Origin: Clostridia bacterium
GTDB taxonomy: Bacteria; Bacillota; Clostridia; Christensenellales; Borkfalkiaceae
Assembly: GCA_017626305.1 (NCBI GenBank)
Contig: JAGAIW010000028.1
Coordinates: 1-64,000 of the forward strand
Direction of reading: 5' to 3'
DNA: 64,000 bases
This document shows, piece after piece, positions 1 to 64,000 of this stretch. Made by a program: the position numbers and the translations under genes. A model generated the notes under the pieces. The model made no database searches. It was not told the origin of the DNA and worked only from the letters and a program-made list of their open reading frames with translations. Every line of letters begins with the position of its first letter. Positions within the stretch are counted from its first letter, which is position 1.

Positions 1-13
1 ACAGAAAAAAGAT

Positions 14-62
14 AAACGGCGGTGTTTCGCAAGCGGATTAGCGCGAAAACCGCCGTTTTTTT
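14..62 (+). terminator. Rho-independent terminator of a gene left of the window
   Basis: A perfect 10-bp stem pairs 14-23 with 49-58, and a second inner stem pairs 25-30 with 43-48. A run of T follows at 56-62. No gene lies before it in the window, so it probably ends a plus-strand gene beyond the left edge. A looser hairpin (100-106 with 144-150) between it and the regulator stop codon at 202 may terminate the minus-strand regulator. Confidence 0.8.
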
Positions 63-201
63 CGGCGTTTTATTCGGTAAATCTGGTTGGAAAAAGCGAC
101 GACACCAAAAACTAAGCGACGCAGGCGCGGTCGCAAAAGTCAAGGTGTCGTTTTATACTCGTAAAAGTAAAGGCGATACGCTATATTTGTGTTATCTTTT
201 A

Positions 202-1065
202 TTAATCTTTTTTTTGGAATTTAGACGGGGATTCGTTAAAGTAATTTTTATACGCCCGCGAAAATGCATGGATGGAAGAATATTGCAATTTATCACTGAC
301 TTCCGTTACACTTTCACCCGCTTGAAGCAGCTTCAATGCTGCTTCCATTTTTTTGCTGATAAAATACGTATTCAACGTGATGCCCATTTGCGAATGGAAA
401 TATTTTGAAAGGTTGTTCACGTTATAAAAGAATACGTTTTCTAGGTCGCTGATTTTCTTGATTTTGAAGATGTTTTGGTCGATATACGTGATGATGTCGT
501 GGGTTAAAACGGCGGCGTTTGTCGGCACAGATTGCGGTATACTCTGCGTTTTTTGGGAAATTTTGCGCGAACATTCAATCAAGATTTGCTCTAAGAGAAG
601 GGCGATGGCACGTTCCGAATACATATCCTCGTTGCGCAGTTCCTGTAAGATTCCCAAACATAACGGATGCAGGCTTTCTATGTGATACTTGCGGTTGTCG
701 GGCGCTTGACAGACTTGCATGATATACTTGATAAACGTATTCCCTTGTGTTTTTTGTTTGGCATAAAATGCCAAAAAGATATATCGCAACGGGTCCTGTA
801 CGTCGGAAATAATTTTGTGCGTTTCGTTTGGAAAGGAGAAAAAACAATCATTTTTTTGAATTTCCACAGGCATGTCGTTGATGTATGAAATTCCTTTCCC
901 ACTGACTACGTACGTGATTTCAAAATAGCCTTGTTGGTGCAGGGGGATGATTGTGTCTTTTGCGCAAAGCGCCTCACCCGCTTGAATCAAAAAATAATTT
1001 CTACAACGCTTGGGATTTAACGTAAAAAGGTTGTTGTAGGAGATTTTATATCTATTGTTAATCAT
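202..1065 (-). CDS. AraC family transcriptional regulator (cupin + HTH_18)
   Basis: A 287-residue one-component regulator. The N-terminal half is an AraC-type cupin that would bind a sugar effector (its Gly-Lys-Gly-rich strand lies about 50-90 residues in). The last 90 residues form the double helix-turn-helix, ending in the family-typical F-x-R-x-Y-K ... S-P-x-x-F pattern. I chose the ATG at 1065 because AGGAG lies 6 bases upstream; the reading frame is open further upstream but crosses the promoter. The gene is divergent from the nagA-led operon, so it probably controls that operon in response to its sugar. The substrate is not visible from sequence. Confidence 0.9.
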   Translation of the reverse strand: MINNRYKISYNNLFTLNPKRCRNYFLIQAGEALCAKDTIIPLHQQGYFEITYVVSGKGISYINDMPVEIQKNDCFFSFPNETHKIISDVQDPLRYIFLAFYAKQKTQGNTFIKYIMQVCQAPDNRKYHIESLHPLCLGILQELRNEDMYSERAIALLLEQILIECSRKISQKTQSIPQSVPTNAAVLTHDIITYIDQNIFKIKKISDLENVFFYNVNNLSKYFHSQMGITLNTYFISKKMEAALKLLQAGESVTEVSDKLQYSSIHAFSRAYKNYFNESPSKFQKKD

Positions 1066-1093
1066 AATAAACTCCTGCGATTGTTGTAAAAGC

Positions 1094-1122
1094 AGTATAA
1101 CACAAAAAAGTTTATTTGACAA
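1094..1122 (-). promoter_or_regulatory. Promoter of the AraC-type regulator
   Basis: On the minus strand a -35 box TTGTCA (1117-1122) is separated by 17 bp from a -10 box TATACT (1094-1099), about 30 bases before the start codon at 1065. The rest of the divergent region (1123-1236) must hold the promoter of the nagA operon. Only a weak TAGAAT-like -10 (1198-1203) without a good -35 is visible there, which fits activator-dependent transcription. Confidence 0.65.
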
Positions 1123-1236
1123 TTATTTTATATGGTAAAGAAAAAAATGTTAAATTTTCTATTGGGATATATTAAATACATACCGAAAAAATTATGATAG
1201 AATAAGTGTAAGAATAAAATGGTATAGGTGTATGTT

Positions 1237-2415
1237 ATGCTCATTAAAAATGCATCGGTGATATTGAAAGACGAAATTATTCAAGCGGACGTTCTTGTTA
1301 AAGCAGGGAGAATTGCTCAAATCGGGAACGATTTGCAGGATAGCGAAGTTTTGGATTCGACAGGAAAATATCTTGCCCCTGGGTTTGTAGACATTCACAA
1401 CCACGGCGGGTACGGCTACGATTATATGGACAATACCGTAGAAGCATTTGAAAATATTTTGCGTTTCCACAGCGACAACGGGATTACTTCCGCGGTGGCA
1501 TCCACGGTAACTGCGCCCCAAGAAACGATAGAAAAAACCTTGTCGGTTGCTCGTGAAGTGCTTCCCAAGCGAGGCGACCATGCAAAACTTTTAGGGGTGC
1601 ACTTGGAAGGACCGTATCTTTCCTTCCAAAATAAAGGTGCGCACGCGCCCGCGTACTTAAAAGTTCCCGCAGAGGACGATTACGGATACATCTTGGAAAA
1701 TGCCGACGTTATCCGTCAAATCACGATTTCGCCCGAACTTGACGGCTGTGTAGAATTGACGGAAAAGCTTGTCGAAAAGGGTATTGTCGTATCTATGGGT
1801 CACGACAATGCGATTTTGCCAGAATTTTTACCCGTTGTAAAAGCGGGGGCAAGCAATCTCACCCACCTTTTCTGCGCGATGAGTATGGTAGTCATGAGAA
1901 ATAACAAACGTTACGTAGGGCTTCGCGAGTACGGTTTGATTGATGACAATTTGACCGCCGAGCTTATCGCGGACAATCATCATATCACGCCCGAACTTTT
2001 TAAGATGATTTATAGATGTAAGGGAGCAGATGGAATATGTTTGATTTCCGACTGTTTGCGTGCGGGCGGTATGAAAGCGGACGGAACGCTGTACAGCTTG
2101 GGGAAGAAAGACGACCCGACCTCACAGCAGTTTAAGGTGGCGGACGGCGTAGCCGTTTTGGCGGATGGTAAGACGTACGCAGGCAGTATTCAACCCATTT
2201 CACAGATGCTCCGCAACGTTGTATTCGACGGGGGCGTGCCTTTGGTGGAAGCTATCAAAACGGTCAGCTTAACCCCTGCGAAGATTGTAAAAGCGGATAA
2301 AGATATTGGGTCGATTGAAGTTGGAAAATACGCAGACTTCTGCGTTTTGAATAAAGAGTTAATGGTAGAACAAACGATTATCGAAGGTAGAATAATCCAA
2401 AAAACGGAGGTGTAA
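1237..2415 (+). CDS. nagA: N-acetylglucosamine-6-phosphate deacetylase-like amidohydrolase
   Basis: Cytoplasmic enzyme of 392 residues that should remove the acetyl group from an N-acetyl-amino-sugar 6-phosphate. Amidohydrolase landmarks appear in order: the HNHGG metal motif (His54, His56), HLEGPYLS with the metal-binding Glu (about 124), a GHDNA motif, THLFCAM (HLFNAM in typical NagA) and a late ISDC, where the catalytic Asp is kept. The ATG at 1237 follows AGGTG by 7 bases; an upstream GTG at 1228 lacks a ribosome site. First gene of a long operon and 2 bases from the NagB-like gene. The Cys in THLFCAM and the Cys after the catalytic Asp are slight departures, so the true substrate could be a related acetylated amino sugar. 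Confidence 0.85.
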   Translation: MLIKNASVILKDEIIQADVLVKAGRIAQIGNDLQDSEVLDSTGKYLAPGFVDIHNHGGYGYDYMDNTVEAFENILRFHSDNGITSAVASTVTAPQETIEKTLSVAREVLPKRGDHAKLLGVHLEGPYLSFQNKGAHAPAYLKVPAEDDYGYILENADVIRQITISPELDGCVELTEKLVEKGIVVSMGHDNAILPEFLPVVKAGASNLTHLFCAMSMVVMRNNKRYVGLREYGLIDDNLTAELIADNHHITPELFKMIYRCKGADGICLISDCLRAGGMKADGTLYSLGKKDDPTSQQFKVADGVAVLADGKTYAGSIQPISQMLRNVVFDGGVPLVEAIKTVSLTPAKIVKADKDIGSIEVGKYADFCVLNKELMVEQTIIEGRIIQKTEV

Positions 2416-2417
2416 TT

Positions 2418-3245
2418 ATGGTAAATACCTATTATTGTTCATCGGAAGAATTTGTAAAAAACAGCAAAATTCCTGTAAGAGTTATGCAAACCGAAGCGGA
2501 TATGATGGAAGAAATTGCAGAATTGATGGCGTCGGTGATTGAGAAAAATAATGCGAAGGGTGAAAAAACGGTTATTATTTGTCCCGTAGGTCCCATCGGG
2601 CAATATCCCATCTTTGCCCAGAAGGTAAATGAAAGAAATATTAGCCTTCAAAATTGTTGGTTTATCAATATGGACGAATATCTTGTCGGCGACGATGAGA
2701 CCATTCCTTATGAAAATCCGCTCAGCTTTAAGGCGACTATGGACAGAGTACTGTATTCACAGGTAAAAGAAGAACTTTTGATGCCTACATCACAGCGTTT
2801 GTTCCCCGAGCCCAAAAAGGAAGCGGAAATTGACGCGCTGTTTGAAAAGCTCGGCAAGGTGGATTTGTGTTTAACGGGGGTTGGTATCAATGGACATATC
2901 GCCTTTAATGAACCGCCAAAGGCCAACGACGTGATTACTGATGAAGAATACAAGAACTGTGGAACGAGATGCGCGGATATCGCTACGGAAACGGTGGTGA
3001 ATAATGGGGCAAACAAGCTTCGCGGCGCACTCGATATTTTCCCTAAAAGATGTATCACGTTGGGGATGAAGCAACTCTTAAAAGCAAGGGTATTAAAGGT
3101 ATATTTGTATTGCAACTGGCAATGGGGGATTATGCGTAAGATGGCACTTGAAGAAGAGTCTCGTTTCATGCCCGTATCCTTCTTACAATCGCATCCGAAT
3201 GCGGAAATGGTCATCACGCAGAGCTTGTATGATTTTAATTTATAA
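2418..3245 (+). CDS. nagB: Glucosamine-6-phosphate deaminase-like protein (NagB/RpiA fold)
   Basis: A 275-residue NagB-family protein expected to convert glucosamine-6-phosphate to fructose-6-phosphate and ammonia after NagA has acted. It keeps the NMDEY motif with the catalytic Asp and the signature GVGINGHIAFNEP with the active-site His and Glu. Asn replaces the Asp of the E. coli enzyme in that signature, as is common in Gram-positive NagB. It starts 2 bases after the nagA stop codon, which implies translational coupling. The C-terminal third (from about residue 205) is divergent from textbook NagB, so a related amino-sugar phosphate is possible. Confidence 0.85.
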   Translation: MVNTYYCSSEEFVKNSKIPVRVMQTEADMMEEIAELMASVIEKNNAKGEKTVIICPVGPIGQYPIFAQKVNERNISLQNCWFINMDEYLVGDDETIPYENPLSFKATMDRVLYSQVKEELLMPTSQRLFPEPKKEAEIDALFEKLGKVDLCLTGVGINGHIAFNEPPKANDVITDEEYKNCGTRCADIATETVVNNGANKLRGALDIFPKRCITLGMKQLLKARVLKVYLYCNWQWGIMRKMALEEESRFMPVSFLQSHPNAEMVITQSLYDFNL

Positions 3246-3259
3246 GTAAGGAGCAAGCT

Positions 3260-4087
3260 ATGAAGTTTGGAACGTTGGTACGACTTAAAAATGTAGACGA
3301 TTGCGTTGCGGCATTTGAAAAAGTAAAGGCGATGGATTTGGAAAGTTGCCAGTTGGTTTACAAACCTGCAACGTACACCCTTGAGAGTGCAAAAATCATC
3401 AAGGCGGCTGCAGAAAAATGCAGCATAGAAATATCGGCGTTTTTCGCTGGTTTTTACGATGATTATACTGCTTGGGAGCTCAAATACGATTTCCGTAATG
3501 CGGGGTTGAACAGCGTGGCTTTTGGCGCAGAACGTTTGAAGTATTTGCTTGGCGTATTGCCCTTTTTACAAGAGCTTGGCGTATCGGATATGATTATCCA
3601 CGCAGGGTTTGTTCCCAATGACCCATTCGCGCCCGAATATACGGAAATGATATGCAGGGTGAAACTACTTGCGGACAGAGCGAAAAAGTACGGGGTAAAT
3701 ATTTTGTTTGAAACGGGTGGGGAAAGTCCGATTACCTTGCTTCGTTTAATCCAAGAAGTAAACACAGGCAACCTGTTTGTCAACTTAGATACGGGTAATT
3801 TGATAATGTACGGCTACGGAAATCCCTGCGAAGCGGTGATGACTCTTGGTCAATATGTTCGCAACGTGCACGCAAAGGACGGCGTCCCCCCGACGGACCC
3901 TTATAAGATCGGTGAGGAAAAAGCACTTGGCGAGGGCGTGGTGGATTTCAAGAGAGTATTTACACTATTAAAAGAGCGTGGTTACGACCGCTTTATCACG
4001 ATTGAACGTGAAATTGAAGGCGAAGAACAAAAACGCGATATCGAGCGCGGATTCATCTATTTGAAAGAAATATTAAAAAACATATAA
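3260..4087 (+). CDS. Sugar phosphate isomerase/epimerase-like TIM barrel protein
   Basis: A 275-residue AP-endonuclease-2/xylose-isomerase-like barrel. The four expected metal ligands are in place: Glu151 (FETGGES), Asp177 (NLDTGN), His204 (NVHAKDG) and Glu249 (TIERE). Members include IolE and IolI, hexulose-phosphate epimerases, and the lyases that cleave 3-keto-glycosides. It sits between the NagB-like gene and three Gfo/Idh genes, a neighbourhood that recalls Gfo/Idh-plus-TIM-barrel oxidative deglycosylation modules. The function is inferred only from fold and context. Confidence 0.8.
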   Translation: MKFGTLVRLKNVDDCVAAFEKVKAMDLESCQLVYKPATYTLESAKIIKAAAEKCSIEISAFFAGFYDDYTAWELKYDFRNAGLNSVAFGAERLKYLLGVLPFLQELGVSDMIIHAGFVPNDPFAPEYTEMICRVKLLADRAKKYGVNILFETGGESPITLLRLIQEVNTGNLFVNLDTGNLIMYGYGNPCEAVMTLGQYVRNVHAKDGVPPTDPYKIGEEKALGEGVVDFKRVFTLLKERGYDRFITIEREIEGEEQKRDIERGFIYLKEILKNI

Positions 4088-4104
4088 TTAAAGGAGTAAA
4101 AATC

Positions 4105-5190
4105 ATGAAAAGAAAAGTAGGTATTATCGGTTATGGTTGGGTTGCAGGTGCGAATCACAAGAATTCCTATGCGCAGGCAAAGGACGTAGAAATTGTAGCG
4201 GTTTGCGACGTAAATAAAGCGGCATTGGAACGCGCAAAGAGAGATTACAATCTTCCTGACGAAGCATTGTTTGACGATTATAAAAAGCTCATCGACAGCG
4301 GGCTTTGCGATATGGTCGATATTTGTACGCCCAACAGCTTCCACTGTGAACAGGCGAAATATGCATTGAACGCAGGCTTGCCCGTAAGTATTGAAAAACC
4401 CGTTGGCGTAAACAGCCAAGAAGTAGAAGAAGTACGTGCTTTGGCGGAAGAAAAAGGCTTGCCCGTATTCATTTGCTTTACTTGGAGACATATGCCCACG
4501 ACGAGATTCTTGAAAGACGTAATTGACAGCGGTGCTGTCGGTAAAGTGTACCACTGCTATATCAAGTGCATCAAGGAAAGCGGGCTTTGGGAAGGCAGAC
4601 GTTTGGAATGGCGTTTTCGCAAGGAACTTGGCGGTACGGGCGTTCTTTGCGACCTTGGTTCGCACATGATCGACTTCTTGAACTGGATGAACGAGGATAT
4701 TGTCGGTTTGACCGCAAACATGGGTATATTCATCAAGGAAAGACAAAAGGTGGATTCCGACGAATGGGCACCCGTAACGACGGATGACTATGCAAACATT
4801 TTGGCGGATTTGAAGAGCGGTGCAACTGCAAATATCGAACTTTCCCGTTGTGCAAAGACGGAAGAACAGTTGGTTGAATTTATCATCTATGGCGAAAAGG
4901 GTTACATCCGTTTCTGCAACTACGTAGGCGAAGGTTTGGAAATTTGTTATGGAAGCAAGGAAGAAATAGCAAAGGGCAAGCAGCGTGTTGCTACACCTGA
5001 AAAGTACGGCGCAACTTGGTCCTTGTATCAATCTCAGTCTTTTATCGATTATGCAAATGGTAAAAAGGATAACTTCACCTCCACGATCGACGACGGTTTG
5101 CGCGCGCAGATGGTCATTGACGCGGTTATTAAATCGAGCGAAGAAAAACGCTACGTAACGATTGATGAAATTCAAAAAGGATTGAAATAA
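4105..5190 (+). CDS. Gfo/Idh/MocA family oxidoreductase (1)
   Basis: A 361-residue NAD(P)-dependent sugar dehydrogenase. The Rossmann motif GIIGYGWVAG is at residues 6-15, the EKP motif with catalytic Lys98 follows, and the second-domain Asp183 and His187 pair (DLGSHMID) is present. These residues support reversible oxidation of a sugar hydroxyl, classically C1 or C3 in glycosides or inositol. Its stop codon overlaps the start of the next Gfo/Idh gene (TAATG). It is one of three consecutive family members, which suggests successive or alternative redox steps on one substrate. Confidence 0.9.
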   Translation: MKRKVGIIGYGWVAGANHKNSYAQAKDVEIVAVCDVNKAALERAKRDYNLPDEALFDDYKKLIDSGLCDMVDICTPNSFHCEQAKYALNAGLPVSIEKPVGVNSQEVEEVRALAEEKGLPVFICFTWRHMPTTRFLKDVIDSGAVGKVYHCYIKCIKESGLWEGRRLEWRFRKELGGTGVLCDLGSHMIDFLNWMNEDIVGLTANMGIFIKERQKVDSDEWAPVTTDDYANILADLKSGATANIELSRCAKTEEQLVEFIIYGEKGYIRFCNYVGEGLEICYGSKEEIAKGKQRVATPEKYGATWSLYQSQSFIDYANGKKDNFTSTIDDGLRAQMVIDAVIKSSEEKRYVTIDEIQKGLK

Positions 5191-6251
5191 TGAAACATAA
5201 ACTTGGTATTATTGGGTACGGTACAATGGGTTCTTGGCACGCGGAAAACGTGCGCGATCGTATCGCGGGGTTAGACGTTGCCGTCGTGTACGACATAGAC
5301 CCGAAAAAGCGTGAAAAAGCAAGCGCGGACGGTTTTTGCGTTTACGATACCGCGGAAGATTTTTTCAAGACGGATATCGACCTCGTTTTGATTGCTACGC
5401 CGAATAATTTCCATAAAGATTACAGCGTTATGGCAATGGAAAAGGGGAAAAACGTCGTCTGCGAAAAACCCGCTTGTATGAGCGTGAAAGAATTAGAGGA
5501 GGTTTTGGCGGTCAGTAAAAAGACCGGCAAGCTTTATACCATCCACCAAAATCGGCGTTTTGACGTGGACTACGTAATCGCAAAGAAAATTGTCGAAGAA
5601 GGAAAAATCGGCAAACTCTTTATGTTAGAATCGAGATTGTATTCTAATCGCGGCTTTTCCAAGGGCGGTTGGAAAGCAAAATACGAAACGGGCGGCGGAC
5701 TTTTATACGATTGGGGTATTCATTTGCTTGACCAAATTATGTGCATGATTCCCGAAAATCCCGTCAGCGTTTTTGCAGAACTGCATAAGGTTTATATGCA
5801 GGAAGTAGACGATGTTTGTTGCGTAACGATTACCTTTGAAAGCGGTTTAACGGCTCGTTTTTTGTGCGACCTTTGGTGCCATATCAAAGAGGCGAGATGG
5901 CACATTCAAGGGGATAAAGGTACGGCGGTTATTAACGACTGGTTCGGTCAAGAGGGTAAAATGCTGCAAACGACGGACGTGGGTGTGGAAGAAAGTGTAG
6001 GCTGTATTTATACCTATAACGGACTTTCTACGAGTATGTATTCCCGTCCTATTCAGGAGCTGAACGAATTGCCTTTGCCCTTGCCTGCCGTTTATCCGCG
6101 CTGGGAAGAATTTTACGAAAACGTCATAAACGTAATCGAAGGAAGGGCGGATCAGATTATCACGCACGAACAAATTCTTAAAGATATGAAAGTTTTGATG
6201 GCGGCGTTTGAATCCGCGAGGACACAAACGGTCGTAAAGCTTTCCCTTTAA
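5190..6251 (+). CDS. Gfo/Idh/MocA family oxidoreductase (2)
   Basis: A 353-residue homologue of the preceding gene. It has GIIGYGTMGSWH near the N-terminus, CEKP with Lys93, and a WGIHLLD motif with Asp174 and His178. The active-site set is complete. The gene overlaps the previous stop codon by one base. It is divergent enough from gene 1 to have its own substrate or to run the reverse step of an oxidise-cleave-reduce sequence. Confidence 0.9.
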   Translation: MKHKLGIIGYGTMGSWHAENVRDRIAGLDVAVVYDIDPKKREKASADGFCVYDTAEDFFKTDIDLVLIATPNNFHKDYSVMAMEKGKNVVCEKPACMSVKELEEVLAVSKKTGKLYTIHQNRRFDVDYVIAKKIVEEGKIGKLFMLESRLYSNRGFSKGGWKAKYETGGGLLYDWGIHLLDQIMCMIPENPVSVFAELHKVYMQEVDDVCCVTITFESGLTARFLCDLWCHIKEARWHIQGDKGTAVINDWFGQEGKMLQTTDVGVEESVGCIYTYNGLSTSMYSRPIQELNELPLPLPAVYPRWEEFYENVINVIEGRADQIITHEQILKDMKVLMAAFESARTQTVVKLSL

Positions 6252-6266
6252 AAGGAGAAAATTGTT

Positions 6267-7118
6267 ATGAAAAAAATAGGAATTGTAGATTATTTTATCG
6301 ACGAATGGCATTCCAACACCTATTTAGGGCTTTTTGAAAGAGCAAGCAAAGAGCTTGGGCTTGATTATAAAGTCGTATATGGGTATGCAGAAGTGGAAAA
6401 AGAGGGAAAATTGAGCACGGACGAATGGTGCAAAAAGAATAATATTATCCGTTGTAACACGATTGAGGAGCTTTGTGAAAAAAGCGACAATATTTTAATT
6501 CTCGCGCCCGCAAACCCTGAAACGCATTTAAGATACGCAGAAGCGGCTTTGAAGTACGGTAAAACCACATATATCGATAAGACGTTTGCGCCTGATTTAG
6601 AAACAGCGAAAGCCATTTTTGCGGTGGCGGAAAAGTACAATACGAAGATTTTTACCTCGTCAGCCTTACGATATGCGGAAGAAATCGCGGACTATACCGA
6701 CGTTAAAAACGTCATGATTAAAGGCAGCGGCCGCAGTTTGGAAGAATATATCATTCACCAAATCGAAATGGCGGTGAAACTGACGAAAGGCGAGCAGGCA
6801 AAGCTTGCGCACGTTTTCAGCGGTGATAAGCAATCGACAATCGTGTTGGAATATGCAGGCAGAACGGTAACCCTTAGTTATTCCAACAGCGGTTGTGGAT
6901 TCTCTGTGGACGTGGAAACGGATAAGGCGAATTGTGAATATAAAAACGTGGAAAAGGGTACCGAATTCTATCGCTTGGTAGAAAGTATCGTGAAATTCTT
7001 TGAAACGAACGAAGAACCCTTTGACAAGAAAGAAACGTTGGCAGTTCTTGCTATTCGCGACGCCATTATGAAAGGTATTAGCAACGGTGAGAAAACGGTT
7101 CCCGTGGAAAACTATTGA
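6267..7118 (+). CDS. Short Gfo/Idh/MocA-like protein (3)
   Basis: A 283-residue protein, about 70 shorter than its neighbours. The family's Lys is kept (DKTF, Lys105) and the strand order of the first domain is recognisable, for example around PANPETHLRYAEAAL. The N-terminal GxGxxG loop is replaced by GIVDYFIDEW, and no second-domain Asp/His pair is obvious. It may therefore not bind NAD(P) in the normal way and could be an accessory subunit. AAGGAG lies 9-10 bases before the ATG. Confidence 0.7.
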   Translation: MKKIGIVDYFIDEWHSNTYLGLFERASKELGLDYKVVYGYAEVEKEGKLSTDEWCKKNNIIRCNTIEELCEKSDNILILAPANPETHLRYAEAALKYGKTTYIDKTFAPDLETAKAIFAVAEKYNTKIFTSSALRYAEEIADYTDVKNVMIKGSGRSLEEYIIHQIEMAVKLTKGEQAKLAHVFSGDKQSTIVLEYAGRTVTLSYSNSGCGFSVDVETDKANCEYKNVEKGTEFYRLVESIVKFFETNEEPFDKKETLAVLAIRDAIMKGISNGEKTVPVENY

Positions 7119-7158
7119 TGATAAAACAAGATTTGAAAGATATTATGGAGGCTTAGCT

Positions 7159-8583
7159 GTGAACGAGTTTTTATTTACGCAAATTTTGACCGAGCTGGAA
7201 GATGCGGTAGGCAGAGAAAATTGTTCGGTAAAAGAAATTGATAAGGTTACGCATAGTGCAGACTTTTTCTGGCTTTCGAGAATGTGGGTAGACCGCGGTG
7301 TAAGAATGCCCGAAGCGGATTTCATCGTTGCGCCCAAGGACGCGCAGGAAACGTCGAAGGTGCTGAAAATAGCAAATTATTACAAAATCCCCGTGACGAC
7401 TTGGGGGGGCGGCGCAGGCTCGCAGGGCGGCGCGCTTCCCGTTTGCGGCGGTATTATACTTGACACCAAGCGCATGAATAAGATTTACGAAGTCAATACG
7501 GAAAGTATGTACATAGAATGCGGTACGGGTGCGATTTATAAGCATATCGAATGGGCAGCGAATGAAAAGGGGTATGCGACAATGCATTATCCCTCGTCAT
7601 TGACCTGCTCGACGGTGGGCGGTTTCTTGGCGCACCGCGGTATTGGTGTTGTTTCCAATAAGTACGGTAAAATTGACGATATGGTATTACAGATGGAGGT
7701 CGTTCTTCCCAACGGCGATATCATCAATACGTCCGCTACGCCCAAGCATGCGGCAGGGCCTGACTTGAACCAAATTTTCATCGGTTCGGAAGGTACGCTT
7801 GGTATCATCACCAAGGCACAAATCCGTATCTACGAACAACCCGAAGTTAGACGTTTCAGAGGGTTCTTGTTCAAGGATATGACCTCTGCGTTTAAGGCAA
7901 GTAAAGAAGTTTTGCAGAAATTCAAACCTTCCGTTATGCGTCTTTACGACGATGCAGAAACGGCAAGCTTGATTAAGAAAATCGTCGGCGTTGCTAAGCC
8001 TGGTGCTTTTATGAATATTGCTTATGAGGGCGTAAAAGAGTTGGTGGACGTGGAAGAAAAGATTTTATTGGAAACGTTTGCAAAATATGGTGCGGAAGAT
8101 TTGGGCAGTGAATACGGTGAAAAGTGGTGGAATGAAAAGATTACATTCTTCTATCCTGGGCACATGATGGACATTCCTCAAATGTTCGGTACGATGGATA
8201 CGATTGCACCTTACGATAAAATCGAAAAGATTTACTGGGCAATGAAAAATGCCATCGAAACGAAATATCCGTATGCGAAATTCATCGCGCACTTCTCGCA
8301 TTGGTACGAATGGGGCTGTATGATGTACGACCGCTTCATCATCGACGGCGAACACGTACCTCAAGACCCTGTGGAAGCTATGCGTTTGCACAATGAAATT
8401 TGGACGCTTGGTATCCGTACAGCGCTTGAAAACGGCGGTGTAGTCAACGATCACCACGGTGTGGGCATCAAGCTTGGCAGAATGATGAAAGAGCAGTACG
8501 GTCCTGCAATGCAGGTATTTGAAGGAATTAAAAAATTCCTTGACCCGAACGGTATCATGAACCCGTTCAAACTTGGTTTGTAA
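7159..8583 (+). CDS. FAD-binding oxidoreductase, GlcD/alkyl-DHAP synthase-like (VAO family)
   Basis: A 474-residue flavoprotein of the vanillyl-alcohol oxidase fold. The PP-loop region reads TTWGGGAGSQGG, followed by a GFLAHRGIGV segment and GSEGTLGIIT. The C-terminal end carries DHHGVG and then the FLDPNGIMNPFK motif shared by GlcD-type 2-hydroxyacid dehydrogenases and alkyl-DHAP synthases. I chose the GTG at 7159 because GGAGG lies 7 bases upstream; an ATG at 7087 would overlap the previous gene without a ribosome site. With the adjacent Fe-S protein and the downstream Etf fusion it resembles Etf-dependent dehydrogenases. The substrate is probably a sugar-derived hydroxy acid (inference). 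Confidence 0.85.
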   Translation: MNEFLFTQILTELEDAVGRENCSVKEIDKVTHSADFFWLSRMWVDRGVRMPEADFIVAPKDAQETSKVLKIANYYKIPVTTWGGGAGSQGGALPVCGGIILDTKRMNKIYEVNTESMYIECGTGAIYKHIEWAANEKGYATMHYPSSLTCSTVGGFLAHRGIGVVSNKYGKIDDMVLQMEVVLPNGDIINTSATPKHAAGPDLNQIFIGSEGTLGIITKAQIRIYEQPEVRRFRGFLFKDMTSAFKASKEVLQKFKPSVMRLYDDAETASLIKKIVGVAKPGAFMNIAYEGVKELVDVEEKILLETFAKYGAEDLGSEYGEKWWNEKITFFYPGHMMDIPQMFGTMDTIAPYDKIEKIYWAMKNAIETKYPYAKFIAHFSHWYEWGCMMYDRFIIDGEHVPQDPVEAMRLHNEIWTLGIRTALENGGVVNDHHGVGIKLGRMMKEQYGPAMQVFEGIKKFLDPNGIMNPFKLGL

Positions 8584-8597
8584 TAGGGAGAAACGAT

Positions 8598-9674
8598 ATG
8601 AATATCACGGAAAAATCAAAAAATATAATCGATAATTGCAGATTCTGTTGGATGTGCCGTCACGTATGTCCAATCGGGAATGCGACGGGGTTGGAAAGAA
8701 ACACCGCCCGCGCCCGCGCAATGGGCGCAAGCTTGGTTGTGCGTAATGCCACTGAGCTCAAAGAAATCGCAGAAAACATCTACGAATGTACCCTTTGCGG
8801 TGCGTGTACGAACAACTGCATGACGGGCTTTGACCCTAAGGTGTTTATCCAAGAATTAAAGACGGGAATCGTGTTAAACGGCGTTGCGCCCACGTATATT
8901 ATGGACTTGCTTGAAAAATATACGACGATGGGCAACGTGTTTGGCAAGACGGCTTGCGCGGGCTTAGATGATTTGTACAACACGGACAGTGAAACGGCGT
9001 TGTTCGTTGGCCAGGATGCATTGTACAAATCCCCCGAAAGTGTAAAGAATGCAGTTGTGCTTTTGAACAAGGCAGGCGTAAGCGTGTCCTTGGATAAAAA
9101 CCAAGACAGCGGCGCCGCGCTTTGGTTCTTGACGGGTAAAACGCAGGAAACGCAAAACGCGGCAAAGGCTTGCGCGGAAATGCTCAATCAATATAAGACT
9201 GTTATAGTATACGATCCCGTTGACTTGAAGTTGATGCTTCACGAATATAAGGAATGGGGCATTGAAGTCACGGCGAAAGTGGTTGGGTTTAATGAATATC
9301 TGCTTGCCTTGATTGAAAATGGTAAGCTTGCAGTGAAGAAGACGGCAAACGAGTATACTTTACAGGATAATTACGCGTACGCAAGAGAACTCGACGACAG
9401 CGAAACGGGCAGAAAACTCATTGAAAAAGTAGGCGTGAATAAGGAAATGCTTCTCATCGGTAAGGAAGCAAACCTTGCAGGTCAGTTGATTATGGCGGAA
9501 TATATGCCCGACGTCATCGTGCAGGTTGCGAAAGATAGATGGCAAAATGCAATCAATATGGATTGCAAAACGATGGTTACCGAAAATCCTGCGGAATATG
9601 TTGCGCTCAAAGCAACAGCTCCCGACGGTTATCGTGTGATTTCCGTAGAAGAAATGCTTTTGGAGAATATGTAA
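8598..9674 (+). CDS. 2x[4Fe-4S] ferredoxin-domain protein, GlcF/HdrC-like
   Basis: A 358-residue iron-sulfur protein with two CxxCxxCxxxC motifs (Cys14, 17, 20, 24 and Cys64, 67, 70, 74). They should hold two [4Fe-4S] clusters that pass electrons between the FAD subunit encoded 14 bases upstream and a carrier. GlcF proteins normally carry Cys-Cys-Gly domains after the ferredoxin part. Here the C-terminal 250 residues keep the length of that region but I see no CCG motif, so the domain is degenerate or different. A pair of soluble dehydrogenase subunits is the likely arrangement. Confidence 0.85.
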   Translation: MNITEKSKNIIDNCRFCWMCRHVCPIGNATGLERNTARARAMGASLVVRNATELKEIAENIYECTLCGACTNNCMTGFDPKVFIQELKTGIVLNGVAPTYIMDLLEKYTTMGNVFGKTACAGLDDLYNTDSETALFVGQDALYKSPESVKNAVVLLNKAGVSVSLDKNQDSGAALWFLTGKTQETQNAAKACAEMLNQYKTVIVYDPVDLKLMLHEYKEWGIEVTAKVVGFNEYLLALIENGKLAVKKTANEYTLQDNYAYARELDDSETGRKLIEKVGVNKEMLLIGKEANLAGQLIMAEYMPDVIVQVAKDRWQNAINMDCKTMVTENPAEYVALKATAPDGYRVISVEEMLLENM

Positions 9675-9675
9675 T

Positions 9676-10467
9676 ATGAACTTGAAAAAATCCTACGTTG
9701 AAAAATACGGTTATGAAAGAGTAGTAACGGACAGAAACTCCCCGCTCGTATACGCGGAAACGGATATGTTGAAGCTTGCGGATGGTCAAAGCTACACGAT
9801 TGACGAACTTGGAAAAGAATTCGTTTTGGTGGTTTTATACGGGAGATGTGAGGTAAAGGGCGAAGGATTTACCTTTGCTGTGGGAAAACGCGTTAACGTT
9901 TTTGAAGGTGCGGCGGAAACGGCATACGTTGGTAAGGACACGGCTTTTACCGTTACGGCAATGGGCGGCGACGTGAAAATTGCCGTATGCAAAGCGCCCG
10001 CGGAAAAATATTACAAACCTTATCAAATCAAGGCTGAAAACGTTGTGGTGAAAACGTTTGGTAAGGGCGCGTTCGTGCGCGAAGTCGCTTTCACTTTCCC
10101 TGAAAGCGGGGAGGCAAACCATTTGTACATCGGTGAGTTTTGGGTAGAAGACGGCAAATGGGGTAGTTATCCTCCACATAAGCACGACGTGGACAATCTT
10201 CCTACGGAGGGGGCGCTCGATGAAATTTACTACTATGAATTCGACAAACCCCAAGGGTTTGGTTTCCAAGCGGTGTACACCCCTGAAAACGACATCAACG
10301 AAGTATACAAAGTGCAAAATGGGGATATGGTGGTTATCCCTAAAGGCTACCACCCTTTCACGGTTGCACCAGGTTATAAAAACTATTGCTTATGGATTAT
10401 GGCAGGGAAAAACCGCGGGCTGTTGAGTTCGTCGGAAGAATGCCATAAGTGGATTGTGAAAAACTAA
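9676..10467 (+). CDS. 5-deoxy-glucuronate isomerase-like protein (IolB family)
   Basis: A 263-residue bicupin related to IolB and KduI. The C-terminal cupin shows PPHKHD, a following Glu with EIYYY, and the VVIPKGYHP strand, which supply the metal-binding His/His/Glu/His set. IolB isomerises 5-deoxy-glucuronate to 2-deoxy-5-keto-gluconate in inositol catabolism. The operon also has IolC-like (PfkB) and IolJ-like (class II aldolase) genes but no IolD, so it may act on another uronate-like intermediate. It follows the Fe-S gene by one base. Confidence 0.8.
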   Translation: MNLKKSYVEKYGYERVVTDRNSPLVYAETDMLKLADGQSYTIDELGKEFVLVVLYGRCEVKGEGFTFAVGKRVNVFEGAAETAYVGKDTAFTVTAMGGDVKIAVCKAPAEKYYKPYQIKAENVVVKTFGKGAFVREVAFTFPESGEANHLYIGEFWVEDGKWGSYPPHKHDVDNLPTEGALDEIYYYEFDKPQGFGFQAVYTPENDINEVYKVQNGDMVVIPKGYHPFTVAPGYKNYCLWIMAGKNRGLLSSSEECHKWIVKN

Positions 10468-10479
10468 AAGGAGTATACC

Positions 10480-11940
10480 ATGTACGTACTTGGCATAGAT
10501 TTCGGCGGGGGTGCAAGCAAAGCGACGCTGTTAGATAAAAACGGTCAGGTGGTTGCTACGGCAACCGCCGAATACCCCACGCATTACGGTGACGGCGGAA
10601 AAGCGGAACAAAATCCGATGGATTGGTACAATGCTGCTTGTCAAAATATCCGTTCCGTTTTACAAAATATAAATGCCGAGGACGTAAAATGTCTTTGTTT
10701 TGACGCGGCAACACATACGGCGGTTTTAATGGACGAGAACGGCGTTCCCATTTGTAATTCCGTCTATTGGACGGACACACGAAGTGTAAAAGAAAAGCAA
10801 TACCTTGCAGAGAATTTCGGCAAGGAAATTTTCGAAAAATGTAAGCATAACGTCGATACCATTTGGTCTTTACCCGAAATTTTGTACGTAAAGAATCATT
10901 TTCCCGACGTTTATAAAAAGGTGAAAAAGGTTACGTTTGCCAAGGATTTTGTGCGCGGAAAATTCACAGGCGACTTCGTCACCGACTATATCGAGGCGCA
11001 GGGCAGCATGCTCTTTGACTTTGATAAAAAGGAATGGGATGAACGTCTTTTGAGCCTTGTTGGGCTGACAAAAGAATCTATGCCCAAAATTGTAAATCCG
11101 CTTGAACGGGTGGGGCAGGTACGCGATGAAGCAGCTTTGGATACTGGATTAAAGGTGGGAACGCCCGTGGTTTGCGGGGCGACGGATACTGTCATGGAAG
11201 TGTTTGCGGCAGGCGGAATTAAGAATGGTGATATGACCTTGAAACTCGCGACGGCAGGCCGTATTTGCGTGGTTTCAAACGAATATTACCCAGATAAAAA
11301 TATCATCAACTATTCTCATCTTAAAGAGAAAATGTATTATCCTGGAAGCGGAACAAAATCCTGCGCGGCGTCTTTGCGTTGGTTTAGGGATACTTTCGGC
11401 GGCAGCTTTGAAGTGTTCAGTGAGATTGCGGAAGATATTCCCATTGGATGTGATGGGCTTGTGTTTCATCCCTACTTAACAGGTGAACTTACGCCGTACG
11501 CAAATCCCATGCTTCGGGGCAGTTTTATCGGGATTTCCGCAGGGCATACCAAAGCGCATTTTGCACGCGCCGTAATGGAAGGCGTAGCGATGAGTTTGCT
11601 TGACTGCAAGACGTACTTAAAAGAAAAAGGCGTTCAGGTGGGTAATTCGGCGTATGTCATCGGTGGAGGCGCAAAGAGTAAGGTTTGGCGACAAATTGTA
11701 GCTGATGCCTTAGGATTGACGCTTGTACAAACGGAAAATAACGATTCTTCGTTTGGCTCGGCGATGTGTGCAGGTATATCGGCAGGATTCTTTGCGAGTT
11801 TTGACGAGGCGAGCAAGACCTGTCAAAAAGTGATAGGCGAAACAAAGCCTATTCCCGAAAATACTGAAAAATACGCAAAAATCTTTGCGAAATACAAAAA
11901 AATCAGCAAATTTTTAACGGAACTTTCCGATGAAAGATAA
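10480..11940 (+). CDS. FGGY family carbohydrate kinase (xylulokinase-like)
   Basis: A 486-residue two-domain sugar kinase. The N-terminal phosphate-1 loop reads GIDFGGGASKATLLD, the central part has a WTDTRS motif, and the C-terminal ATP-binding part has YVIGGGAKSKVWRQ, typical of FGGY kinases. Most similar in style to xylulokinases, but specificity in this family cannot be read from motifs. It would phosphorylate the sugar or ketose produced by the upstream isomerase. AAGGAG lies 8-9 bases upstream. Its 3' end overlaps the start of the Etf fusion by 11 bases. Confidence 0.88.
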   Translation: MYVLGIDFGGGASKATLLDKNGQVVATATAEYPTHYGDGGKAEQNPMDWYNAACQNIRSVLQNINAEDVKCLCFDAATHTAVLMDENGVPICNSVYWTDTRSVKEKQYLAENFGKEIFEKCKHNVDTIWSLPEILYVKNHFPDVYKKVKKVTFAKDFVRGKFTGDFVTDYIEAQGSMLFDFDKKEWDERLLSLVGLTKESMPKIVNPLERVGQVRDEAALDTGLKVGTPVVCGATDTVMEVFAAGGIKNGDMTLKLATAGRICVVSNEYYPDKNIINYSHLKEKMYYPGSGTKSCAASLRWFRDTFGGSFEVFSEIAEDIPIGCDGLVFHPYLTGELTPYANPMLRGSFIGISAGHTKAHFARAVMEGVAMSLLDCKTYLKEKGVQVGNSAYVIGGGAKSKVWRQIVADALGLTLVQTENNDSSFGSAMCAGISAGFFASFDEASKTCQKVIGETKPIPENTEKYAKIFAKYKKISKFLTELSDER

Positions 11941-13315
11941 AAGAATAGTCGTATTATTAAAATATTTCAAAGGGGAATTGAATCCATTTGACGGGGCTGC
12001 GTTAGAGTGTGCTTTGGAAACGGGCGCAAAGGAGATAATTGCACTGTCTATGGCGCCCATGTCCGCGTTGAATTCTTTTCAAGGCGTTACCCGCATAGGG
12101 GTTAAAGGGATATTCATTAGCGATCCCTTATATGCAGGTAGCGACACGCAAGCGACAAGTTTTATCCTTGCGGAAGCGTTGAGACGATTAAAACCCGACT
12201 TGATTTTTAGCGGACGGCAAAGCGTGGATGGGGATACGGCGCAGGTGCCGCCGATGATCGCGCAACGCTTGGGTTTTGCTGTGAAAACGAAAGCCATCAG
12301 TTTTGTCAGTGATACTATCACTTTGCGAAACGGAGAGAACTTCGTTCCGCAGGAAAAAACGGTGATTACATTTGAAAAGATTCGTACTCTCCGTTTCCCG
12401 TCTATTTTTTCAAAGCTTGGCGAAGTGGAAATTTGGAACAACGGAATTTTGGGTTTGCCGCAAGAAAAATGTGGATTGAAAGGCTCGCCCACACGCGTGG
12501 TGAAGAGCTATGAAAGCAGCGTAGGGCGTAGGCAATGCCAATTTGTCGGTATGGAAACGCTGGATTCGCTTATCCAAGCTGGGTTGAAAAAACAACGCAC
12601 AGAGCAAACCGAAGACAAAGGACAAAAACTTGACGAAATCTATTTTGTCGGTAATATAAAGCCGATAGCGGAACGCATTGGCTTTACCGCGATAGAGTTG
12701 CAAACGCAAGGAAAAAGTGCAAAGGAAATTGCCGAAGAACTGACGGAAAAGCAAGCGAAAGCGGTACTTTGGGAAGACAGTGAAGAATTGAAAATTTTGG
12801 CTTCGCAGGTAGCCGTTTTGACGGGGGCAGGTATTTGTGCAGACTGTATTTCTTTCCGTGTGGAAGAGGGAAAACTGATAATGACTCGTCCCGCTTTGGG
12901 TGGTAACGTTACGGCGGATATCGTCTGTGAGAGTGATATGACATTCGCTACGGTGCGGACAGTGAAGAAAGAGAGCTCGGACGTAATTTTTTCCGTTGGG
13001 AAAGGCGCAACGGACGAGATAGAAAGGATACGAAAGCTTGCGCAAAAATATGGTGCAGAGGTTTGTTGTTCGCGCATTGTGGCGGACGGCGGAAAACTGC
13101 CGTATGAAAAACAAGTGGGCTTGACGGGCAGAACAGTATCCCCGAAAGTCTATGTGGCTTTTGGAATTTCGGGCGCGGTACAGCACACCTGCGCGATTGC
13201 AGGTGCGGGCACGGTGATAGCCGTAAACAATGATAAACAAGCAAGGATATTCGATTATGCTGATTACGGTATAATGGATGACGTAAAAAATATAAAGGAG
13301 AATGAAATATGTTAG
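11930..13315 (+). CDS. Fused electron transfer flavoprotein EtfB-EtfA
   Basis: A single 461-residue chain joins both subunits of an electron transfer flavoprotein. Residues about 1-205 are the EtfB part, with the LIFSGRQSVDGDTAQVPP segment that binds the AMP/FAD side. Residues about 215-461 are the EtfA part, ending in the FAD signature (GLTGRTVSPKVY, GISGAVQH, ADYGIMDD). ETF carries electrons between flavoprotein dehydrogenases and another acceptor. Encoded with a GlcD-like and an Fe-S protein, it suggests an Etf-linked, possibly confurcating, dehydrogenase complex. A fusion in the order B then A is uncommon; the usual form is two genes. It overlaps the neighbouring genes on both sides. Confidence 0.88.
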   Translation: MKDKRIVVLLKYFKGELNPFDGAALECALETGAKEIIALSMAPMSALNSFQGVTRIGVKGIFISDPLYAGSDTQATSFILAEALRRLKPDLIFSGRQSVDGDTAQVPPMIAQRLGFAVKTKAISFVSDTITLRNGENFVPQEKTVITFEKIRTLRFPSIFSKLGEVEIWNNGILGLPQEKCGLKGSPTRVVKSYESSVGRRQCQFVGMETLDSLIQAGLKKQRTEQTEDKGQKLDEIYFVGNIKPIAERIGFTAIELQTQGKSAKEIAEELTEKQAKAVLWEDSEELKILASQVAVLTGAGICADCISFRVEEGKLIMTRPALGGNVTADIVCESDMTFATVRTVKKESSDVIFSVGKGATDEIERIRKLAQKYGAEVCCSRIVADGGKLPYEKQVGLTGRTVSPKVYVAFGISGAVQHTCAIAGAGTVIAVNNDKQARIFDYADYGIMDDVKNIKENEIC

Positions 13316-14136
13316 TAAATTTTCAAACGATTTTGAAAGATGCAGATGAAAAGGGGTATGCAGTACCTGCTTTTAACGTGTATAATATGGAAACGGTCAT
13401 GGGGGTTATTCAAGCGGCGGAAGAACAGCGCGCGCCCGTGATTATTCAATTCTATTCCCGTTTGGCAACGACGGGTTTTGTGGATTATCTTGCGCCCATC
13501 ATTTTGAAAGCGGCGGAAAAGGCAAGCGTACCCGTATGTATTCACCTTGATCACGGTGCGGGTTTTGAACCTGCGGCGATTGCGCTCAAAAACGGTGCTA
13601 CGGGGATTATGGTGGACTTTTCGAAACTTGACATGGATGAAAATATTGCCAACACGAAAAAGGCGGTGGACATTTTGTCTGTGATGAATATCGGCGTAGA
13701 AGGGGAAATCGGTCATATCGGTTCTGCTGCAGACGGCGTACCTACCGATTATACGACGGTAGAAGAAGCGAAAAAATACGTAGACGGTACGGGCGTAGCG
13801 GCATTGGCGGTTGCGGTCGGTACGGCGCATGGCAGATACAAGCAGGCACCCGTTCTTCAAATCGAACGTATCAAAGCGATCAAAGACGAGGTGAAAATTC
13901 CCCTTGTACTCCACGGCGGCAGCGGTGTTCCCGACGACCAAATCAAGTTAGCGGTTCAGGCGGGTATCCGTAAAATCAATTTTGGTACGGACCTTTGCTA
14001 TTCTTTCTTAGACAGTGTATTTGCGGTAGATAGAAAAATTTACGCAATCGACTTGTTCATGAAAGAACCGATTGCAGCGGTGAAGAGCTTCGCGGTTTCC
14101 AAAATTCAACTTCTTGGGGCGAATGACAGAGTATGA
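13309..14136 (+). CDS. Class II fructose-bisphosphate aldolase family protein (IolJ/GatY-like)
   Basis: A 275-residue zinc aldolase. Ligands and substrate motifs appear as HLDHG (His82), EGEIG (Glu134), GTAHG and LHGGSG. It should split a ketose phosphate into dihydroxyacetone phosphate and an aldehyde. The IolJ and GatY/KbaY enzymes of this family use 2-deoxy-5-keto-gluconate-6-phosphate and tagatose-bisphosphate. The start overlaps the end of the Etf fusion by 7 bases, and the stop overlaps the next gene (ATGA), which ties it tightly into the operon. Confidence 0.88.
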   Translation: MLVNFQTILKDADEKGYAVPAFNVYNMETVMGVIQAAEEQRAPVIIQFYSRLATTGFVDYLAPIILKAAEKASVPVCIHLDHGAGFEPAAIALKNGATGIMVDFSKLDMDENIANTKKAVDILSVMNIGVEGEIGHIGSAADGVPTDYTTVEEAKKYVDGTGVAALAVAVGTAHGRYKQAPVLQIERIKAIKDEVKIPLVLHGGSGVPDDQIKLAVQAGIRKINFGTDLCYSFLDSVFAVDRKIYAIDLFMKEPIAAVKSFAVSKIQLLGANDRV

Positions 14137-15017
14137 AAAAGGTCGTAGGGCTTGGCGCGTGCGTATTGGATACGCTTATCGCTTGCGAGAGCTATCCTAA
14201 GGAAGATACCAAACAAAAAGCAGAAAACATTTTTCTCTCGGGCGGCGGTCCCGTTGGCAACGCGCTTGTGGTCATCAGTAAGCTTGGGGTAAAAGCCGAT
14301 GTCATCGGCGGTTTTGGCGGTGACAGTGCGGGAAAGTATCTGTTGGACGATTTCAAAAAATACGGCGTAGGTGTGGAAAATGCGACGGTCTTAAAAGATG
14401 CAACGTCCTTTACCTCGTATATCGTTTTGGCGGCGGACAAAGCAAGTCGTACCTGCGTATTCGATAGAGGTAGCGTATTGGACGAGCCGAGCAATTTACA
14501 GCTCTCCGCCATCGATGATGCAGACGTCTTGCATTTGGACGGGAATTATTTAGAGAGTGCGATTGCGGCGGCGAAATACGCCAAGGGAAAAGGTGTAAAA
14601 GTGAGTTTGGACGCAGGCGGTTTATATGCGGGCATCGAACGGCTTTTACCATACGTGGATATCCTGATTTCCTCGGCGGAATTTGCGCTTGGTCTGACGC
14701 AGGAAACGGAAATTGCGGCAGCCATGTCCGCGTTGAATGCAAAATACGCGCCCCAAATTTTGGTGGTGACGGACGGCAGCAACGGCGGGTATTATTGGGA
14801 AAACGGCACGGCTGTACACTATGACAGTGTAAAGGTCAAGGCGGTGGATACCAACGGTGCAGGGGATACTTTCCACGGCGCGTTTATCGCGGCATATTGC
14901 GAGGGGAAGAACGTGAAAGATTGTTGCGTATACGCAAGCAAAGTCGCCGCTTACAAGTGTATGCATACAGGGGCAAGAACTTACGAGTTAAGTAAGGAAA
15001 TTGCGGATAAATTATAA
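14133..15017 (+). CDS. PfkB family carbohydrate kinase (ribokinase fold)
   Basis: A 294-residue kinase with the two PfkB signatures: a Gly-rich GGGPVGNALVV near residue 40 and the anion-hole motif DTNGAGDTFHGAF near residue 245, whose Asp is the catalytic base. It could phosphorylate a ketose or a deoxy-keto-gluconate before aldol cleavage by the preceding gene, with which it shares an ATGA overlap. The substrate is uncertain: ribokinase, fructokinase, KDG kinase and IolC all share these motifs. Confidence 0.88.
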   Translation: MKKVVGLGACVLDTLIACESYPKEDTKQKAENIFLSGGGPVGNALVVISKLGVKADVIGGFGGDSAGKYLLDDFKKYGVGVENATVLKDATSFTSYIVLAADKASRTCVFDRGSVLDEPSNLQLSAIDDADVLHLDGNYLESAIAAAKYAKGKGVKVSLDAGGLYAGIERLLPYVDILISSAEFALGLTQETEIAAAMSALNAKYAPQILVVTDGSNGGYYWENGTAVHYDSVKVKAVDTNGAGDTFHGAFIAAYCEGKNVKDCCVYASKVAAYKCMHTGARTYELSKEIADKL

Positions 15018-15037
15018 AGCTGTACAGAGGTGGAAAT

Positions 15038-15709
15038 ATGGCGAAAAAATCAGTGACGTTTAGCTTTGACGACGGCGTAAAACAGGATGCGCCTTTGGTA
15101 GAATTATTTAATAAATATGGGATAAAATGTACCTTTAATTTAAACACGGGCTTGGCGAATGAAAAATGTCGTTGGGTATATAAAGGCGTAGACGTTATCC
15201 ACATGAATAAGGAGGATATGCTCGGTTTGTATGTCGGACACGAAGTCGCCATACATACTTTGACGCATCCGTACTTGGAAAAATTAGATGAAGATAAAAT
15301 CTATGAGCAAGTGTATGGGGACAAGTGTAATTTGGAAGATTGGTACCAACAAGAGGTAGTGGGCATGGCATATCCCTATGGGACATACGATGATAGAGTG
15401 CTGAAAATCCTCAAACGCTGCGGTATCAAATACGCACGCACGATTCAAAACACGCCGGATTTTACACCGCAAGAGGATTTGTTGCAGTTGAAAGCTTCCT
15501 GCTGTTTTACCAATCCCAATTTAGACGCTATCATCGACCGATTTATAGAAAGTGAGAGTGATGAAAAGCAGGTGCTTTATATTTGGGGACACAGTTACCA
15601 ATTGGGCGTGGATATGTCATGGGAAACCTTTGAGAACGTTTGTAAAAAGCTGACCTCTGTAAAAGGCTTGATATTTGAAACGAATAAGGACGCGCTTTTA
15701 AAAAATTGA
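15038..15709 (+). CDS. Polysaccharide deacetylase-like protein (NodB fold), cytoplasmic (1)
   Basis: A 223-residue carbohydrate-esterase-4-like protein. The first motif SFDDG supplies Asp11 and Asp12, and GHEVAIHTLTH supplies metal ligands His73 and His77. MAYPYGTYDDR is the third NodB motif. It has no signal peptide or transmembrane segment, so it should act on an intracellular substrate. A paralogue lies at 17863, separated by the GH28-like and MBL genes. Together with NagA this implies several deacylation steps in one operon. Confidence 0.85.
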   Translation: MAKKSVTFSFDDGVKQDAPLVELFNKYGIKCTFNLNTGLANEKCRWVYKGVDVIHMNKEDMLGLYVGHEVAIHTLTHPYLEKLDEDKIYEQVYGDKCNLEDWYQQEVVGMAYPYGTYDDRVLKILKRCGIKYARTIQNTPDFTPQEDLLQLKASCCFTNPNLDAIIDRFIESESDEKQVLYIWGHSYQLGVDMSWETFENVCKKLTSVKGLIFETNKDALLKN

Positions 15710-15723
15710 ACGGAGTAAGAGAA

Positions 15724-17040
15724 ATGGAAGTTATTGTGAAAGCCGTAAATGAGAATATGACGGCAATCATTCAAAAAGCGATTGACGACTGTTTTTTAAG
15801 CGGTGGCGGCAGGGTTGTGCTGGAAAACGGATTGTATGAGATAGGCAGTATCCGTTTGCGTTCAAATTGTACGCTCTATATGAAAAATGGTGCGGTGTTG
15901 AAAGGCGTACGTGAAATAGCTGCGTATGATATTCTTACCAATGATAGGGTGGAACCGATTGACGAACAGTATAAAACGGACGTGCTTTGGACTCCTCCGC
16001 ACGTGAGAATAACGTATGACCACATGACAAAGGCGGCAAGCCGTTGGAACAACGCTTTGATTCGTATTTTAGAAGCGCACGACGTGGCGATTATTGCGGA
16101 GAAAGGGGCGGTGATTGACGGTTCGGACCCATATGACGCCGTAGGTGAGGAACATTATCGCGGCCCGCACGGGATTGCTTATCACCATTCCAAAAATATA
16201 CGATTGGAAGGATATGTGATTCGTAATACGGGTAATTGGGCGCATATCGGTTACAAATCTCAAAATATCACGTATAAAAACATTGTGGTGCAGGGCGGTC
16301 ACGACGGTATTCACAACTCCTCATGCGATGATTATACCATTGAGGACTGCGAATTTTACACGGGCGACGATTGCGTTGCAGGGTTTGATAATTACAACGT
16401 TACGGTAAGAAATTGCATACTGAACTCTGCGTGCAGCGGGATGCGTTTCGGCGGAGCGGATATCTTGGTGGAAAATTGTCGTTTTTACGGTCCTGCGCAG
16501 TATGTATTCCGCGGAGCAATGCCTTTGGCAGATAAGATTGCGGGTAAACCCTCTCCGCGCGTAAACGGCGGAAAAATGTTGGCGCTTTTTACCTATTATT
16601 CGGATTTTTCACTCAACGTGCGCCGATTGCCGAAGAATATCATTATACGCAACTGTACTGTGGAAAATTGCGCTCGCTTTTTGCATTTTGATTTTACGGG
16701 TACGCATACTTGGCAAAAGAATAAACCCTTGGTGGAAATCACCTTTGATACTATTCAGGCAAGCGGAATTTCGTTGCCATTCAACGCATACGGCAGTGCG
16801 GAAACGCCTTTGACTTTACGGGTAAAAAATTGTGATATACGGTTTTCTGCGGAAACGGATTGTGCGATTCGTTCAGGGAATTTTACCTTGATTGACGTAG
16901 AAAATACTCGCTTTGAAAACGTGACGGACACGTTGGTGAAAGGGTACGGCGGGGAAGGCGAAATCCGCATGGAAAAGGTAAACGGTGTAAAACGTTTACT
17001 CCACAAAGTAGACGAAAAATTCATCAGCGATAACATTTAA
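15724..17040 (+). CDS. GH28-like right-handed beta-helix protein
   Basis: A 438-residue protein with the repeated N-x-x-I/V-x-N-C rungs of a parallel beta helix, related to polygalacturonases. The GDD motif is present in YTGDDCVAGFDNYNV, but the HG motif expected next is replaced by SACSGMRFGG. That places it in a divergent branch, perhaps a hydrolase or lyase with altered chemistry. No signal peptide is present, so it should be cytoplasmic. I chose the ATG at 15724, 8 bases after GGAG; an upstream TTG overlaps the previous stop codon. Confidence 0.75.
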   Translation: MEVIVKAVNENMTAIIQKAIDDCFLSGGGRVVLENGLYEIGSIRLRSNCTLYMKNGAVLKGVREIAAYDILTNDRVEPIDEQYKTDVLWTPPHVRITYDHMTKAASRWNNALIRILEAHDVAIIAEKGAVIDGSDPYDAVGEEHYRGPHGIAYHHSKNIRLEGYVIRNTGNWAHIGYKSQNITYKNIVVQGGHDGIHNSSCDDYTIEDCEFYTGDDCVAGFDNYNVTVRNCILNSACSGMRFGGADILVENCRFYGPAQYVFRGAMPLADKIAGKPSPRVNGGKMLALFTYYSDFSLNVRRLPKNIIIRNCTVENCARFLHFDFTGTHTWQKNKPLVEITFDTIQASGISLPFNAYGSAETPLTLRVKNCDIRFSAETDCAIRSGNFTLIDVENTRFENVTDTLVKGYGGEGEIRMEKVNGVKRLLHKVDEKFISDNI

Positions 17041-17055
17041 GGAAAGGGTTTTGAT

Positions 17056-17856
17056 ATGGTACAAAAACAAGATTTATTTCCCCCTGTAAACATGTTTGGC
17101 AACTTATATTTCGTGGGTACAAAACCTGCCTCAACGCACGTGGTGGACACGGGGGAAGGGCTGATTGTATTCGATACGGGCTATCAACATTCTTTGTACG
17201 TAGTGATAGACGGCATATACCGCATGGGGTTAAAACTTGCGGACGTGAGATATATATTCCTGACCCACGGACATATCGACCATTTGGGCGGGGCAAGGGC
17301 GTTGCGTGATTTGACAGGCGCAAAAATTTGCCTTGGGGCAGAGGATAGACAATACGCCAATGGAGAGTTGGATTTGTCGTATGCAAAAGAGCTTGGGATG
17401 TCGTTTAAGGAAACGTTTGAACCGGATATTTTATTAAAAGACGGGGATGAAATTACGCTTGGTAATACGACGGTGCGCGCGGTGGCGACGCCCGGGCATA
17501 CGCCGGGGGCGATGTCTTTCTTCTTTGACGTCACGGACGGTAAAGAAACGTTCCGCGCAGGATTGCACGGCGGTATGGGTATCAATACCATGTGTAAGGC
17601 GTTTTTGGATAAGTATAACTTACCTTATTCCTTGCGTGAAGATTTTGTAAAATCCATGCACCGTTTAAACGAGGAAAAGGTGGATATATTCCTTGGAAAT
17701 CACATGCAGCACAACAAAACGGAAAGTAAGGCAAAGCTGCTTCAAGAGGGCAATAAATATGCCTACGTGGACGCAACCGAATGGCAACCTTATAATCTGT
17801 GGTGTATAGAAAATTTAAACGCCATGATTGCACGTGAAAATGCGGAAAGTAATTAA
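17056..17856 (+). CDS. MBL-fold metallo-hydrolase
   Basis: A 266-residue metallo-beta-lactamase-fold protein with the complete first motif HGHIDH (His71, His73, Asp75, His76) and a later ATPGHTPG motif for the next metal His. The family includes lactonases, glyoxalase II-type thioesterases and phosphodiesterases. Given the sugar-oxidation context, a sugar lactonase role is attractive but unproven. It is cytoplasmic by sequence and lies between the two parts of the NodB pair. Confidence 0.85.
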   Translation: MVQKQDLFPPVNMFGNLYFVGTKPASTHVVDTGEGLIVFDTGYQHSLYVVIDGIYRMGLKLADVRYIFLTHGHIDHLGGARALRDLTGAKICLGAEDRQYANGELDLSYAKELGMSFKETFEPDILLKDGDEITLGNTTVRAVATPGHTPGAMSFFFDVTDGKETFRAGLHGGMGINTMCKAFLDKYNLPYSLREDFVKSMHRLNEEKVDIFLGNHMQHNKTESKAKLLQEGNKYAYVDATEWQPYNLWCIENLNAMIARENAESN

Positions 17857-17862
17857 AAAAGT

Positions 17863-18588
17863 ATGGAAACATTAAAAAAGTGTATAACGTTTAGTTTTGA
17901 CGACGGTGTGCGTCAGGACAAACGCTTGATAGAACTTTTCAATAAATACGGCTTAAAGGGTACGTTCAACCTCAACTCTTCCTTTCTCGGTTTGAAAGGT
18001 GGGAGAGAGGTCAACGGAAAGTTCCTTGACAATTCCAAGGTCTTTCCCAGTGACGTGAAAGAGATATATGCAGGTCACGAAGTGGCAGTGCATACCTTGA
18101 CGCATCCCAACTTGACATGCGAAGAGGAAGAAGCGGTTATCTATCAGGTGGAAGAGGATAGAAAGCAACTTTCTAAGCTGGTGGGTTACGAAGTGACGGG
18201 TATGGCATATCCCTGCGGCGGTGTAAATAACGACGACAGAGTCGCGGCGATTTTGAAAAATAGTACGGGGGTGAAATATGCCCGTACCATCAACTCTAAC
18301 GCAAAATTCGACCCGCCCGAAAATCCCTATCGCTGGCACCCGACGGTGTATGCCCGCGAGGGGGATAAAGCGTTTGCTTTGGCGGAACAATTCCTTTCTA
18401 TGAAAGCGGACAAACCGCAAATCTTTTTCGTGTGGGGACACGCGCACGAATTTGACATTTTGGATGATATGGATTGGGAAAGAGTGGAAACATTCTGCCA
18501 AATGCTCAGCGGAAGAAAAGACGTGTTGTATGCAACCAACAAAGAAACGTTGGCATGGTTGCAAGGCATGGAAAAACCGAAGCGATAA
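17863..18588 (+). CDS. Polysaccharide deacetylase-like protein (NodB fold), cytoplasmic (2)
   Basis: A 241-residue paralogue of the gene at 15038. SFDDG (Asp13, Asp14) and GHEVAVHTLTH (His77, His81) carry the metal site, and MAYPCGG is the third motif. It also lacks a signal peptide. It starts 6 bases after the MBL gene and is the last gene of the operon. Two deacetylase-like proteins of different length suggest two differently placed acyl or amide groups on the substrate. Confidence 0.85.
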   Translation: METLKKCITFSFDDGVRQDKRLIELFNKYGLKGTFNLNSSFLGLKGGREVNGKFLDNSKVFPSDVKEIYAGHEVAVHTLTHPNLTCEEEEAVIYQVEEDRKQLSKLVGYEVTGMAYPCGGVNNDDRVAAILKNSTGVKYARTINSNAKFDPPENPYRWHPTVYAREGDKAFALAEQFLSMKADKPQIFFVWGHAHEFDILDDMDWERVETFCQMLSGRKDVLYATNKETLAWLQGMEKPKR

Positions 18589-18614
18589 ATGAAGAAATTT
18601 AGCTCGTGCTTCGG
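18577..18614 (+). terminator. Weak hairpin at the end of the first operon
   Basis: CCGAAGC (18577-18583) can pair with GCTTCGG (18608-18614) around the stop codon of the last gene. There is no T-run, so it is at best a weak or Rho-assisted terminator. Confidence 0.3.
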
Positions 18615-18630
18615 GGGCATGACTAAACAA

Positions 18631-18701
18631 AATTGGTATATTTTTTCAATATAAGATGTTCACAATTGGTATTGTATTTTGGACGGTAACTATGTTATAA
18701 T
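18631..18701 (+). promoter_or_regulatory. Extended -10 promoter with upstream direct repeats, GH2 operon
   Basis: TATAAT at 18696-18701 is preceded by TG one base upstream (18693-18694), an extended -10. The -35 (TTGTAT, 18672-18677) is poor. Two identical AATTGGTAT repeats occur at 18631-18639 and 18664-18672, 33 bp apart, the second touching the -35. This layout fits activation by an AraC-type protein, and such a gene lies next in the operon (21322). Confidence 0.6.
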
Positions 18702-18712
18702 GATACTGCTAA

Positions 18713-21298
<2,586 letters not shown>

Positions 21299-21321
21299 AA
21301 ATAATTGGATAAGGGGCACGG

Positions 21322-22272
21322 ATGGGAATGACGTTAAAAGAAGAAGCGTTATATTTGTGCAATATTGAAAACAAACTCAACGGACGAAAATACAAACTTT
21401 TGCAGATGAGTCATATTTTCCGTGCGCGCAAGGAAGATTTATCAAACGATGAACTGTCTCAGCACGAGCATGCTTTTTGTGAACTGTTCTTTGTGACGAA
21501 CGGTACGGGGAAAATGATGATAAGTGGCGAGGAAATTCCGATTGAAAAAGGAGATTTGCTTGTCATCAATGCAAGTTTACCGCACATTGAGGTGGGGGAA
21601 TGCGAATTGTCTTATTACTGTTTAGGACTCACTTCATTGCATTTTCCCACGACGCCAAATAACTGTAAAATATCCTTGGGGGATAAATGGACGGAGGTCC
21701 TTGGTTGGTTGGATAATATGTATGAAGCACTGTCGACGGATTGCGAATTTTGCAATGAAATCGTGGCGGCATATTTACAACTCATCATTGTATTCCTGTG
21801 TTCATCCAACTTTTGGGAAGATGGCTTGGTGGCGTTTGCTTCTAATAAAGTGCAGTTAGAGCCTGTGTCTAAAACAAAGACGTCGTCTGTGGAGATCGCA
21901 AGGACGTACCTAGATGCAAATGTGCGGGAAGATGTCACGTTAGAGCAACTAGCCGCGATTGCGTTTGTATCGAAACAGCATTTGATGCGGCAATTCAAAA
22001 AATATATGGGTTACAGTCCCATTCAATATCAGAAACGAAAGCGTATAACTTTGTCCTTTTACAATTTGATGCATAGACGAGATTCGATTGCGAAAATTGC
22101 AAGTTTCGTGGGGTTCAAGTCAGCTTACGCCTATATTAAATTTTTCAAAGACGTGACGGGCTATACCCCCAAAGAATTTCGAGAGAAATACGCCCAAAAT
22201 TTAAAGGCGGCGGAAAAAGTTTTGAACAGAGTTTCTGAGATAAAAAACATAAAAGGACCTAATAGGAGGTAG
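21322..22272 (+). CDS. AraC family transcriptional regulator (cupin + HTH_18)
   Basis: A 316-residue regulator. The N-terminal cupin contains the HEHAFCELFFV strand and the EIPIEKGDLLVI turn typical of sugar-sensing AraC proteins. The C-terminal double helix-turn-helix spans about residues 190-290, ending in GYTPKEFREKY. It lies 4 bases before the permease genes and is probably the local activator of the GH2-transporter operon; repeats upstream of that operon are candidate sites. Confidence 0.92.
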   Translation: MGMTLKEEALYLCNIENKLNGRKYKLLQMSHIFRARKEDLSNDELSQHEHAFCELFFVTNGTGKMMISGEEIPIEKGDLLVINASLPHIEVGECELSYYCLGLTSLHFPTTPNNCKISLGDKWTEVLGWLDNMYEALSTDCEFCNEIVAAYLQLIIVFLCSSNFWEDGLVAFASNKVQLEPVSKTKTSSVEIARTYLDANVREDVTLEQLAAIAFVSKQHLMRQFKKYMGYSPIQYQKRKRITLSFYNLMHRRDSIAKIASFVGFKSAYAYIKFFKDVTGYTPKEFREKYAQNLKAAEKVLNRVSEIKNIKGPNRR

Positions 22273-22276
22273 TTAT

Positions 22277-23191
22277 ATGGAAACAATGGTAACTAAAAAA
22301 AGAACGATGGGTCAAGCGAAAAAACTGAAAGATACCATCTTCGTCTATTGCTTGATTGCATTACCGCTTATCGAGTTTTTTACGATTTACGTATACGTAA
22401 ACATCGATTCGTTCTTTTTGGCGTTTCAACGCGGCGGTAAGTTTGCAGGGCTAGAGAATTTTAAGATGCTTTGGGATGAAATTCGTGCGGACAATTCAAC
22501 GATTTTGGTTGCGATTAAAAATACCTTTATTTATTTTGGCGCAGATTTGATTTTGTTTGTATGGTCAATATTCCTTTCCTATTTCTTTTATAAAAAGATT
22601 TTAGGCTATAAGTTTTTCAGATTCGTATTGTACATACCGGCGATTATTTCGCCCGTCGTATTCGTTGTGCTCTTCAAAAATCTTACCAGCGTAAACGGTG
22701 CAATTGCTCTAATCATTAAGAATTTTAATCCAGACTTTAGGATGCCGAACCTGCTAGCCCGTTCCGAGACGGCGACTTGGACAATGGTAGTCTACGTTTT
22801 ATGGATGGGGTGGACAAAGAATATGCTTTACTTGGGTGGCTCTTTGGCGCGTATTCCTTTGGAAGTATTGGAAAGTGCGCGTTTGGACGGCGTAGGACCT
22901 TGGGTGGAATTGACAAAGATTCTCGTTCCGTTGTTGTTGCCGACCTTGTCAACGCTTTTATTGTTGGACGTTGTTGGGATTTTGAGCTCCAGCGGTCCCA
23001 TTCTACTGTTTACAAAAGGTGACTATAATACGACGACCATTTCGTACTGGATGTTTACCTTGGTGTATAACACGGGTGATGACCAATACGTAAAGGCATC
23101 CGCAGCAGGTGTTTGCTTGACATTGATTATGTTCCCCGTGGTTTATACCATGAGATGGCTGATCGGTAAAATTGATTCGATAGAATACTAA
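22277..23191 (+). CDS. Carbohydrate ABC transporter permease, CUT1 family (MalF/UgpA/LplB type)
   Basis: A 304-residue integral membrane protein with about six hydrophobic helices. The EAA loop that docks the ATPase is visible as PLEVLESARLDG followed by a Gly and I-L-V-P-L-L-L-P. It forms the channel with the next gene and receives sugar from the lipoprotein at 24145. AGGAGG precedes the ATG by about 6-7 bases. Confidence 0.92.
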   Translation: METMVTKKRTMGQAKKLKDTIFVYCLIALPLIEFFTIYVYVNIDSFFLAFQRGGKFAGLENFKMLWDEIRADNSTILVAIKNTFIYFGADLILFVWSIFLSYFFYKKILGYKFFRFVLYIPAIISPVVFVVLFKNLTSVNGAIALIIKNFNPDFRMPNLLARSETATWTMVVYVLWMGWTKNMLYLGGSLARIPLEVLESARLDGVGPWVELTKILVPLLLPTLSTLLLLDVVGILSSSGPILLFTKGDYNTTTISYWMFTLVYNTGDDQYVKASAAGVCLTLIMFPVVYTMRWLIGKIDSIEY

Positions 23192-23207
23192 GGAGGAGGG
23201 TTGTGTA

Positions 23208-24113
23208 ATGTTTGGAAGAGAGAAAGAACAAAACATCTTAACGCAACGCGATGGCGCGGAAAAAGTGATTTTCGGCATCGTATTTACGATTATCAGTATA
23301 CAGATTCTTACCATTTTGATACCATTGGGTTTCATGTTGATGAACACTTTTAAGGGGCGTATGGAATTCAACGTTACCAACCTTTGGACACCGCCGAAAA
23401 ACTGGTTGTTCAAAAACTGGGGAGAATCGTTTAAATACTTGGTTGTAGGGGACAGCAAAGCAACGGAAGTTAGCTTTATCGGCATGGTTTGGAACAGCTT
23501 GTGGCAAACCTGCGTCCGTGCAACGATTTTGTCTTTGACCCCGATGTTGGTAGGTTATGTGTATGCAAGATACGACTTTTACGGTAAAAAGGCGGTCATG
23601 GCAGTACATCTGTTTACGATGACGTTGCCCCTGTTCGGTTCGGGCGGTGCGTACATGAAATTTATCCATGACGTCGGTTTGTTTGACAGTCCGCTGTATT
23701 TCATATTGACTTCATGGAACGGTCGTTCGCCCAGCGTATTCATATACTCGGCGGCATTCACAGGTTTATCGCACGCATACAAGGAAGCGGCGGAATTGGA
23801 CGGGGCAAGCCGTCTGCGCATCTTCTTCTCTATCGAAGCAAGAATGGTGGCACCGATTTTCTGGACGTTCTTCATCAATAACACGTTAGGGCTTTGGAAC
23901 GACTACCTCAACGTTCTCTTGTATCAGCCTAGCTTTACAAACCTTTCCACGGGCTTGTATTTGTTCGGTTCAAAATTTGAAAAGAGCGGTAACATGCATA
24001 CGCCCATCTATTGGTGCGGTTTGATTATCGGGTCTATCCCGCCGTTGGTATTGTTTGGATTCTCATCGGATTTGATATTCAAAAACATGGCGCTTGGCGG
24101 CTTGAAAGGTTAA
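23208..24113 (+). CDS. Carbohydrate ABC transporter permease, CUT1 family (MalG/UgpE type)
   Basis: A 301-residue second permease subunit, with its EAA loop at KEAAELDGASRLRIFF and the C-terminal end typical of MalG-type proteins. No ABC ATPase gene is found in the locus. Such CUT1 systems in Firmicutes usually share an MsmK/MsiK-type ATPase encoded elsewhere, which is inferred here. Confidence 0.92.
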   Translation: MFGREKEQNILTQRDGAEKVIFGIVFTIISIQILTILIPLGFMLMNTFKGRMEFNVTNLWTPPKNWLFKNWGESFKYLVVGDSKATEVSFIGMVWNSLWQTCVRATILSLTPMLVGYVYARYDFYGKKAVMAVHLFTMTLPLFGSGGAYMKFIHDVGLFDSPLYFILTSWNGRSPSVFIYSAAFTGLSHAYKEAAELDGASRLRIFFSIEARMVAPIFWTFFINNTLGLWNDYLNVLLYQPSFTNLSTGLYLFGSKFEKSGNMHTPIYWCGLIIGSIPPLVLFGFSSDLIFKNMALGGLKG

Positions 24114-24144
24114 TAAAAAAGAAAATATAATTGGAGGAATAATT

Positions 24145-25806
24145 ATGAATAAAAAGATTTCTAAGTTTTTGGCGGTATCTCTTGCGGCGTTGAGTGTAGC
24201 GCCAATGGCAGCTTGCGGCGGTAAGGAGAACGTGCTTGGCGGCGCGGACACTTTACAGATGTTCGTTTCCGACTTCGGTTACGGTGTGGATTGGGCGTAT
24301 GCCATGATTGACGCATTCAAGGCGGAATCGTGGGTGCAGACAAAATATCCCCGTCTTGCAATTCCCGAACCTACGGTTAGTACCATTCGCACCAAACCCG
24401 TAAGCGATATTGAAAGTACGTACGCGACGCACGATTTGTATTTCTCCTGCGACTACGCGTCCAAGCCTTTGGGTGAAAGCGACGGCGTGCGTTTTTATGC
24501 GGATTTGACCGATATGTACAACACCACCATTCCTGGTGAGAGCGTAACGGTTAAAGACAAAATGTATGCGCAATTCGTGGAAGAGGCGGACAGAGATTTG
24601 GGTGAAGCTTTCAATGCAATGGACTTCCCTTGGGTAAACGGCAGCTACGGTTTGCTTTACAATAAATACATCGTAGATACCTATCTTGGTAAGGATTACG
24701 AAATGCCCGTAACGACTTATGAACTCGTACAAATGGGTAATGAGTTGAAAAAGAACAAGAATAACCCCGAATTGATTATGATTGCAAAGAAACAAACGGG
24801 TTGGACGGAAGGTGCATTCCGTGTTATGTGGGGTCAATATGCGGGCGAACAAGGCTACCGTAACTTCATGGAAGGTAAGGTAGACGGTGAATACAGTGTA
24901 GAAGTATTCAAGGATACGGCGCGTTTGAGATCGTTAGAAGCCATCGAAGAATTGATTTGGTATACACACGGTTACGTAAATACGGACTACGCGGATACGG
25001 ACTATGCAACTACGCAGGCTCAGTATTTGAATGCAGGCGCATGTTTCATGTTTATGGGTGACTGGTTCGAACTTGAAATGGACGCGTTTATGAACGACCC
25101 TGAAAATGCCGATTTCATCAACCCTGACAACGAATTCTACTTCTTAAAGACGCCTGTAAACAGTTCCATCGTAGAAAAGATGGATATTTACACGCATGGC
25201 ACGAAAGTATACAAGACGCTTTCTGCTTCGGAAAAAGCTGCATATAATACGCAGTTGTCTGCAATCGTAAAAGCCGTTGATGAAGGTAAGATCTCGGTAA
25301 ATGGCGTATCCGACAAGGATTTTGCTATCGTAAAAGAAGCAAGAACTTGTAAATCGACGCTTGGCGGTCACGTTGCATTTGTTCCCGAAAATTCCGATGC
25401 AAAAGACTTGGCAAAGGACTTCCTTATGTTCATGGCAAGTGACAAGGGTATCGAAACGTTCATGAAGGCAACGAAGGGTGTTTCGACTGCGTTCAAATAT
25501 CAGATGGATTATAGCTCCGATTTGTTCAAAGGTTTCTCGCCTCTTCAACAGAAACGCATCAAAGATACCAGCGTAGACGATTGGTACGTAGGTAAGGGGT
25601 ACAGAACCCCCTTAACGCGTTCGGGGGCAATGTCGGACGTTTGTACGGAAAACGGTCAAAAGCAATTGGAAATCGAATTCTGCAGTGAAAGTCCGAAAGA
25701 CCGTCGTACGGCAGAGCAAATCACAGCTGCTATCTACAATAAGTGTTCGGCAAACGATAATGCAGTTTGGAAGAATATGCTGTCGTTGGCTGGTATAACT
25801 GACTAA
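24145..25806 (+). CDS. Extracellular sugar-binding lipoprotein of the ABC transporter
   Basis: A 553-residue solute-binding protein. A short basic N-terminus and hydrophobic stretch end in a lipobox at MAAC (Cys24), so it should be anchored to the outer face of the membrane. Length and spacing fit cluster B oligosaccharide-binding proteins. It follows the two permeases directly and would capture the oligosaccharide processed by the GH2, GH3 and GH36 enzymes. GGAGG lies 8-9 bases upstream. Confidence 0.9.
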   Translation: MNKKISKFLAVSLAALSVAPMAACGGKENVLGGADTLQMFVSDFGYGVDWAYAMIDAFKAESWVQTKYPRLAIPEPTVSTIRTKPVSDIESTYATHDLYFSCDYASKPLGESDGVRFYADLTDMYNTTIPGESVTVKDKMYAQFVEEADRDLGEAFNAMDFPWVNGSYGLLYNKYIVDTYLGKDYEMPVTTYELVQMGNELKKNKNNPELIMIAKKQTGWTEGAFRVMWGQYAGEQGYRNFMEGKVDGEYSVEVFKDTARLRSLEAIEELIWYTHGYVNTDYADTDYATTQAQYLNAGACFMFMGDWFELEMDAFMNDPENADFINPDNEFYFLKTPVNSSIVEKMDIYTHGTKVYKTLSASEKAAYNTQLSAIVKAVDEGKISVNGVSDKDFAIVKEARTCKSTLGGHVAFVPENSDAKDLAKDFLMFMASDKGIETFMKATKGVSTAFKYQMDYSSDLFKGFSPLQQKRIKDTSVDDWYVGKGYRTPLTRSGAMSDVCTENGQKQLEIEFCSESPKDRRTAEQITAAIYNKCSANDNAVWKNMLSLAGITD

Positions 25807-25815
25807 GGTTTATAT

Positions 25816-25854
25816 TCCGTTTCGTCTGTAAGAATGTCTTGCAGGCGGGGCGGA
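25816..25854 (+). terminator. Intercistronic hairpin after the binding-protein gene
   Basis: TCCG (25816) to CGGA (25854) forms a long stem with a small loop around AATGT. The T-rich stretch follows only after about 8 bases, so it looks like a 3'-end stabiliser or partial terminator that lets the binding protein be made in excess of downstream products. Confidence 0.55.
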
Positions 25855-25893
25855 TGTTGTGGTTTTTTATTATCGAATGGAGAAATAACAATA

Positions 25894-28575
25894 GTGAAGA
25901 AGATATTAACAACGGCACTTGCATTTACCTTTTTGTTATCGGCGGCTGCCTGCAAAAATCCTACGGAAGATTCCTCTGCGGTGGTAGAGGACGGAAATGT
26001 TAAGATTTGCACGACAAACAGTTTGGAAAAGGTATTACAGCAAGAAACGTACGATTCAGGCGCGTTGCAGCTTGAGATAAAAGCGTTCCAAAACGAACAC
26101 GAGGCGGCACAGATTATTATGACGCCTGATTATAACGTGCGTTCTTACATGTTGACGCTGAGTGATTTGACTTCTGGAAATCATACGTTGGGCAAGGAAA
26201 ACTTCGATTTATACCATGAAAAATATATCGAGTTAGAGCGTGACGTTGAAGGGGGTGAAAAGCACTTCTACAACGGCTTATCGCCTTATAAAGACGGAGA
26301 TATGTCCCCCGACGCCTTGTTGCCTATGAATGCGGCAATTGAATACGGCGAAAACGTAATTGCAAAGGGCAACAACCAAGGTATTTACGTTTCGGTAAAA
26401 ATTCCCAAAGGGCAACCCGCAGGCGTTTACACGGGTAATTTCACGTTAGACGTAGACGGTAAGAAAACGACGATTCCCGTCGAAGTAACCGTTTGGGGTT
26501 ATGAAATTTCCGATGAAACGCATTCGAGAAGTACTTGGGCGGTCATGTTTGACAACAACAAATACGGCGAAGCCAACTTGACAAAATTTATGGAAAAGGC
26601 ATACGTGGATAACCTGCTGAATTTCCGTTTGAATCCTCAAAACGTGCCCGTTCTTCTCGGTGATGCAACGAACTTTAAGGAGTCGAAAATCGAAGAATGG
26701 TTGGATTCGGTTGTGCAATACGCGCAAGATCCCCGTTGTTCCTATATCAATATTCCTACGAACGCGCAGAAAAACGTTACGGTGGACGGTCGGGTATATT
26801 CCAGATTGACGAATATGGACTTGTATGCCAAGACGTTGACGGCGGTTGCGAAGCGTTCATTGAAAGAAGGTATCAATCTTTTTGAAAAGATGGATATGTG
26901 GTTGAACTTCCTCGACGAAAGTGAGCAAAACGGTGACGTTGACAACCTGGAAATGAGTACGTACCTGATGAAAAAACAGCAGGCGGATTTTGCGACCGAG
27001 TGGAAAGCTGCGGTAGATGACAATGCGTGGTTTGCGGACGAAGGGTATTCTTACGATAAAGATTTTGCTTACGAAGTTATCGAATCAATGCGCACGTTAA
27101 AGCAATTTGTGTCCGACGCGTCGGACGGTGTTACGCGCGACGGTCAGCGTTTTGAAGCGGGTTCGGCAGACCTTGACGTAGGGAAACCTCACGAAGACAG
27201 AGACGCATACTTTAATCATCCCGTTTCATACATGACGCGCGCGCAGGAATTTGACTATTCTTACAGCAGACAATTCTTTGACGATTATGAAGCATGGTAC
27301 AACGAATATTATCAAACGGATGACGCGGAACAATGGTTGTATACTGGTTGTTATCCTCATTATCCTTACGTAAACGTGTTGTTGGATTGCGATTTGATGA
27401 TGCAGCGTGCAACGGGTTGGATGATGCAACAATACGATATCAGCGGTATGCAGATGTGGTACAGTAACATGTATCAAGACATGACGGGTTACAATACGGG
27501 TATGAAGCCCATTTCCGACCCGTATGCAAACGCAAGCCGTTTCCCTGAAACGAACGGCGACGGCTTTACTACCTATCCTGGTATGCCGTACGGCATTATC
27601 GGTCCTATCAATACGATGCGTATCCACAGTCTTCGTGATAGCATGGAAGATTACGAAGTATTATATTTGTTGGAGCAGGAATATAAGAAAGTTATTACCG
27701 ACGCAGGGTTAGAATACAGCCGTAACGATTTCGAAAAGATGGTGGAATACATCAACGAAAGTTTCTTCGAGCACGGCAGAATCAAAGCCTACGAGGATAT
27801 GAACGAAACTTTCCTTTCGGCAAGAGAAGCACTCGTTGTGTTGTTGGATATGGTTACAAAGACGGGTACGGTGATTACCGATTATGAAAAGCTTGCGGAA
27901 AAAGCAGTGTTGACTTTACTGTCCACAAAAAATGCAGACGTGACCTTGAACAGCAATGCACTGTCCATGCAGCAAGAAGAGGGCTATCAGGTTGGAAAGG
28001 CAGAGTTCAGCGTTACGGAGCTGAAGACGTCCAAACTGCAGGTAAAGACGGATTCCGCTACGGTGAACGTAGACGTATCGTTTGGTTACTACAATGAAAA
28101 CGTAGGTGTGGAAACGGTAAAAAAACTCCTTTCAGCAAGCGTAAACGACAGCGGTGCTGCGGTGGTAGACGGCGTGTATCGCTATACGTTAGCAGTTGCG
28201 GAAACGGAAGCGGAAAAACGTTACGTGGATTTGGATTTAAGTGTGTATAAAATCAATCACTTGTACGGCGAGCTTTGGTTGACGATGTACAATTACGGCA
28301 CGGAAGACGTGAAATTTAATCTGTACGCTTCGCATTCGGACAATACGAAATTTAAAGAATTTACCAGCCGTTACGGTATTCACGGCGATAAGATTACGTC
28401 GATTACCCTGAAACCTGGTAAAAATCTTGTCAAGATTCCTACCTTTATCTTGCTGTGGAATATGCAAAAACAAAGAGTACACGGCAGATACGACACGCTT
28501 ATGGCGCTGCGCTTTGAAACGACGTCATGCGCAGAGGCTGCACTTGGCTTTGGGCAGATTACGATAGAGAGGTAA
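25894..28575 (+). CDS. DUF4091-type glycoside hydrolase-like lipoprotein
   Basis: An 893-residue secreted lipoprotein. From the GTG at 25894 the chain begins with a short basic stretch and a hydrophobic segment ending in SAAAC, a lipobox; GGAG lies 11 bases upstream. The middle, about residues 490-640, has the DUF4091 style: NVLLDCDLMMQRATGW, a YPGMPYGIIGPINTMRI stretch and a LRDSMEDYEVLYLL helix. The family is related to alpha-amylase-like and GH-type barrels, but its substrate is not settled. The C-terminal part is probably a beta-sandwich. It would act at the cell surface on the glycan imported by the transporter. Confidence 0.8.
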   Translation: MKKILTTALAFTFLLSAAACKNPTEDSSAVVEDGNVKICTTNSLEKVLQQETYDSGALQLEIKAFQNEHEAAQIIMTPDYNVRSYMLTLSDLTSGNHTLGKENFDLYHEKYIELERDVEGGEKHFYNGLSPYKDGDMSPDALLPMNAAIEYGENVIAKGNNQGIYVSVKIPKGQPAGVYTGNFTLDVDGKKTTIPVEVTVWGYEISDETHSRSTWAVMFDNNKYGEANLTKFMEKAYVDNLLNFRLNPQNVPVLLGDATNFKESKIEEWLDSVVQYAQDPRCSYINIPTNAQKNVTVDGRVYSRLTNMDLYAKTLTAVAKRSLKEGINLFEKMDMWLNFLDESEQNGDVDNLEMSTYLMKKQQADFATEWKAAVDDNAWFADEGYSYDKDFAYEVIESMRTLKQFVSDASDGVTRDGQRFEAGSADLDVGKPHEDRDAYFNHPVSYMTRAQEFDYSYSRQFFDDYEAWYNEYYQTDDAEQWLYTGCYPHYPYVNVLLDCDLMMQRATGWMMQQYDISGMQMWYSNMYQDMTGYNTGMKPISDPYANASRFPETNGDGFTTYPGMPYGIIGPINTMRIHSLRDSMEDYEVLYLLEQEYKKVITDAGLEYSRNDFEKMVEYINESFFEHGRIKAYEDMNETFLSAREALVVLLDMVTKTGTVITDYEKLAEKAVLTLLSTKNADVTLNSNALSMQQEEGYQVGKAEFSVTELKTSKLQVKTDSATVNVDVSFGYYNENVGVETVKKLLSASVNDSGAAVVDGVYRYTLAVAETEAEKRYVDLDLSVYKINHLYGELWLTMYNYGTEDVKFNLYASHSDNTKFKEFTSRYGIHGDKITSITLKPGKNLVKIPTFILLWNMQKQRVHGRYDTLMALRFETTSCAEAALGFGQITIER

Positions 28576-28578
28576 GCT

Positions 28579-29769
28579 ATGAAAAAATGGAATAAAATTT
28601 TAAGCTTGCTTTTGACGGCAACGGCGACCTTCTCTTTGTTTGGCTGCGGTTCAAAAGACTTGACCGAGGAACAAAAAGCACAGCTGGAAAAAATCGAACA
28701 AATCAAAAATAACATCGGTAAATTAACGCCGACGCTTGTCAACGATTTTGAATTGCCCAAGGATTTCTACGTATTGCAAGGCGCTGACCAGTCGGGCGTT
28801 TACGTAGGTAAGGAAAGGGCACATTCTGGGAAACAAAGCGCAAAGATTTGGATGCAATCCGAAGACAATCCCTGGTCGGGAAATGCGGCCTTTATTATGC
28901 CCTTAAAAACGGGTTGGAGAGGCGATTTATCGGACGTTTCTTTGGTGAAATCCATCAGCTTTTGGGTGTATAACGAGCAGGACGAAGAACGTACTGTTAC
29001 CTGTAAAATGGAACTTCCCAACGGTGCGTCCGTCAAATTCAGTGAAGACGTCCCTGGAAAGGTTTGGACGCAAATTGTTTATGATTTGAAACGCGAACAA
29101 ATCCCTTCGCCTCGCTGTGAAAACATTATTTTCTCCTTTGAAGGCAACACGGGACACGAATCGATTTACTATCTCGACGACGTGGTATTTTACAAGTCCA
29201 CGCAAGGCGTACAACAGCAAACCGTAGCCTTGCAACAAGATGAAGTATTGTTCTTCGACAACGCAACGCAGGTACGTAATATCGCCTCGCACGGCGGTGG
29301 CGGCAGCAGTGCTTTGGTTGCGGCCGTTGAACAGTCGTCATTTACGGCAACGGGGCGCGGTTCTTCGATGTTGATTACGGCACCCGGCGGTACGGAGCAT
29401 TGGAGTAAGAGTCAGCATTGGCCTGCGGTACAACTTTACAACGTATCGTACACGCCTTGGAAACTGTACGATATGAACGACGAACTTTGCTTTGATTATT
29501 ACGTTCCCGAAGAGGGCGGATTTAGAGAGCTTTGGTTCCACGTATACGGTTCGGGTATACAAATTTACAACAAGCCCATGACCCTGACAAGGGGGAAATG
29601 GACAACGTTTTCGGTAACGGTAAAACAGATTTGCGGTGGCCGTGAAAAGGCGGGTTCATTTGACGCAATCAACCAATTGGCATTCTGTTGGGGTGAATTG
29701 GACGCGCCGAACGAAACGTTCCAAATTTATGTGGATAACATCCGAATGAAGGTCAATAAAGGAGAATAA
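28579..29769 (+). CDS. Lipoprotein with beta-sandwich (carbohydrate-binding-like) domains
   Basis: A 396-residue lipoprotein; the signal peptide ends at FGC (lipobox Cys). A charged helix (EEQKAQLEKIEQIKN) precedes two jelly-roll-like halves, about residues 55-210 and 215-396. Each has the pattern seen in sugar-binding modules: an early E-V/L-F-D-N or D-F-E strand and a late Y-x-D-D/N-x-x strand. I do not recognise a named family. A surface glycan-binding role is inferred from context; it sits 3 bases after the DUF4091 gene. Confidence 0.65.
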   Translation: MKKWNKILSLLLTATATFSLFGCGSKDLTEEQKAQLEKIEQIKNNIGKLTPTLVNDFELPKDFYVLQGADQSGVYVGKERAHSGKQSAKIWMQSEDNPWSGNAAFIMPLKTGWRGDLSDVSLVKSISFWVYNEQDEERTVTCKMELPNGASVKFSEDVPGKVWTQIVYDLKREQIPSPRCENIIFSFEGNTGHESIYYLDDVVFYKSTQGVQQQTVALQQDEVLFFDNATQVRNIASHGGGGSSALVAAVEQSSFTATGRGSSMLITAPGGTEHWSKSQHWPAVQLYNVSYTPWKLYDMNDELCFDYYVPEEGGFRELWFHVYGSGIQIYNKPMTLTRGKWTTFSVTVKQICGGREKAGSFDAINQLAFCWGELDAPNETFQIYVDNIRMKVNKGE

Positions 29770-29777
29770 CGGAAGCT

Positions 29778-31814
29778 ATGATGAAGTATTTTTCTAAAAT
29801 AAAAAAGACGGTTGTCAGTATGCTTATCGCAATGTGTTTTCTCTTGATTGGCGCGGGGCTTTCCGCATGCGGAGACAATGGTTCGAAGAAGAATGCTGTA
29901 CCGACACTGATCGGTTTTGAAGTCGGGGAAACGATTACCGTGGATCAGTACGGCTTGGTTTGGCCTGAAAACGTACACGTTACGGATACGGAAGGCACAA
30001 TGTATGACGTTGTCGTTACGGTGCGTGATTCCAACGGTAATATTATTCCTACCGATGAAGGGAATAAATTTAACGCCTATGATGCGAAAGGTTATACGAT
30101 TACGTACAGCATTGATACTTGGGAGTTCAGCGTTGCCAAGACTGTGCAAGTCATTGTAAAAAGCTTGACGGAAGATTTGGATTTTGAGATAGACTGTGAT
30201 ACTTTGGTTTCCGTAGGCGATACGGTTACCGTAGGGGTTGACGGTAATATCTCCAACCCGCAATACGTTTTATCCGTTGTGAATAAGGAAACGGGCGCGG
30301 CTTGCGAAACGGATGGCTTGACCTTTAAGGCAACCGAAATCGGCGTATATACCTTGCAGGTAAGCGTTCAAGCGGACGAAGGTTCAGCAACGAAAGAAAT
30401 GGAATTGTACGCGCGCAAAGCTTTACAGGAAGGCGAAGTGGAGGTTTTCGAGGAAGATTGGCGTTCGGTAAGAGCGTTCAGCCCGAAATACGTTGCCGAA
30501 GAGGGTACGTGGTCGGTTGCAAGAACCGAAGAAACGGGTATCAAAGATATCGACGGTAACGACGGTACGTATGCCGTATTGGAAACGGATGCGGAATATA
30601 CGCATATCTATTTTAACATTCGCGAAAGCCGTGCATATTACCGTAATTTGGCAATGCAGGGATACACGCACGTTCGTTTCAGAGTATACGTTGATTCTCC
30701 TACGGGTAGAGGTAAGCTGTTTAACTGGGAACACGATTCTACCAACTCTTGGAGAACGAGTCTTGGCAATGCGCCTGCAGGGGAGTGGAAGGAATTTTAC
30801 ATTCCTTTAGCGACGGGCGTTGCAGGGAGTTCGGACAAGAAACCTGGTTTTATCGAATCGTACGATTATTATCAAGGCACTTGGATTTTACTGCTTGACA
30901 ACTCTACGGGCGCATGGAATACAAACGGCAGAGAAGTGGATGAAGAGGGCAAGCCTTTGAAGTTCAAGATTTACTTCGACGATATTTTTGCGGTACGCAG
31001 AACGTATGAAACAACGGTTAGCACAACGGCAGACAAAGACGTTTACGACCTGTCTTCGCTGTTGGAACGTGCATGGGGAACGGAAACGGAAGATTACACG
31101 TACAACATCACCAAGTATACGGAATACGGTACGAATAAAAAACAACTTGTCAGCGATGCAACGTTGACGTCGAACGACGTGAATTTAAGCGAACTGACGG
31201 GCAACGACGGGGCTTACGGCAGTTATGAAATTTCTTATTTCATCAAAAATACCGATACTGAAATTCCTTACCGTAAGATTTGGCTGAACGTTTTCGATTC
31301 TGATTTGGAACAGTACGGATATGCGGCAAGAGGTATGATTTGGAGATACCAAGACGCCACTGCAAGCGTGCGGGCAAATGCCGACGGTTCGTTGGTCTAT
31401 ACCACGGCAGGATCTTGGGGCGCAGGTTTACAAATTGCCCCTGCCTATGATTTGTCCTATTATAAAGCATTGCAACAAAACGGTTACAAGTCGTTGACGT
31501 TTGATATGAAACTGGACGTGAAATATTGTGAAGGCGTTTCAGAAGCCATAAAGGCGACGACATTTAAGGTAACGTCTTTTAGCGGTGCTGGGATTGAGTA
31601 TCAAAGCGGTGAAACACACACCGTCACGGTCAGCTTGGCGAATATTATCACCTACTACAAAGAATTGCAAAATGTGGCTTTGGGTACGAATCCTGATACC
31701 GATTGGTTCGGTAAATACGTCTTATTCTATCTGTCCTATAACGATCAGGAATACAGCCCTAATAACCACGAAAACCTCACGTTTACCCTCGGTAATTTCC
31801 AGATGGTAAAGTAA
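29778..31814 (+). CDS. Large surface lipoprotein, multi-domain beta-sandwich
   Basis: A 678-residue lipoprotein with a basic N-terminus, long hydrophobic stretch and lipobox at LSAC. Residues about 45-215 look like Ig-type modules, about 220-415 like a carbohydrate-binding jelly roll with IYFDDIFAVRR as its last strand. The last 165 residues share features with the repeated module of the proteins at 36570 and 38935 (YYKALQQNGYKSLTFDMKL, then a final FTLGN strand). No catalytic motif is seen, so it is probably a glycan-binding surface protein. Confidence 0.65.
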   Translation: MMKYFSKIKKTVVSMLIAMCFLLIGAGLSACGDNGSKKNAVPTLIGFEVGETITVDQYGLVWPENVHVTDTEGTMYDVVVTVRDSNGNIIPTDEGNKFNAYDAKGYTITYSIDTWEFSVAKTVQVIVKSLTEDLDFEIDCDTLVSVGDTVTVGVDGNISNPQYVLSVVNKETGAACETDGLTFKATEIGVYTLQVSVQADEGSATKEMELYARKALQEGEVEVFEEDWRSVRAFSPKYVAEEGTWSVARTEETGIKDIDGNDGTYAVLETDAEYTHIYFNIRESRAYYRNLAMQGYTHVRFRVYVDSPTGRGKLFNWEHDSTNSWRTSLGNAPAGEWKEFYIPLATGVAGSSDKKPGFIESYDYYQGTWILLLDNSTGAWNTNGREVDEEGKPLKFKIYFDDIFAVRRTYETTVSTTADKDVYDLSSLLERAWGTETEDYTYNITKYTEYGTNKKQLVSDATLTSNDVNLSELTGNDGAYGSYEISYFIKNTDTEIPYRKIWLNVFDSDLEQYGYAARGMIWRYQDATASVRANADGSLVYTTAGSWGAGLQIAPAYDLSYYKALQQNGYKSLTFDMKLDVKYCEGVSEAIKATTFKVTSFSGAGIEYQSGETHTVTVSLANIITYYKELQNVALGTNPDTDWFGKYVLFYLSYNDQEYSPNNHENLTFTLGNFQMVK

Positions 31815-31831
31815 GGGAAAGGAGGTAAACT

Positions 31832-33859
31832 ATGAAGAAAATATGTTCGATGATGCTTGGCTTTTTGATGGCGGTTTCGACGATTTTTGCGAGCGGGTGT
31901 AATACGCAGGACGATATAGACGGTCCTTACGATATTACAATTAACGCAACCGAAGGCGGACGTGTTACCGTGCCTATCGACCAAGTGAATTTTGGCGAAA
32001 ACATTTCTATCTCCGTAAAACCCAGCCAAGGCTATCGCGTGAAGGAATTCAAAATCAACGGTGAAAAAATTTCGATTGTGGGAGATACTTACACGGAATA
32101 CTGCATCACCGAAGATTTGCTTATCGAAGTTGTATTTGATTCAAAGTATACAACGGTGCAATTCGATACGGCGGGCAGAGATTTTTTGAAAGAGAAAAAA
32201 TTTACTATTGGTTCTTGGTATAGCTCTTTACCCGAAGCTACGTCGGAAAATCCCGACGACTTGTTCATGGGTTGGTATACCGAACCGAACGGGAAAGGGG
32301 ATTACGTAGTAAACTCCACCCGCGTGCCCGAAGAAGCGCATACGCTTTACGCTTATTTTGTCAGCAAATATATGATTGACGGCTCCACGCTCAATCAGAA
32401 ATTGTATGAAGAATATGCCTTGGCGGTGACTTATTTTAATGAAGACGCTACGGCGTTGGGCGTTTCCTACCATACCGCGGAAGAATGTTATTATCCCGTG
32501 GTTCAATATGTGAAAGGGCACGTAGAGTCCTTTGACGGCTTGGAAGATATCGACGAAGTGGCTTGTAAAAAGACGTCTACGAAGTTGGATTGGAAGAATG
32601 CCGCAGTGTTAGAGGACTTGGAACCTGAAACGGAATATTCTGTAAGAATCGGCGACCGAGGCTCTAGACTCTACGGTGGGATTTACCATTTCACAACCAA
32701 TGCGGAATATAAGACGGATGCAAAGTTCCTCTTTATGGCAAACAGCAAGCAAACCAAGTCAGGTTTCGACGACGGGAATACTGCGTTTGCCAAGACGTTG
32801 GACGTTGCGACGGATTTCTTTACCGCAGAAGATATGGATTTCTTGGTGCACGGCGGTGACTATACGTCTGCAGGTATGATGCCGGAATATTGGGCAGGTA
32901 TGTTTGATGGGTACAAAGATTATGCCTTTGATATGCCGATGGTGCCCGTGGTAGGCGATATGGAATATTATAGCAATACCCACAAAACGAACAGCGTTTT
33001 TGATAATATGTTCCATATTGACGCGCCCTCGCAAACGAGTACGCACGGTTTGTATTATTCCTTTAATTTAGGACCCGTTCACGTCAGTGTCTTGAACTCC
33101 AACGATTGCATTGACAAACATCAAAAAGATGAAAACAATGCAGGCGGTTTGATTACGGGTACGGGCAGTCTTGTCGATCAGCAACTGAATTGGCTGAAAG
33201 GCGACCTTGAAAATACTATGTATATGAATTATGACGTAAAATGGTACGTTGTTGTGATGCATGAAAGCTTGATGTTGCCCGCATACGCAGGTGCAGATGA
33301 AACTTCTTTGAAATCCAACCACGCTATGTCTTTACGTGAACAGCTTATGCAGGTATTGACGGAATATAAAGTGGACCTTGTGCTCAGTGCGCAGGACGGT
33401 GAATCCTTTACCACCAATCCTTTGACATATGACAGTGAGGGTGAAATTGCTATTCAGCCGATCGCGGGACAAAAGGCAGGCGAAACCGTTTCCGAAAAGT
33501 GGCTCAAAACGGTCAATACAAACGGCGCGGTTTTGAATTATAACGGATTTAACGTTTTGTCTTTCAACGGATATCAATCGGGTGAAATGGGTATGGTATT
33601 TCATCAAGTCGGGGCAATCGGGCTTGGTAAAACCGCACATTTCCAATACTCGGAAATGGCAAGCAATCTCGCTCGTTACAACGGTATTTACAATCACTTG
33701 GTTTCGGGTATTCAAAACGGTCAAGAGCTTTCGATGTTCTCCAGTATCGAATTGGATGAAACCACGTTGACTTTGCGCACCTTTGGTGTATCGATGGATG
33801 GGCAATACAGTTCATTGGATACACTTCCGTACTTTGGCGGTATCCAGTTAAAAAAGTAA
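31832..33859 (+). CDS. Calcineurin-fold (purple acid phosphatase-like) lipoprotein with lost metal ligands
   Basis: A 675-residue lipoprotein (lipobox at SGC). It has an InlB-type B-repeat at about residues 108-175 (FMGWYTEPNGKGDY), a fibronectin-like N domain (about 215-290) and a calcineurin-like phosphoesterase domain (about 295-560). The order matches purple acid phosphatases. Only the GGD and MHE motifs persist: the first Asp motif reads FMANSKQ, GNHE reads GDMEYY, and the last GHxH reads AQDGES. It may therefore be inactive as a phosphatase and serve binding. GGAGG lies upstream of the ATG. Confidence 0.75.
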   Translation: MKKICSMMLGFLMAVSTIFASGCNTQDDIDGPYDITINATEGGRVTVPIDQVNFGENISISVKPSQGYRVKEFKINGEKISIVGDTYTEYCITEDLLIEVVFDSKYTTVQFDTAGRDFLKEKKFTIGSWYSSLPEATSENPDDLFMGWYTEPNGKGDYVVNSTRVPEEAHTLYAYFVSKYMIDGSTLNQKLYEEYALAVTYFNEDATALGVSYHTAEECYYPVVQYVKGHVESFDGLEDIDEVACKKTSTKLDWKNAAVLEDLEPETEYSVRIGDRGSRLYGGIYHFTTNAEYKTDAKFLFMANSKQTKSGFDDGNTAFAKTLDVATDFFTAEDMDFLVHGGDYTSAGMMPEYWAGMFDGYKDYAFDMPMVPVVGDMEYYSNTHKTNSVFDNMFHIDAPSQTSTHGLYYSFNLGPVHVSVLNSNDCIDKHQKDENNAGGLITGTGSLVDQQLNWLKGDLENTMYMNYDVKWYVVVMHESLMLPAYAGADETSLKSNHAMSLREQLMQVLTEYKVDLVLSAQDGESFTTNPLTYDSEGEIAIQPIAGQKAGETVSEKWLKTVNTNGAVLNYNGFNVLSFNGYQSGEMGMVFHQVGAIGLGKTAHFQYSEMASNLARYNGIYNHLVSGIQNGQELSMFSSIELDETTLTLRTFGVSMDGQYSSLDTLPYFGGIQLKK

Positions 33860-33879
33860 TATAGTAAGGTGAACCGAAT

Positions 33880-36546
33880 ATGAATTTTGATATCTTTGCG
33901 AAAAAATGCAGGGCATTGATTCCTGAGGGGATTACTTTATTAGAACACGATGGGGCTTTGCCTTTTCACAATGGTGAAAAGGTCGCGCTCTTCGGACGCG
34001 GTCAGTACGAATATCTAAAAAGCGGTTCGGGTTCCGGCGGTTCGGTAAAATGCGCTTACGTCACCAATATCATCGATGAACTTCGCAAACGCGTTGCGGT
34101 CGATCAAGCCGTGGACGAGTCCGTGCGCGCATTTATCGCTGAAAATTCTTGGGATCAAGGGAACGGCTGGTATGTTCCGCCCTATCAAAAATCGCCTATT
34201 TTAGAGGACGGTTTTGTGCATGCGGCGGCGGAACGTAACGAAAAGGCATTGTATGTACTGAGCCGAGCTTACGGCGAAGAATTTGACAGTAAAGAGGAAA
34301 AGGGCTACTGGTACTTAACGGACGAAGAAGAACAGAATATCAAGGTGCTTTCCAAGCATTTCAAGCACTTGATTGTTCTTATCAATAGCGGCAACCTTAT
34401 GGATATGTCGTGGGTGAAAAAGTACAACGTCGGTACGGTGGCGTATATTTGGCAAGGCGGTCAAGAGGGCGGTATCGGTACGGTGGATGCGCTTATGGGC
34501 GACGTGCCGCCCAGCGGACGTTTGGCGGATACAATCGCAGAAAAACTCTCCGATTATCCTTGCGCCGATTGCTTTGGCGACGGGGAAGAAAACGTACATA
34601 AAGAAGATATTTACGTTGGGTATCGTTATTTTGAAACGTTTGCGAAGGATAAAGTGCTGTATCCGTTCGGCTATGGGTTGAATTATACAAAGTTCAAGCA
34701 AAGCATTGTTTCGGCAGAAAAAATAGAGGACGAAATCAAACTTTCCGTACGTGTGAAAAACGTAGGCGGGTATAACGGTAAAGAGGTCGTACAGGTTTAC
34801 GGCTCTGCGCCGCAGGGTAAGCTTGGAAAACCTGCAAGAGAATTGATTGCATTCCAAAAGACAAAAATGCTTGCGCCGAATGAAGAACAAACGATTGACT
34901 TTACAATCAACGTCAGCGGCTTTGCGTCGTATGACGATTGCGGTAAGAGCGGTTACGCGTACGCATGGGTGTTGGAAGAGGGTGAGTACGGCATTTACGT
35001 AGGTGAAAACGTGCGTGCGGCGAAACTTGTGTTCAGCTTTGACGAAGAAACAACCCGTGTCGTAAAACAATGCGTGCAGGCACTTGCTCCCACCAAAGCG
35101 TTTGAAAGAATGACGGCGAACGGTGAAAAGGTCGTTTGGGAACAAGCCCCGACGGCAAAATACGACGTTTGCGAACGCATCAAAGAGAATCTGCCCAAAG
35201 CCATTGCAATCATGGGTGATAAGGGAATTACTTTACAGGATGTTGCAGGCGGAAAAAATACCTTGGATGAGTTCGTGGCGCAGTTTGACGAAACCGCATT
35301 GATGGAGCTTGTCCGCGGCGAGGGTATGTCCAGCCCGAAAGCACCGTTGCCTGGTACGGGCAGTTGTTTAGGCGGTACTACGACGAAATGGCAGGAAAAA
35401 GGGGTGCCCGTTGTAACGACTTGCGACGGCCCTTGCGGGGTTCGTTTGGGAAAAGAATTTAGGGCGACGTGTATTCCCACGGGCTCGTTTTTGGCGGCGA
35501 CGTGGATTCCCGAAAGTATGGACGAGGTATTTGACGAATTTGCCGACGAAGCGAAAGACTACGATTTGGATATTGTCCTCGGCTGCGGTATGAATATCCA
35601 CAGAACACCCATGTGCGGGAGAAATTTCGAATATTTCTCGGAAGACCCGTATTTGGCAGGTAAGCTCGCGGAAAAAGTTTCCGAACGCTTTACAAAGAAA
35701 GATATCTACTGTACACTGAAACATTTTGCGGTAAACTCGCAAGAGCATATGCGTTATTTTGAGAGTGAAGTATTAAGCGAGCGCGCTTTGCGGGAAATCT
35801 ACTTAAAGCCGTTTGAGATTGCCGTAAAGAGCGGTTACGTGCAGGCGATTATGACTTCGTACAACCGCGTCAACGGAATTTCGACGGGTGGTAATTATGA
35901 TTTGACCACCACGATATTGCGTGAAGATTGGGGTTACGACGGATTTGTGATGACGGACTGGTGGACGCGTGTAGACAGCCGTATCGACGGTTCGTTTGAA
36001 AAGAATAATTTGGCGGACATGGTCAAGGCGCAAAACGATATTTACATGGTTGTGCCCGATGCGGAAAGTTTTGCGGACGATATGGCGCAAGCGTATGAAA
36101 GCGGTCACTTGACCTTAGGCGAATTGCAAAGAAGCGCGAAAAATCTTTTGCGTTTTGTTATGAAGTCCTATTCTTTCAAAATTGGGAGAAAGACGAAGTT
36201 GTATAATTTGGAAGCCGCAAATGAACTCATCTTTGAGGGGGATTTGAAAAAATTCGGCGACGGCTTAGAAATCTTCGTTCCCAAAGCGGCTTGGTATTGT
36301 GCGGAATTGCAATATACCTTGAACGTTGGGGAGTTAGAGCAAAAGACGTTGAAAATATACGTAAACGATCCCGTTCCGCATTCCGTCATTTGTCACGGTA
36401 CAAACGGCGTCGTAGAAAAAATCCGTTGCAGATTGTATTTCAACGAACATTCTTGGCTGTGGTTGGACGCAGACGGTACGGACGCAAACGATTGGCAGGG
36501 GGTTGACTTGTCGATGCGTATCAAGATTTATAAATTAGAAGAATAA
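33880..36546 (+). CDS. GH3 beta-glycosidase with permuted domain order
   Basis: An 888-residue cytoplasmic enzyme (no signal peptide). The domain normally found second in GH3, with GRGQYEYLKSGSGSG and later DGEENV ... YPFGYGLNYT, comes first. It is followed by a fibronectin-like stretch near residues 290-385. The (alpha/beta)8 domain with TCDGPCGVRLG and the nucleophile Asp693 (VMTDWW) comes last. This circular permutation is known in some rumen and gut Firmicutes enzymes. It would release beta-linked monosaccharides from the imported oligosaccharide; the sugar specificity is unknown. Confidence 0.88.
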   Translation: MNFDIFAKKCRALIPEGITLLEHDGALPFHNGEKVALFGRGQYEYLKSGSGSGGSVKCAYVTNIIDELRKRVAVDQAVDESVRAFIAENSWDQGNGWYVPPYQKSPILEDGFVHAAAERNEKALYVLSRAYGEEFDSKEEKGYWYLTDEEEQNIKVLSKHFKHLIVLINSGNLMDMSWVKKYNVGTVAYIWQGGQEGGIGTVDALMGDVPPSGRLADTIAEKLSDYPCADCFGDGEENVHKEDIYVGYRYFETFAKDKVLYPFGYGLNYTKFKQSIVSAEKIEDEIKLSVRVKNVGGYNGKEVVQVYGSAPQGKLGKPARELIAFQKTKMLAPNEEQTIDFTINVSGFASYDDCGKSGYAYAWVLEEGEYGIYVGENVRAAKLVFSFDEETTRVVKQCVQALAPTKAFERMTANGEKVVWEQAPTAKYDVCERIKENLPKAIAIMGDKGITLQDVAGGKNTLDEFVAQFDETALMELVRGEGMSSPKAPLPGTGSCLGGTTTKWQEKGVPVVTTCDGPCGVRLGKEFRATCIPTGSFLAATWIPESMDEVFDEFADEAKDYDLDIVLGCGMNIHRTPMCGRNFEYFSEDPYLAGKLAEKVSERFTKKDIYCTLKHFAVNSQEHMRYFESEVLSERALREIYLKPFEIAVKSGYVQAIMTSYNRVNGISTGGNYDLTTTILREDWGYDGFVMTDWWTRVDSRIDGSFEKNNLADMVKAQNDIYMVVPDAESFADDMAQAYESGHLTLGELQRSAKNLLRFVMKSYSFKIGRKTKLYNLEAANELIFEGDLKKFGDGLEIFVPKAAWYCAELQYTLNVGELEQKTLKIYVNDPVPHSVICHGTNGVVEKIRCRLYFNEHSWLWLDADGTDANDWQGVDLSMRIKIYKLEE

Positions 36547-36569
36547 AAAACGATAAGGAAAAATAAACA

Positions 36570-38741
36570 ATGAGCAAGAAAAAATTTATCACTTTAATGA
36601 TGTGTCTTGCAATGGCGTGCGCAAGCATGGGTGTGATGTCTGCTTGCGATGGCGATTCTGTCTCCATAGAGAGTAATTCCAATGCAGATTCCGTCTTGGA
36701 TGAAACGCCTAGTGTGGTTGAATTCAAGGTAACGTTCAACAGTCTCGGCGGTTCGGATGTAAAGGCACAGTTTGTTAAAAACGGCGCGAAAGTAACAAAG
36801 CCCGAAGACCCTACGCGCGAGGATTACACCTTTGTGGAATGGCAGTTGAATGGGAATACGTATGATTTCAGCACTCGCGTTACGGGAGACATCACGTTAA
36901 CGGCAAAGTGGGAAAAGAAGGCTCCTGCAAAATTCACCGTGTCTTTTGTTGTTGAGGGTGAAACTGAACCTTTCCATACGGCAGAGGTTGAAACGGGCAA
37001 AAAGGTAATGGCACCTGCAGATGAACCGATGCGCGGAGGCTACGTCTTCGACGGTTGGACGTTAAACGGTGCTGATTATGATTTCGAAACGCCAGTAACA
37101 GAGGCGTTGACTTTGACTGCAAAATGGATTAACCTTTGGATGGTAACGTTTGACGTTGGCGAAGGTACAGCGGTTGAGGCTGTAGAAGTGAAAGATGGTG
37201 ATAAATTAGCCATTCTGGAAACGATTCCTACCCGCGAGAATCACATTTTTGACGGTTGGATGTTGAACGGCGAAGAGTATGACTTTGAAACGCCCGTTAC
37301 GGGTGCGTTGACTTTGACGGCAAAGTGGGCAAATGCATGGACGGTAACGTTTGACGTTGGCGAATGTACGGCGGTTGACCCTATTACCGTAAAAGACGGG
37401 GCTACGGTGTCCGCACCCGCAACGACGTTGGAAGGTTATTACGTGGCGGATTGGTTGGTGGACGGCGAAAGCTATGACTTTGAAAAACCGATTGTAAGCG
37501 ATATTACTTTGACGGCGGTTTGGAAAGCGTACGGCTTGACAAGTAATCAAATCGGCGTTCACGCATACGGTTGGAACCAAACGCATAACGCCGAGTACTT
37601 CAATATGGCTATCGGTAGTAACGGCGAAACGGTTATCACGGCGAAATTCTCCGGTTCGACAACGCATTATCCCGCGCTTGTTTTGAGAGAACTTTTTGCG
37701 AAAGAGTATTATACGGCTCAAATCGAAAAGGGTGATACCCGTTTGGAATTTAACCTTGCGATTGATGGTGACGTTTCCAATTTGTACGTATTCGGCAAGG
37801 CGTTGAATGAGTATTGGTGCGAAGGCGGTGTCTATACCATTGGCGTTGATTTGCAATATATCGTAGATAATTACGATAAGGTTGCTTGGATTGGTACGAA
37901 GGTAGAAGCAAAGAATGCGGAGCTGAACAATATGTTCCTTGCTTGGAAATCTACCGATTGGACGAGCAGAAATTACGTGTTTACGATTTCCGACGTAACG
38001 CTGAAACCTACTCCCATATTCAACATAGATTTTGTAGCAGGAAGCACCGACTTAATTGAAATTGGCGCAACGACTGCGCTCAAAGTATCGACCAACCTTG
38101 ACGGTGAAATCAAATGGAAGAGCTCGGACGAAAGCGTTGCTACCGTTGCAAACGGCGTGGTAACGGGCATTAAAGGCGGTACTGTTACCATTATGGCAAA
38201 TCTCAAAGGTACGACGGCAAGCAAAACCGTTTACGTTGTCGGCGGATTATCAAGCAATCAAATTGGCGTTGTCAACGCAGGTTGGGCATATGAGAACAAA
38301 GCAGGCTATTTCGATATGGCTATCGGTAGCAACGGCGAGATGATTGTTACGACGAAAATTCAAGCTGTTACGGCAAATCCTTCCGCGCTCGTATTGAGAA
38401 AACTTGAAAGCAAAGAATATTACGAGAAATTACTTGCAAACGGATACACGAAATTATCGTTTAATCTTGTTGTAGGCGGTACGGACGGAGCAAAGGTTTC
38501 CGATTTGTACGTATTCGGAAAGGCGTTGACGAGCTTTGCAAATACGGACGGCGTATATACGGTTGACGTGAATTTGCAAGATATCGTAGATAATTATGCT
38601 ACTGTCGGTACGTTGGGGAACGGCGTACAGGCAACGAAGGCTCAACTCAATCAAATGTTGATTGCTTGGAAAGATACAACCAACAATTGGTCGGCGAGAA
38701 ATTACGTATTCACAATTTCAAATACAAGTTTTATTAAATAA
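36570..38741 (+). CDS. Surface lipoprotein with four InlB B-repeats, BIG2 and two copies of a recurring module
   Basis: A 723-residue secreted protein; the signal peptide ends in a lipobox at SAC. Four Listeria-Bacteroides B-repeats fill about residues 50-113, 120-187, 189-252 and 255-316, each ending in a TLTAKW-like strand. A module with SNQIG at its start follows (322-480), then a BIG2 domain (about 485-555), then a second module copy (558-723). Module landmarks are SNQIG, LYVFGKAL, V-DNY and the late RNYVFTIS strand. The DNA of the first copy is close to that in the gene at 38935. A binding or adhesive role is inferred. Confidence 0.8.
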   Translation: MSKKKFITLMMCLAMACASMGVMSACDGDSVSIESNSNADSVLDETPSVVEFKVTFNSLGGSDVKAQFVKNGAKVTKPEDPTREDYTFVEWQLNGNTYDFSTRVTGDITLTAKWEKKAPAKFTVSFVVEGETEPFHTAEVETGKKVMAPADEPMRGGYVFDGWTLNGADYDFETPVTEALTLTAKWINLWMVTFDVGEGTAVEAVEVKDGDKLAILETIPTRENHIFDGWMLNGEEYDFETPVTGALTLTAKWANAWTVTFDVGECTAVDPITVKDGATVSAPATTLEGYYVADWLVDGESYDFEKPIVSDITLTAVWKAYGLTSNQIGVHAYGWNQTHNAEYFNMAIGSNGETVITAKFSGSTTHYPALVLRELFAKEYYTAQIEKGDTRLEFNLAIDGDVSNLYVFGKALNEYWCEGGVYTIGVDLQYIVDNYDKVAWIGTKVEAKNAELNNMFLAWKSTDWTSRNYVFTISDVTLKPTPIFNIDFVAGSTDLIEIGATTALKVSTNLDGEIKWKSSDESVATVANGVVTGIKGGTVTIMANLKGTTASKTVYVVGGLSSNQIGVVNAGWAYENKAGYFDMAIGSNGEMIVTTKIQAVTANPSALVLRKLESKEYYEKLLANGYTKLSFNLVVGGTDGAKVSDLYVFGKALTSFANTDGVYTVDVNLQDIVDNYATVGTLGNGVQATKAQLNQMLIAWKDTTNNWSARNYVFTISNTSFIK

Positions 38742-38770
38742 AAATTTAAAAACGGAGGTTTTAAAGCATT

Positions 38771-38920
38771 ATGATGAAAGAAAAATTGGCGTATGCTTAT
38801 CTCGAACTTAAAATTTTCGGGTTGAGCGAAGAAGACGTTATTACAACGTCGACAGGTGCAGGCGACAGCGACGAGAGCTACGACGACATGGGCGCGTGGA
38901 AGGATTCGTGGTCTAAGTAA
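38771..38920 (+). CDS. Small acidic protein, 49 residues, unknown function
   Basis: An ATG at 38771 opens a 49-codon frame that ends in TAA at 38920. CGGAGG lies about 13 bases upstream. The product has a helical N-terminal half with Lys, Tyr and Leu, then a DVITTS motif (residues 23-28) and a Gly/Asp/Ser-rich acidic tail ending in Trp and Lys. It lies between two surface-protein genes on the same strand, 14 bases before the second. Peptides with a D-V-I-T-T-S motif are familiar to me from Clostridia, but I know no function. It has no signal peptide. Confidence 0.6.
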   Translation: MMKEKLAYAYLELKIFGLSEEDVITTSTGAGDSDESYDDMGAWKDSWSK

Positions 38921-38934
38921 AGGAGGGAAGAAAA

Positions 38935-40743
38935 ATGAAAAATACGAAAACGTTAAAAATTGCATCTCTTACGACAATTGCTGCGGTATGCGCTGTTTCG
39001 GGTGTTTTTGCAATCAACGCAAACACGGTAAGCGCTAATACGGCTGATTTCCATGAAGTTGGGGCATCTGTCCGTGTTGCAGAAGATAAGGGTATTCGTT
39101 TCGCATTCGGTTTGTCTGAACAAATGACGGGCGAAGGCTATGAAATTGGTACGCTCGTTATCCCTAAAGACGTGCTTGGCGAAAACGAATTGAACCACAA
39201 CAGCGATACCGCTGATACGGTAACGGTAGATTATCAAGCAATCCCTTGTACTAAGAATTGGGTTCCCCATAACCTTGTCAAAGGTGCGAAGGAAGGCTAC
39301 AATTACTACAATGCGGCGTTGACGAGTATTCCCAATATCGAATACAACACCGTATTGGTAGCAAGAAGCTACTACTTAAAAGACGGTGTTTACACCTATT
39401 CCGCGCCCGTAGAACGTTCTATCGGTTACGTAGCATCTGCTGCTCTTAACGACGGATTTGAAGATACGAAAGGGATTTTGAACGATATCGTAACGACTGG
39501 TTTTGGCGGAACGGCATTGACAGCTGAAGCCAAGGTAGAAGTCGTTGGCGCAAGCAAAACACTCGACGTTACGGCAAGCAACGAATTGGGTTATTTGCCT
39601 GTATGGAGCACTTCCGACGAAACGGTTGCAACCGTAGATAAGACGGGTAAAGTAACGGGCTTAAAGAGTGGCGAAGTAACGATTAAGGCAACGGTTGGCG
39701 AAACGAGCGCAGAAAAGAAAATCTTCGTAGCAGGCGGTTTGACAAGCAACCAAATCGGCGTTCACGCATATGGTTGGAATCAAACGGGTAACGCTACTTA
39801 TTTCAATATGGCTACGGGTAACAACGGTGAAATGGTTGTGACGGCGAAATTTGCAGGTTCTACCACCCACTATCCCGCACTTTCGTTGATAAACCTTGAT
39901 AGCGTGGATTATTTTAATAAGTTGATTGAAAACGGAATTTCTAAATTAACCTTTAACCTTCAAGTTGGCGGTGCGAATGCTGCTAACGTTTCCGACTTGT
40001 ACGTATTCGGCAAAGCGTTGACCTCATTTGCTCAAAAAGACGGTTTCTATATCGTTGAAATTGATTTGCAATATCTTGTAGATAATTACGCAAAAGCATC
40101 TGGAATGGGAACGAGTGTGGAAGCGTATCAGTCAGAAGTAAACAATATGTTCCTTGCTTGGAAATCCACGGGCTGGACGAATAGAGATTACGTGTTCACC
40201 TTCTCTAACGTTGCATACAGGGGTGGTTTGTTTGCTGAAAATATCGGTTGCCGTGTAAACGGTTACGATATGACGGGTAACGAATCGTATTTCAAGCTTG
40301 AACAAGGTCTTAATGGAGAAATGGTTATAACAACTTTATTCCAAGCTTCTTGGGATCCTTATCACGCAGGTCTTGTTTGGAATAATATTGAAAGCAAAGA
40401 GTACTATGACAGCTTGGTTAACAAGGGATATACATACTTAACGTTCGATTTGAAGGTTGACGGCGCAGATAAGGATAAGGTTTCCGACTTGTATATGTTC
40501 TGCGGACAACAGCTCACCCAAATTGAACAACAAAATGGCGTATATAAGGTTAAGATTTTGGTAAGCGATATTTCGAGAGTATATGACGCGGTTCAAACTT
40601 ATATTCCCAACGGTGAAAGAAAAGGTCAAACGGGTAGCAGACACGGTATGTTCCTTGCTTGGAGAGATAACCGTGGTAGTGACAGAGGCTTAACGAGAAA
40701 CTACACTTTCACAATTTCTAACGTTGCTTACGTTGCTGAATAA
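38935..40743 (+). CDS. Secreted surface protein with BIG2 domain and two copies of a recurring module
   Basis: A 602-residue protein with a Sec signal peptide (hydrophobic residues 8-28, likely cleavage after VSA). Residues about 40-185 form a module shared with the protein at 43047, recognisable by IPKDVLGENEL and VARSYY. A BIG2 domain follows (about 190-265, with VWSTSDETVATV). Two copies of the SNQIG/LYVFGKAL module occupy about 267-430 and 433-602. The second copy is the most divergent. It has no LPxTG anchor. It is probably a secreted or loosely attached glycan-binding protein. Confidence 0.8.
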   Translation: MKNTKTLKIASLTTIAAVCAVSGVFAINANTVSANTADFHEVGASVRVAEDKGIRFAFGLSEQMTGEGYEIGTLVIPKDVLGENELNHNSDTADTVTVDYQAIPCTKNWVPHNLVKGAKEGYNYYNAALTSIPNIEYNTVLVARSYYLKDGVYTYSAPVERSIGYVASAALNDGFEDTKGILNDIVTTGFGGTALTAEAKVEVVGASKTLDVTASNELGYLPVWSTSDETVATVDKTGKVTGLKSGEVTIKATVGETSAEKKIFVAGGLTSNQIGVHAYGWNQTGNATYFNMATGNNGEMVVTAKFAGSTTHYPALSLINLDSVDYFNKLIENGISKLTFNLQVGGANAANVSDLYVFGKALTSFAQKDGFYIVEIDLQYLVDNYAKASGMGTSVEAYQSEVNNMFLAWKSTGWTNRDYVFTFSNVAYRGGLFAENIGCRVNGYDMTGNESYFKLEQGLNGEMVITTLFQASWDPYHAGLVWNNIESKEYYDSLVNKGYTYLTFDLKVDGADKDKVSDLYMFCGQQLTQIEQQNGVYKVKILVSDISRVYDAVQTYIPNGERKGQTGSRHGMFLAWRDNRGSDRGLTRNYTFTISNVAYVAE

Positions 40744-40872
40744 TTTAAGTACATAAACTAAAAGGAGCTCTTGAAGCCCGTGAAAGCGGGCTTCAAGGGA
40801 GTTTCCTAGCAATAAGTATTTAAAAAAATAAAAAATAGCGGATAGGCAACTATCAGTGAAAAGAGAAAAACA
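40744..40872 (+). other. Intergenic region with a strong hairpin, no T-run
   Basis: CTTGAAGCCCG (40770-40780) pairs perfectly with CGGGCTTCAAG (40787-40797), leaving a six-base loop. No poly-T follows, so it looks like an RNA-stabilising or processing element rather than a terminator. A smaller hairpin (GATAG/CTATC, 40841-40854) precedes the alpha-galactosidase start. No convincing promoter is seen. Confidence 0.5.
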
Positions 40873-43050
40873 ATGAGTATTCGTTTTTGTGAAGAAAATA
40901 AAACGTTTTATTTAACGGGAAAAGAATGCAGCTATTTCTTTCGTATCAACAACGAGGGATATTTAGAGCATTTGTATTACGGAAAAAGGTTGTCGGAAGA
41001 AAACCTTTCTTGGATGTTTGAAAAGATGCACTGTTCTTTCTCGCCCTGCTATATGGAGTGGAAAGACATCTCTTTGAACGTAGTTCCACAAGAATTTGCA
41101 ATCTACGGACGTGGGGATTACCGTATTCCGTCCGTACTTGTAAAAATGCAAAACGGAAGCCGTATTACGGACTTCCGCTATAAAACACACACAATTTTGG
41201 ATGAAAAGCCTGCAATTTCATGTATGCCGACTTTGCGCGGCGGTGAAACGCTTGTCGTTACCTTGGAAGATAAAGTCAACCATTTAGAGATTGATTTATA
41301 CTATACGGTCTATGAAGACGTTTCCGCGGTGGCACGTCGCAGTGTGCTTCGAAACGGTGGTAATACAGCCGTTTCGGTGTTGAAATGCAGCAGCTTTAAC
41401 ATAGATATCAATCGCGCGGACTTTGATATCGTTGCCTTGTACGGCGCACCTACGCGCGAGAGAGAAATTGAACGCACACCCTTATCGCACAATATTAGCG
41501 AAGTAAGCAGTACGCGCGGTGCGTCCTCACATCAAGCCAATCCGTTTATGGCGCTTTGTGATAAAACTGCAAATGAGTACAACGGCGAGGTGTACGGTTT
41601 TAACCTGATTTATTCGGGGTCGCACTCTATCAAAGTGCAGGAAACGGAGATTGCGTTTACGCGGGTAAGCGGCGGAATCAACGAACAAGATTTTTGTTGG
41701 TATTTGGACGTTGGCGAAAGTTTTGAAACGCCTGAGGCGGTACTTGCGTACAGTGACAGTGGCTTCAATAAACTGTCACAACAATTCCACGATTTATATC
41801 GGGAGTACTTAATTAACCCCAATTTTGCGTATAAGAAACGCCCCGTGCTTCTCAATAATTGGGAAAGTACCTATTTCGATTTTAACGAAAAGAAACTTTG
41901 CGACTTGATTGAAAAAGCGAAAGGTACGGGGATTGATACGTTCGTTTTGGACGACGGATGGTTTGGAAAACGCAATGATGATTGGTCAAGCCTTGGCGAT
42001 TGGTTTGTGGATAGCAATAAATTGCCGGGCGGTTTGACGGCAGTCATTGAAAAATGCCGTGCGTGCGGTATGAAATTCGGGCTTTGGTTCGAACCCGAAA
42101 TGATTAGCGAAAATAGCGATTTATTCCGCGCGCATCCCAATTGGCATATCGCCGCCCCCGATATCAAGGCTTGTAAAAGCCGTCACCAGTGGATGTTGGA
42201 CTTTGCCAACCCCGAGGTGGTGGATTACATGAAAAAGACGGTGGGGAATATGTTGCGCGAAAACGACATTTCCTACGTAAAATGGGATGCAAACCGCACG
42301 ATGACGGAATTTTATTCCCCGTATTTACCAACGGAACGTCAGAAGGAAACAGCACACCGTTATATGCTGGGTGTGTACGAGCTCGCAAGGTACTTAACGG
42401 AAACGTTCCCGAACGTATTTTTTGAGGGTTGTGCAGGCGGCGGCGGTCGGTTTGACCCTGCAATGTTGTATTACTTCCCTCAAATTTGGACAAGCGACAA
42501 TTCAGATGCGGCGTCCCGCTCGTATATTCAATATGGTACGAGTATGTGCTATCCCTTATCGGCAATGAGCGGACATGTTTCCATTTGTCCGAATCATCAG
42601 GTCGGTCGAGTAACACCGATGCAAAGCCGTATGGATATGGCAAGTTTTTGTTCGACTGGGTATGAACTCAACTTGCATGCTTTGACGGAAGAAGATTTTG
42701 CAAAAATCAGCGGACATATCGCATTCTATAACAGTATTCACGATTTAATTTTGAAAGGGGATCTGTACCGTTTGTTGAGTCCTTTCGAGGGGAATTATTT
42801 CTCGCAAATGGTCGTATCCAAGGATAAAACGCGTGCAGTCTTCATCATTATGAAACTTTTGGCGAAGTGTAATGACGCGTATCCTTTTGTGAAATTAAAG
42901 GGCTTGGATAAGGATAAATATTATTTCATCGCGGATATGGGTACGTTCAAGGGGGATGTTTTGATGAATATCGGTTTACGCTTCCCCAAGAATCTGAAAG
43001 ATTTTGAAACGAAATGCTTCACGATTGAAGCGGTGAAAAAAGAGTCATGA
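40873..43050 (+). CDS. GH36 family alpha-galactosidase
   Basis: A 725-residue cytoplasmic enzyme. The GH36 hallmarks are present: LDDGWFGKRNDDWSSLGDW, the KWDANR motif with nucleophile Asp472, and TSDNSDAASR with acid/base Asp542, exactly 70 residues apart as in characterised enzymes. It removes alpha-linked galactose, for instance from raffinose-type or galactomannan oligosaccharides. With the GH2 enzyme it covers both anomers of galactose. Its stop codon overlaps the next start (ATGATG). Confidence 0.95.
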   Translation: MSIRFCEENKTFYLTGKECSYFFRINNEGYLEHLYYGKRLSEENLSWMFEKMHCSFSPCYMEWKDISLNVVPQEFAIYGRGDYRIPSVLVKMQNGSRITDFRYKTHTILDEKPAISCMPTLRGGETLVVTLEDKVNHLEIDLYYTVYEDVSAVARRSVLRNGGNTAVSVLKCSSFNIDINRADFDIVALYGAPTREREIERTPLSHNISEVSSTRGASSHQANPFMALCDKTANEYNGEVYGFNLIYSGSHSIKVQETEIAFTRVSGGINEQDFCWYLDVGESFETPEAVLAYSDSGFNKLSQQFHDLYREYLINPNFAYKKRPVLLNNWESTYFDFNEKKLCDLIEKAKGTGIDTFVLDDGWFGKRNDDWSSLGDWFVDSNKLPGGLTAVIEKCRACGMKFGLWFEPEMISENSDLFRAHPNWHIAAPDIKACKSRHQWMLDFANPEVVDYMKKTVGNMLRENDISYVKWDANRTMTEFYSPYLPTERQKETAHRYMLGVYELARYLTETFPNVFFEGCAGGGGRFDPAMLYYFPQIWTSDNSDAASRSYIQYGTSMCYPLSAMSGHVSICPNHQVGRVTPMQSRMDMASFCSTGYELNLHALTEEDFAKISGHIAFYNSIHDLILKGDLYRLLSPFEGNYFSQMVVSKDKTRAVFIIMKLLAKCNDAYPFVKLKGLDKDKYYFIADMGTFKGDVLMNIGLRFPKNLKDFETKCFTIEAVKKES

Positions 43051-45278
43051 TGAAAAAGAAAGTTATTTCCATTTTATCAATATGCGCTCTTGGGATAGCG
43101 GGCTTTGCATGTGGGAATCTGCAATCGACGCAGGTATCGGCGCTGGAAACGACGGTGTACGTATCTTCAAGCGGTAACGATAACGGTGCGGGGACGGACG
43201 CTTCTCCGTACGCAACGCTGAATAAGGCATTAGAAGAAGTCGCTGACGGTGGCACGGTCGTTTTGAAAGATACGGTGGTGTTGAGTAATTGGGCTGCGCA
43301 CGGTAAAACGGTTACCGTAACGGGCGGGGGATTGGACGTAAGCGGCTTGGCGGAATCGGATTTCAACGACGGTAAAGGCACGAAAATGAAAGAAATTGTC
43401 ATCAATGACAATGTGACGTTTACCGATATATCGTGGACGGTAGATTCTACTTTGGAAACTTTCATTTATGCCAACGGCTATAAAATGACCGTCGGCACAG
43501 GCGTTTCTTACAGCAACGAAAACGTAAGACTTTTTGGCGGTGGTAAGGAAGGTTCGACGGTGGCAAATACGGATTTGACCGTACTTTCAGGGACGTATAA
43601 CTATATTTACGGCGGTAGCTTAAGAAGTACGGTTACGGGCAATACAAACCTTACCGTGGGCGGAACGGTGAATAACAATGCGTCGAATATCGATTCTCAA
43701 ATAAAATCGGGGCATGAGTTCATCTATTCTGTTCTTGGAGGCGGTCATGTAGATATCGTAAAGGGCAGCACCAACGTGTATTTCCAAGATTCTGCAAAAG
43801 CGGTGTATGTAGCAGGCGGTTCATATGGCTATGGCTGTAGCATTGCAAAAGGTTCTAACGTGTCGGTAAAAGGCGGTACGCTCATGGGGGTATATGGTAG
43901 CTGTTTGAGCGGCGGGCATAGCGGCAGCGGCGCAAACGTCCGTATTGAAGACGGCACAATGCAGCAGGTTTTTGGCGGTAGCGAAGGTCAAATTGTGACA
44001 GGCGACGTAGACGTACGTATTGTTGGAGGTTCGGTTACCCGCCGTATCTATGCTGGTAGTTACGGCGATGGCTCGACCAAGTACGTGGTAAAAGGGAAAG
44101 TAAGCCTTGAACTTGGCGGTGACGTAGACATTTCTTTTTCTGCAAGCCAAAGTGATAAAGGCATTTACGGACGTTCCCGTTACAACGGTGACGAGGAAAA
44201 TTGCCAAATCGTCTTTACCAGTCAAGCAGCGTACGAAGCCTATAAAAATCAATTGGGCGGTAAGGATTGGGGCGCGAGCTATGTAATGGGTAGCACGGCG
44301 GCTGCGGACGAATATCACTACTACACGTATTCGGCGGATGGCAACGTAATTACGCAAGCTTGCGCATATCACGACACGCTTTCCGCAACGGCTACTATCG
44401 GATTAGATGAAAGTATTTCCTTACAATATACAGGCAACGCAATTACACCCATCGGCATTGATTGTTCTGCCGATTGGGAATACGATAAACCGATGGTTGC
44501 GTATGGCAACAACGTAGAGTGCGGTAAAGCAAATTATACCGTTACGGCGGGGCAGGTATGCGTTGAAGATAGTTTCATCATTGTAAAAACGCCCGTCGTT
44601 TTGGGAGGCAGCGTTCGCCTTTCCGCGCCGAGCGGGCTTCGTTTCCAATCTAAAGTTCCCAGTGAATTGGCGAATTCGGGCGCAACGTTCGGTACACTTT
44701 ATATTCCTAAAGACGTTTTAGGCGCAAATGAATTGACCGTGGCTACGCCCACGGTGGAAAACGTGCAACAGACGAAGTGGGCAACGGATAGCGTTCGGGA
44801 AAATAATTCTCAGCAATATGAAGAAGGGTGCGAATATTTCAACGCGGTATTGACGGGGATTCCTGAAGAACATTATGATAAGGTAATCGTTGCGCGTAGC
44901 TATGTGTATGCGAATGGGCAGTATTACTATTCGGACACGGTAGAGCGTTCGGTCGCGCAGATTTCCGCGTGTGCACTTAAAGACGGCTATACAAACCAAA
45001 TTTTGTACGATTACGTAGACAAAGCGCTTGCGGATTCTACCGTATCCATGGAAAGTAAAGTCACCGTATACGAGGGTGAGAGTTATCAACTGACGTTGAC
45101 GGGTAACAAGGGCTACGCGGTGATTTGGTCGACGGATAGTAATATTCTTACCGTAGACGAGAACGGTAAAATCACAGTCGGCGATGATGAAGGGAACGCC
45201 TTGGTAATGGCAAAAATCGGCAGTCAAATTGTGAAATGTACGGTCACCGTAAAACAGAGATGGACGGGATATTATTAA
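43047..45278 (+). CDS. Secreted surface protein: beta-helix + recurring module + BIG2
   Basis: A 743-residue exported protein. The hydrophobic N-terminus can be read as a lipobox (GFAC) or as a Sec signal cleaved after VSA, so the anchor is uncertain. Residues about 35-60 have the pectate-lyase-superfamily start (GNDNGAGTDASPYATLNKAL), and a Gly-rich parallel beta helix runs to about 375. Residues about 515-665 match the N-terminal module of the protein at 38935 (IPKDVLGANEL, VARSYV, VERSVA). A BIG2-like domain closes the chain. A binding or cell-surface structural role is likely. Confidence 0.75.
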   Translation: MMKKKVISILSICALGIAGFACGNLQSTQVSALETTVYVSSSGNDNGAGTDASPYATLNKALEEVADGGTVVLKDTVVLSNWAAHGKTVTVTGGGLDVSGLAESDFNDGKGTKMKEIVINDNVTFTDISWTVDSTLETFIYANGYKMTVGTGVSYSNENVRLFGGGKEGSTVANTDLTVLSGTYNYIYGGSLRSTVTGNTNLTVGGTVNNNASNIDSQIKSGHEFIYSVLGGGHVDIVKGSTNVYFQDSAKAVYVAGGSYGYGCSIAKGSNVSVKGGTLMGVYGSCLSGGHSGSGANVRIEDGTMQQVFGGSEGQIVTGDVDVRIVGGSVTRRIYAGSYGDGSTKYVVKGKVSLELGGDVDISFSASQSDKGIYGRSRYNGDEENCQIVFTSQAAYEAYKNQLGGKDWGASYVMGSTAAADEYHYYTYSADGNVITQACAYHDTLSATATIGLDESISLQYTGNAITPIGIDCSADWEYDKPMVAYGNNVECGKANYTVTAGQVCVEDSFIIVKTPVVLGGSVRLSAPSGLRFQSKVPSELANSGATFGTLYIPKDVLGANELTVATPTVENVQQTKWATDSVRENNSQQYEEGCEYFNAVLTGIPEEHYDKVIVARSYVYANGQYYYSDTVERSVAQISACALKDGYTNQILYDYVDKALADSTVSMESKVTVYEGESYQLTLTGNKGYAVIWSTDSNILTVDENGKITVGDDEGNALVMAKIGSQIVKCTVTVKQRWTGYY

Positions 45279-45332
45279 TTCTAATCAGCAGAACAAGCAA
45301 GACGAGAAAAAATAATTTTTAGAGGGAATATT

Positions 45333-46097
45333 ATGGATAGATATAATTTATTAAAAACGAAATTTGACAAAAAAGAAAAAATTGTCGGTACGACGATGAC
45401 GATGATTGGCAGTTCGCTCATTTTGGAAAAAATGGCAGGCAGAGAGGATATCGATTATATATTGTTTGACACTGAACACGGTATTTTCGACGCGCAAAAT
45501 CTAGTGCCGCTGCTTCAAACGATGCGCCTTTTGAAAATTCCTTCCCTTGTAAGAGTGCAAGACGCCGAATATCATTTGGTCGCAAAGCTTATTGATATGG
45601 GTGCGGACGGTATTATGATTCCTCGAACGGAAACGTTGCAGCAACTTCGCACCGCTATTGACGGTTTGCTTTTCGCTCCCGACGGAAGAAAAGGTATGGG
45701 CGGTTGCGGTCAGTTCAGACCGGGCGAAAAGTTCACGGATTTCAAAAACACTCGATTTTTACTGCCTCAAATCGAATCGCCCGAAGGTATCAAAAACCTG
45801 CCTGCAATGTTAGAAACGTACGGCGAATATATCAGTGCGGTCATCATCGGGCCGTACGATATGTCAGTTATGGTAGGCACGCCTGCCAATATCGGCAGTG
45901 AGACTATGGACAAAGCGGTGCAAGAAGTATTTGACATCTGTAAAAAATACAACAAATCTTGCGGTATCTTCTGCGACAATGAAATTTTAGCGAAAAAATA
46001 CCGTGATATGGGTGCCAACGTTTTATGGATGGCGGTTGACAGAGATTATTACATGCGTGGTTTGAACGCTATGTTGGACGGTGTGAAAGAATTATAA
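45333..46097 (+). CDS. HpaI/HpcH-type class II aldolase (2-keto-3-deoxy sugar acid aldolase)
   Basis: A 254-residue TIM-barrel aldolase. FDTEHGIFD holds the active-site His, IMIPRTE and PQIESPEG carry the metal-binding Glu, and IGPYDMS the metal-binding Asp. The family cleaves 4-hydroxy-2-oxo acids, including 2-keto-3-deoxy-rhamnonate and -galactonate types, to pyruvate and an aldehyde. Its place next to a 2-hydroxyacid dehydrogenase and an aldo/keto reductase, and near the rhamnose genes, fits a sugar-acid route. The exact substrate is unknown. Confidence 0.85.
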   Translation: MDRYNLLKTKFDKKEKIVGTTMTMIGSSLILEKMAGREDIDYILFDTEHGIFDAQNLVPLLQTMRLLKIPSLVRVQDAEYHLVAKLIDMGADGIMIPRTETLQQLRTAIDGLLFAPDGRKGMGGCGQFRPGEKFTDFKNTRFLLPQIESPEGIKNLPAMLETYGEYISAVIIGPYDMSVMVGTPANIGSETMDKAVQEVFDICKKYNKSCGIFCDNEILAKKYRDMGANVLWMAVDRDYYMRGLNAMLDGVKEL

Positions 46098-46113
46098 GAG
46101 GACGGTAGAAAGG

Positions 46114-47070
46114 ATGAAAATTGTGGTTGTAGATACCCCCAGAGAATTTGAAGGCGAAATTGATTGGAGCGAGCTGTTAACACTTGGCGAAACGAGAATT
46201 TATCACCAAACTCCGCAGGAAGAAATCGCAAACGTCATCGGCGATGCGGAAATCGTTTTAATCAACAAAGGGGAAATTAATAAGGAAATTTTGGAGAAAT
46301 GCCCCAATATCAAATATATTTCCGTCATTGCAACGGGCTTTAATAAAATTGATTTGGTGGAAGCGAAAAAACGCGGTATCCTCGTATCCAACGTTCCCTC
46401 TTACGGCAGTAAGGCAATCGGTCAACACGCCGTTGCATTGTTGATGGAAATCACCAACCATATCGCACATCACGACCAAGAGGTTAGAAAATTGCGCAGA
46501 AGCAGTGATACGGATTGGTGTTTCTGGGACTATCCCGTTTACGAATTAGAGTATAAAACGCTTGGCGTAATCGGGCTTGGTAGAATCGGTAAAACGGTCG
46601 CGACGGCTTGTATGGCGATGGGTGTCAACGTGATTGCCTATGACGATTATCAAAGTGAAGATATGCTGAAGTTGGGCGTGGAATACGTGTCGCTCGACGA
46701 ATTGTTGGCGCGCTCGGATATGATCAGTATGCACTGTCCGTTGATGGAAAGCACCGCCAATATGATAAATAAGGAAACAATTGCCAAGATGAAAGACGGT
46801 GTCATCATTCTCAATAACAGTAGAGGCGGTTTGATTAACGAACAGGATTTGGCAGACGCGTTGCATAGCGGTAAAGTGCTTGGGGCGGGCTTGGACGTTG
46901 TTGCGGTAGAACCGATTGAAAAGGACAACCCGCTTTTGACCGCGCCGAATTGTTTCATTACACCGCATATCAGTTGGGCGGCTTTGGATACGAGAAGAAG
47001 ATTGATTCGTTTTGCTATTGACAACGTAAAGAAATATTTAGAGGGCAATCCGATAAATATAGTGAATTGA
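46114..47070 (+). CDS. D-isomer-specific 2-hydroxyacid dehydrogenase (glycerate dehydrogenase/hydroxypyruvate reductase type)
   Basis: A 318-residue NAD-dependent dehydrogenase. The Rossmann motif is GLGRIGKTVAT, and the catalytic triad is seen as Arg in NNSRGG, Glu in AVEPIEKDNP and His in TPHISW. The enzyme should interconvert a 2-keto acid and a D-2-hydroxy acid such as hydroxypyruvate and D-glycerate, or pyruvate and D-lactate. It probably disposes of the keto acid made by the adjacent aldolase. It is co-oriented, 16 bases after that gene. Confidence 0.9.
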   Translation: MKIVVVDTPREFEGEIDWSELLTLGETRIYHQTPQEEIANVIGDAEIVLINKGEINKEILEKCPNIKYISVIATGFNKIDLVEAKKRGILVSNVPSYGSKAIGQHAVALLMEITNHIAHHDQEVRKLRRSSDTDWCFWDYPVYELEYKTLGVIGLGRIGKTVATACMAMGVNVIAYDDYQSEDMLKLGVEYVSLDELLARSDMISMHCPLMESTANMINKETIAKMKDGVIILNNSRGGLINEQDLADALHSGKVLGAGLDVVAVEPIEKDNPLLTAPNCFITPHISWAALDTRRRLIRFAIDNVKKYLEGNPINIVN

Positions 47071-47125
47071 TGTTTAGCCTTTAGAAAATATAAAAAGCGG
47101 ATATTGAAATTACGGGAGAGTATTT

Positions 47126-48124
47126 ATGCAGTATATAAAGATTAAAGGGTTAGAAAAAGATATATCCAGATTGGTGTTTGGGACGGCCACCCCCAAACTG
47201 TTTGCGGCAGTTGCACCCAATGCAACCAAACAAGACGAAGAAGCGGCGTTTGCACTCCTAGATACGGTATTTTCCGCAGGAATTAACACGTTTGACTGTG
47301 CTGCGCATTACGGCGAAGAAATCATGGGCCGATGGATGGCGGCAAGAAATAATCGGGATAAGTGTGTGATATTGACCAAAGGCGCGCACCCGAATGCTTG
47401 GCGCGACAGAGTAACCGATTACGATATTTTATCGGATGCAAACGACTCTTTAAAGAAATTACAAACTGATAAAATTGACATTTATATGTTGCATAGAGAT
47501 AGTCGCAAAGCGCCCGTCGGTATGATTGTAGAAGCGCTGAATAGACTTTATCAGGAAGGTAAAATTGCGGCGTTCGGTGGTTCGAATTGGACTCATCAAA
47601 GAATAGAAGAAGCGAACGAATATGCTTTAAAGCATAATTTGCTCCCCTTCACGGTATCCAGTCCAAATTTTGGCTTGGCGGAGCAGGTAAGCGACCCGTG
47701 GGTTGCGGACGCGAAGTTTTCAGATCCTTGTGTAACAATATCCGGTCCTGAAAACGTGGCTGCAAGACGTTGGTATGCTGAAAAAGGTATAACAGTCTTT
47801 GCTTATTCAAGCCTTGCGCGCGGTTTCTTCTCAGGCGCATTTAGCAGTGAGAAACCCGAAGAAGCCTACAAGATTATGGATGATGCGGGGATTAAGGGGT
47901 ATTATTGCTCTCAAAATATTGAAAGACTTCGCAGATGTGAGATTCTTGCAAGGAAGAAAGGTGTGAAGGTCGCGCAGGTTGCTTTGGCGTGGATTTTTTC
48001 GCAGGATATGAGTCTTTGCGCGCTTTCTAGCCCTGTTACCAAGGAACAAATATACGATAATATCGAGGCGATGGAACTGAAACTTTCTTTCGACGAAGTG
48101 AAGTGGCTGGATCTTGTTGATTAA
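47126..48124 (+). CDS. Aldo/keto reductase
   Basis: A 332-residue NAD(P)H-dependent reductase with the AKR tetrad: Asp and Tyr in FDCAAHYGEE, Lys in ILTKGAH and His in MLHRDS. The C-terminal part has VAQVALAWIFSQ. A family member next to an aldolase would reduce the released aldehyde, for example lactaldehyde or glyceraldehyde; this is an inference. It is followed directly by the 3' remnant of a surface-protein gene. Confidence 0.9.
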   Translation: MQYIKIKGLEKDISRLVFGTATPKLFAAVAPNATKQDEEAAFALLDTVFSAGINTFDCAAHYGEEIMGRWMAARNNRDKCVILTKGAHPNAWRDRVTDYDILSDANDSLKKLQTDKIDIYMLHRDSRKAPVGMIVEALNRLYQEGKIAAFGGSNWTHQRIEEANEYALKHNLLPFTVSSPNFGLAEQVSDPWVADAKFSDPCVTISGPENVAARRWYAEKGITVFAYSSLARGFFSGAFSSEKPEEAYKIMDDAGIKGYYCSQNIERLRRCEILARKKGVKVAQVALAWIFSQDMSLCALSSPVTKEQIYDNIEAMELKLSFDEVKWLDLVD

Positions 48125-48137
48125 TGCGTACGAATAA

Positions 48138-48710
48138 AACAAGGGAAGTTATTTTAAAAGCGGTACGATTAGAAATCTTGCGTTTACGAACGCACGAATC
48201 AACGGTAGCTGTTTCCTTGCGAATAAATTGAATATGAACGCGCTGGTTAAGAACGTATATATTGAAATCAGCGTAACGACGGTAGCAAAACCCAGCGGTG
48301 GAACAACCGTAAGTTTTGGTACGGACTGGGAAGGAAGAACGAGTGTTATCGCTTCGCAAATGCAATATAATTCTACGGTGAGAAACGTCGTGATACAGTA
48401 TAACGAGTTGGTCAATACGGCATGCGGCGGAGTTAGCGGCTTTGCATTTTATTGTGACGCGTATTACCAAAACGGTGTCGTAAACTATACGGGAAATCGG
48501 GTAGACGGCGTTTACTGTTATGGCGCAGGCATTAACAAGCAGGTAGGGTTAAGCGCGCCTGCCTTCAACCCGAATCATCACGGCGAATACGCTACGTATG
48601 ATACGTTTATTGCGGCGAACATTGATTTTAGTCAATGGGATAAACCGTTCTGGACGGTAAAAGCGGACGGCGGTATTTGCGCAACGAGCGCGCTTGCTAC
48701 AAATGCGTAA
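48138..48710 (+). pseudogene. 3' remnant of a surface beta-helix protein gene
   Basis: An open frame from 48138 to the TAA at 48710 encodes about 190 residues. It starts with a helix-rung pattern (GTIRNLAFTNARING) that clearly continues from something upstream, but the frame begins only 13 bases after the reductase stop codon with no start codon before 48228. The composition and Gly/Asn-rich strands match the GLUG-like ends of surface proteins. The 5' part appears to be deleted. An initiation at the Met at 48228 is possible, but no ribosome site is seen. Confidence 0.7.
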
Positions 48711-48728
48711 CGCTTAAAAGAAAAAAAT

Positions 48729-48775
48729 AAAAGCTTTTGGAAAGTACATTTCCAAAAGCTTTTATTATACTGTTT
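48729..48775. terminator. Bidirectional terminator between convergent genes
   Basis: A perfect 15-bp stem (48729-48743 with 48749-48763) ends in four T on the plus strand and is preceded by A-rich sequence that gives T on the minus strand. It separates the surface-gene remnant from the convergent DeoR-type gene. Confidence 0.85.
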
Positions 48776-48776
48776 T

Positions 48777-49472
48777 TCAAAAGTTTTCCGTAATAACAAG
48801 GTCAAAATCTTGTAAATCGGCTAATTTATGAGTGGCTTTTGCCGCAAATTTTGAAGAGTCTGCAAGCAGGATTCTTTTTTTACTGCGTTGGATTGCCGCT
48901 AATTTTATTTCCCGTTGTTCAAGGGAGCGTTCGTAAACTTCTTCGTCGATAATCGCCGTGCAGGAAAGTATCATTAAATCAAAAGAAAATTCTTTTATTT
49001 GTCGTACCGTCCAACTACCGGTTGTGGATATTGCCCCGTATCCGATATTTCCGCCAACGAAAATTAAGTGCACGTTTTGCTTTTTCGTTAATTGTAGCGC
49101 GGTTTGCAAGTTGTTTGTGACAACGGTTTTAAAGCTTAAATCCATTCTTTCCGCAAGGGCGAGCGCGGTGGAAGAACTATCGATAAAAATGCTGTCAAAG
49201 GGCGGAATTACGTCTAACGCTTTCGTCGCAATCTTTTGTTTTAGCTTGGCGTTTTTTACCATTCGTATATAAATGGAAACTTCGTTCGTATTATTAGGCA
49301 GAATAGCGCCGCCATGGCTACGTTCCACTAACCCCAAAGAGTGCAGCTCTCTCAAATCACGCCGAATGGTTGCTTCGCTTGCATACAACGCTTTTGCAAG
49401 AGATTTGACGTTTGCGCTGTGTTCTTTTTTTAGAATTTCTATAATTTTCGATTGTCGTTCGGTTAAAACCAT
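48777..49472 (-). CDS. DeoR/GlpR family transcriptional regulator of rhamnose genes
   Basis: A 231-residue repressor-type regulator. Residues 1-57 form the DeoR winged helix (LTERQSKIIEIL, then EATIRRDLRELHSLGLVERSHGGA). The rest is the sugar-phosphate-sensing DeoRC domain, with a VTNNLQTALQL stretch and an FVGGNIGYGA loop. It is divergent from rhaBAD, the same layout as the B. subtilis RhaR type, so it should respond to a rhamnose-pathway phosphate intermediate. Candidate operator half-sites lie in the shared intergenic region. Confidence 0.88.
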   Translation of the reverse strand: MVLTERQSKIIEILKKEHSANVKSLAKALYASEATIRRDLRELHSLGLVERSHGGAILPNNTNEVSIYIRMVKNAKLKQKIATKALDVIPPFDSIFIDSSSTALALAERMDLSFKTVVTNNLQTALQLTKKQNVHLIFVGGNIGYGAISTTGSWTVRQIKEFSFDLMILSCTAIIDEEVYERSLEQREIKLAAIQRSKKRILLADSSKFAAKATHKLADLQDFDLVITENF

Positions 49473-49493
49473 AGACGATTACCTGCTTATTTG

Positions 49494-49593
49494 TGTTCAT
49501 TTGTGATTGTTTATGTTTGTATTGTATCAAAAAAATGATTATATGTCAATAAAATGAACATATATAGACAAAAAAGAATTTAAGTGATATAAT
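49494..49593. promoter_or_regulatory. Divergent promoters and operator half-sites, deoR/rhaBAD
   Basis: Toward rhaB: -35 TAGACA (49565-49570), 17 bp, -10 TATAAT (49588-49593). Toward the regulator: -35 TTGACA (49544-49549), 17 bp, -10 TACAAT (49521-49526). AAATGAACA (49552-49560) lies between the two -35 boxes and its inverted form TGTTCATTT (49494-49502) lies in the regulator leader. These are candidate operator half-sites 58 bp apart, suited to looping. Confidence 0.7.
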
Positions 49594-49614
49594 AAAAATC
49601 AATAAGGAGCTATT

Positions 49615-50991
49615 ATGGAAAAATATTATTTAGCGATTGATATCGGCGCGTCGTCCGGCAGACACATCATAGGTTGGCTTAAAGACGGCGTCATGCAAAC
49701 GGAAGAGATTTACCGCTTTTCAAACGGCGCGGCGCAAAGTAACGGGCATTTGAAATGGGATACCGAACGGCTTTTTCAGGAAATCTTAAACGGATTAAAA
49801 AGGGCGGGCGAGCTTGGTAAAATTCCCCAGTCGGTTGGGATTGATACTTGGGGCGTAGATTATGCGTTGTTAGATGAAAACGATCAGCTAATCGACGGGG
49901 TGTATTGTTACCGCGACGGAAGAACGGAAAAGACGATTCCGCAAGTACATAGCGTAATTGCGTTGGAAAAGCTCTATGAAAAAACAGGAATAGGCTTTGC
50001 AAACTTTAACACCGTTTATCAGCTTTTTGACGACAAAATCACGGGTAGAATGGCAAAAGCAAAGTCGTTTTTAATGTTGCCTGATTATTTCCATTTCCGC
50101 TTAACGGGCGAAAAAAGGCAAGAATACACAAACGCGACGACGACGGGTATGGTAAACGCGCTCACCCATGAATGGGATGAAGAGATTTTATCGGCGTTGG
50201 GCTATAAAAAGGAATTGTTTGGCGCTTTATCGCAACCGACGACGCTCGTAGGGGAATTTACGGACGCGGTAGCGCGTTTCGTAGGGTATAAAACGAAAGT
50301 GGTATTGCCTGCAACGCACGATACGGCAAGTGCGGTCTTAGCAGCGCCGTTGGAAGGTAAGACGCCGTATATTTCAAGCGGTACTTGGTCGCTTTTGGGG
50401 GTAGAACAAGAACGGGCGCATACGGATAAAAAAGCAATGGCGTCGGGATATTCCAACGAAGGCAGTATCGAATATTGTTTTCGTTTTCAAAAGAATATTA
50501 TGGGGCTTTGGATGATTCAACAAGTCCGTCACGAGTTAAAGGACGAGTATTCGTTTGCGCAGTTGGCAGAGTTGGCGAGAACGAACGCTATCCAAGACGA
50601 AATAGATGTGAACGACAATCGTTTTTTTGCGCCGAAGAGTATGATAGACGAAATTCACGGCGCAGTCGGAAGAAGGCTTTCCGTTGGAGAAACGGCGTAT
50701 TGTATCTTTAACAATTTGGCAAAAGATTACGCGCGTTCTTTGAAAGCCTTGGAAGAAATGACGGGTGAAAAATACGATACGCTGAATATTATCGGCGGTG
50801 GCAGTAAGAATGGTTTTTTGAATGAATTGACGGCAAAATATACGGGAAAGAAAATCGTTGCCGGTCCGACGGAAGCCACGGCGATTGGCAACCTGTTCGC
50901 GCAAATGCTTGTGGGCGGAGAGATAGAAAACTTACAAAAAGGTAGAAAAATAATAAAAAAATCTTTTGGGATAGGAGAATTGACGATATGA
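49615..50991 (+). CDS. rhaB: Rhamnulokinase
   Basis: A 458-residue FGGY kinase that phosphorylates L-rhamnulose. The N-terminus IDIGASSGRHIIG is characteristic of RhaB, with SVGIDTWGVDYALLD and the ISSGTWSLLG motif further on. The C-terminal ATP site reads IIGGGSKNGFLN. Slightly shorter than the E. coli enzyme. It is the first gene of rhaBAD; AAGGAG lies 5 bases upstream of the ATG. Its stop codon overlaps the next start (ATGA). Confidence 0.95.
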   Translation: MEKYYLAIDIGASSGRHIIGWLKDGVMQTEEIYRFSNGAAQSNGHLKWDTERLFQEILNGLKRAGELGKIPQSVGIDTWGVDYALLDENDQLIDGVYCYRDGRTEKTIPQVHSVIALEKLYEKTGIGFANFNTVYQLFDDKITGRMAKAKSFLMLPDYFHFRLTGEKRQEYTNATTTGMVNALTHEWDEEILSALGYKKELFGALSQPTTLVGEFTDAVARFVGYKTKVVLPATHDTASAVLAAPLEGKTPYISSGTWSLLGVEQERAHTDKKAMASGYSNEGSIEYCFRFQKNIMGLWMIQQVRHELKDEYSFAQLAELARTNAIQDEIDVNDNRFFAPKSMIDEIHGAVGRRLSVGETAYCIFNNLAKDYARSLKALEEMTGEKYDTLNIIGGGSKNGFLNELTAKYTGKKIVAGPTEATAIGNLFAQMLVGGEIENLQKGRKIIKKSFGIGELTI

Positions 50992-52229
50992 CCAGATACG
51001 AAGAAACGAAAAAGATATATGCAAAATACGGCGTTGATACTGAAAAAGCGTTAGAAAGGCTTTTAAAAATCCCCGTTAGCGTACATTGTTGGCAAGGCGA
51101 CGACGTTATCGGTTTTGACGGTAGCGATTCGTTAGACGGCGGTATTCAAACGACGGGAAATTACCCGGGGCGCGCAAGAACGCCCGAAGAACTCTTTTCG
51201 GATATCGAAAAAGCCTTTTCGTTAATGCCGGGGAAAAAACGCATCAACGTCCACGCAAGTTATGCGTTTCTCGGTGAAGATAAAGGCAAGATTGACCGCG
51301 ACGCGTATGAATATAAAAATTTTGAGCCTTGGGTAAATCTCGCAAAAAAGCTCGGTCTTGACGGCGTGGATTTTAATCCGACGTTCTTTGCGCACCCGAA
51401 AATGAAAGACGGGCTGTCGCTTTCGTCGCCCGACGAAGAAACGCGTGCGTTTTGGGTAAGACACGGCAAGGCGTGCTTAAAAATTGCAGCGGAAATGGGT
51501 AAAGCCATGGGCAGTCCTTGTCTTGTGAATATTTGGATTCCCGACGGATATAAAGATATCCCTGCGGATCGCCTTTCGCCCCGTTTGCGCTTGAAAAAGT
51601 CCTTGGACGAAATGCTCGAAGATTACGACAAGGAATGGGTAATTCCTGCGGTAGAAAGTAAGGTGTTCGGGATAGGAATTGAAAGCTACACGGTAGGGAA
51701 TAACGAATTTTATCAAAATTATGCGGCAAAGGCGGGAATTTGCTGTCTTTTAGACACGGGGCATTATCACCCGACGGAAGTCGTATCGGATAAAATCCCG
51801 TCGCTTTTGGCATTTTACGATAAGGTTGCGTTGCACGTGTCCCGTCCCGTTCGTTGGGATAGCGATCACGTGGTGATTTTGGATGACGAACTCAAAGAAA
51901 TTGCGAAAGAAATCGTGAGAAATAACGCGGAAGATAAGGTGATAATCGGACTGGATTATTTCGACGCAAGTATCAATAGACTGTCCGCATGGGTGACGGG
52001 CGTGCGTTCCATGCAAAAAGCGTTGCTTTTCGCGTTGCTTATGCCAAGCGAAGAATTGAAGAAATTGCAAAACGAAAACAATTTCACGAAAATTATGTAT
52101 GTAAACGAAAAATTCAAAACAATGCCCATGGGGGACGTATGGGAAGAATATCTGGCTCGTCAAGGCATGCAAGACGACTGGTTTGAAGAAGTAGAAAAGT
52201 TTGATAGTCAAATAAGAAAGGAGAGATAA
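50988..52229 (+). CDS. rhaA: L-rhamnose isomerase
   Basis: A 413-residue TIM-barrel enzyme that converts L-rhamnose to L-rhamnulose. The N-terminal stretch with SVHCWQGDDVIGFDG, GIQTTGNYPGRARTP and INVHASYAF is diagnostic. Metal-site residues are in IGIESYTVG, LLDTGHYHPTE and LHVSRPVRWDSDH. The length is close to the 419 residues of E. coli RhaA. Translationally coupled to rhaB by the ATGA overlap. Confidence 0.96.
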   Translation: MTRYEETKKIYAKYGVDTEKALERLLKIPVSVHCWQGDDVIGFDGSDSLDGGIQTTGNYPGRARTPEELFSDIEKAFSLMPGKKRINVHASYAFLGEDKGKIDRDAYEYKNFEPWVNLAKKLGLDGVDFNPTFFAHPKMKDGLSLSSPDEETRAFWVRHGKACLKIAAEMGKAMGSPCLVNIWIPDGYKDIPADRLSPRLRLKKSLDEMLEDYDKEWVIPAVESKVFGIGIESYTVGNNEFYQNYAAKAGICCLLDTGHYHPTEVVSDKIPSLLAFYDKVALHVSRPVRWDSDHVVILDDELKEIAKEIVRNNAEDKVIIGLDYFDASINRLSAWVTGVRSMQKALLFALLMPSEELKKLQNENNFTKIMYVNEKFKTMPMGDVWEEYLARQGMQDDWFEEVEKFDSQIRKER

Positions 52230-52233
52230 ACGC

Positions 52234-53055
52234 ATGAAAAAAGACATTTTAACCGCGCCTTTTATGATGGAAATGCGCGAAATAACGGCAAACATGTATA
52301 GACAAGGCTGGGACGAAAGAAACGGCGGGAATATTAGTTACTTGCTCGACGAAAAGGAAGTCGCTGAATACATAGACGTTACGAAAGTAATCCGCACGAT
52401 TCCTACGGGCTTTGACGCAAGCGCCTTAATCGGTAAAATCTTTATCGTAACGGGTACGGGTAAGTATTTTAAGAACGTGGATAAAGACCCCGAAACGAAT
52501 TTAGGTATCGTAAGAATTGCAAAAGACGGTACGACGGCGGAGCTTTTGTGGGGGTACAAAGACGGCGGTAAATTTACGTCCGAATTCCCTGCGCACATGA
52601 TGAGCCATATCGCAAGATTGTCCGTTGACCCTGCGCATAGAGTCGTAATGCATTCGCATCCGACGTATACGATTGCAATGAACACCGTTTGTTCGACGGA
52701 TGAAAAGGAATTTACGCATAAGCTTTGGCAATCGAATACCGAATGTATCGTCGTATTCCCCGACGGCGTAGGGGTGTTGCCCTGTATGGTTTGCGGCACG
52801 AACGAAATCGGTCAAGCAACGGCGGAAAAGATGAAAACCTTCCGTTTGGTCGTTTGGACGAATCACGGTATTTACGGTACGGGCAAGACGATGGACGAAG
52901 CGTTCGGGCTGATTGAAACGGTGGAAAAGACGGCGCAAATTTATATGCTTTCGCTCGGTCACGTCGTCAACGTTATCCCTGACGAAATCTTAAAAGGGCT
53001 TGCCGACCTTTGGGGCTTGACTCCGCTTGAAGGCGTTTTGCGTTTAGAAAAATAA
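52234..53055 (+). CDS. rhaD: Rhamnulose-1-phosphate aldolase
   Basis: A 273-residue class II zinc aldolase of the AraD/FucA superfamily. It splits L-rhamnulose-1-phosphate into dihydroxyacetone phosphate and L-lactaldehyde. DERNGGNISY is the substrate loop, MHSHPTYT holds two metal His residues, and TNHGIYGTGKT holds the third. It starts 4 bases after rhaA with GGAGAG upstream. No lactaldehyde reductase gene follows. Confidence 0.94.
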   Translation: MKKDILTAPFMMEMREITANMYRQGWDERNGGNISYLLDEKEVAEYIDVTKVIRTIPTGFDASALIGKIFIVTGTGKYFKNVDKDPETNLGIVRIAKDGTTAELLWGYKDGGKFTSEFPAHMMSHIARLSVDPAHRVVMHSHPTYTIAMNTVCSTDEKEFTHKLWQSNTECIVVFPDGVGVLPCMVCGTNEIGQATAEKMKTFRLVVWTNHGIYGTGKTMDEAFGLIETVEKTAQIYMLSLGHVVNVIPDEILKGLADLWGLTPLEGVLRLEK

Positions 53056-53174
53056 GGGATAGGCGCGTTACGCCGAATGGTCGACAAGAAAGCAATATAG
53101 AGAGAATGAAACGGGCTTATGCGAAACGGGAAACTGTAAAAACAAAAATGTTAAAATAAACCTAAAAAATAAGC

Positions 53175-53203
53175 TTGACAATGTATTTTACCTATGATAT
53201 AAT
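53175..53203 (+). promoter_or_regulatory. Consensus promoter for the Ser-rich lipoprotein gene
   Basis: TTGACA (53175-53180), 17 bp, TATAAT (53198-53203): a perfect sigma-A-type promoter about 38 bases before the start codon at 53241. Confidence 0.85.
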
Positions 53204-53240
53204 AAAAGCAATAAATATAAATATGAAACAGGGAAAAATC

Positions 53241-53810
53241 ATGAAAAAATTACTTATTTCTTTATTAAGCTTAGTTATGGCGCTCGGTTTGTGTGTTGGT
53301 TGCGGCGGCGTTTCTTCGTCGGTTGAGCAATCTTCGTCTGAAACTTCGTCCGTGGAACAATCGTCTACCGAAGACTCGTCCACGGAAGATAGCTCTTTGG
53401 AAGACAGTTCTGTGGAAGACAGTTCTGTGGAAGATAGCTCTTCGGAAGATAGTTCTTCGGATACGACGAAGTCGGATTTGAATGCGGCAAAAGCAAAGCT
53501 TTTGGAAACGTATGAAGGCGAAGCTTTGGAAATCGGCGATACGAGAACGTTTGCGGGCAGCTTAACGTTGGGAGAAGTAACGTATACGCTGGAATGGAGC
53601 TTTACGACGGAATTAAAAAGCGTGGCAAGCGCGATTTCTTTAACGAAAAACGCAAACGGTACGTATACGCTGACGATTAAGACGGACGGTAGCGCGTTCT
53701 TTGATGAGAGCAGCGACCTTTACGTTAAAGCGGTTATATCCGACGGAACGGACAGCGTAGAGACAACGATTACGTATACGTTAACGAAAAACACCTTCGG
53801 TCCGTACTAA
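53241..53810 (+). CDS. Ser/Glu-rich spacer lipoprotein
   Basis: A 189-residue lipoprotein; the basic N-terminus and hydrophobic stretch end at VGC (lipobox). Residues about 25-75 are a Ser/Glu/Asp spacer made of S-S-V/L/S-E-D-S repeats, which would lift the C-terminal domain off the membrane. The last 110 residues look like an Ig-type beta-sandwich. I chose the ATG at 53241, 7 bases after AGGG; ATG 53223 is also in frame. The domain is not recognised, and a binding role is only inferred. Confidence 0.75.
   Translation: MKKLLISLLSLVMALGLCVGCGGVSSSVEQSSSETSSVEQSSTEDSSTEDSSLEDSSVEDSSVEDSSSEDSSSDTTKSDLNAAKAKLLETYEGEALEIGDTRTFAGSLTLGEVTYTLEWSFTTELKSVASAISLTKNANGTYTLTIKTDGSAFFDESSDLYVKAVISDGTDSVETTITYTLTKNTFGPY
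53366..53461 (+). repeat. Degenerate 18-bp tandem repeat in the lipoprotein spacer
   Basis: About five 18-bp units of the type GTGGAAGACAGTTCT encode the Ser-Ser-x-Glu-Asp spacer. Two adjacent units are identical, so the tract is prone to slippage and length variation. Confidence 0.75.
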
Positions 53811-53832
53811 GGTATAAAAAGTAAAAAAATGG

Positions 53833-53869
53833 CTCACCATATTCGTGCAAGCGAATACGGTGAGTTTTT
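53833..53869 (+). terminator. Terminator of the Ser-rich lipoprotein gene
   Basis: CTCACCATATTCG (53833-53845) pairs with CGAATACGGTGAG (53852-53864), with one mismatch, followed by five T. Confidence 0.85.
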
Positions 53870-53899
53870 GTTTGCTATGATAATCAAAGGAGTGGCAGT

Positions 53900-54049
53900 A
53901 TGAAAAAGAGATTGATTGCTTTTATCGGCGCTTGTTTAGTCAGCGCGTGCCTTGCTTTCGGGGCTTGCGGCGGCATGGACAACAGTACTTCTTCGGGGAA
54001 CATGGACAGTTCTACCACGCAATCGTCAACCGCAGGTATGACGGAGTAA
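53900..54049 (+). CDS. Small lipoprotein, 49 residues
   Basis: An ATG at 53900 follows AAAGGAG by 7 bases. The 49-residue product has a basic N-terminus (MKKR), a hydrophobic stretch and a Cys at residue 23 in a GACGG context that fits a lipobox. The remainder is a short Ser/Thr/Met-rich tail of about 25 residues. It resembles the spacer part of the lipoprotein upstream, without its C-terminal domain. No function can be assigned. Confidence 0.65.
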   Translation: MKKRLIAFIGACLVSACLAFGACGGMDNSTSSGNMDSSTTQSSTAGMTE

Positions 54050-54053
54050 AAAC

Positions 54054-54082
54054 AAACGCAAGCGTGAAACGCTTGCGTTTTT
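54054..54082. terminator. Bidirectional terminator between convergent small genes
   Basis: AAACGCAAGCG (54054-54064) pairs perfectly with CGCTTGCGTTT (54070-54080), with T-runs on both strands. It ends the small lipoprotein gene and the convergent PH-domain gene. Confidence 0.85.
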
Positions 54083-54084
54083 AC

Positions 54085-54567
54085 TTATTTGTCGTCGTTG
54101 TTATCCGAAAAGGTAAAACTGTAATCGATAGTAGGGTTGATTTTCAGCAACGCCCGAACAAGCTCTTCAAACCAGTCGGAATGGACGTTGACGGCGATAA
54201 ACTGCTCTTGTCCAAAATAGATTTGCAGTTTCTTTTTATCCGTGTCCTGCACGATAGACGTAATTTCCGACGCTTTAAAGCGGCTTTTGATAAACCCGTA
54301 CTGTAAAATGAGATAGGTATCGTCTACAAGGTATTGTGATTTTGCCATAATGCAAATGACGAGCACGACGCCGAATAAGCATATCGCAATTAAGAAGGGA
54401 TACTTAATCACGTCGGTAAATCCGTTGACGCCGTATTGTATAATCCGCCAAACGGACACGCCCGCGCTGATAATGCAAAGAGCAATAACGGCAATAAACA
54501 GCCAACGCATTGCCTTGGAAAATTGTATTTTGAAACGGGATATAGATTGTGTCTTCTTGTCTTTCAT
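54085..54567 (-). CDS. PH-like domain membrane protein
   Basis: A 160-residue protein. Two hydrophobic segments (about residues 18-42 and 50-72) anchor it in the membrane. The soluble C-terminal half is a small beta-rich domain with a YLILQYGFIKSRFKASEI stretch, like the bacterial PH domains of the YyaB/YdbS type. Function unknown. The ATG at 54567 is chosen because the promoter's -10 (TATAAT on the minus strand) lies at 54574-54579; the frame stays open upstream but across the promoter. No ribosome site precedes it. Confidence 0.7.
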   Translation of the reverse strand: MKDKKTQSISRFKIQFSKAMRWLFIAVIALCIISAGVSVWRIIQYGVNGFTDVIKYPFLIAICLFGVVLVICIMAKSQYLVDDTYLILQYGFIKSRFKASEITSIVQDTDKKKLQIYFGQEQFIAVNVHSDWFEELVRALLKINPTIDYSFTFSDNNDDK

Positions 54568-54573
54568 ACGCCT

Positions 54574-54602
54574 ATTATACCACTTCGATTTGGAAAAAGC
54601 AA
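54574..54602 (-). promoter_or_regulatory. Promoter of the PH-domain gene, leaderless geometry
   Basis: TTGCTT (54597-54602 on the minus strand), 17 bp, TATAAT (54574-54579). Transcription should start about 7 bases on, at or near the A of the ATG (54567). The same TTGCTT-17-TATAAT promoter precedes the SRP RNA. Confidence 0.7.
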
Positions 54603-54616
54603 CCGCTTTATAGGTG

Positions 54617-54632
54617 TTGTAGACGTTTACAA
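54617..54632. promoter_or_regulatory. Cre/LacI-type palindrome between divergent promoters
   Basis: TTGTAGACGTTTACAA is a 16-bp palindrome with one mismatched base pair and a central CG. It resembles CcpA/LacI-family operators. It lies upstream of both divergent promoters. Confidence 0.4.
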
Positions 54633-54676
54633 ATAGATAAAAAATAAAATATTTTCTTATCCGCTTGTCGCAAAAC

Positions 54677-54705
54677 TTGCAAAATGTAAAAAATAAGAGT
54701 ATAAT
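54677..54705 (+). promoter_or_regulatory. Promoter of the MATE gene
   Basis: TTGCAA (54677-54682), 17 bp, TATAAT (54700-54705). The predicted start is about 54712, only 3 bases before the ATG at 54715, so no room is left for a ribosome site. Confidence 0.75.
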
Positions 54706-54714
54706 AATAGAGTT

Positions 54715-56148
54715 ATGAAAGAAGAAGTACTTACCAAAGACGACGCTCTTACAGCGGAAATGGAAAAGAAACAATTTATTAAAATGACGCAAACGCGTAT
54801 TCCGCGCCTTGTTATCGGCTTGGGAATACCCACCATGCTCAATATGATGGTCACGTCGCTGTATAACCTTGTCGACACCTTTTTCGTGTCGGGCTTAGGG
54901 GAACGCGCTACGGGCGCAGTCAGCGTCGTGCTTTCGTTAATGTCTATCATTCAAGCCATCGGCTTTACGTTTGGTATGGGTAGCGGCAGTATCGTTTCCC
55001 GTTTGCTTGGCGCAAGAGAGCGCAAGGCGGCGGACGAAGTAGCGTCTTCGTCGTTTTTTGCCGTTGGCGTAATCGGTTTGTTGATTACGATATTTGGCTT
55101 GCTCTTTTTAACGCCGCTGTTACAGCTTTTGGGCGCTCCGCAAGAATTAGACGGGGCAAAAACCACGCTAGAATACGCAAGAGAATACACGCTGTACATT
55201 TTACTTGCCGCGCCGTTTATGTGCGGTTCTTACGTGCTGAATAACGTATTGCGCGCGGAAGGAAAAGCCGTTTTATCCATGGTGGGCTTAATTACGGGCG
55301 CGGTCGTCAACGTTGCGCTTGACCCGTTGCTGATTTTCGGGGTGAATATGGGCATGACGGGCGCGGCGGTAGCTACCTGCGCAAGCCAAATACTCAGCTT
55401 TTGTATTTTGCTGTTTTTATTCCTTTCGGGGAAGACGATTGTGCGTATTCGTTTTGCGTCCATTTCGCGCAATATCAAAATATACCTTGACGTCATGGCG
55501 ACGGGGTTCCCGTCCTTTTGTCGGCAAATCCTTGCCAGCCTTTGCTCGGTTATGCTCAACTGGGCGGTGCAGCCGTACGAAGGCGCTTTGGCTGCGCTTG
55601 GCGTGGTGCAAAAGGTATTCATGCTGGCGTTTTCCATTTCGCTTGGTATCGGGCAAGGCTATCAGCCTGTTTTGGGGTATAATTACAGCGCAAAACGGTT
55701 TGATAGAGTGCGCTCGGCGTATCTCTTTACGCTGGGATTTGCCACTTCGCTTATGGTCGTTTTCGCCACCGTTTGCTTTATCTTTGCGCCGCAAATCATG
55801 AACGCGTTCTTGGAAGAATCTCCCGCGGCTGCCGAAATCGGTAGAGTGTCGCTTCGATTACAATGCCTTTGCATGCCGCTGTTGCCCGTCAACTTTATGA
55901 TAAGCGTTACTTCTCAGGTAGTGGGCAATAAAGCGGTTGCGGCGATATTATCCGTGTCCCGACAGGGCTTGTTCTATATACCGGCCGTACTCATTTTACC
56001 TGCCGCCATGGGACTGTTTGGCGTACAATGCTGTCAATCGGTTTCGGATATTTGCGCGTTCTTATTTGCTATCCCGTTTACCGTCGTGTTTTTCAGACGT
56101 CTTACCAAATACCAACAAGAAAATCAAATGCAAGAAGAAGAGAAGTAA
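54715..56148 (+). CDS. MATE family efflux transporter
   Basis: A 477-residue polytopic exporter of about 12 helices that uses an ion gradient to pump out drugs or metabolites. The beginning PRLVIGLGIPTMLNMMVTSLYNLVDTFFVSGLG and the internally repeated second half (IYLDVMATGFPSF) are typical. The long hydrophilic N-terminus of about 25 residues before the first helix leaves open a later start such as Met24. Ends in a Glu/Lys-rich tail. Confidence 0.92.
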   Translation: MKEEVLTKDDALTAEMEKKQFIKMTQTRIPRLVIGLGIPTMLNMMVTSLYNLVDTFFVSGLGERATGAVSVVLSLMSIIQAIGFTFGMGSGSIVSRLLGARERKAADEVASSSFFAVGVIGLLITIFGLLFLTPLLQLLGAPQELDGAKTTLEYAREYTLYILLAAPFMCGSYVLNNVLRAEGKAVLSMVGLITGAVVNVALDPLLIFGVNMGMTGAAVATCASQILSFCILLFLFLSGKTIVRIRFASISRNIKIYLDVMATGFPSFCRQILASLCSVMLNWAVQPYEGALAALGVVQKVFMLAFSISLGIGQGYQPVLGYNYSAKRFDRVRSAYLFTLGFATSLMVVFATVCFIFAPQIMNAFLEESPAAAEIGRVSLRLQCLCMPLLPVNFMISVTSQVVGNKAVAAILSVSRQGLFYIPAVLILPAAMGLFGVQCCQSVSDICAFLFAIPFTVVFFRRLTKYQQENQMQEEEK

Positions 56149-56167
56149 AAATCTCTTCTTTTTTTTA
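56135..56167 (+). terminator. Terminator of the MATE gene
   Basis: AAGAAGAGA (56135-56143) pairs with TCTCTTCTT (56152-56160) and is followed by T7. The stem overlaps the last codons of the gene. Confidence 0.8.
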
Positions 56168-56234
56168 TAAGTATACAAAAAATGGCGTTGGGGCATACTC
56201 TAATTTAGAAAGCTTGCAAAAAGGAGATGCTCAA

Positions 56235-57512
56235 ATGAATCCATTTAAAGAAAAACCCACGTCTATTGAAAACGCCCTGCAAAACTGGCGGCAGTTATAT
56301 CCAAAGCCGTATGATAAACGGGAAGTAGATCCCTATACCAAAACGCGTATCATTTTAATGAACGGTACGGAATTTGAAGCCAACTGGTTCTCTCATCAGC
56401 TTGCCCGTCATACGGACAATAACGATTTGCGTCGCGATATCGCCTTGGCGCGTGAAGTGGAAAAACAACAGCAGCTGAAAATATCCTTGCTCAAACCCTG
56501 CAACGAAACGCCGTTAGAGCATACGATCGGCTATGAACAGCTCGCCGTCGACTTGACCGCCGAGCTTGCCAAACGCGAAAAGGATTGCAACGTGAAAAAG
56601 GCGTTGGATTTTGCGCTTTTGGAAGATTTTGACCACTTATACCGCTACGCTAACCTTTTGGAAATGGAACAGGGGGTATACGCCGAATGGTTAGTAGGTA
56701 GATACACGGAAATCATGCCGGGCAGACCGACCATTTCCCATCACCGTTACCCCATGGATAACGTGCGCTATGGCATTAACGCGAAAAAAGCGGATAAGCA
56801 AACGGTGCTGTCCACCATGATTATTACGGCGGCGGAACAGCAAACCATGAACTATTATATGAATATTACCAACTTTGCTTGTTCGGATATGGGGCGTAAG
56901 CTGTATCAAGAAATTGCGCTTGTGGAAGAAGAACACGTTACACAGTACGAATCGTTAATGGACGCCAACGCTACTTGGCTGGAAATGCTCTTGTGGCACG
57001 AATATTGCGAATGCTATCTCTACTGGTCGTGCTATATGACGGAAACCGACCGCCGTATCAAGAAGTTTTGGGAAGAGAACCTGTCGTTTGAAATTGCGCA
57101 TTTGCATAAAGCGGCAGAGCTTTTGAAGAAGTACGAAAAGAAAGAATGGCAGGAAGTTATCCCCGACGGCGAATTTCCCGAACCCATCTTTTTGCACGAA
57201 AATATCGACTACGTGCGCAATATTTTGGGCAGTACGGTGCAATTTACGTCCGTCAAGGAAGACTATCAAAAGATAAAAGATTTACCCGACGACGCGGACT
57301 TTTTCCGTTTCCAAGAAATTACAAATCCCACCACGCAAATCGTTCCGTCCCATTGTGTGATAGAAAATTATATTTGCCGCAAAGGGCAAGACTATCGCTA
57401 TCAAGTAGCCCCCGGCCCTGTGGAAGAATTGCAAAACAGACGGGAAGATAATACCAAGGTGGGCAGAAAGCCCAACGCGGCGCAATCCACCGACTTTACC
57501 TGTAATAAATGA
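56235..57512 (+). CDS. Ferritin-like di-iron-type protein of unknown function
   Basis: A 425-residue soluble protein, mostly helical. The motifs AAEQQTMNYYM, VEEEHVTQYE, WHEYCECYLYW and FEIAHLH give the E, ExxH, E, ExxH spacing of ferritin-like di-iron bundles. A SHHRYPMDN stretch lies before them. The C-terminal 100 residues are less regular. I chose the ATG at 56235, 8 bases after AAGGAG. I do not know the function; peroxide or oxygen reduction is a family-based guess. Confidence 0.65.
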   Translation: MNPFKEKPTSIENALQNWRQLYPKPYDKREVDPYTKTRIILMNGTEFEANWFSHQLARHTDNNDLRRDIALAREVEKQQQLKISLLKPCNETPLEHTIGYEQLAVDLTAELAKREKDCNVKKALDFALLEDFDHLYRYANLLEMEQGVYAEWLVGRYTEIMPGRPTISHHRYPMDNVRYGINAKKADKQTVLSTMIITAAEQQTMNYYMNITNFACSDMGRKLYQEIALVEEEHVTQYESLMDANATWLEMLLWHEYCECYLYWSCYMTETDRRIKKFWEENLSFEIAHLHKAAELLKKYEKKEWQEVIPDGEFPEPIFLHENIDYVRNILGSTVQFTSVKEDYQKIKDLPDDADFFRFQEITNPTTQIVPSHCVIENYICRKGQDYRYQVAPGPVEELQNRREDNTKVGRKPNAAQSTDFTCNK

Positions 57513-57519
57513 AAAATAT

Positions 57520-57547
57520 TCCGCCCGTAGAAACGGGCGGATTTTTC
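57520..57547 (+). terminator. Terminator of the ferritin-like gene
   Basis: TCCGCCCGT (57520-57528) pairs with ACGGGCGGA (57533-57541) around a four-base loop, followed by T5. Confidence 0.9.
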
Positions 57548-57606
57548 TATAAAAGACTTTCTTTTTTTATAAATTTGTGTTATACTAAATAATAAGGAGA
57601 AAAAAA

Positions 57607-58464
57607 ATGGTAGATTGCATGATTATCGGCAGCGGTATGGCAGGCATTTCCGCCGCGCTTACGCTACAAGCAAACGGAAAAAGTTTTATGATTTTGGGCA
57701 CGGACGCGCTCAGCGAAAAGATATCCAAAGCAGAAAAAATACACAACTATCCCGGTTTTTCGGACGTCAGCGGTCAAACGCTTTGCGACGCGTTGCGCGC
57801 GCAGCTTGCCGCGGCGAATATCACGATTACAAACGAACGCGCTATGGGCGTGTACCCTTTGTCCGACAAGTTTGGCGTAGCCACGCAGGAAGGCAATTAC
57901 TACGAAGGTAAAACCGTTTTGTTGGCTTGCGGCGTAGAAGGAGTGAAACAAATTGACGGCGAAACGGAGTTCGTCGGCAGCGGGGTGAGCTATTGCGCCA
58001 CCTGCGACGGATTTTTATATAAGGACAAAACGGTAGCCGTACTTTGTACGTCCAAACGCTTGGAACACGAAGTGGCGTTTTTGGCGGGCTTTGCAAAAAA
58101 GGTCTACCTTATCGCCATGTATAAGGACGTGGATATCGCTTTGGAAAACGTGGAAATTATCAAAAAAATGCCCAAGGCAATCGTCGGAGAAAAACGCGTG
58201 GAAAAGATACTCTTTACCGATAAAGAGCTTTCCGTCGACGGGGTGTTTATGCTGCGTGAAACGGTTTCGCCTGCCGTACTCGTGGGCGGCGTAGCCATGC
58301 AGGACGGGCACGTGGAAGTGTCGCGCGATATGCAAACCAACCTTGTCGGCTGTTACGCCGCAGGCGATTGTACGGGAAGACCCTATCAGTACGCCAAAGC
58401 GGTAGGGGAAGGCAACGTTGCGGCGCACGCCATTAGTCGTTATCTTTCGGGAATAAAGGAGTAA
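57607..58464 (+). CDS. Thioredoxin reductase-like flavoprotein without NADPH motifs
   Basis: A 285-residue flavoprotein. FAD is bound through GSGMAGISAA (8-17) and the C-terminal GCYAAGDCTG. The redox-active pair is Cys130/Cys133 (CATC). In NADPH-dependent TrxB the next segment carries GGGxSA and then HRRxxxR. Here the matching positions read VAVLCTSKRLEHE (143-155) and IAMYKDVDIA (169-178), so both NADPH motifs are missing. That is the sequence mark of ferredoxin-dependent or related flavin thioredoxin reductases of Clostridia and cyanobacteria. A TATACT -10 (57581-57586) lies upstream. Confidence 0.8.
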   Translation: MVDCMIIGSGMAGISAALTLQANGKSFMILGTDALSEKISKAEKIHNYPGFSDVSGQTLCDALRAQLAAANITITNERAMGVYPLSDKFGVATQEGNYYEGKTVLLACGVEGVKQIDGETEFVGSGVSYCATCDGFLYKDKTVAVLCTSKRLEHEVAFLAGFAKKVYLIAMYKDVDIALENVEIIKKMPKAIVGEKRVEKILFTDKELSVDGVFMLRETVSPAVLVGGVAMQDGHVEVSRDMQTNLVGCYAAGDCTGRPYQYAKAVGEGNVAAHAISRYLSGIKE

Positions 58465-58466
58465 GC

Positions 58467-59723
58467 ATGCCAAATCGAGAACGGGTGATTTTACATTCCG
58501 ATTTGAATAATTTTTTCGCGTCCGTAGAGATTGCGCTCTTTCCCGAATACGCGGGTAAACCGTTGATTGTTTGCGGCGATCCCAAACAGCGTCACGGTAT
58601 CGTGCTAGCCAAAAACGAAGAAGCGAAAAAGTTTGGTATCAAGACGGCGGAAACGGTGTATTCGGCTAAGAAAAAATGTCCGCATGTCCTTTGCGTGCCG
58701 TCCCATTTTTCCGAATATAAGCGTTACTCTCGCATGGTCAAGGAAATCTACGGCAGGTACACCGAAAAGATAGAAGAGTGCAGTATTGACGAGTGCGCCA
58801 TGGACGTCACCGAAAGCGTACAGCTCTTTGGCAACGGCGAACAAATCGCGCAGCGTATACGCGCGGAAATCAAAAAAGAGCTAGGTCTTACCGTTTCCGT
58901 CGGCGTCAGCTTTAATAAGGTGTTTGCTAAGCTTGCGTCTGAACTCAAAAAGCCCGACGCGGTAACGGTGATATCTAAGACGGATTTCCGCCGAAAAATA
59001 TACCCCTTGCCCGTTTCTAATCTTTGGCTTGTCGGCGGCGCAACGGAGCGTACTTTGCACGAGCTTGGTATTCATACGATAGGCGATTTGGCGGCGGCAG
59101 ACGAAGCCCTGCTCGTCCGTTTTTTAGGAAAACGGGGTAGGCAGGTACGAATGTACGCTCGCGGTGAAGACGACGAGCCCGTGAAATGGCAAAAGAAAAA
59201 GGAAGACTTAAAATCGATAGGCAATTCTACGACGCTTGCCAAAGACGTGACGGATAGGGAAGAGATTAAGCGTTGGCTGTACGCCCTTAGTGAAAGCGTC
59301 GCGGCAAGACTTCGCGAAGCGGACGTAGGTAGGGCAAGCACCGTACATATCGTCGTTAGAAACGAACGAATGGAAGATATGACGGTGCAAACCAAGGTTA
59401 CGCCCACCGCGCTTTGCGGCGATATCGCCCGTACGGCGTATGCGTTGTTTTGTCAGCATTATCCGCTTGGGGCGAAGGTGCGTATGCTTGGCGTTACCGT
59501 TTCGGGGTTTGATTATAACGTTCGACAACTCACGATTGCGCCTGCCGTGGACGGAGAAAGCTACGATAAAAAGGAGCGCGCGGAAAACGCCGTGGCAAAG
59601 CTACGGGAAAAGTACGGCTTTGCAAGTTTGCAACGGGGCGTGGTGTTCGGGGACGAAAAACTGGGTGGATTAGATATTAAAGCCATCAAAGAAGAAACGC
59701 CCGAGAAAGAAAAGAAAAAATAA
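58467..59723 (+). CDS. dinB: DNA polymerase IV (Y-family)
   Basis: A 418-residue lesion-bypass polymerase. Catalytic carboxylates are Asp12 (HSDLNNFF) and the SIDE motif (Asp108, Glu109). Palm, thumb and little-finger regions are all present. The RIMLG-like KVRMLGVTVSGF strand near the C-terminus is typical of DinB. The C-terminal end carries a charged Lys/Glu tail rather than a clear clamp-binding motif. It follows the flavoprotein gene by 2 bases and AAAGGAG precedes the ATG. Confidence 0.92.
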   Translation: MPNRERVILHSDLNNFFASVEIALFPEYAGKPLIVCGDPKQRHGIVLAKNEEAKKFGIKTAETVYSAKKKCPHVLCVPSHFSEYKRYSRMVKEIYGRYTEKIEECSIDECAMDVTESVQLFGNGEQIAQRIRAEIKKELGLTVSVGVSFNKVFAKLASELKKPDAVTVISKTDFRRKIYPLPVSNLWLVGGATERTLHELGIHTIGDLAAADEALLVRFLGKRGRQVRMYARGEDDEPVKWQKKKEDLKSIGNSTTLAKDVTDREEIKRWLYALSESVAARLREADVGRASTVHIVVRNERMEDMTVQTKVTPTALCGDIARTAYALFCQHYPLGAKVRMLGVTVSGFDYNVRQLTIAPAVDGESYDKKERAENAVAKLREKYGFASLQRGVVFGDEKLGGLDIKAIKEETPEKEKKK

Positions 59724-59734
59724 AGTATAAAAAA

Positions 59735-59832
59735 ACGCCTTGTTGCCGATACTGTTTTTATCGGCGGAAAGGACGCTTTTTCGCTTATATATAAATGGAC
59801 CGTCCAAGCCGAAAAAGCTTTGACGGTCTTTT
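59735..59832 (+). terminator. Two successive hairpins after dinB
   Basis: GCCGATA/TATCGGC (59745-59751 with 59759-59765) is followed by a T-rich stretch after GGACGC. A second stem GACCGTC/GACGGTC (59798-59804 with 59822-59828) with inner AAGC/GCTT pairing is followed by TTTT. They probably form a double terminator. Confidence 0.6.
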
Positions 59833-59833
59833 G

Positions 59834-60112
59834 ATAGCCATTACGGAATGAGTTAAACCTGATTTTGAGCGCCGAATTTTGTGTTCTGCTTCGTCGAAAG
59901 CCTTGTTAAACCATTTAGGTTTAGCTGCGTCTTTCTCCTTGCATAACTGTAAATTCGGTTGCTGAAAATTGCTCTGCACCCAAAACAAAGTATTTTTGAA
60001 TGATTTGAGGCGCAGAGAAAGCAACAATACTGTATGTATTGTAATGACGATAAGCCTTAAAGGGGCAAAAAGACTTGTTTTGGGCAGGTTCAATTCGCTC
60101 CGTAATGGCTAT
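59834..60112. repeat. 279-bp unit bounded by 28-bp inverted repeats
   Basis: The stretch 59834-59861 (ATAGCCATTACGGA...) and 60085-60112 are inverted copies matching at 24 of 28 positions. The inside has no recognisable gene; one minus-strand frame with a TTG start (59785-60093) spans most of it but is not convincing. The right repeat abuts the T-run of the SRP RNA terminator. It may be a miniature mobile element or a duplicated intergenic motif. Confidence 0.55.
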
Positions 60113-60120
60113 AAAAAAAA

Positions 60121-60387
60121 CTGCGCGAGCCTTTTTTGCCGAAACGCACCGAAGCGTAAACGCCGCAGGTTACTCCTGCAAAGCTACCTTATGGCACACG
60201 CAAACAATCCGCTTAGTGCTGCTACGTTCCCGTCCTGACACGGTTCACGGCATTGCGTTGCATAAGACCTTGCTATCAACGTTCCTTACGGCGCGCGGCC
60301 TTCCATACGTCTCGTCGAGAAAGGCGGTCGGCTCTGATATAGCGGATTTCAGATACAGGGTGCCGCTAACTCCCCACCCACGCGCAG
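60121..60387 (-). ncRNA. ffs: Signal recognition particle RNA, long Bacillus/Clostridium type
   Basis: The minus strand carries the conserved domain IV tip (GTCAGGACGGGAACG, then AGCAGCA) and, toward its 5' end, the Alu-domain stretch GGGGAGTTAGCGGCACCCTGTA. The ends CTGCGCG and CGCGCAG pair, giving a molecule of about 267 nt, followed by a run of eight T on the minus strand (60113-60120). This is the Ffh-binding RNA needed for membrane protein targeting. Confidence 0.95.
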
Positions 60388-60394
60388 CTTTTAT

Positions 60395-60423
60395 ATTATA
60401 CAACATTTATTTTTGAAAAGCAA
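60395..60423 (-). promoter_or_regulatory. Promoter of the SRP RNA gene
   Basis: On the minus strand, TTGCTT (60418-60423), 17 bp, TATAAT (60395-60400). The predicted start near 60388 matches the 5' end of the RNA deduced from pairing. Confidence 0.8.
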
Positions 60424-60526
60424 CCGTTTTTACCTGTTTTTTAGGGGGATTATCGTTATAAGGAATAAAAGAAACCGTTCTTTTTTCCAAAAAAAGCCAA
60501 AATTCTTATTCATTAAGGCAAATGCA

Positions 60527-60555
60527 TTGACAAAAAATACGTAAAGGTTTATAAT
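60527..60555 (+). promoter_or_regulatory. Consensus promoter of the Mrp gene
   Basis: TTGACA (60527-60532), 17 bp, TATAAT (60550-60555), about 30 bases before the start codon. Confidence 0.85.
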
Positions 60556-60585
60556 ATTCTTTGAATTTTAAAGGAGTAAATGAAT

Positions 60586-61431
60586 ATGTCAGAAAATTGC
60601 ACGCACGATTGTTCAAGCTGTTCAGCGAATTGCGATTCGCGCAAAAAAGAAAGTTTTTTAAAACAGCCGCATAAAAATTCGTCTATCAAAAAAGTAATTG
60701 CCGTCGTCAGCGGTAAGGGCGGCGTGGGAAAATCGCTTACCACGTCTTTGCTTGCAAGCCTTGCGCGTAAGCAAGGAATGTCCGTAGGGATTATGGACGC
60801 CGATATCACGGGTCCGTCCATTCCCCATATGTTCGGCGTTAACGATAGAGCAACGGGCAGCGAAGAAGGGATTGACACGGTGCTTTCGCCTTCGGGAATG
60901 CAGCTCATGTCCATGAATTTGCTGTTAGATGAAAATACTACGCCCGTGGTTTGGCGCGGTATGGTCATTTCGGGGACGGTCTTGCAGTTTTGGACGGACG
61001 TGATTTGGAAGGATTTAGACCTGCTGTTTATCGATATGCCCCCGGGAACGGGCGACGTACCCCTTACCGTATTCCAAAGTATTCCTATTGCCGGTATCGT
61101 TATCGTAACGACGCCGCAGGATTTGGTGAAAATGGTCGTGGAAAAAGCGGTAAATATGGCGAATATGATGCATATCCCCGTGCTGGGGCTTGTAGAAAAT
61201 ATGAGCTATTTAACCTGCCCCGATTGCGGTAAAAAGATAGAAGTATTCGGTCATAGCAAAGCGCGCGCTATTGCGGAAGAATACGGTATTCCCGTCACCG
61301 CGCGTATGCCGCTGGACGCGAATATCTCCACGCTTGCCGATGCAGGGCGTATTGAAGATTACGACGGCAGCGCGTTAGCGGAAATTTTGGATATCATCAA
61401 TAAGACGGAAAACCGTAAATTAGAAGACTAA
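60586..61431 (+). CDS. Mrp/NBP35 family ATP-binding Fe-S carrier
   Basis: A 281-residue P-loop ATPase that carries and delivers [4Fe-4S] clusters. The deviant Walker A is GKGGVGKS (about 43-50), the DMPPGTGD motif follows, and CPDC near residue 216 is the bridging cluster site. An N-terminal cluster of four Cys (in the first 16 residues) is an NBP35-style addition. Met at 60586 gives 9-base spacing to AAGGAG; ATG 60580 is also in frame. Its stop codon overlaps the next start. Confidence 0.9.
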   Translation: MSENCTHDCSSCSANCDSRKKESFLKQPHKNSSIKKVIAVVSGKGGVGKSLTTSLLASLARKQGMSVGIMDADITGPSIPHMFGVNDRATGSEEGIDTVLSPSGMQLMSMNLLLDENTTPVVWRGMVISGTVLQFWTDVIWKDLDLLFIDMPPGTGDVPLTVFQSIPIAGIVIVTTPQDLVKMVVEKAVNMANMMHIPVLGLVENMSYLTCPDCGKKIEVFGHSKARAIAEEYGIPVTARMPLDANISTLADAGRIEDYDGSALAEILDIINKTENRKLED

Positions 61432-62441
61432 TGGGCTTTGCGGCGGAAAAGGAAAAAACGGAAAAACGGGTACGCAAGTATAAGCTTGTGGCGCTTATCG
61501 TTGGCGTGTGTATGTTGGCGGCAATCGCGGTGCTCGGGCTGTTTGTGCAGCCGTTTGGGTGGAAATATTACGTCATGCTACCCAGCGTAGCCAAACGCGG
61601 CGCGGGAGAACTGCGCATACATTACGTTTCCGTGGGACAGGGCGACGCCACGCTCGTAGAGTTGCCTGACGGTAAGGTGATGCTTATCGACGGCGGCGAC
61701 GGTACGGAAGACGCAAACTTGGCGTTGCTCCGTTACATAAACGCGCTCCAAATAGAAACGATTGACTATTTAGTGGCAACGCACGCCGACGCAGACCATT
61801 GTGGGGGCTTGGCGGAAGTGCTTGCCTGTAAACAGGTCAAACGGGCATTTTTGCCCTCGGTGGCCTTGGACGGTAAAGAAGATACCGCCGATTATAAAGC
61901 GTATAAGGCGTTTTACGCCGCCTTGCAACGCGAAGGCTGTCCAAAAGAATTTTCCCGTAGGGAAATCACGTTGACAAGCGCAAACGCACGCTTTCCGTAT
62001 ACCCTTGCCTTTCTCTATCCGCACACGGCTGAGCCTGATACCGACCGTTCGTCCAACGACGATTCCTGTGTGATTTGGTTGGATTATCACGGCACGAGCG
62101 CCTTATTTACAGGCGATATCAGCGCAAACGTAGAAACGGCGATTATTCAAGAATACCAAAACGGGCTAGGTAAAAAGGATATTGATATCACGGATACGGA
62201 AATTCTCAAAGTATCTCACCACGGCTCGGAAAACGCAACGGGCGAAACTTTCGTGAAGTATCTTGGCGTGGAAACGGCGGTAATCTCTTGCGGAAAGCAT
62301 AACGCTTATAATCACCCGTCGCTGACCGTTTTGCAAACGCTGCTTACCTGTAACGTACAAACGTACCGTACGGATATTCACGGCACGGTTATGCTTACGT
62401 TAAAGCAGGACGGCACGTATTCCACAAAAACGTTTGCTTAA
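61431..62441 (+). CDS. ComEC-like MBL-fold protein with one membrane helix
   Basis: A 336-residue protein with a short charged N-terminus, one hydrophobic helix (about 18-41) and a metallo-beta-lactamase domain outside the membrane. The motif HADADH (His118, Asp120, Asp122, His123) and the final SHHGSENAT and CGKHNAYNHPS stretches match the ComEC/Rec2 nuclease domain. Without the ComEC channel part it is one of the stand-alone homologues, whose role is unsettled. It overlaps the Mrp stop codon by one base. Confidence 0.85.
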   Translation: MGFAAEKEKTEKRVRKYKLVALIVGVCMLAAIAVLGLFVQPFGWKYYVMLPSVAKRGAGELRIHYVSVGQGDATLVELPDGKVMLIDGGDGTEDANLALLRYINALQIETIDYLVATHADADHCGGLAEVLACKQVKRAFLPSVALDGKEDTADYKAYKAFYAALQREGCPKEFSRREITLTSANARFPYTLAFLYPHTAEPDTDRSSNDDSCVIWLDYHGTSALFTGDISANVETAIIQEYQNGLGKKDIDITDTEILKVSHHGSENATGETFVKYLGVETAVISCGKHNAYNHPSLTVLQTLLTCNVQTYRTDIHGTVMLTLKQDGTYSTKTFA

Positions 62442-62482
62442 ACTACTTAACCAAACTTACACATTATTTCACCGTATTTTCA

Positions 62483-62511
62483 TTGTATTTAATAAAATTA
62501 TTTGGTATAAT
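62483..62511 (+). promoter_or_regulatory. Promoter of the ECF ATPase gene
   Basis: TTGTAT (62483-62488), 17 bp, TATAAT (62506-62511), about 20 bases before the ATG at 62532. No clear ribosome site is seen. Confidence 0.65.
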
Positions 62512-62531
62512 ATACGTAACAGAGTGTTGAA

Positions 62532-64000
62532 ATGACGGCTATTGCATTTGAAAAAGTACATTTTTCCTATACGGAAACGAATGACGGCGCAGACAAATTG
62601 TTTGCGTCCGATACGTCGTTTGCGCTCGACGGCGTCGATTTGTCTATCGAAGAAGGGGAGTTCGTCGCCGTGCTTGGACATAACGGCAGCGGTAAATCCA
62701 CCCTTGCCCGTTTAAGTAACGGCTTGCTTACGCCGGATAGCGGTAAAATCACCGTTTTGGGTATGGACGCTACGGACGAAAAAAACCTGTTTAATATCCG
62801 TAAAAGCGTGGGTATCGTTTTTCAAAACCCCGACAATCAAACGGTGGCGTCTATCGTCGAAGACGACGTAGCGTTTGGACCGGAAAACGTCGGCTTGCCC
62901 CGTGAAGAAATCGGCAAACGTATCGATTTTGCCTTAAACGCGGTGGGTATGGAGCAATATCGCCATTCGACGACGACCCGACTTTCGGGCGGTCAAAAAC
63001 AGCGTGTTGCTATCGCGGGCGTGTTGGCTTTGAAACCCAAAATTATGATTTTGGACGAATCCACCGCCATGCTCGACCCGCGCGGAAGAAAGGAAGTTAT
63101 CGACGTCGTTACCCGTTTGAATAAAGAAGAAAACATCACCGTTTTACTCATCACGCATTTTCCCGAAGAAGCGCTTATTGCCGATAGGGCAATCGTTATG
63201 GATCACGGAAAAATCGTCATGCAGGGCAAACCGCAGGACGTATTACAAGACGAAAGAGCTTTGCGTAAATGCTCGCTTGCGCTACCCCGTTCCGTCCGTA
63301 TTTGCCGTGAGCTGCAAGCAGGTGGCTTGCAAATAGAAGATGGGTTTTACGAAGAAGATTTGGCGGAAAATATCCTTGCGCTGTTGCAAGAAAAGCGCGC
63401 GGATATCGCCGCGGAAACGGAAACTGCCGCAAGCAACCCTACGTCCAAAGACGGCGTTGGGGAGATTGTTTGTCAAAATCTTTCATATACCTACAATCCG
63501 TCGTCGCCGTTTGAAACGCACGCTCTTGACGGAGTGGATTTGCACGTGTATAGCGGTGACTTTTTTGGTATTTTGGGACACACGGGCAGCGGAAAATCTA
63601 CCTTTGTGCAGCACCTTAACGCGCTTTTAAAATTGCCGACGGCGGAAAAAAAATATAAGCCCAAAAAAGGGAAACCTATACCGCAAACGACGCTCACCGT
63701 CAACGGGTACGATCTTACGGATAAAAACACCGATTTTAGGCAGCTTAGAAAGAAAGTGGGTATGGTTTTTCAATACCCCGAATATCAGTTGTTTGCCGAA
63801 ACCGTCTTTCAAGACGTGGCTTTTGGGTTGCGGAATTTTGTAAAAGAGCTGCAAGAAGACGAAATCACGGCGGCGGTGAAAGACGCGTTGGAAACGGTAG
63901 GGCTGTGCTATGAAGAAGTCAAAGACAAATCTCCGTTTGATTTGTCGGGCGGACAAAGACGGCGCGTCGCTATCGCAGGCGTTATCGTCACGAAACCCGA
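62532..64000 (+). CDS. Fused EcfA1-EcfA2-type energy-coupling factor ATPase (partial, runs off the right edge)
   Basis: From the ATG at 62532 the frame stays open to the end of the window (489 codons). Two complete ABC modules lie in series. The first has GHNGSGKS, VFQNPDNQ, LSGGQKQR and LDES. The second has GHTGSGKS, VFQYPEYQ and LSGGQRRR before the edge. Both Q-loop patterns (QNPDNQ, QYPEYQ) are typical of EcfA1 and EcfA2. Normally these are two adjacent genes; here a Glu/Ala-rich linker of about 40 residues joins them. EcfA powers uptake of vitamins or metals with EcfT, expected just to the right. Confidence 0.88.
   Translation, partial: MTAIAFEKVHFSYTETNDGADKLFASDTSFALDGVDLSIEEGEFVAVLGHNGSGKSTLARLSNGLLTPDSGKITVLGMDATDEKNLFNIRKSVGIVFQNPDNQTVASIVEDDVAFGPENVGLPREEIGKRIDFALNAVGMEQYRHSTTTRLSGGQKQRVAIAGVLALKPKIMILDESTAMLDPRGRKEVIDVVTRLNKEENITVLLITHFPEEALIADRAIVMDHGKIVMQGKPQDVLQDERALRKCSLALPRSVRICRELQAGGLQIEDGFYEEDLAENILALLQEKRADIAAETETAASNPTSKDGVGEIVCQNLSYTYNPSSPFETHALDGVDLHVYSGDFFGILGHTGSGKSTFVQHLNALLKLPTAEKKYKPKKGKPIPQTTLTVNGYDLTDKNTDFRQLRKKVGMVFQYPEYQLFAETVFQDVAFGLRNFVKELQEDEITAAVKDALETVGLCYEEVKDKSPFDLSGGQRRRVAIAGVIVTKP

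Follow-up and report, generated by a model that had tools for sequence, protein, structure and literature searches.

Several described systems resemble the locus analysed here. One is the lactate dehydrogenase complex of Acetobacterium woodii, Ldh-EtfAB (LctBCD; PDB 7qh2). It shares with our locus a GlcD-fold dehydrogenase and an Etf with a β-FAD motif, an SPT anchor and an N5-contacting arginine. However, our locus encodes the Etf as one chain, without a ferredoxin domain on EtfA, and has a separate 2x[4Fe-4S] protein. Moreover, the metal triad of the dehydrogenase is not kept, and sugar kinases, an isomerase and an aldolase adjoin. Likewise, in FixABCX (Etf-FixCX) an Etf works together with an iron-sulfur protein and a dehydrogenase that is a flavoprotein. 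FixC belongs to a different flavoprotein family and FixX is a small ferredoxin; we know of no sugar gene context for this system. PMC9232219 describes FixX as mediating between Etf and FixC.

In GlpABC, GlcDEF and LdhH-type enzymes, too, the FAD subunit is paired with a dicluster iron-sulfur subunit, in their case of the CCG type. The clusters bearing the fused Etf differ from them in having no CCG cysteine motifs and in the added Etf. Finally, alkyl-dihydroxyacetonephosphate (alkyl-DHAP) synthase (PDB 2uuu, 4bby) is the nearest solved relative of the dehydrogenase subunit. This enzyme makes ether lipids in a redox-neutral reaction, and to our knowledge it has no electron-transfer partner.

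Gene organization of the locus

The window is the whole stretch of 64,000 nucleotides that was analysed. All genes described below are on the + strand. A VAO-type FAD protein (GlcD), a 2x[4Fe-4S] protein (FeS) and a single-chain EtfB-EtfA (EtfBA) lie in the same gene run as an IolB-like isomerase, an FGGY kinase, a class II aldolase and a PfkB kinase. GlcD (7159..8583) is a VAO/PCMH-fold FAD dehydrogenase subunit with an alkyl-DHAP-synthase-like active site (PF01565, PF02913, PDB 2uuu). FeS (8598..9674) presents an N-terminal 2x[4Fe-4S] part (Fer4_8) and a C-terminal CCG-like domain, which in the alignment is devoid of CCG cysteine motifs. The IolB/KduI-family isomerase (9676..10467) is above its model cut-off (TIGR04378 235.4 bits, cut-off 205). 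The FGGY sugar kinase (10480..11940) is xylulokinase-like (PDB 2itm), just under the cut-off (TIGR01312 375.6 bits, cut-off 380.25). EtfBA (11930..13315) has both β-FAD and α-FAD site residues, according to Pfam, the alignment and the structure model. It is followed by a class II (FBA-type) ketose-phosphate aldolase (13309..14136; PF01116; PDB 8q58, 8q57, 6ofu) and a PfkB-family sugar kinase (14133..15017; PF00294), with sulfofructose kinase 7ag6 as best PDB match.

Upstream of GlcD there are Gfo/Idh/MocA oxidoreductases A (4105..5190) and B (5190..6251), both with PF01408 and PF22725. A third, Gfo/Idh/MocA-like protein C (6267..7118) gives a weak match (PF01408 23.6 bits, just below the cut-off of 24). 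The extended cluster includes a NagA-like deacetylase (1228..2415; TIGR00221 268.2 bits, cut-off 225.65). A divergent NagB-like deaminase/isomerase (2418..3245; TIGR00502 72.7 bits, below the cut-off of 236.9) and a xylose-isomerase-like TIM barrel protein (3260..4087; PF01261) come after it. In L151, a locus outside the class, there is a 61% identical NagB-like gene and a 56% identical TIM barrel gene, and a NagA-like gene adjoins GlcD. Homologs of oxidoreductase A adjoin GlcD in L088 and L151.

From 4105 to 15017, neighbouring genes overlap or are separated by 1 to 40 bp, so their co-transcription is likely. A scan for promoters and terminators returned about as many sites as in shuffled sequence. 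Domain matches and coordinates confirm the preliminary description of this locus, which had grouped the GlcD-like, 2x[4Fe-4S] and fused Etf genes with kinase, isomerase and aldolase genes.

Conservation of the gene set

We searched 391 genomes of the class. GlcD is present in 27 and the fused Etf in 25. Both are found in 23, compared with 1.7 by chance. Conservation of the three redox genes together in other genomes supports the preliminary description. The two genomes with EtfBA but no GlcD (G467 and G605) have the same cluster, on contigs that stop short of GlcD. In all 40 loci holding both, GlcD and FeS are neighbours on the same strand. Among the 42 loci read, IolB is present in 36 and FGGY in 35, and the remaining loci are truncated at contig ends. 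In one locus, L091, the redox genes occur together with IolB and FGGY, while the aldolase and PfkB are absent from the stretch read. Because the same set recurs in many genomes, it is not a product of chance. Nevertheless, the linkage is not strict, since G523 and G608, which belong to one genus, have EtfBA away from the GlcD cluster. This separation also bears on the suggestion in the preliminary description that a fused Etf may favour a fixed stoichiometry. An apparent split of the cluster in L034 was rejected: the opposite-strand ORF is spurious and IolB sits at that place.

In openly licensed papers, we found no description of the gene set, the fused Etf, the site residues or DUF4867. This is apparently a conserved sugar gene set of uncultured gut bacteria so far undescribed.

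The dehydrogenase subunit

GlcD has 474 amino acids, with PF01565 at 121.8 bits and PF02913 at 72.8 bits. Its score against TIGR00387 is 202 bits (cut-off 567.9). We set the start at 7159 from the ortholog alignment; the alternative GTG at 7087 overlaps the preceding gene. Among solved structures alkyl-DHAP synthase (2uuu) matches best, and D-lactate dehydrogenase entries rank below it. GlcD presents an HHG motif instead of EHG, and the arginine aligned to R419 of alkyl-DHAP synthase is conserved; both features are common to the two enzymes.

Metal ligands of the Ldh-EtfAB dehydrogenase are given in PMC9232219 as three residues: His377, His384 and Glu422. To transfer these positions to GlcD, we relied on motifs and spacing, with two LctD-like proteins as intermediates, which have H, H and E there. 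The GlcD homologs have H, M and H (35/35), the last two being M388 and H432 in GlcD. Other substitutions are equally uniform in the 35 homologs. More precisely, Arg328 is replaced by lysine (L151 and the distant cluster L152 have arginine), Glu344 is replaced by threonine, and R261, absent from the two LctD-like proteins, is present.

These residues bear on a possible role of GlcD as an Ldh-EtfAB-like D-2-hydroxy-acid dehydrogenase, whose substrate would be a hydroxy acid derived from a sugar (for example an aldonate or D-lactate). Membership in the GlcD family is consistent with it, as are the equivalents of the catalytic His423 (H433) and of His377 (H381), which all 35 homologs keep. The IolB of the inositol pathway works on an acid. 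L152 also has a TRAP transporter, and TRAP transporters are mostly organic acid importers. However, two of the three metal ligands are replaced in every homolog, and a plain hydroxy-acid dehydrogenase is therefore doubtful. The substitutions at Arg328 and Glu344, the presence of R261 and the ranking of the solved structures also argue against it. We consider this reading unlikely. The hydroxy acid substrate of the preliminary description becomes doubtful as well, with one of three ligands kept and alkyl-DHAP synthase as the nearest structure.

The identity of GlcD across families is 85%, against 60% for RpoB and 44-58% for the cluster neighbours. That a catabolic GlcD is more conserved across families than RpoB needs explaining. 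Recent transfer was ruled out as the source because synonymous sites are near-saturated, about as in RpoB. Fourfold-degenerate sites are 34.8% identical in GlcD (25.2% expected) and 35.5% in RpoB (27.6% expected).

The fused Etf

EtfBA has 461 amino acids with the EtfB part first (PF01012 in two stretches, then PF00766). Its AlphaFold2 model has a mean pLDDT of 91.6. Residues 221-230 are lower (mean 67), and the model suggests that they are likely a linker. We found no ferredoxin domain match in this single chain. In two LctC-like proteins used for comparison, EtfA is a chain of its own, and its N-terminus is longer and in part rich in cysteine. The closest solved relatives of EtfBA are the Etfs 5ol2 and 6fah, which PMC9232219 assigns to bifurcating complexes.

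The motif definitions (β-FAD, SPT, N5 arginine and RxFxG) were taken from PMC9232219 and read in 31 fusions. The β-FAD motif conserves D in 30, G in 31, D in 30, T in 31, A in 26, Q in 30 and V in 29. The eighth position, glycine in the reference DGDTAQVGP, is proline in 16 and glycine in 15. The window has DGDTAQVPP. The SPT anchor shows S in 31, P in 29 and T in 31. The N5-contacting residue of the EtfA part is arginine in 29 and lysine in 2. At both FAD sites the fusion thus retains the site residues, among them the β-FAD recognition motif, a point that the preliminary description had asked to be checked. On the other hand, the NAD motif RxFxG conserves its arginine in 1 of 31, with F or Y in 31 and G in 31. 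The loss of this arginine in 30 fusions makes NAD+ uncertain as a partner.

The same loss would suit a plain, non-bifurcating carrier that passes the GlcD electrons to another dehydrogenase. A precedent is Fusobacterium nucleatum, in which, according to PMC12630350, D-lactate dehydrogenase is linked to an Etf that does not bifurcate. However, nearly all fusions retain the β-FAD motif, SPT and the N5 arginine. Moreover, no acyl-CoA dehydrogenase is among the neighbour families listed (in one of the tallies, 25 of 159 families). A plain carrier is thus quite improbable.

EtfBA is the sole Etf above the cut-off in 12 of 13 carriers examined, and G260 has an extra match below the cut-off. Second full-length fusions in G045, G078 and G244 were discarded: long frames were misleading, and these genomes encode EtfB and EtfA in two separate genes. 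Regarding the electron partners in the host, all 13 carriers searched have an [FeFe] hydrogenase, which makes ferredoxin traffic likely. An RnfD/NqrB-family protein was not found in 5 of the 13, the window's genome among them. It means that the fate of ferredoxin differs among hosts.

The iron-sulfur protein and the electron exit

FeS matches Fer4_8 at 39 bits, and its structure model has a pLDDT of 95.0. It contains eight cysteines in two CxxCxxCxxxC motifs. Each position is cysteine in 35 or 36 of the 36 aligned proteins, and the sole gap comes from one protein without its N-terminus. The profile search gave no CCG match for FeS of the window, and no C-terminal cysteine is conserved across the alignment. 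Its matches to the GlpC and LdhH models are weak and below the cut-off.

The two loci outside the class differ. L152 has CCG at 96.8 bits in two stretches, and L151 has one CCG match. Against GlpC/GlcF/LdhH-type models, their CCG proteins score higher than FeS of the window, still below the cut-offs. EtfBA was not found in L151 or L152, and the L152 genome has no Etf match anywhere. Because CCG domains are present where EtfBA is absent, the comparison of these two loci suggests that the electron exit may have been swapped, with Etf replacing older CCG cysteine-rich domains.

A complex running reductively (NADH driving the reduction of a sugar intermediate and of ferredoxin), or redox-neutrally like alkyl-DHAP synthase, would agree with the active site described above and with Etf sites of bifurcating type, but it is very improbable, given that a redox-neutral enzyme needs no FeS gene beside GlcD (40/40) and that the CCG proteins of relatives resemble electron-exporting systems, albeit below model cut-offs.

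Proposed mechanism

On balance, we favour a reading in which GlcD-FeS-EtfBA is an Etf-coupled dehydrogenase dedicated to an intermediate of a conserved sugar pathway of the aldolase type. Oxidation of the sugar probably follows an unusual, energy-coupled route. Of this explanation, we observed the set of genes and its conservation, the residues at the cofactor sites and, in most carriers examined, no second Etf. A sugar-derived alcohol would give up two electrons to the FAD of GlcD, a step in which the metal triad known from D-lactate dehydrogenase would play no part. These electrons would pass to α-FAD of the single-chain Etf, which would couple them to NAD+ and ferredoxin through β-FAD. The 2x[4Fe-4S] protein may replace the ferredoxin domain of LctC-type EtfA, or it may relay electrons from GlcD to Etf. 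Subsequently, the IolB-like isomerase, the PfkB and FGGY kinases and the class II aldolase could convert the product to a ketose phosphate and split it into DHAP and an aldehyde. An older CCG cysteine-rich exit, which the two relatives without EtfBA retain, would have given way to the Etf.

A more specific version is tentative. It proposes a new electron-coupling flavoenzyme, in which a bifurcating-type Etf used only by this pathway replaced the CCG exit. FeS, having shed the CCG cysteines but not the fold, would be the ferredoxin arm or dock, and the alkyl-DHAP-synthase-like site of the dehydrogenase, which outdoes RpoB in conservation across families, would act on a sugar or sugar phosphate rather than on a hydroxy acid.

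If true, Etf-based electron coupling extends to central sugar-breakdown steps in gut Clostridia, and not just to the chemistry of lactate and acyl-CoA. Bifurcation could then be studied in a compact model, the single-chain Etf. Likewise, the EtfBA clusters and their CCG relatives would form a natural experiment on one dehydrogenase changing its electron exit.

Sugar genes and candidate pathways

A Pfam tally of 117 neighbouring ORFs (of 172 eligible) gave no shared substrate clue among the 25 of 159 families listed. Many clusters hold a PF02952-like isomerase, DUF4867 or aldose 1-epimerase, a PfkB kinase and a class II aldolase. They have these in common with sulfo-EMP2/sulfoglycolytic clusters as described in PMC9594981 and PMC11968277. 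However, our clusters additionally hold IolB, an FGGY kinase and the redox genes. The isomerase (one protein scanned) scores 76.8 against the sulfoquinovose isomerase model, far below the cut-off of 700, and a sulfoquinovose route was rejected. A tagatose/galactosamine route fits parts of the cluster (NagA, NagB, GH2 and a GH123-like gene); the redox genes and IolB are unexplained by it.

The IolB-like protein has HKH, E and H residues invariant in 20 of 20 aligned. As in the IolB-IolC-IolJ set of myo-inositol catabolism, a PfkB kinase and a class II aldolase are adjacent in many loci. However, IolD is above the cut-off in none of the 13 carriers searched (7 have weaker matches), and the whole myo-inositol pathway was ruled out. 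IolB, PfkB and the aldolase resemble the lower half of that pathway.

Redox genes of the cluster

The three redox genes lie where the preliminary description placed them, and Pfam matches confirm all three products. These are the GlcD-like protein (7159-8583; PF01565 and PF02913), the iron-sulfur protein FeS (8598-9674; Fer4_8) and the fused EtfBA (11930-13315; PF01012 twice plus PF00766, with the EtfB part N-terminal). The same run contains an IolB-like isomerase, an FGGY kinase, a class II aldolase and a PfkB kinase, with short or overlapping spacing. NagA-like, NagB-like, TIM-barrel and three Gfo/Idh/MocA-like genes are 5' of the cluster. The source genome has 2.55 Mb in 189 contigs. The close relatives that carry a name are four MAG contigs (Clostridia or Clostridiales); the sources given for two are sheep colon and yak rectum.

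Conservation of the gene set

We read 42 loci against the window's genes. GlcD and FeS are adjacent on the same strand in all 40 loci holding both, and EtfBA is present in 31 of the 42, so the redox genes are indeed kept together elsewhere. In L087, EtfBA is slightly outside the initially fetched stretch. In L086, L092, L101 and L103 it adjoins FGGY on a different contig of the same genome, one end of which falls within or near the cluster. The contigs of L081, L084 and L105 stop within the cluster. Finally, in L082 and L083 (genomes G608 and G523, a single genus), EtfBA is away from FGGY and GlcD and adjoins an AraC-type or unassigned gene. The gene order also differs. The aldolase and kinase are 3' of EtfBA in the window's family and 5' of IolB in other families. 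Thus, the gene set is conserved, though its arrangement is not fixed and it is not always a single locus.

The separate EtfBA genes of G608 and G523 (L160, L161) are near a 25% identical fucose-isomerase-like relative on the opposite strand. Two other genomes, G067 (L045, L047) and G158 (L039, L051), each have two differing cluster copies.

One draw of 391 class genomes included 27 with GlcD, from 22 of 223 genera, and 25 with EtfBA. Both occur together in 23, against 1.7 expected by chance, although the p-value overstates independence because the genomes are related. In three of the four genomes with GlcD only, GlcD or the cluster reaches the contig end. The fourth, G628, holds a 55% identical outlier and split Etfs. 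In the two genomes with EtfBA only, EtfBA adjoins FGGY and the contigs stop before the expected position of GlcD; one of them (G467) also has NagB, NagA and IolB beside EtfBA. Among 251 family genomes, the fused Etf found matches in 23, in 14 of them running along the fusion. The remaining nine gave separate EtfA and EtfB matches only, confirmed as separate genes in the three inspected.

Constraint on GlcD

We compared the window's family with eight genomes of other families. The identity of GlcD was 85.1% (82-87, 24 pairs), against 60.5% for RpoB. The cluster neighbours were lower: FeS 48.0%, EtfBA 44.4%, IolB 48.3%, FGGY 54.6%, aldolase 57.8% and PfkB 45.4%. At short range there is no gap (GlcD 88%, RpoB 87% against G020 of the same genus). 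Against G065 of the same family, the values are 90% and 71%. In two LctBCD-like sets, by comparison, the dehydrogenase does not stand out from its partners in this way (LctD-like 58%, LctC-like 51%, LctB-like 55%).

Fourfold-degenerate sites of GlcD were 34.8% identical (25.2 expected), near saturation and similar to RpoB (35.5 against 27.6). This rules out recent transfer as the cause. Judged from these sites, the conservation of GlcD is selection on the protein.

Active site of the dehydrogenase

Residues of LctD, the dehydrogenase of the Acetobacterium woodii lactate complex, were located in the LctD-like proteins of two genomes of the same class from motifs and their spacing. The preliminary description proposed oxidation of a sugar-derived hydroxy acid. 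In its favour, GlcD retains the equivalents of His377 and the base His423 (LctD numbering). However, His384 is replaced by Met, Glu422 by His, Arg328 by Lys and Glu344 by Thr in 35 of 35 homologs. These replacements make metal-assisted hydroxy-acid oxidation by GlcD doubtful. Two more distant loci outside the class, L151 and L152, share the replacements by Met and His, but Arg stands where LctD has Arg328. R261 of GlcD, a Glu in LctD-like proteins, lines up with R419 in the best solved-structure match, alkyl-DHAP synthase, of which R419 is a notable residue.

The fused Etf and the proposed electron exit

The solved structures closest to EtfBA are 5ol2 and 6fah, Etfs of bifurcating complexes, followed by 4kpu. 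At 461 amino acids it falls well short of the combined length of a 262-aa EtfB and a 402-aa EtfA, yet the predicted structure is confident across almost the full length. Measured against the Ldh-EtfAB motifs given in PMC9232219, the fusion family retains the b-FAD stretch together with the SPT anchor and N5 arginine, whereas the RxFxG arginine is not kept. The fusion is the sole Etf above the cut-off in 12 of 13 carriers examined. G311 has an LctBCD-like set in addition, and G260 one extra match under the cut-off. Since those 12 carriers have no other Etf to share the work, EtfBA seems to serve this sugar pathway.

FeS has eight conserved cysteines in its N-terminal part. Its C-terminal domain aligns with the cysteine-rich CCG domains without having their cysteine motifs, although between 2 and 7 cysteines remain at scattered positions. 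Three of the 398 phylum genomes searched have GlcD: the window's genome and those of L151 and L152. L151 (GlcD 71% identical) has FeS with one CCG domain, no EtfBA 3' of FeS within the stretch read, and a split Etf pair elsewhere in the genome. L152 (57%) has FeS with two CCG stretches, in a partly masked gene whose N-terminal half is incompletely readable, and no Etf match was found in its 97% complete genome. The pattern of these two outside loci fits a CCG exit that gave way to an Etf exit.

The outlier L104 (G628; GlcD 55%, FeS 25% identical) adjoins an RpiR regulator. Its short contig has neither CCG cysteines nor EtfBA, and the genome has two split Etf pairs.

All 13 carriers searched have an [FeFe] hydrogenase. 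Eight of them also have a membrane protein of the RnfD/NqrB/RnfE family, which we read as an indication of Rnf; none was found in the window's genome.

The proposed sugar pathway

PfkB is nearest to sulfofructose kinase and the aldolase to ketose-phosphate aldolases. These relatives suggest that a ketose phosphate would be cleaved to DHAP and an aldehyde; the steps beyond this we infer. L151 has the series NagA, Gfo, NagB, TIM, GlcD, FeS, aldolase, PfkB, IolB and FGGY. Because it repeats the window's 5' genes around GlcD, these are part of the wider cluster theme. NagA or NagB homologs are also in or adjoining clusters of other families. In many clusters a fucose-isomerase-like protein (24 matches in 42 loci), DUF4867 or an aldose 1-epimerase is an additional member. 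The TRAP transporter and iron-type alcohol dehydrogenase genes of L152 would suit an acidic substrate.

Our literature search on the gene set, fused Etf and site residues found no description of this cluster among the papers listed. For DUF4867 it found sulfoglycolysis papers; in PMC11968277, action on sugar ring forms is proposed and activity was not found.

A protein of about 671 aa is encoded between IolB and DUF4867 in L038 (5904-7919), where it has no Pfam or NCBIfam match, and L050 (6199-8217). M20-type peptidase genes in or adjoining the cluster (L082, 16977-18311; L080, 14331-15731) might deacylate an amino sugar.

Other loci in the window

A 913-aa protein (25834-28575; GH123 N-terminal domain match, 32.5 bits) is encoded beside a sugar transporter of the ABC type, a hint of N-acetylgalactosamine glycans. 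Genes for a putative rhamnulokinase-like FGGY kinase, sugar isomerase and aldolase (49615-53055), named from their translations, resemble a rhamnose operon, with what we take to be a DeoR-type regulator on the opposite strand (48777-49472). Finally, an apparent HpaI-type aldolase, D-2-hydroxyacid dehydrogenase and aldo-keto reductase, noted by eye (45333-48124), are possibly a further sugar-acid route.
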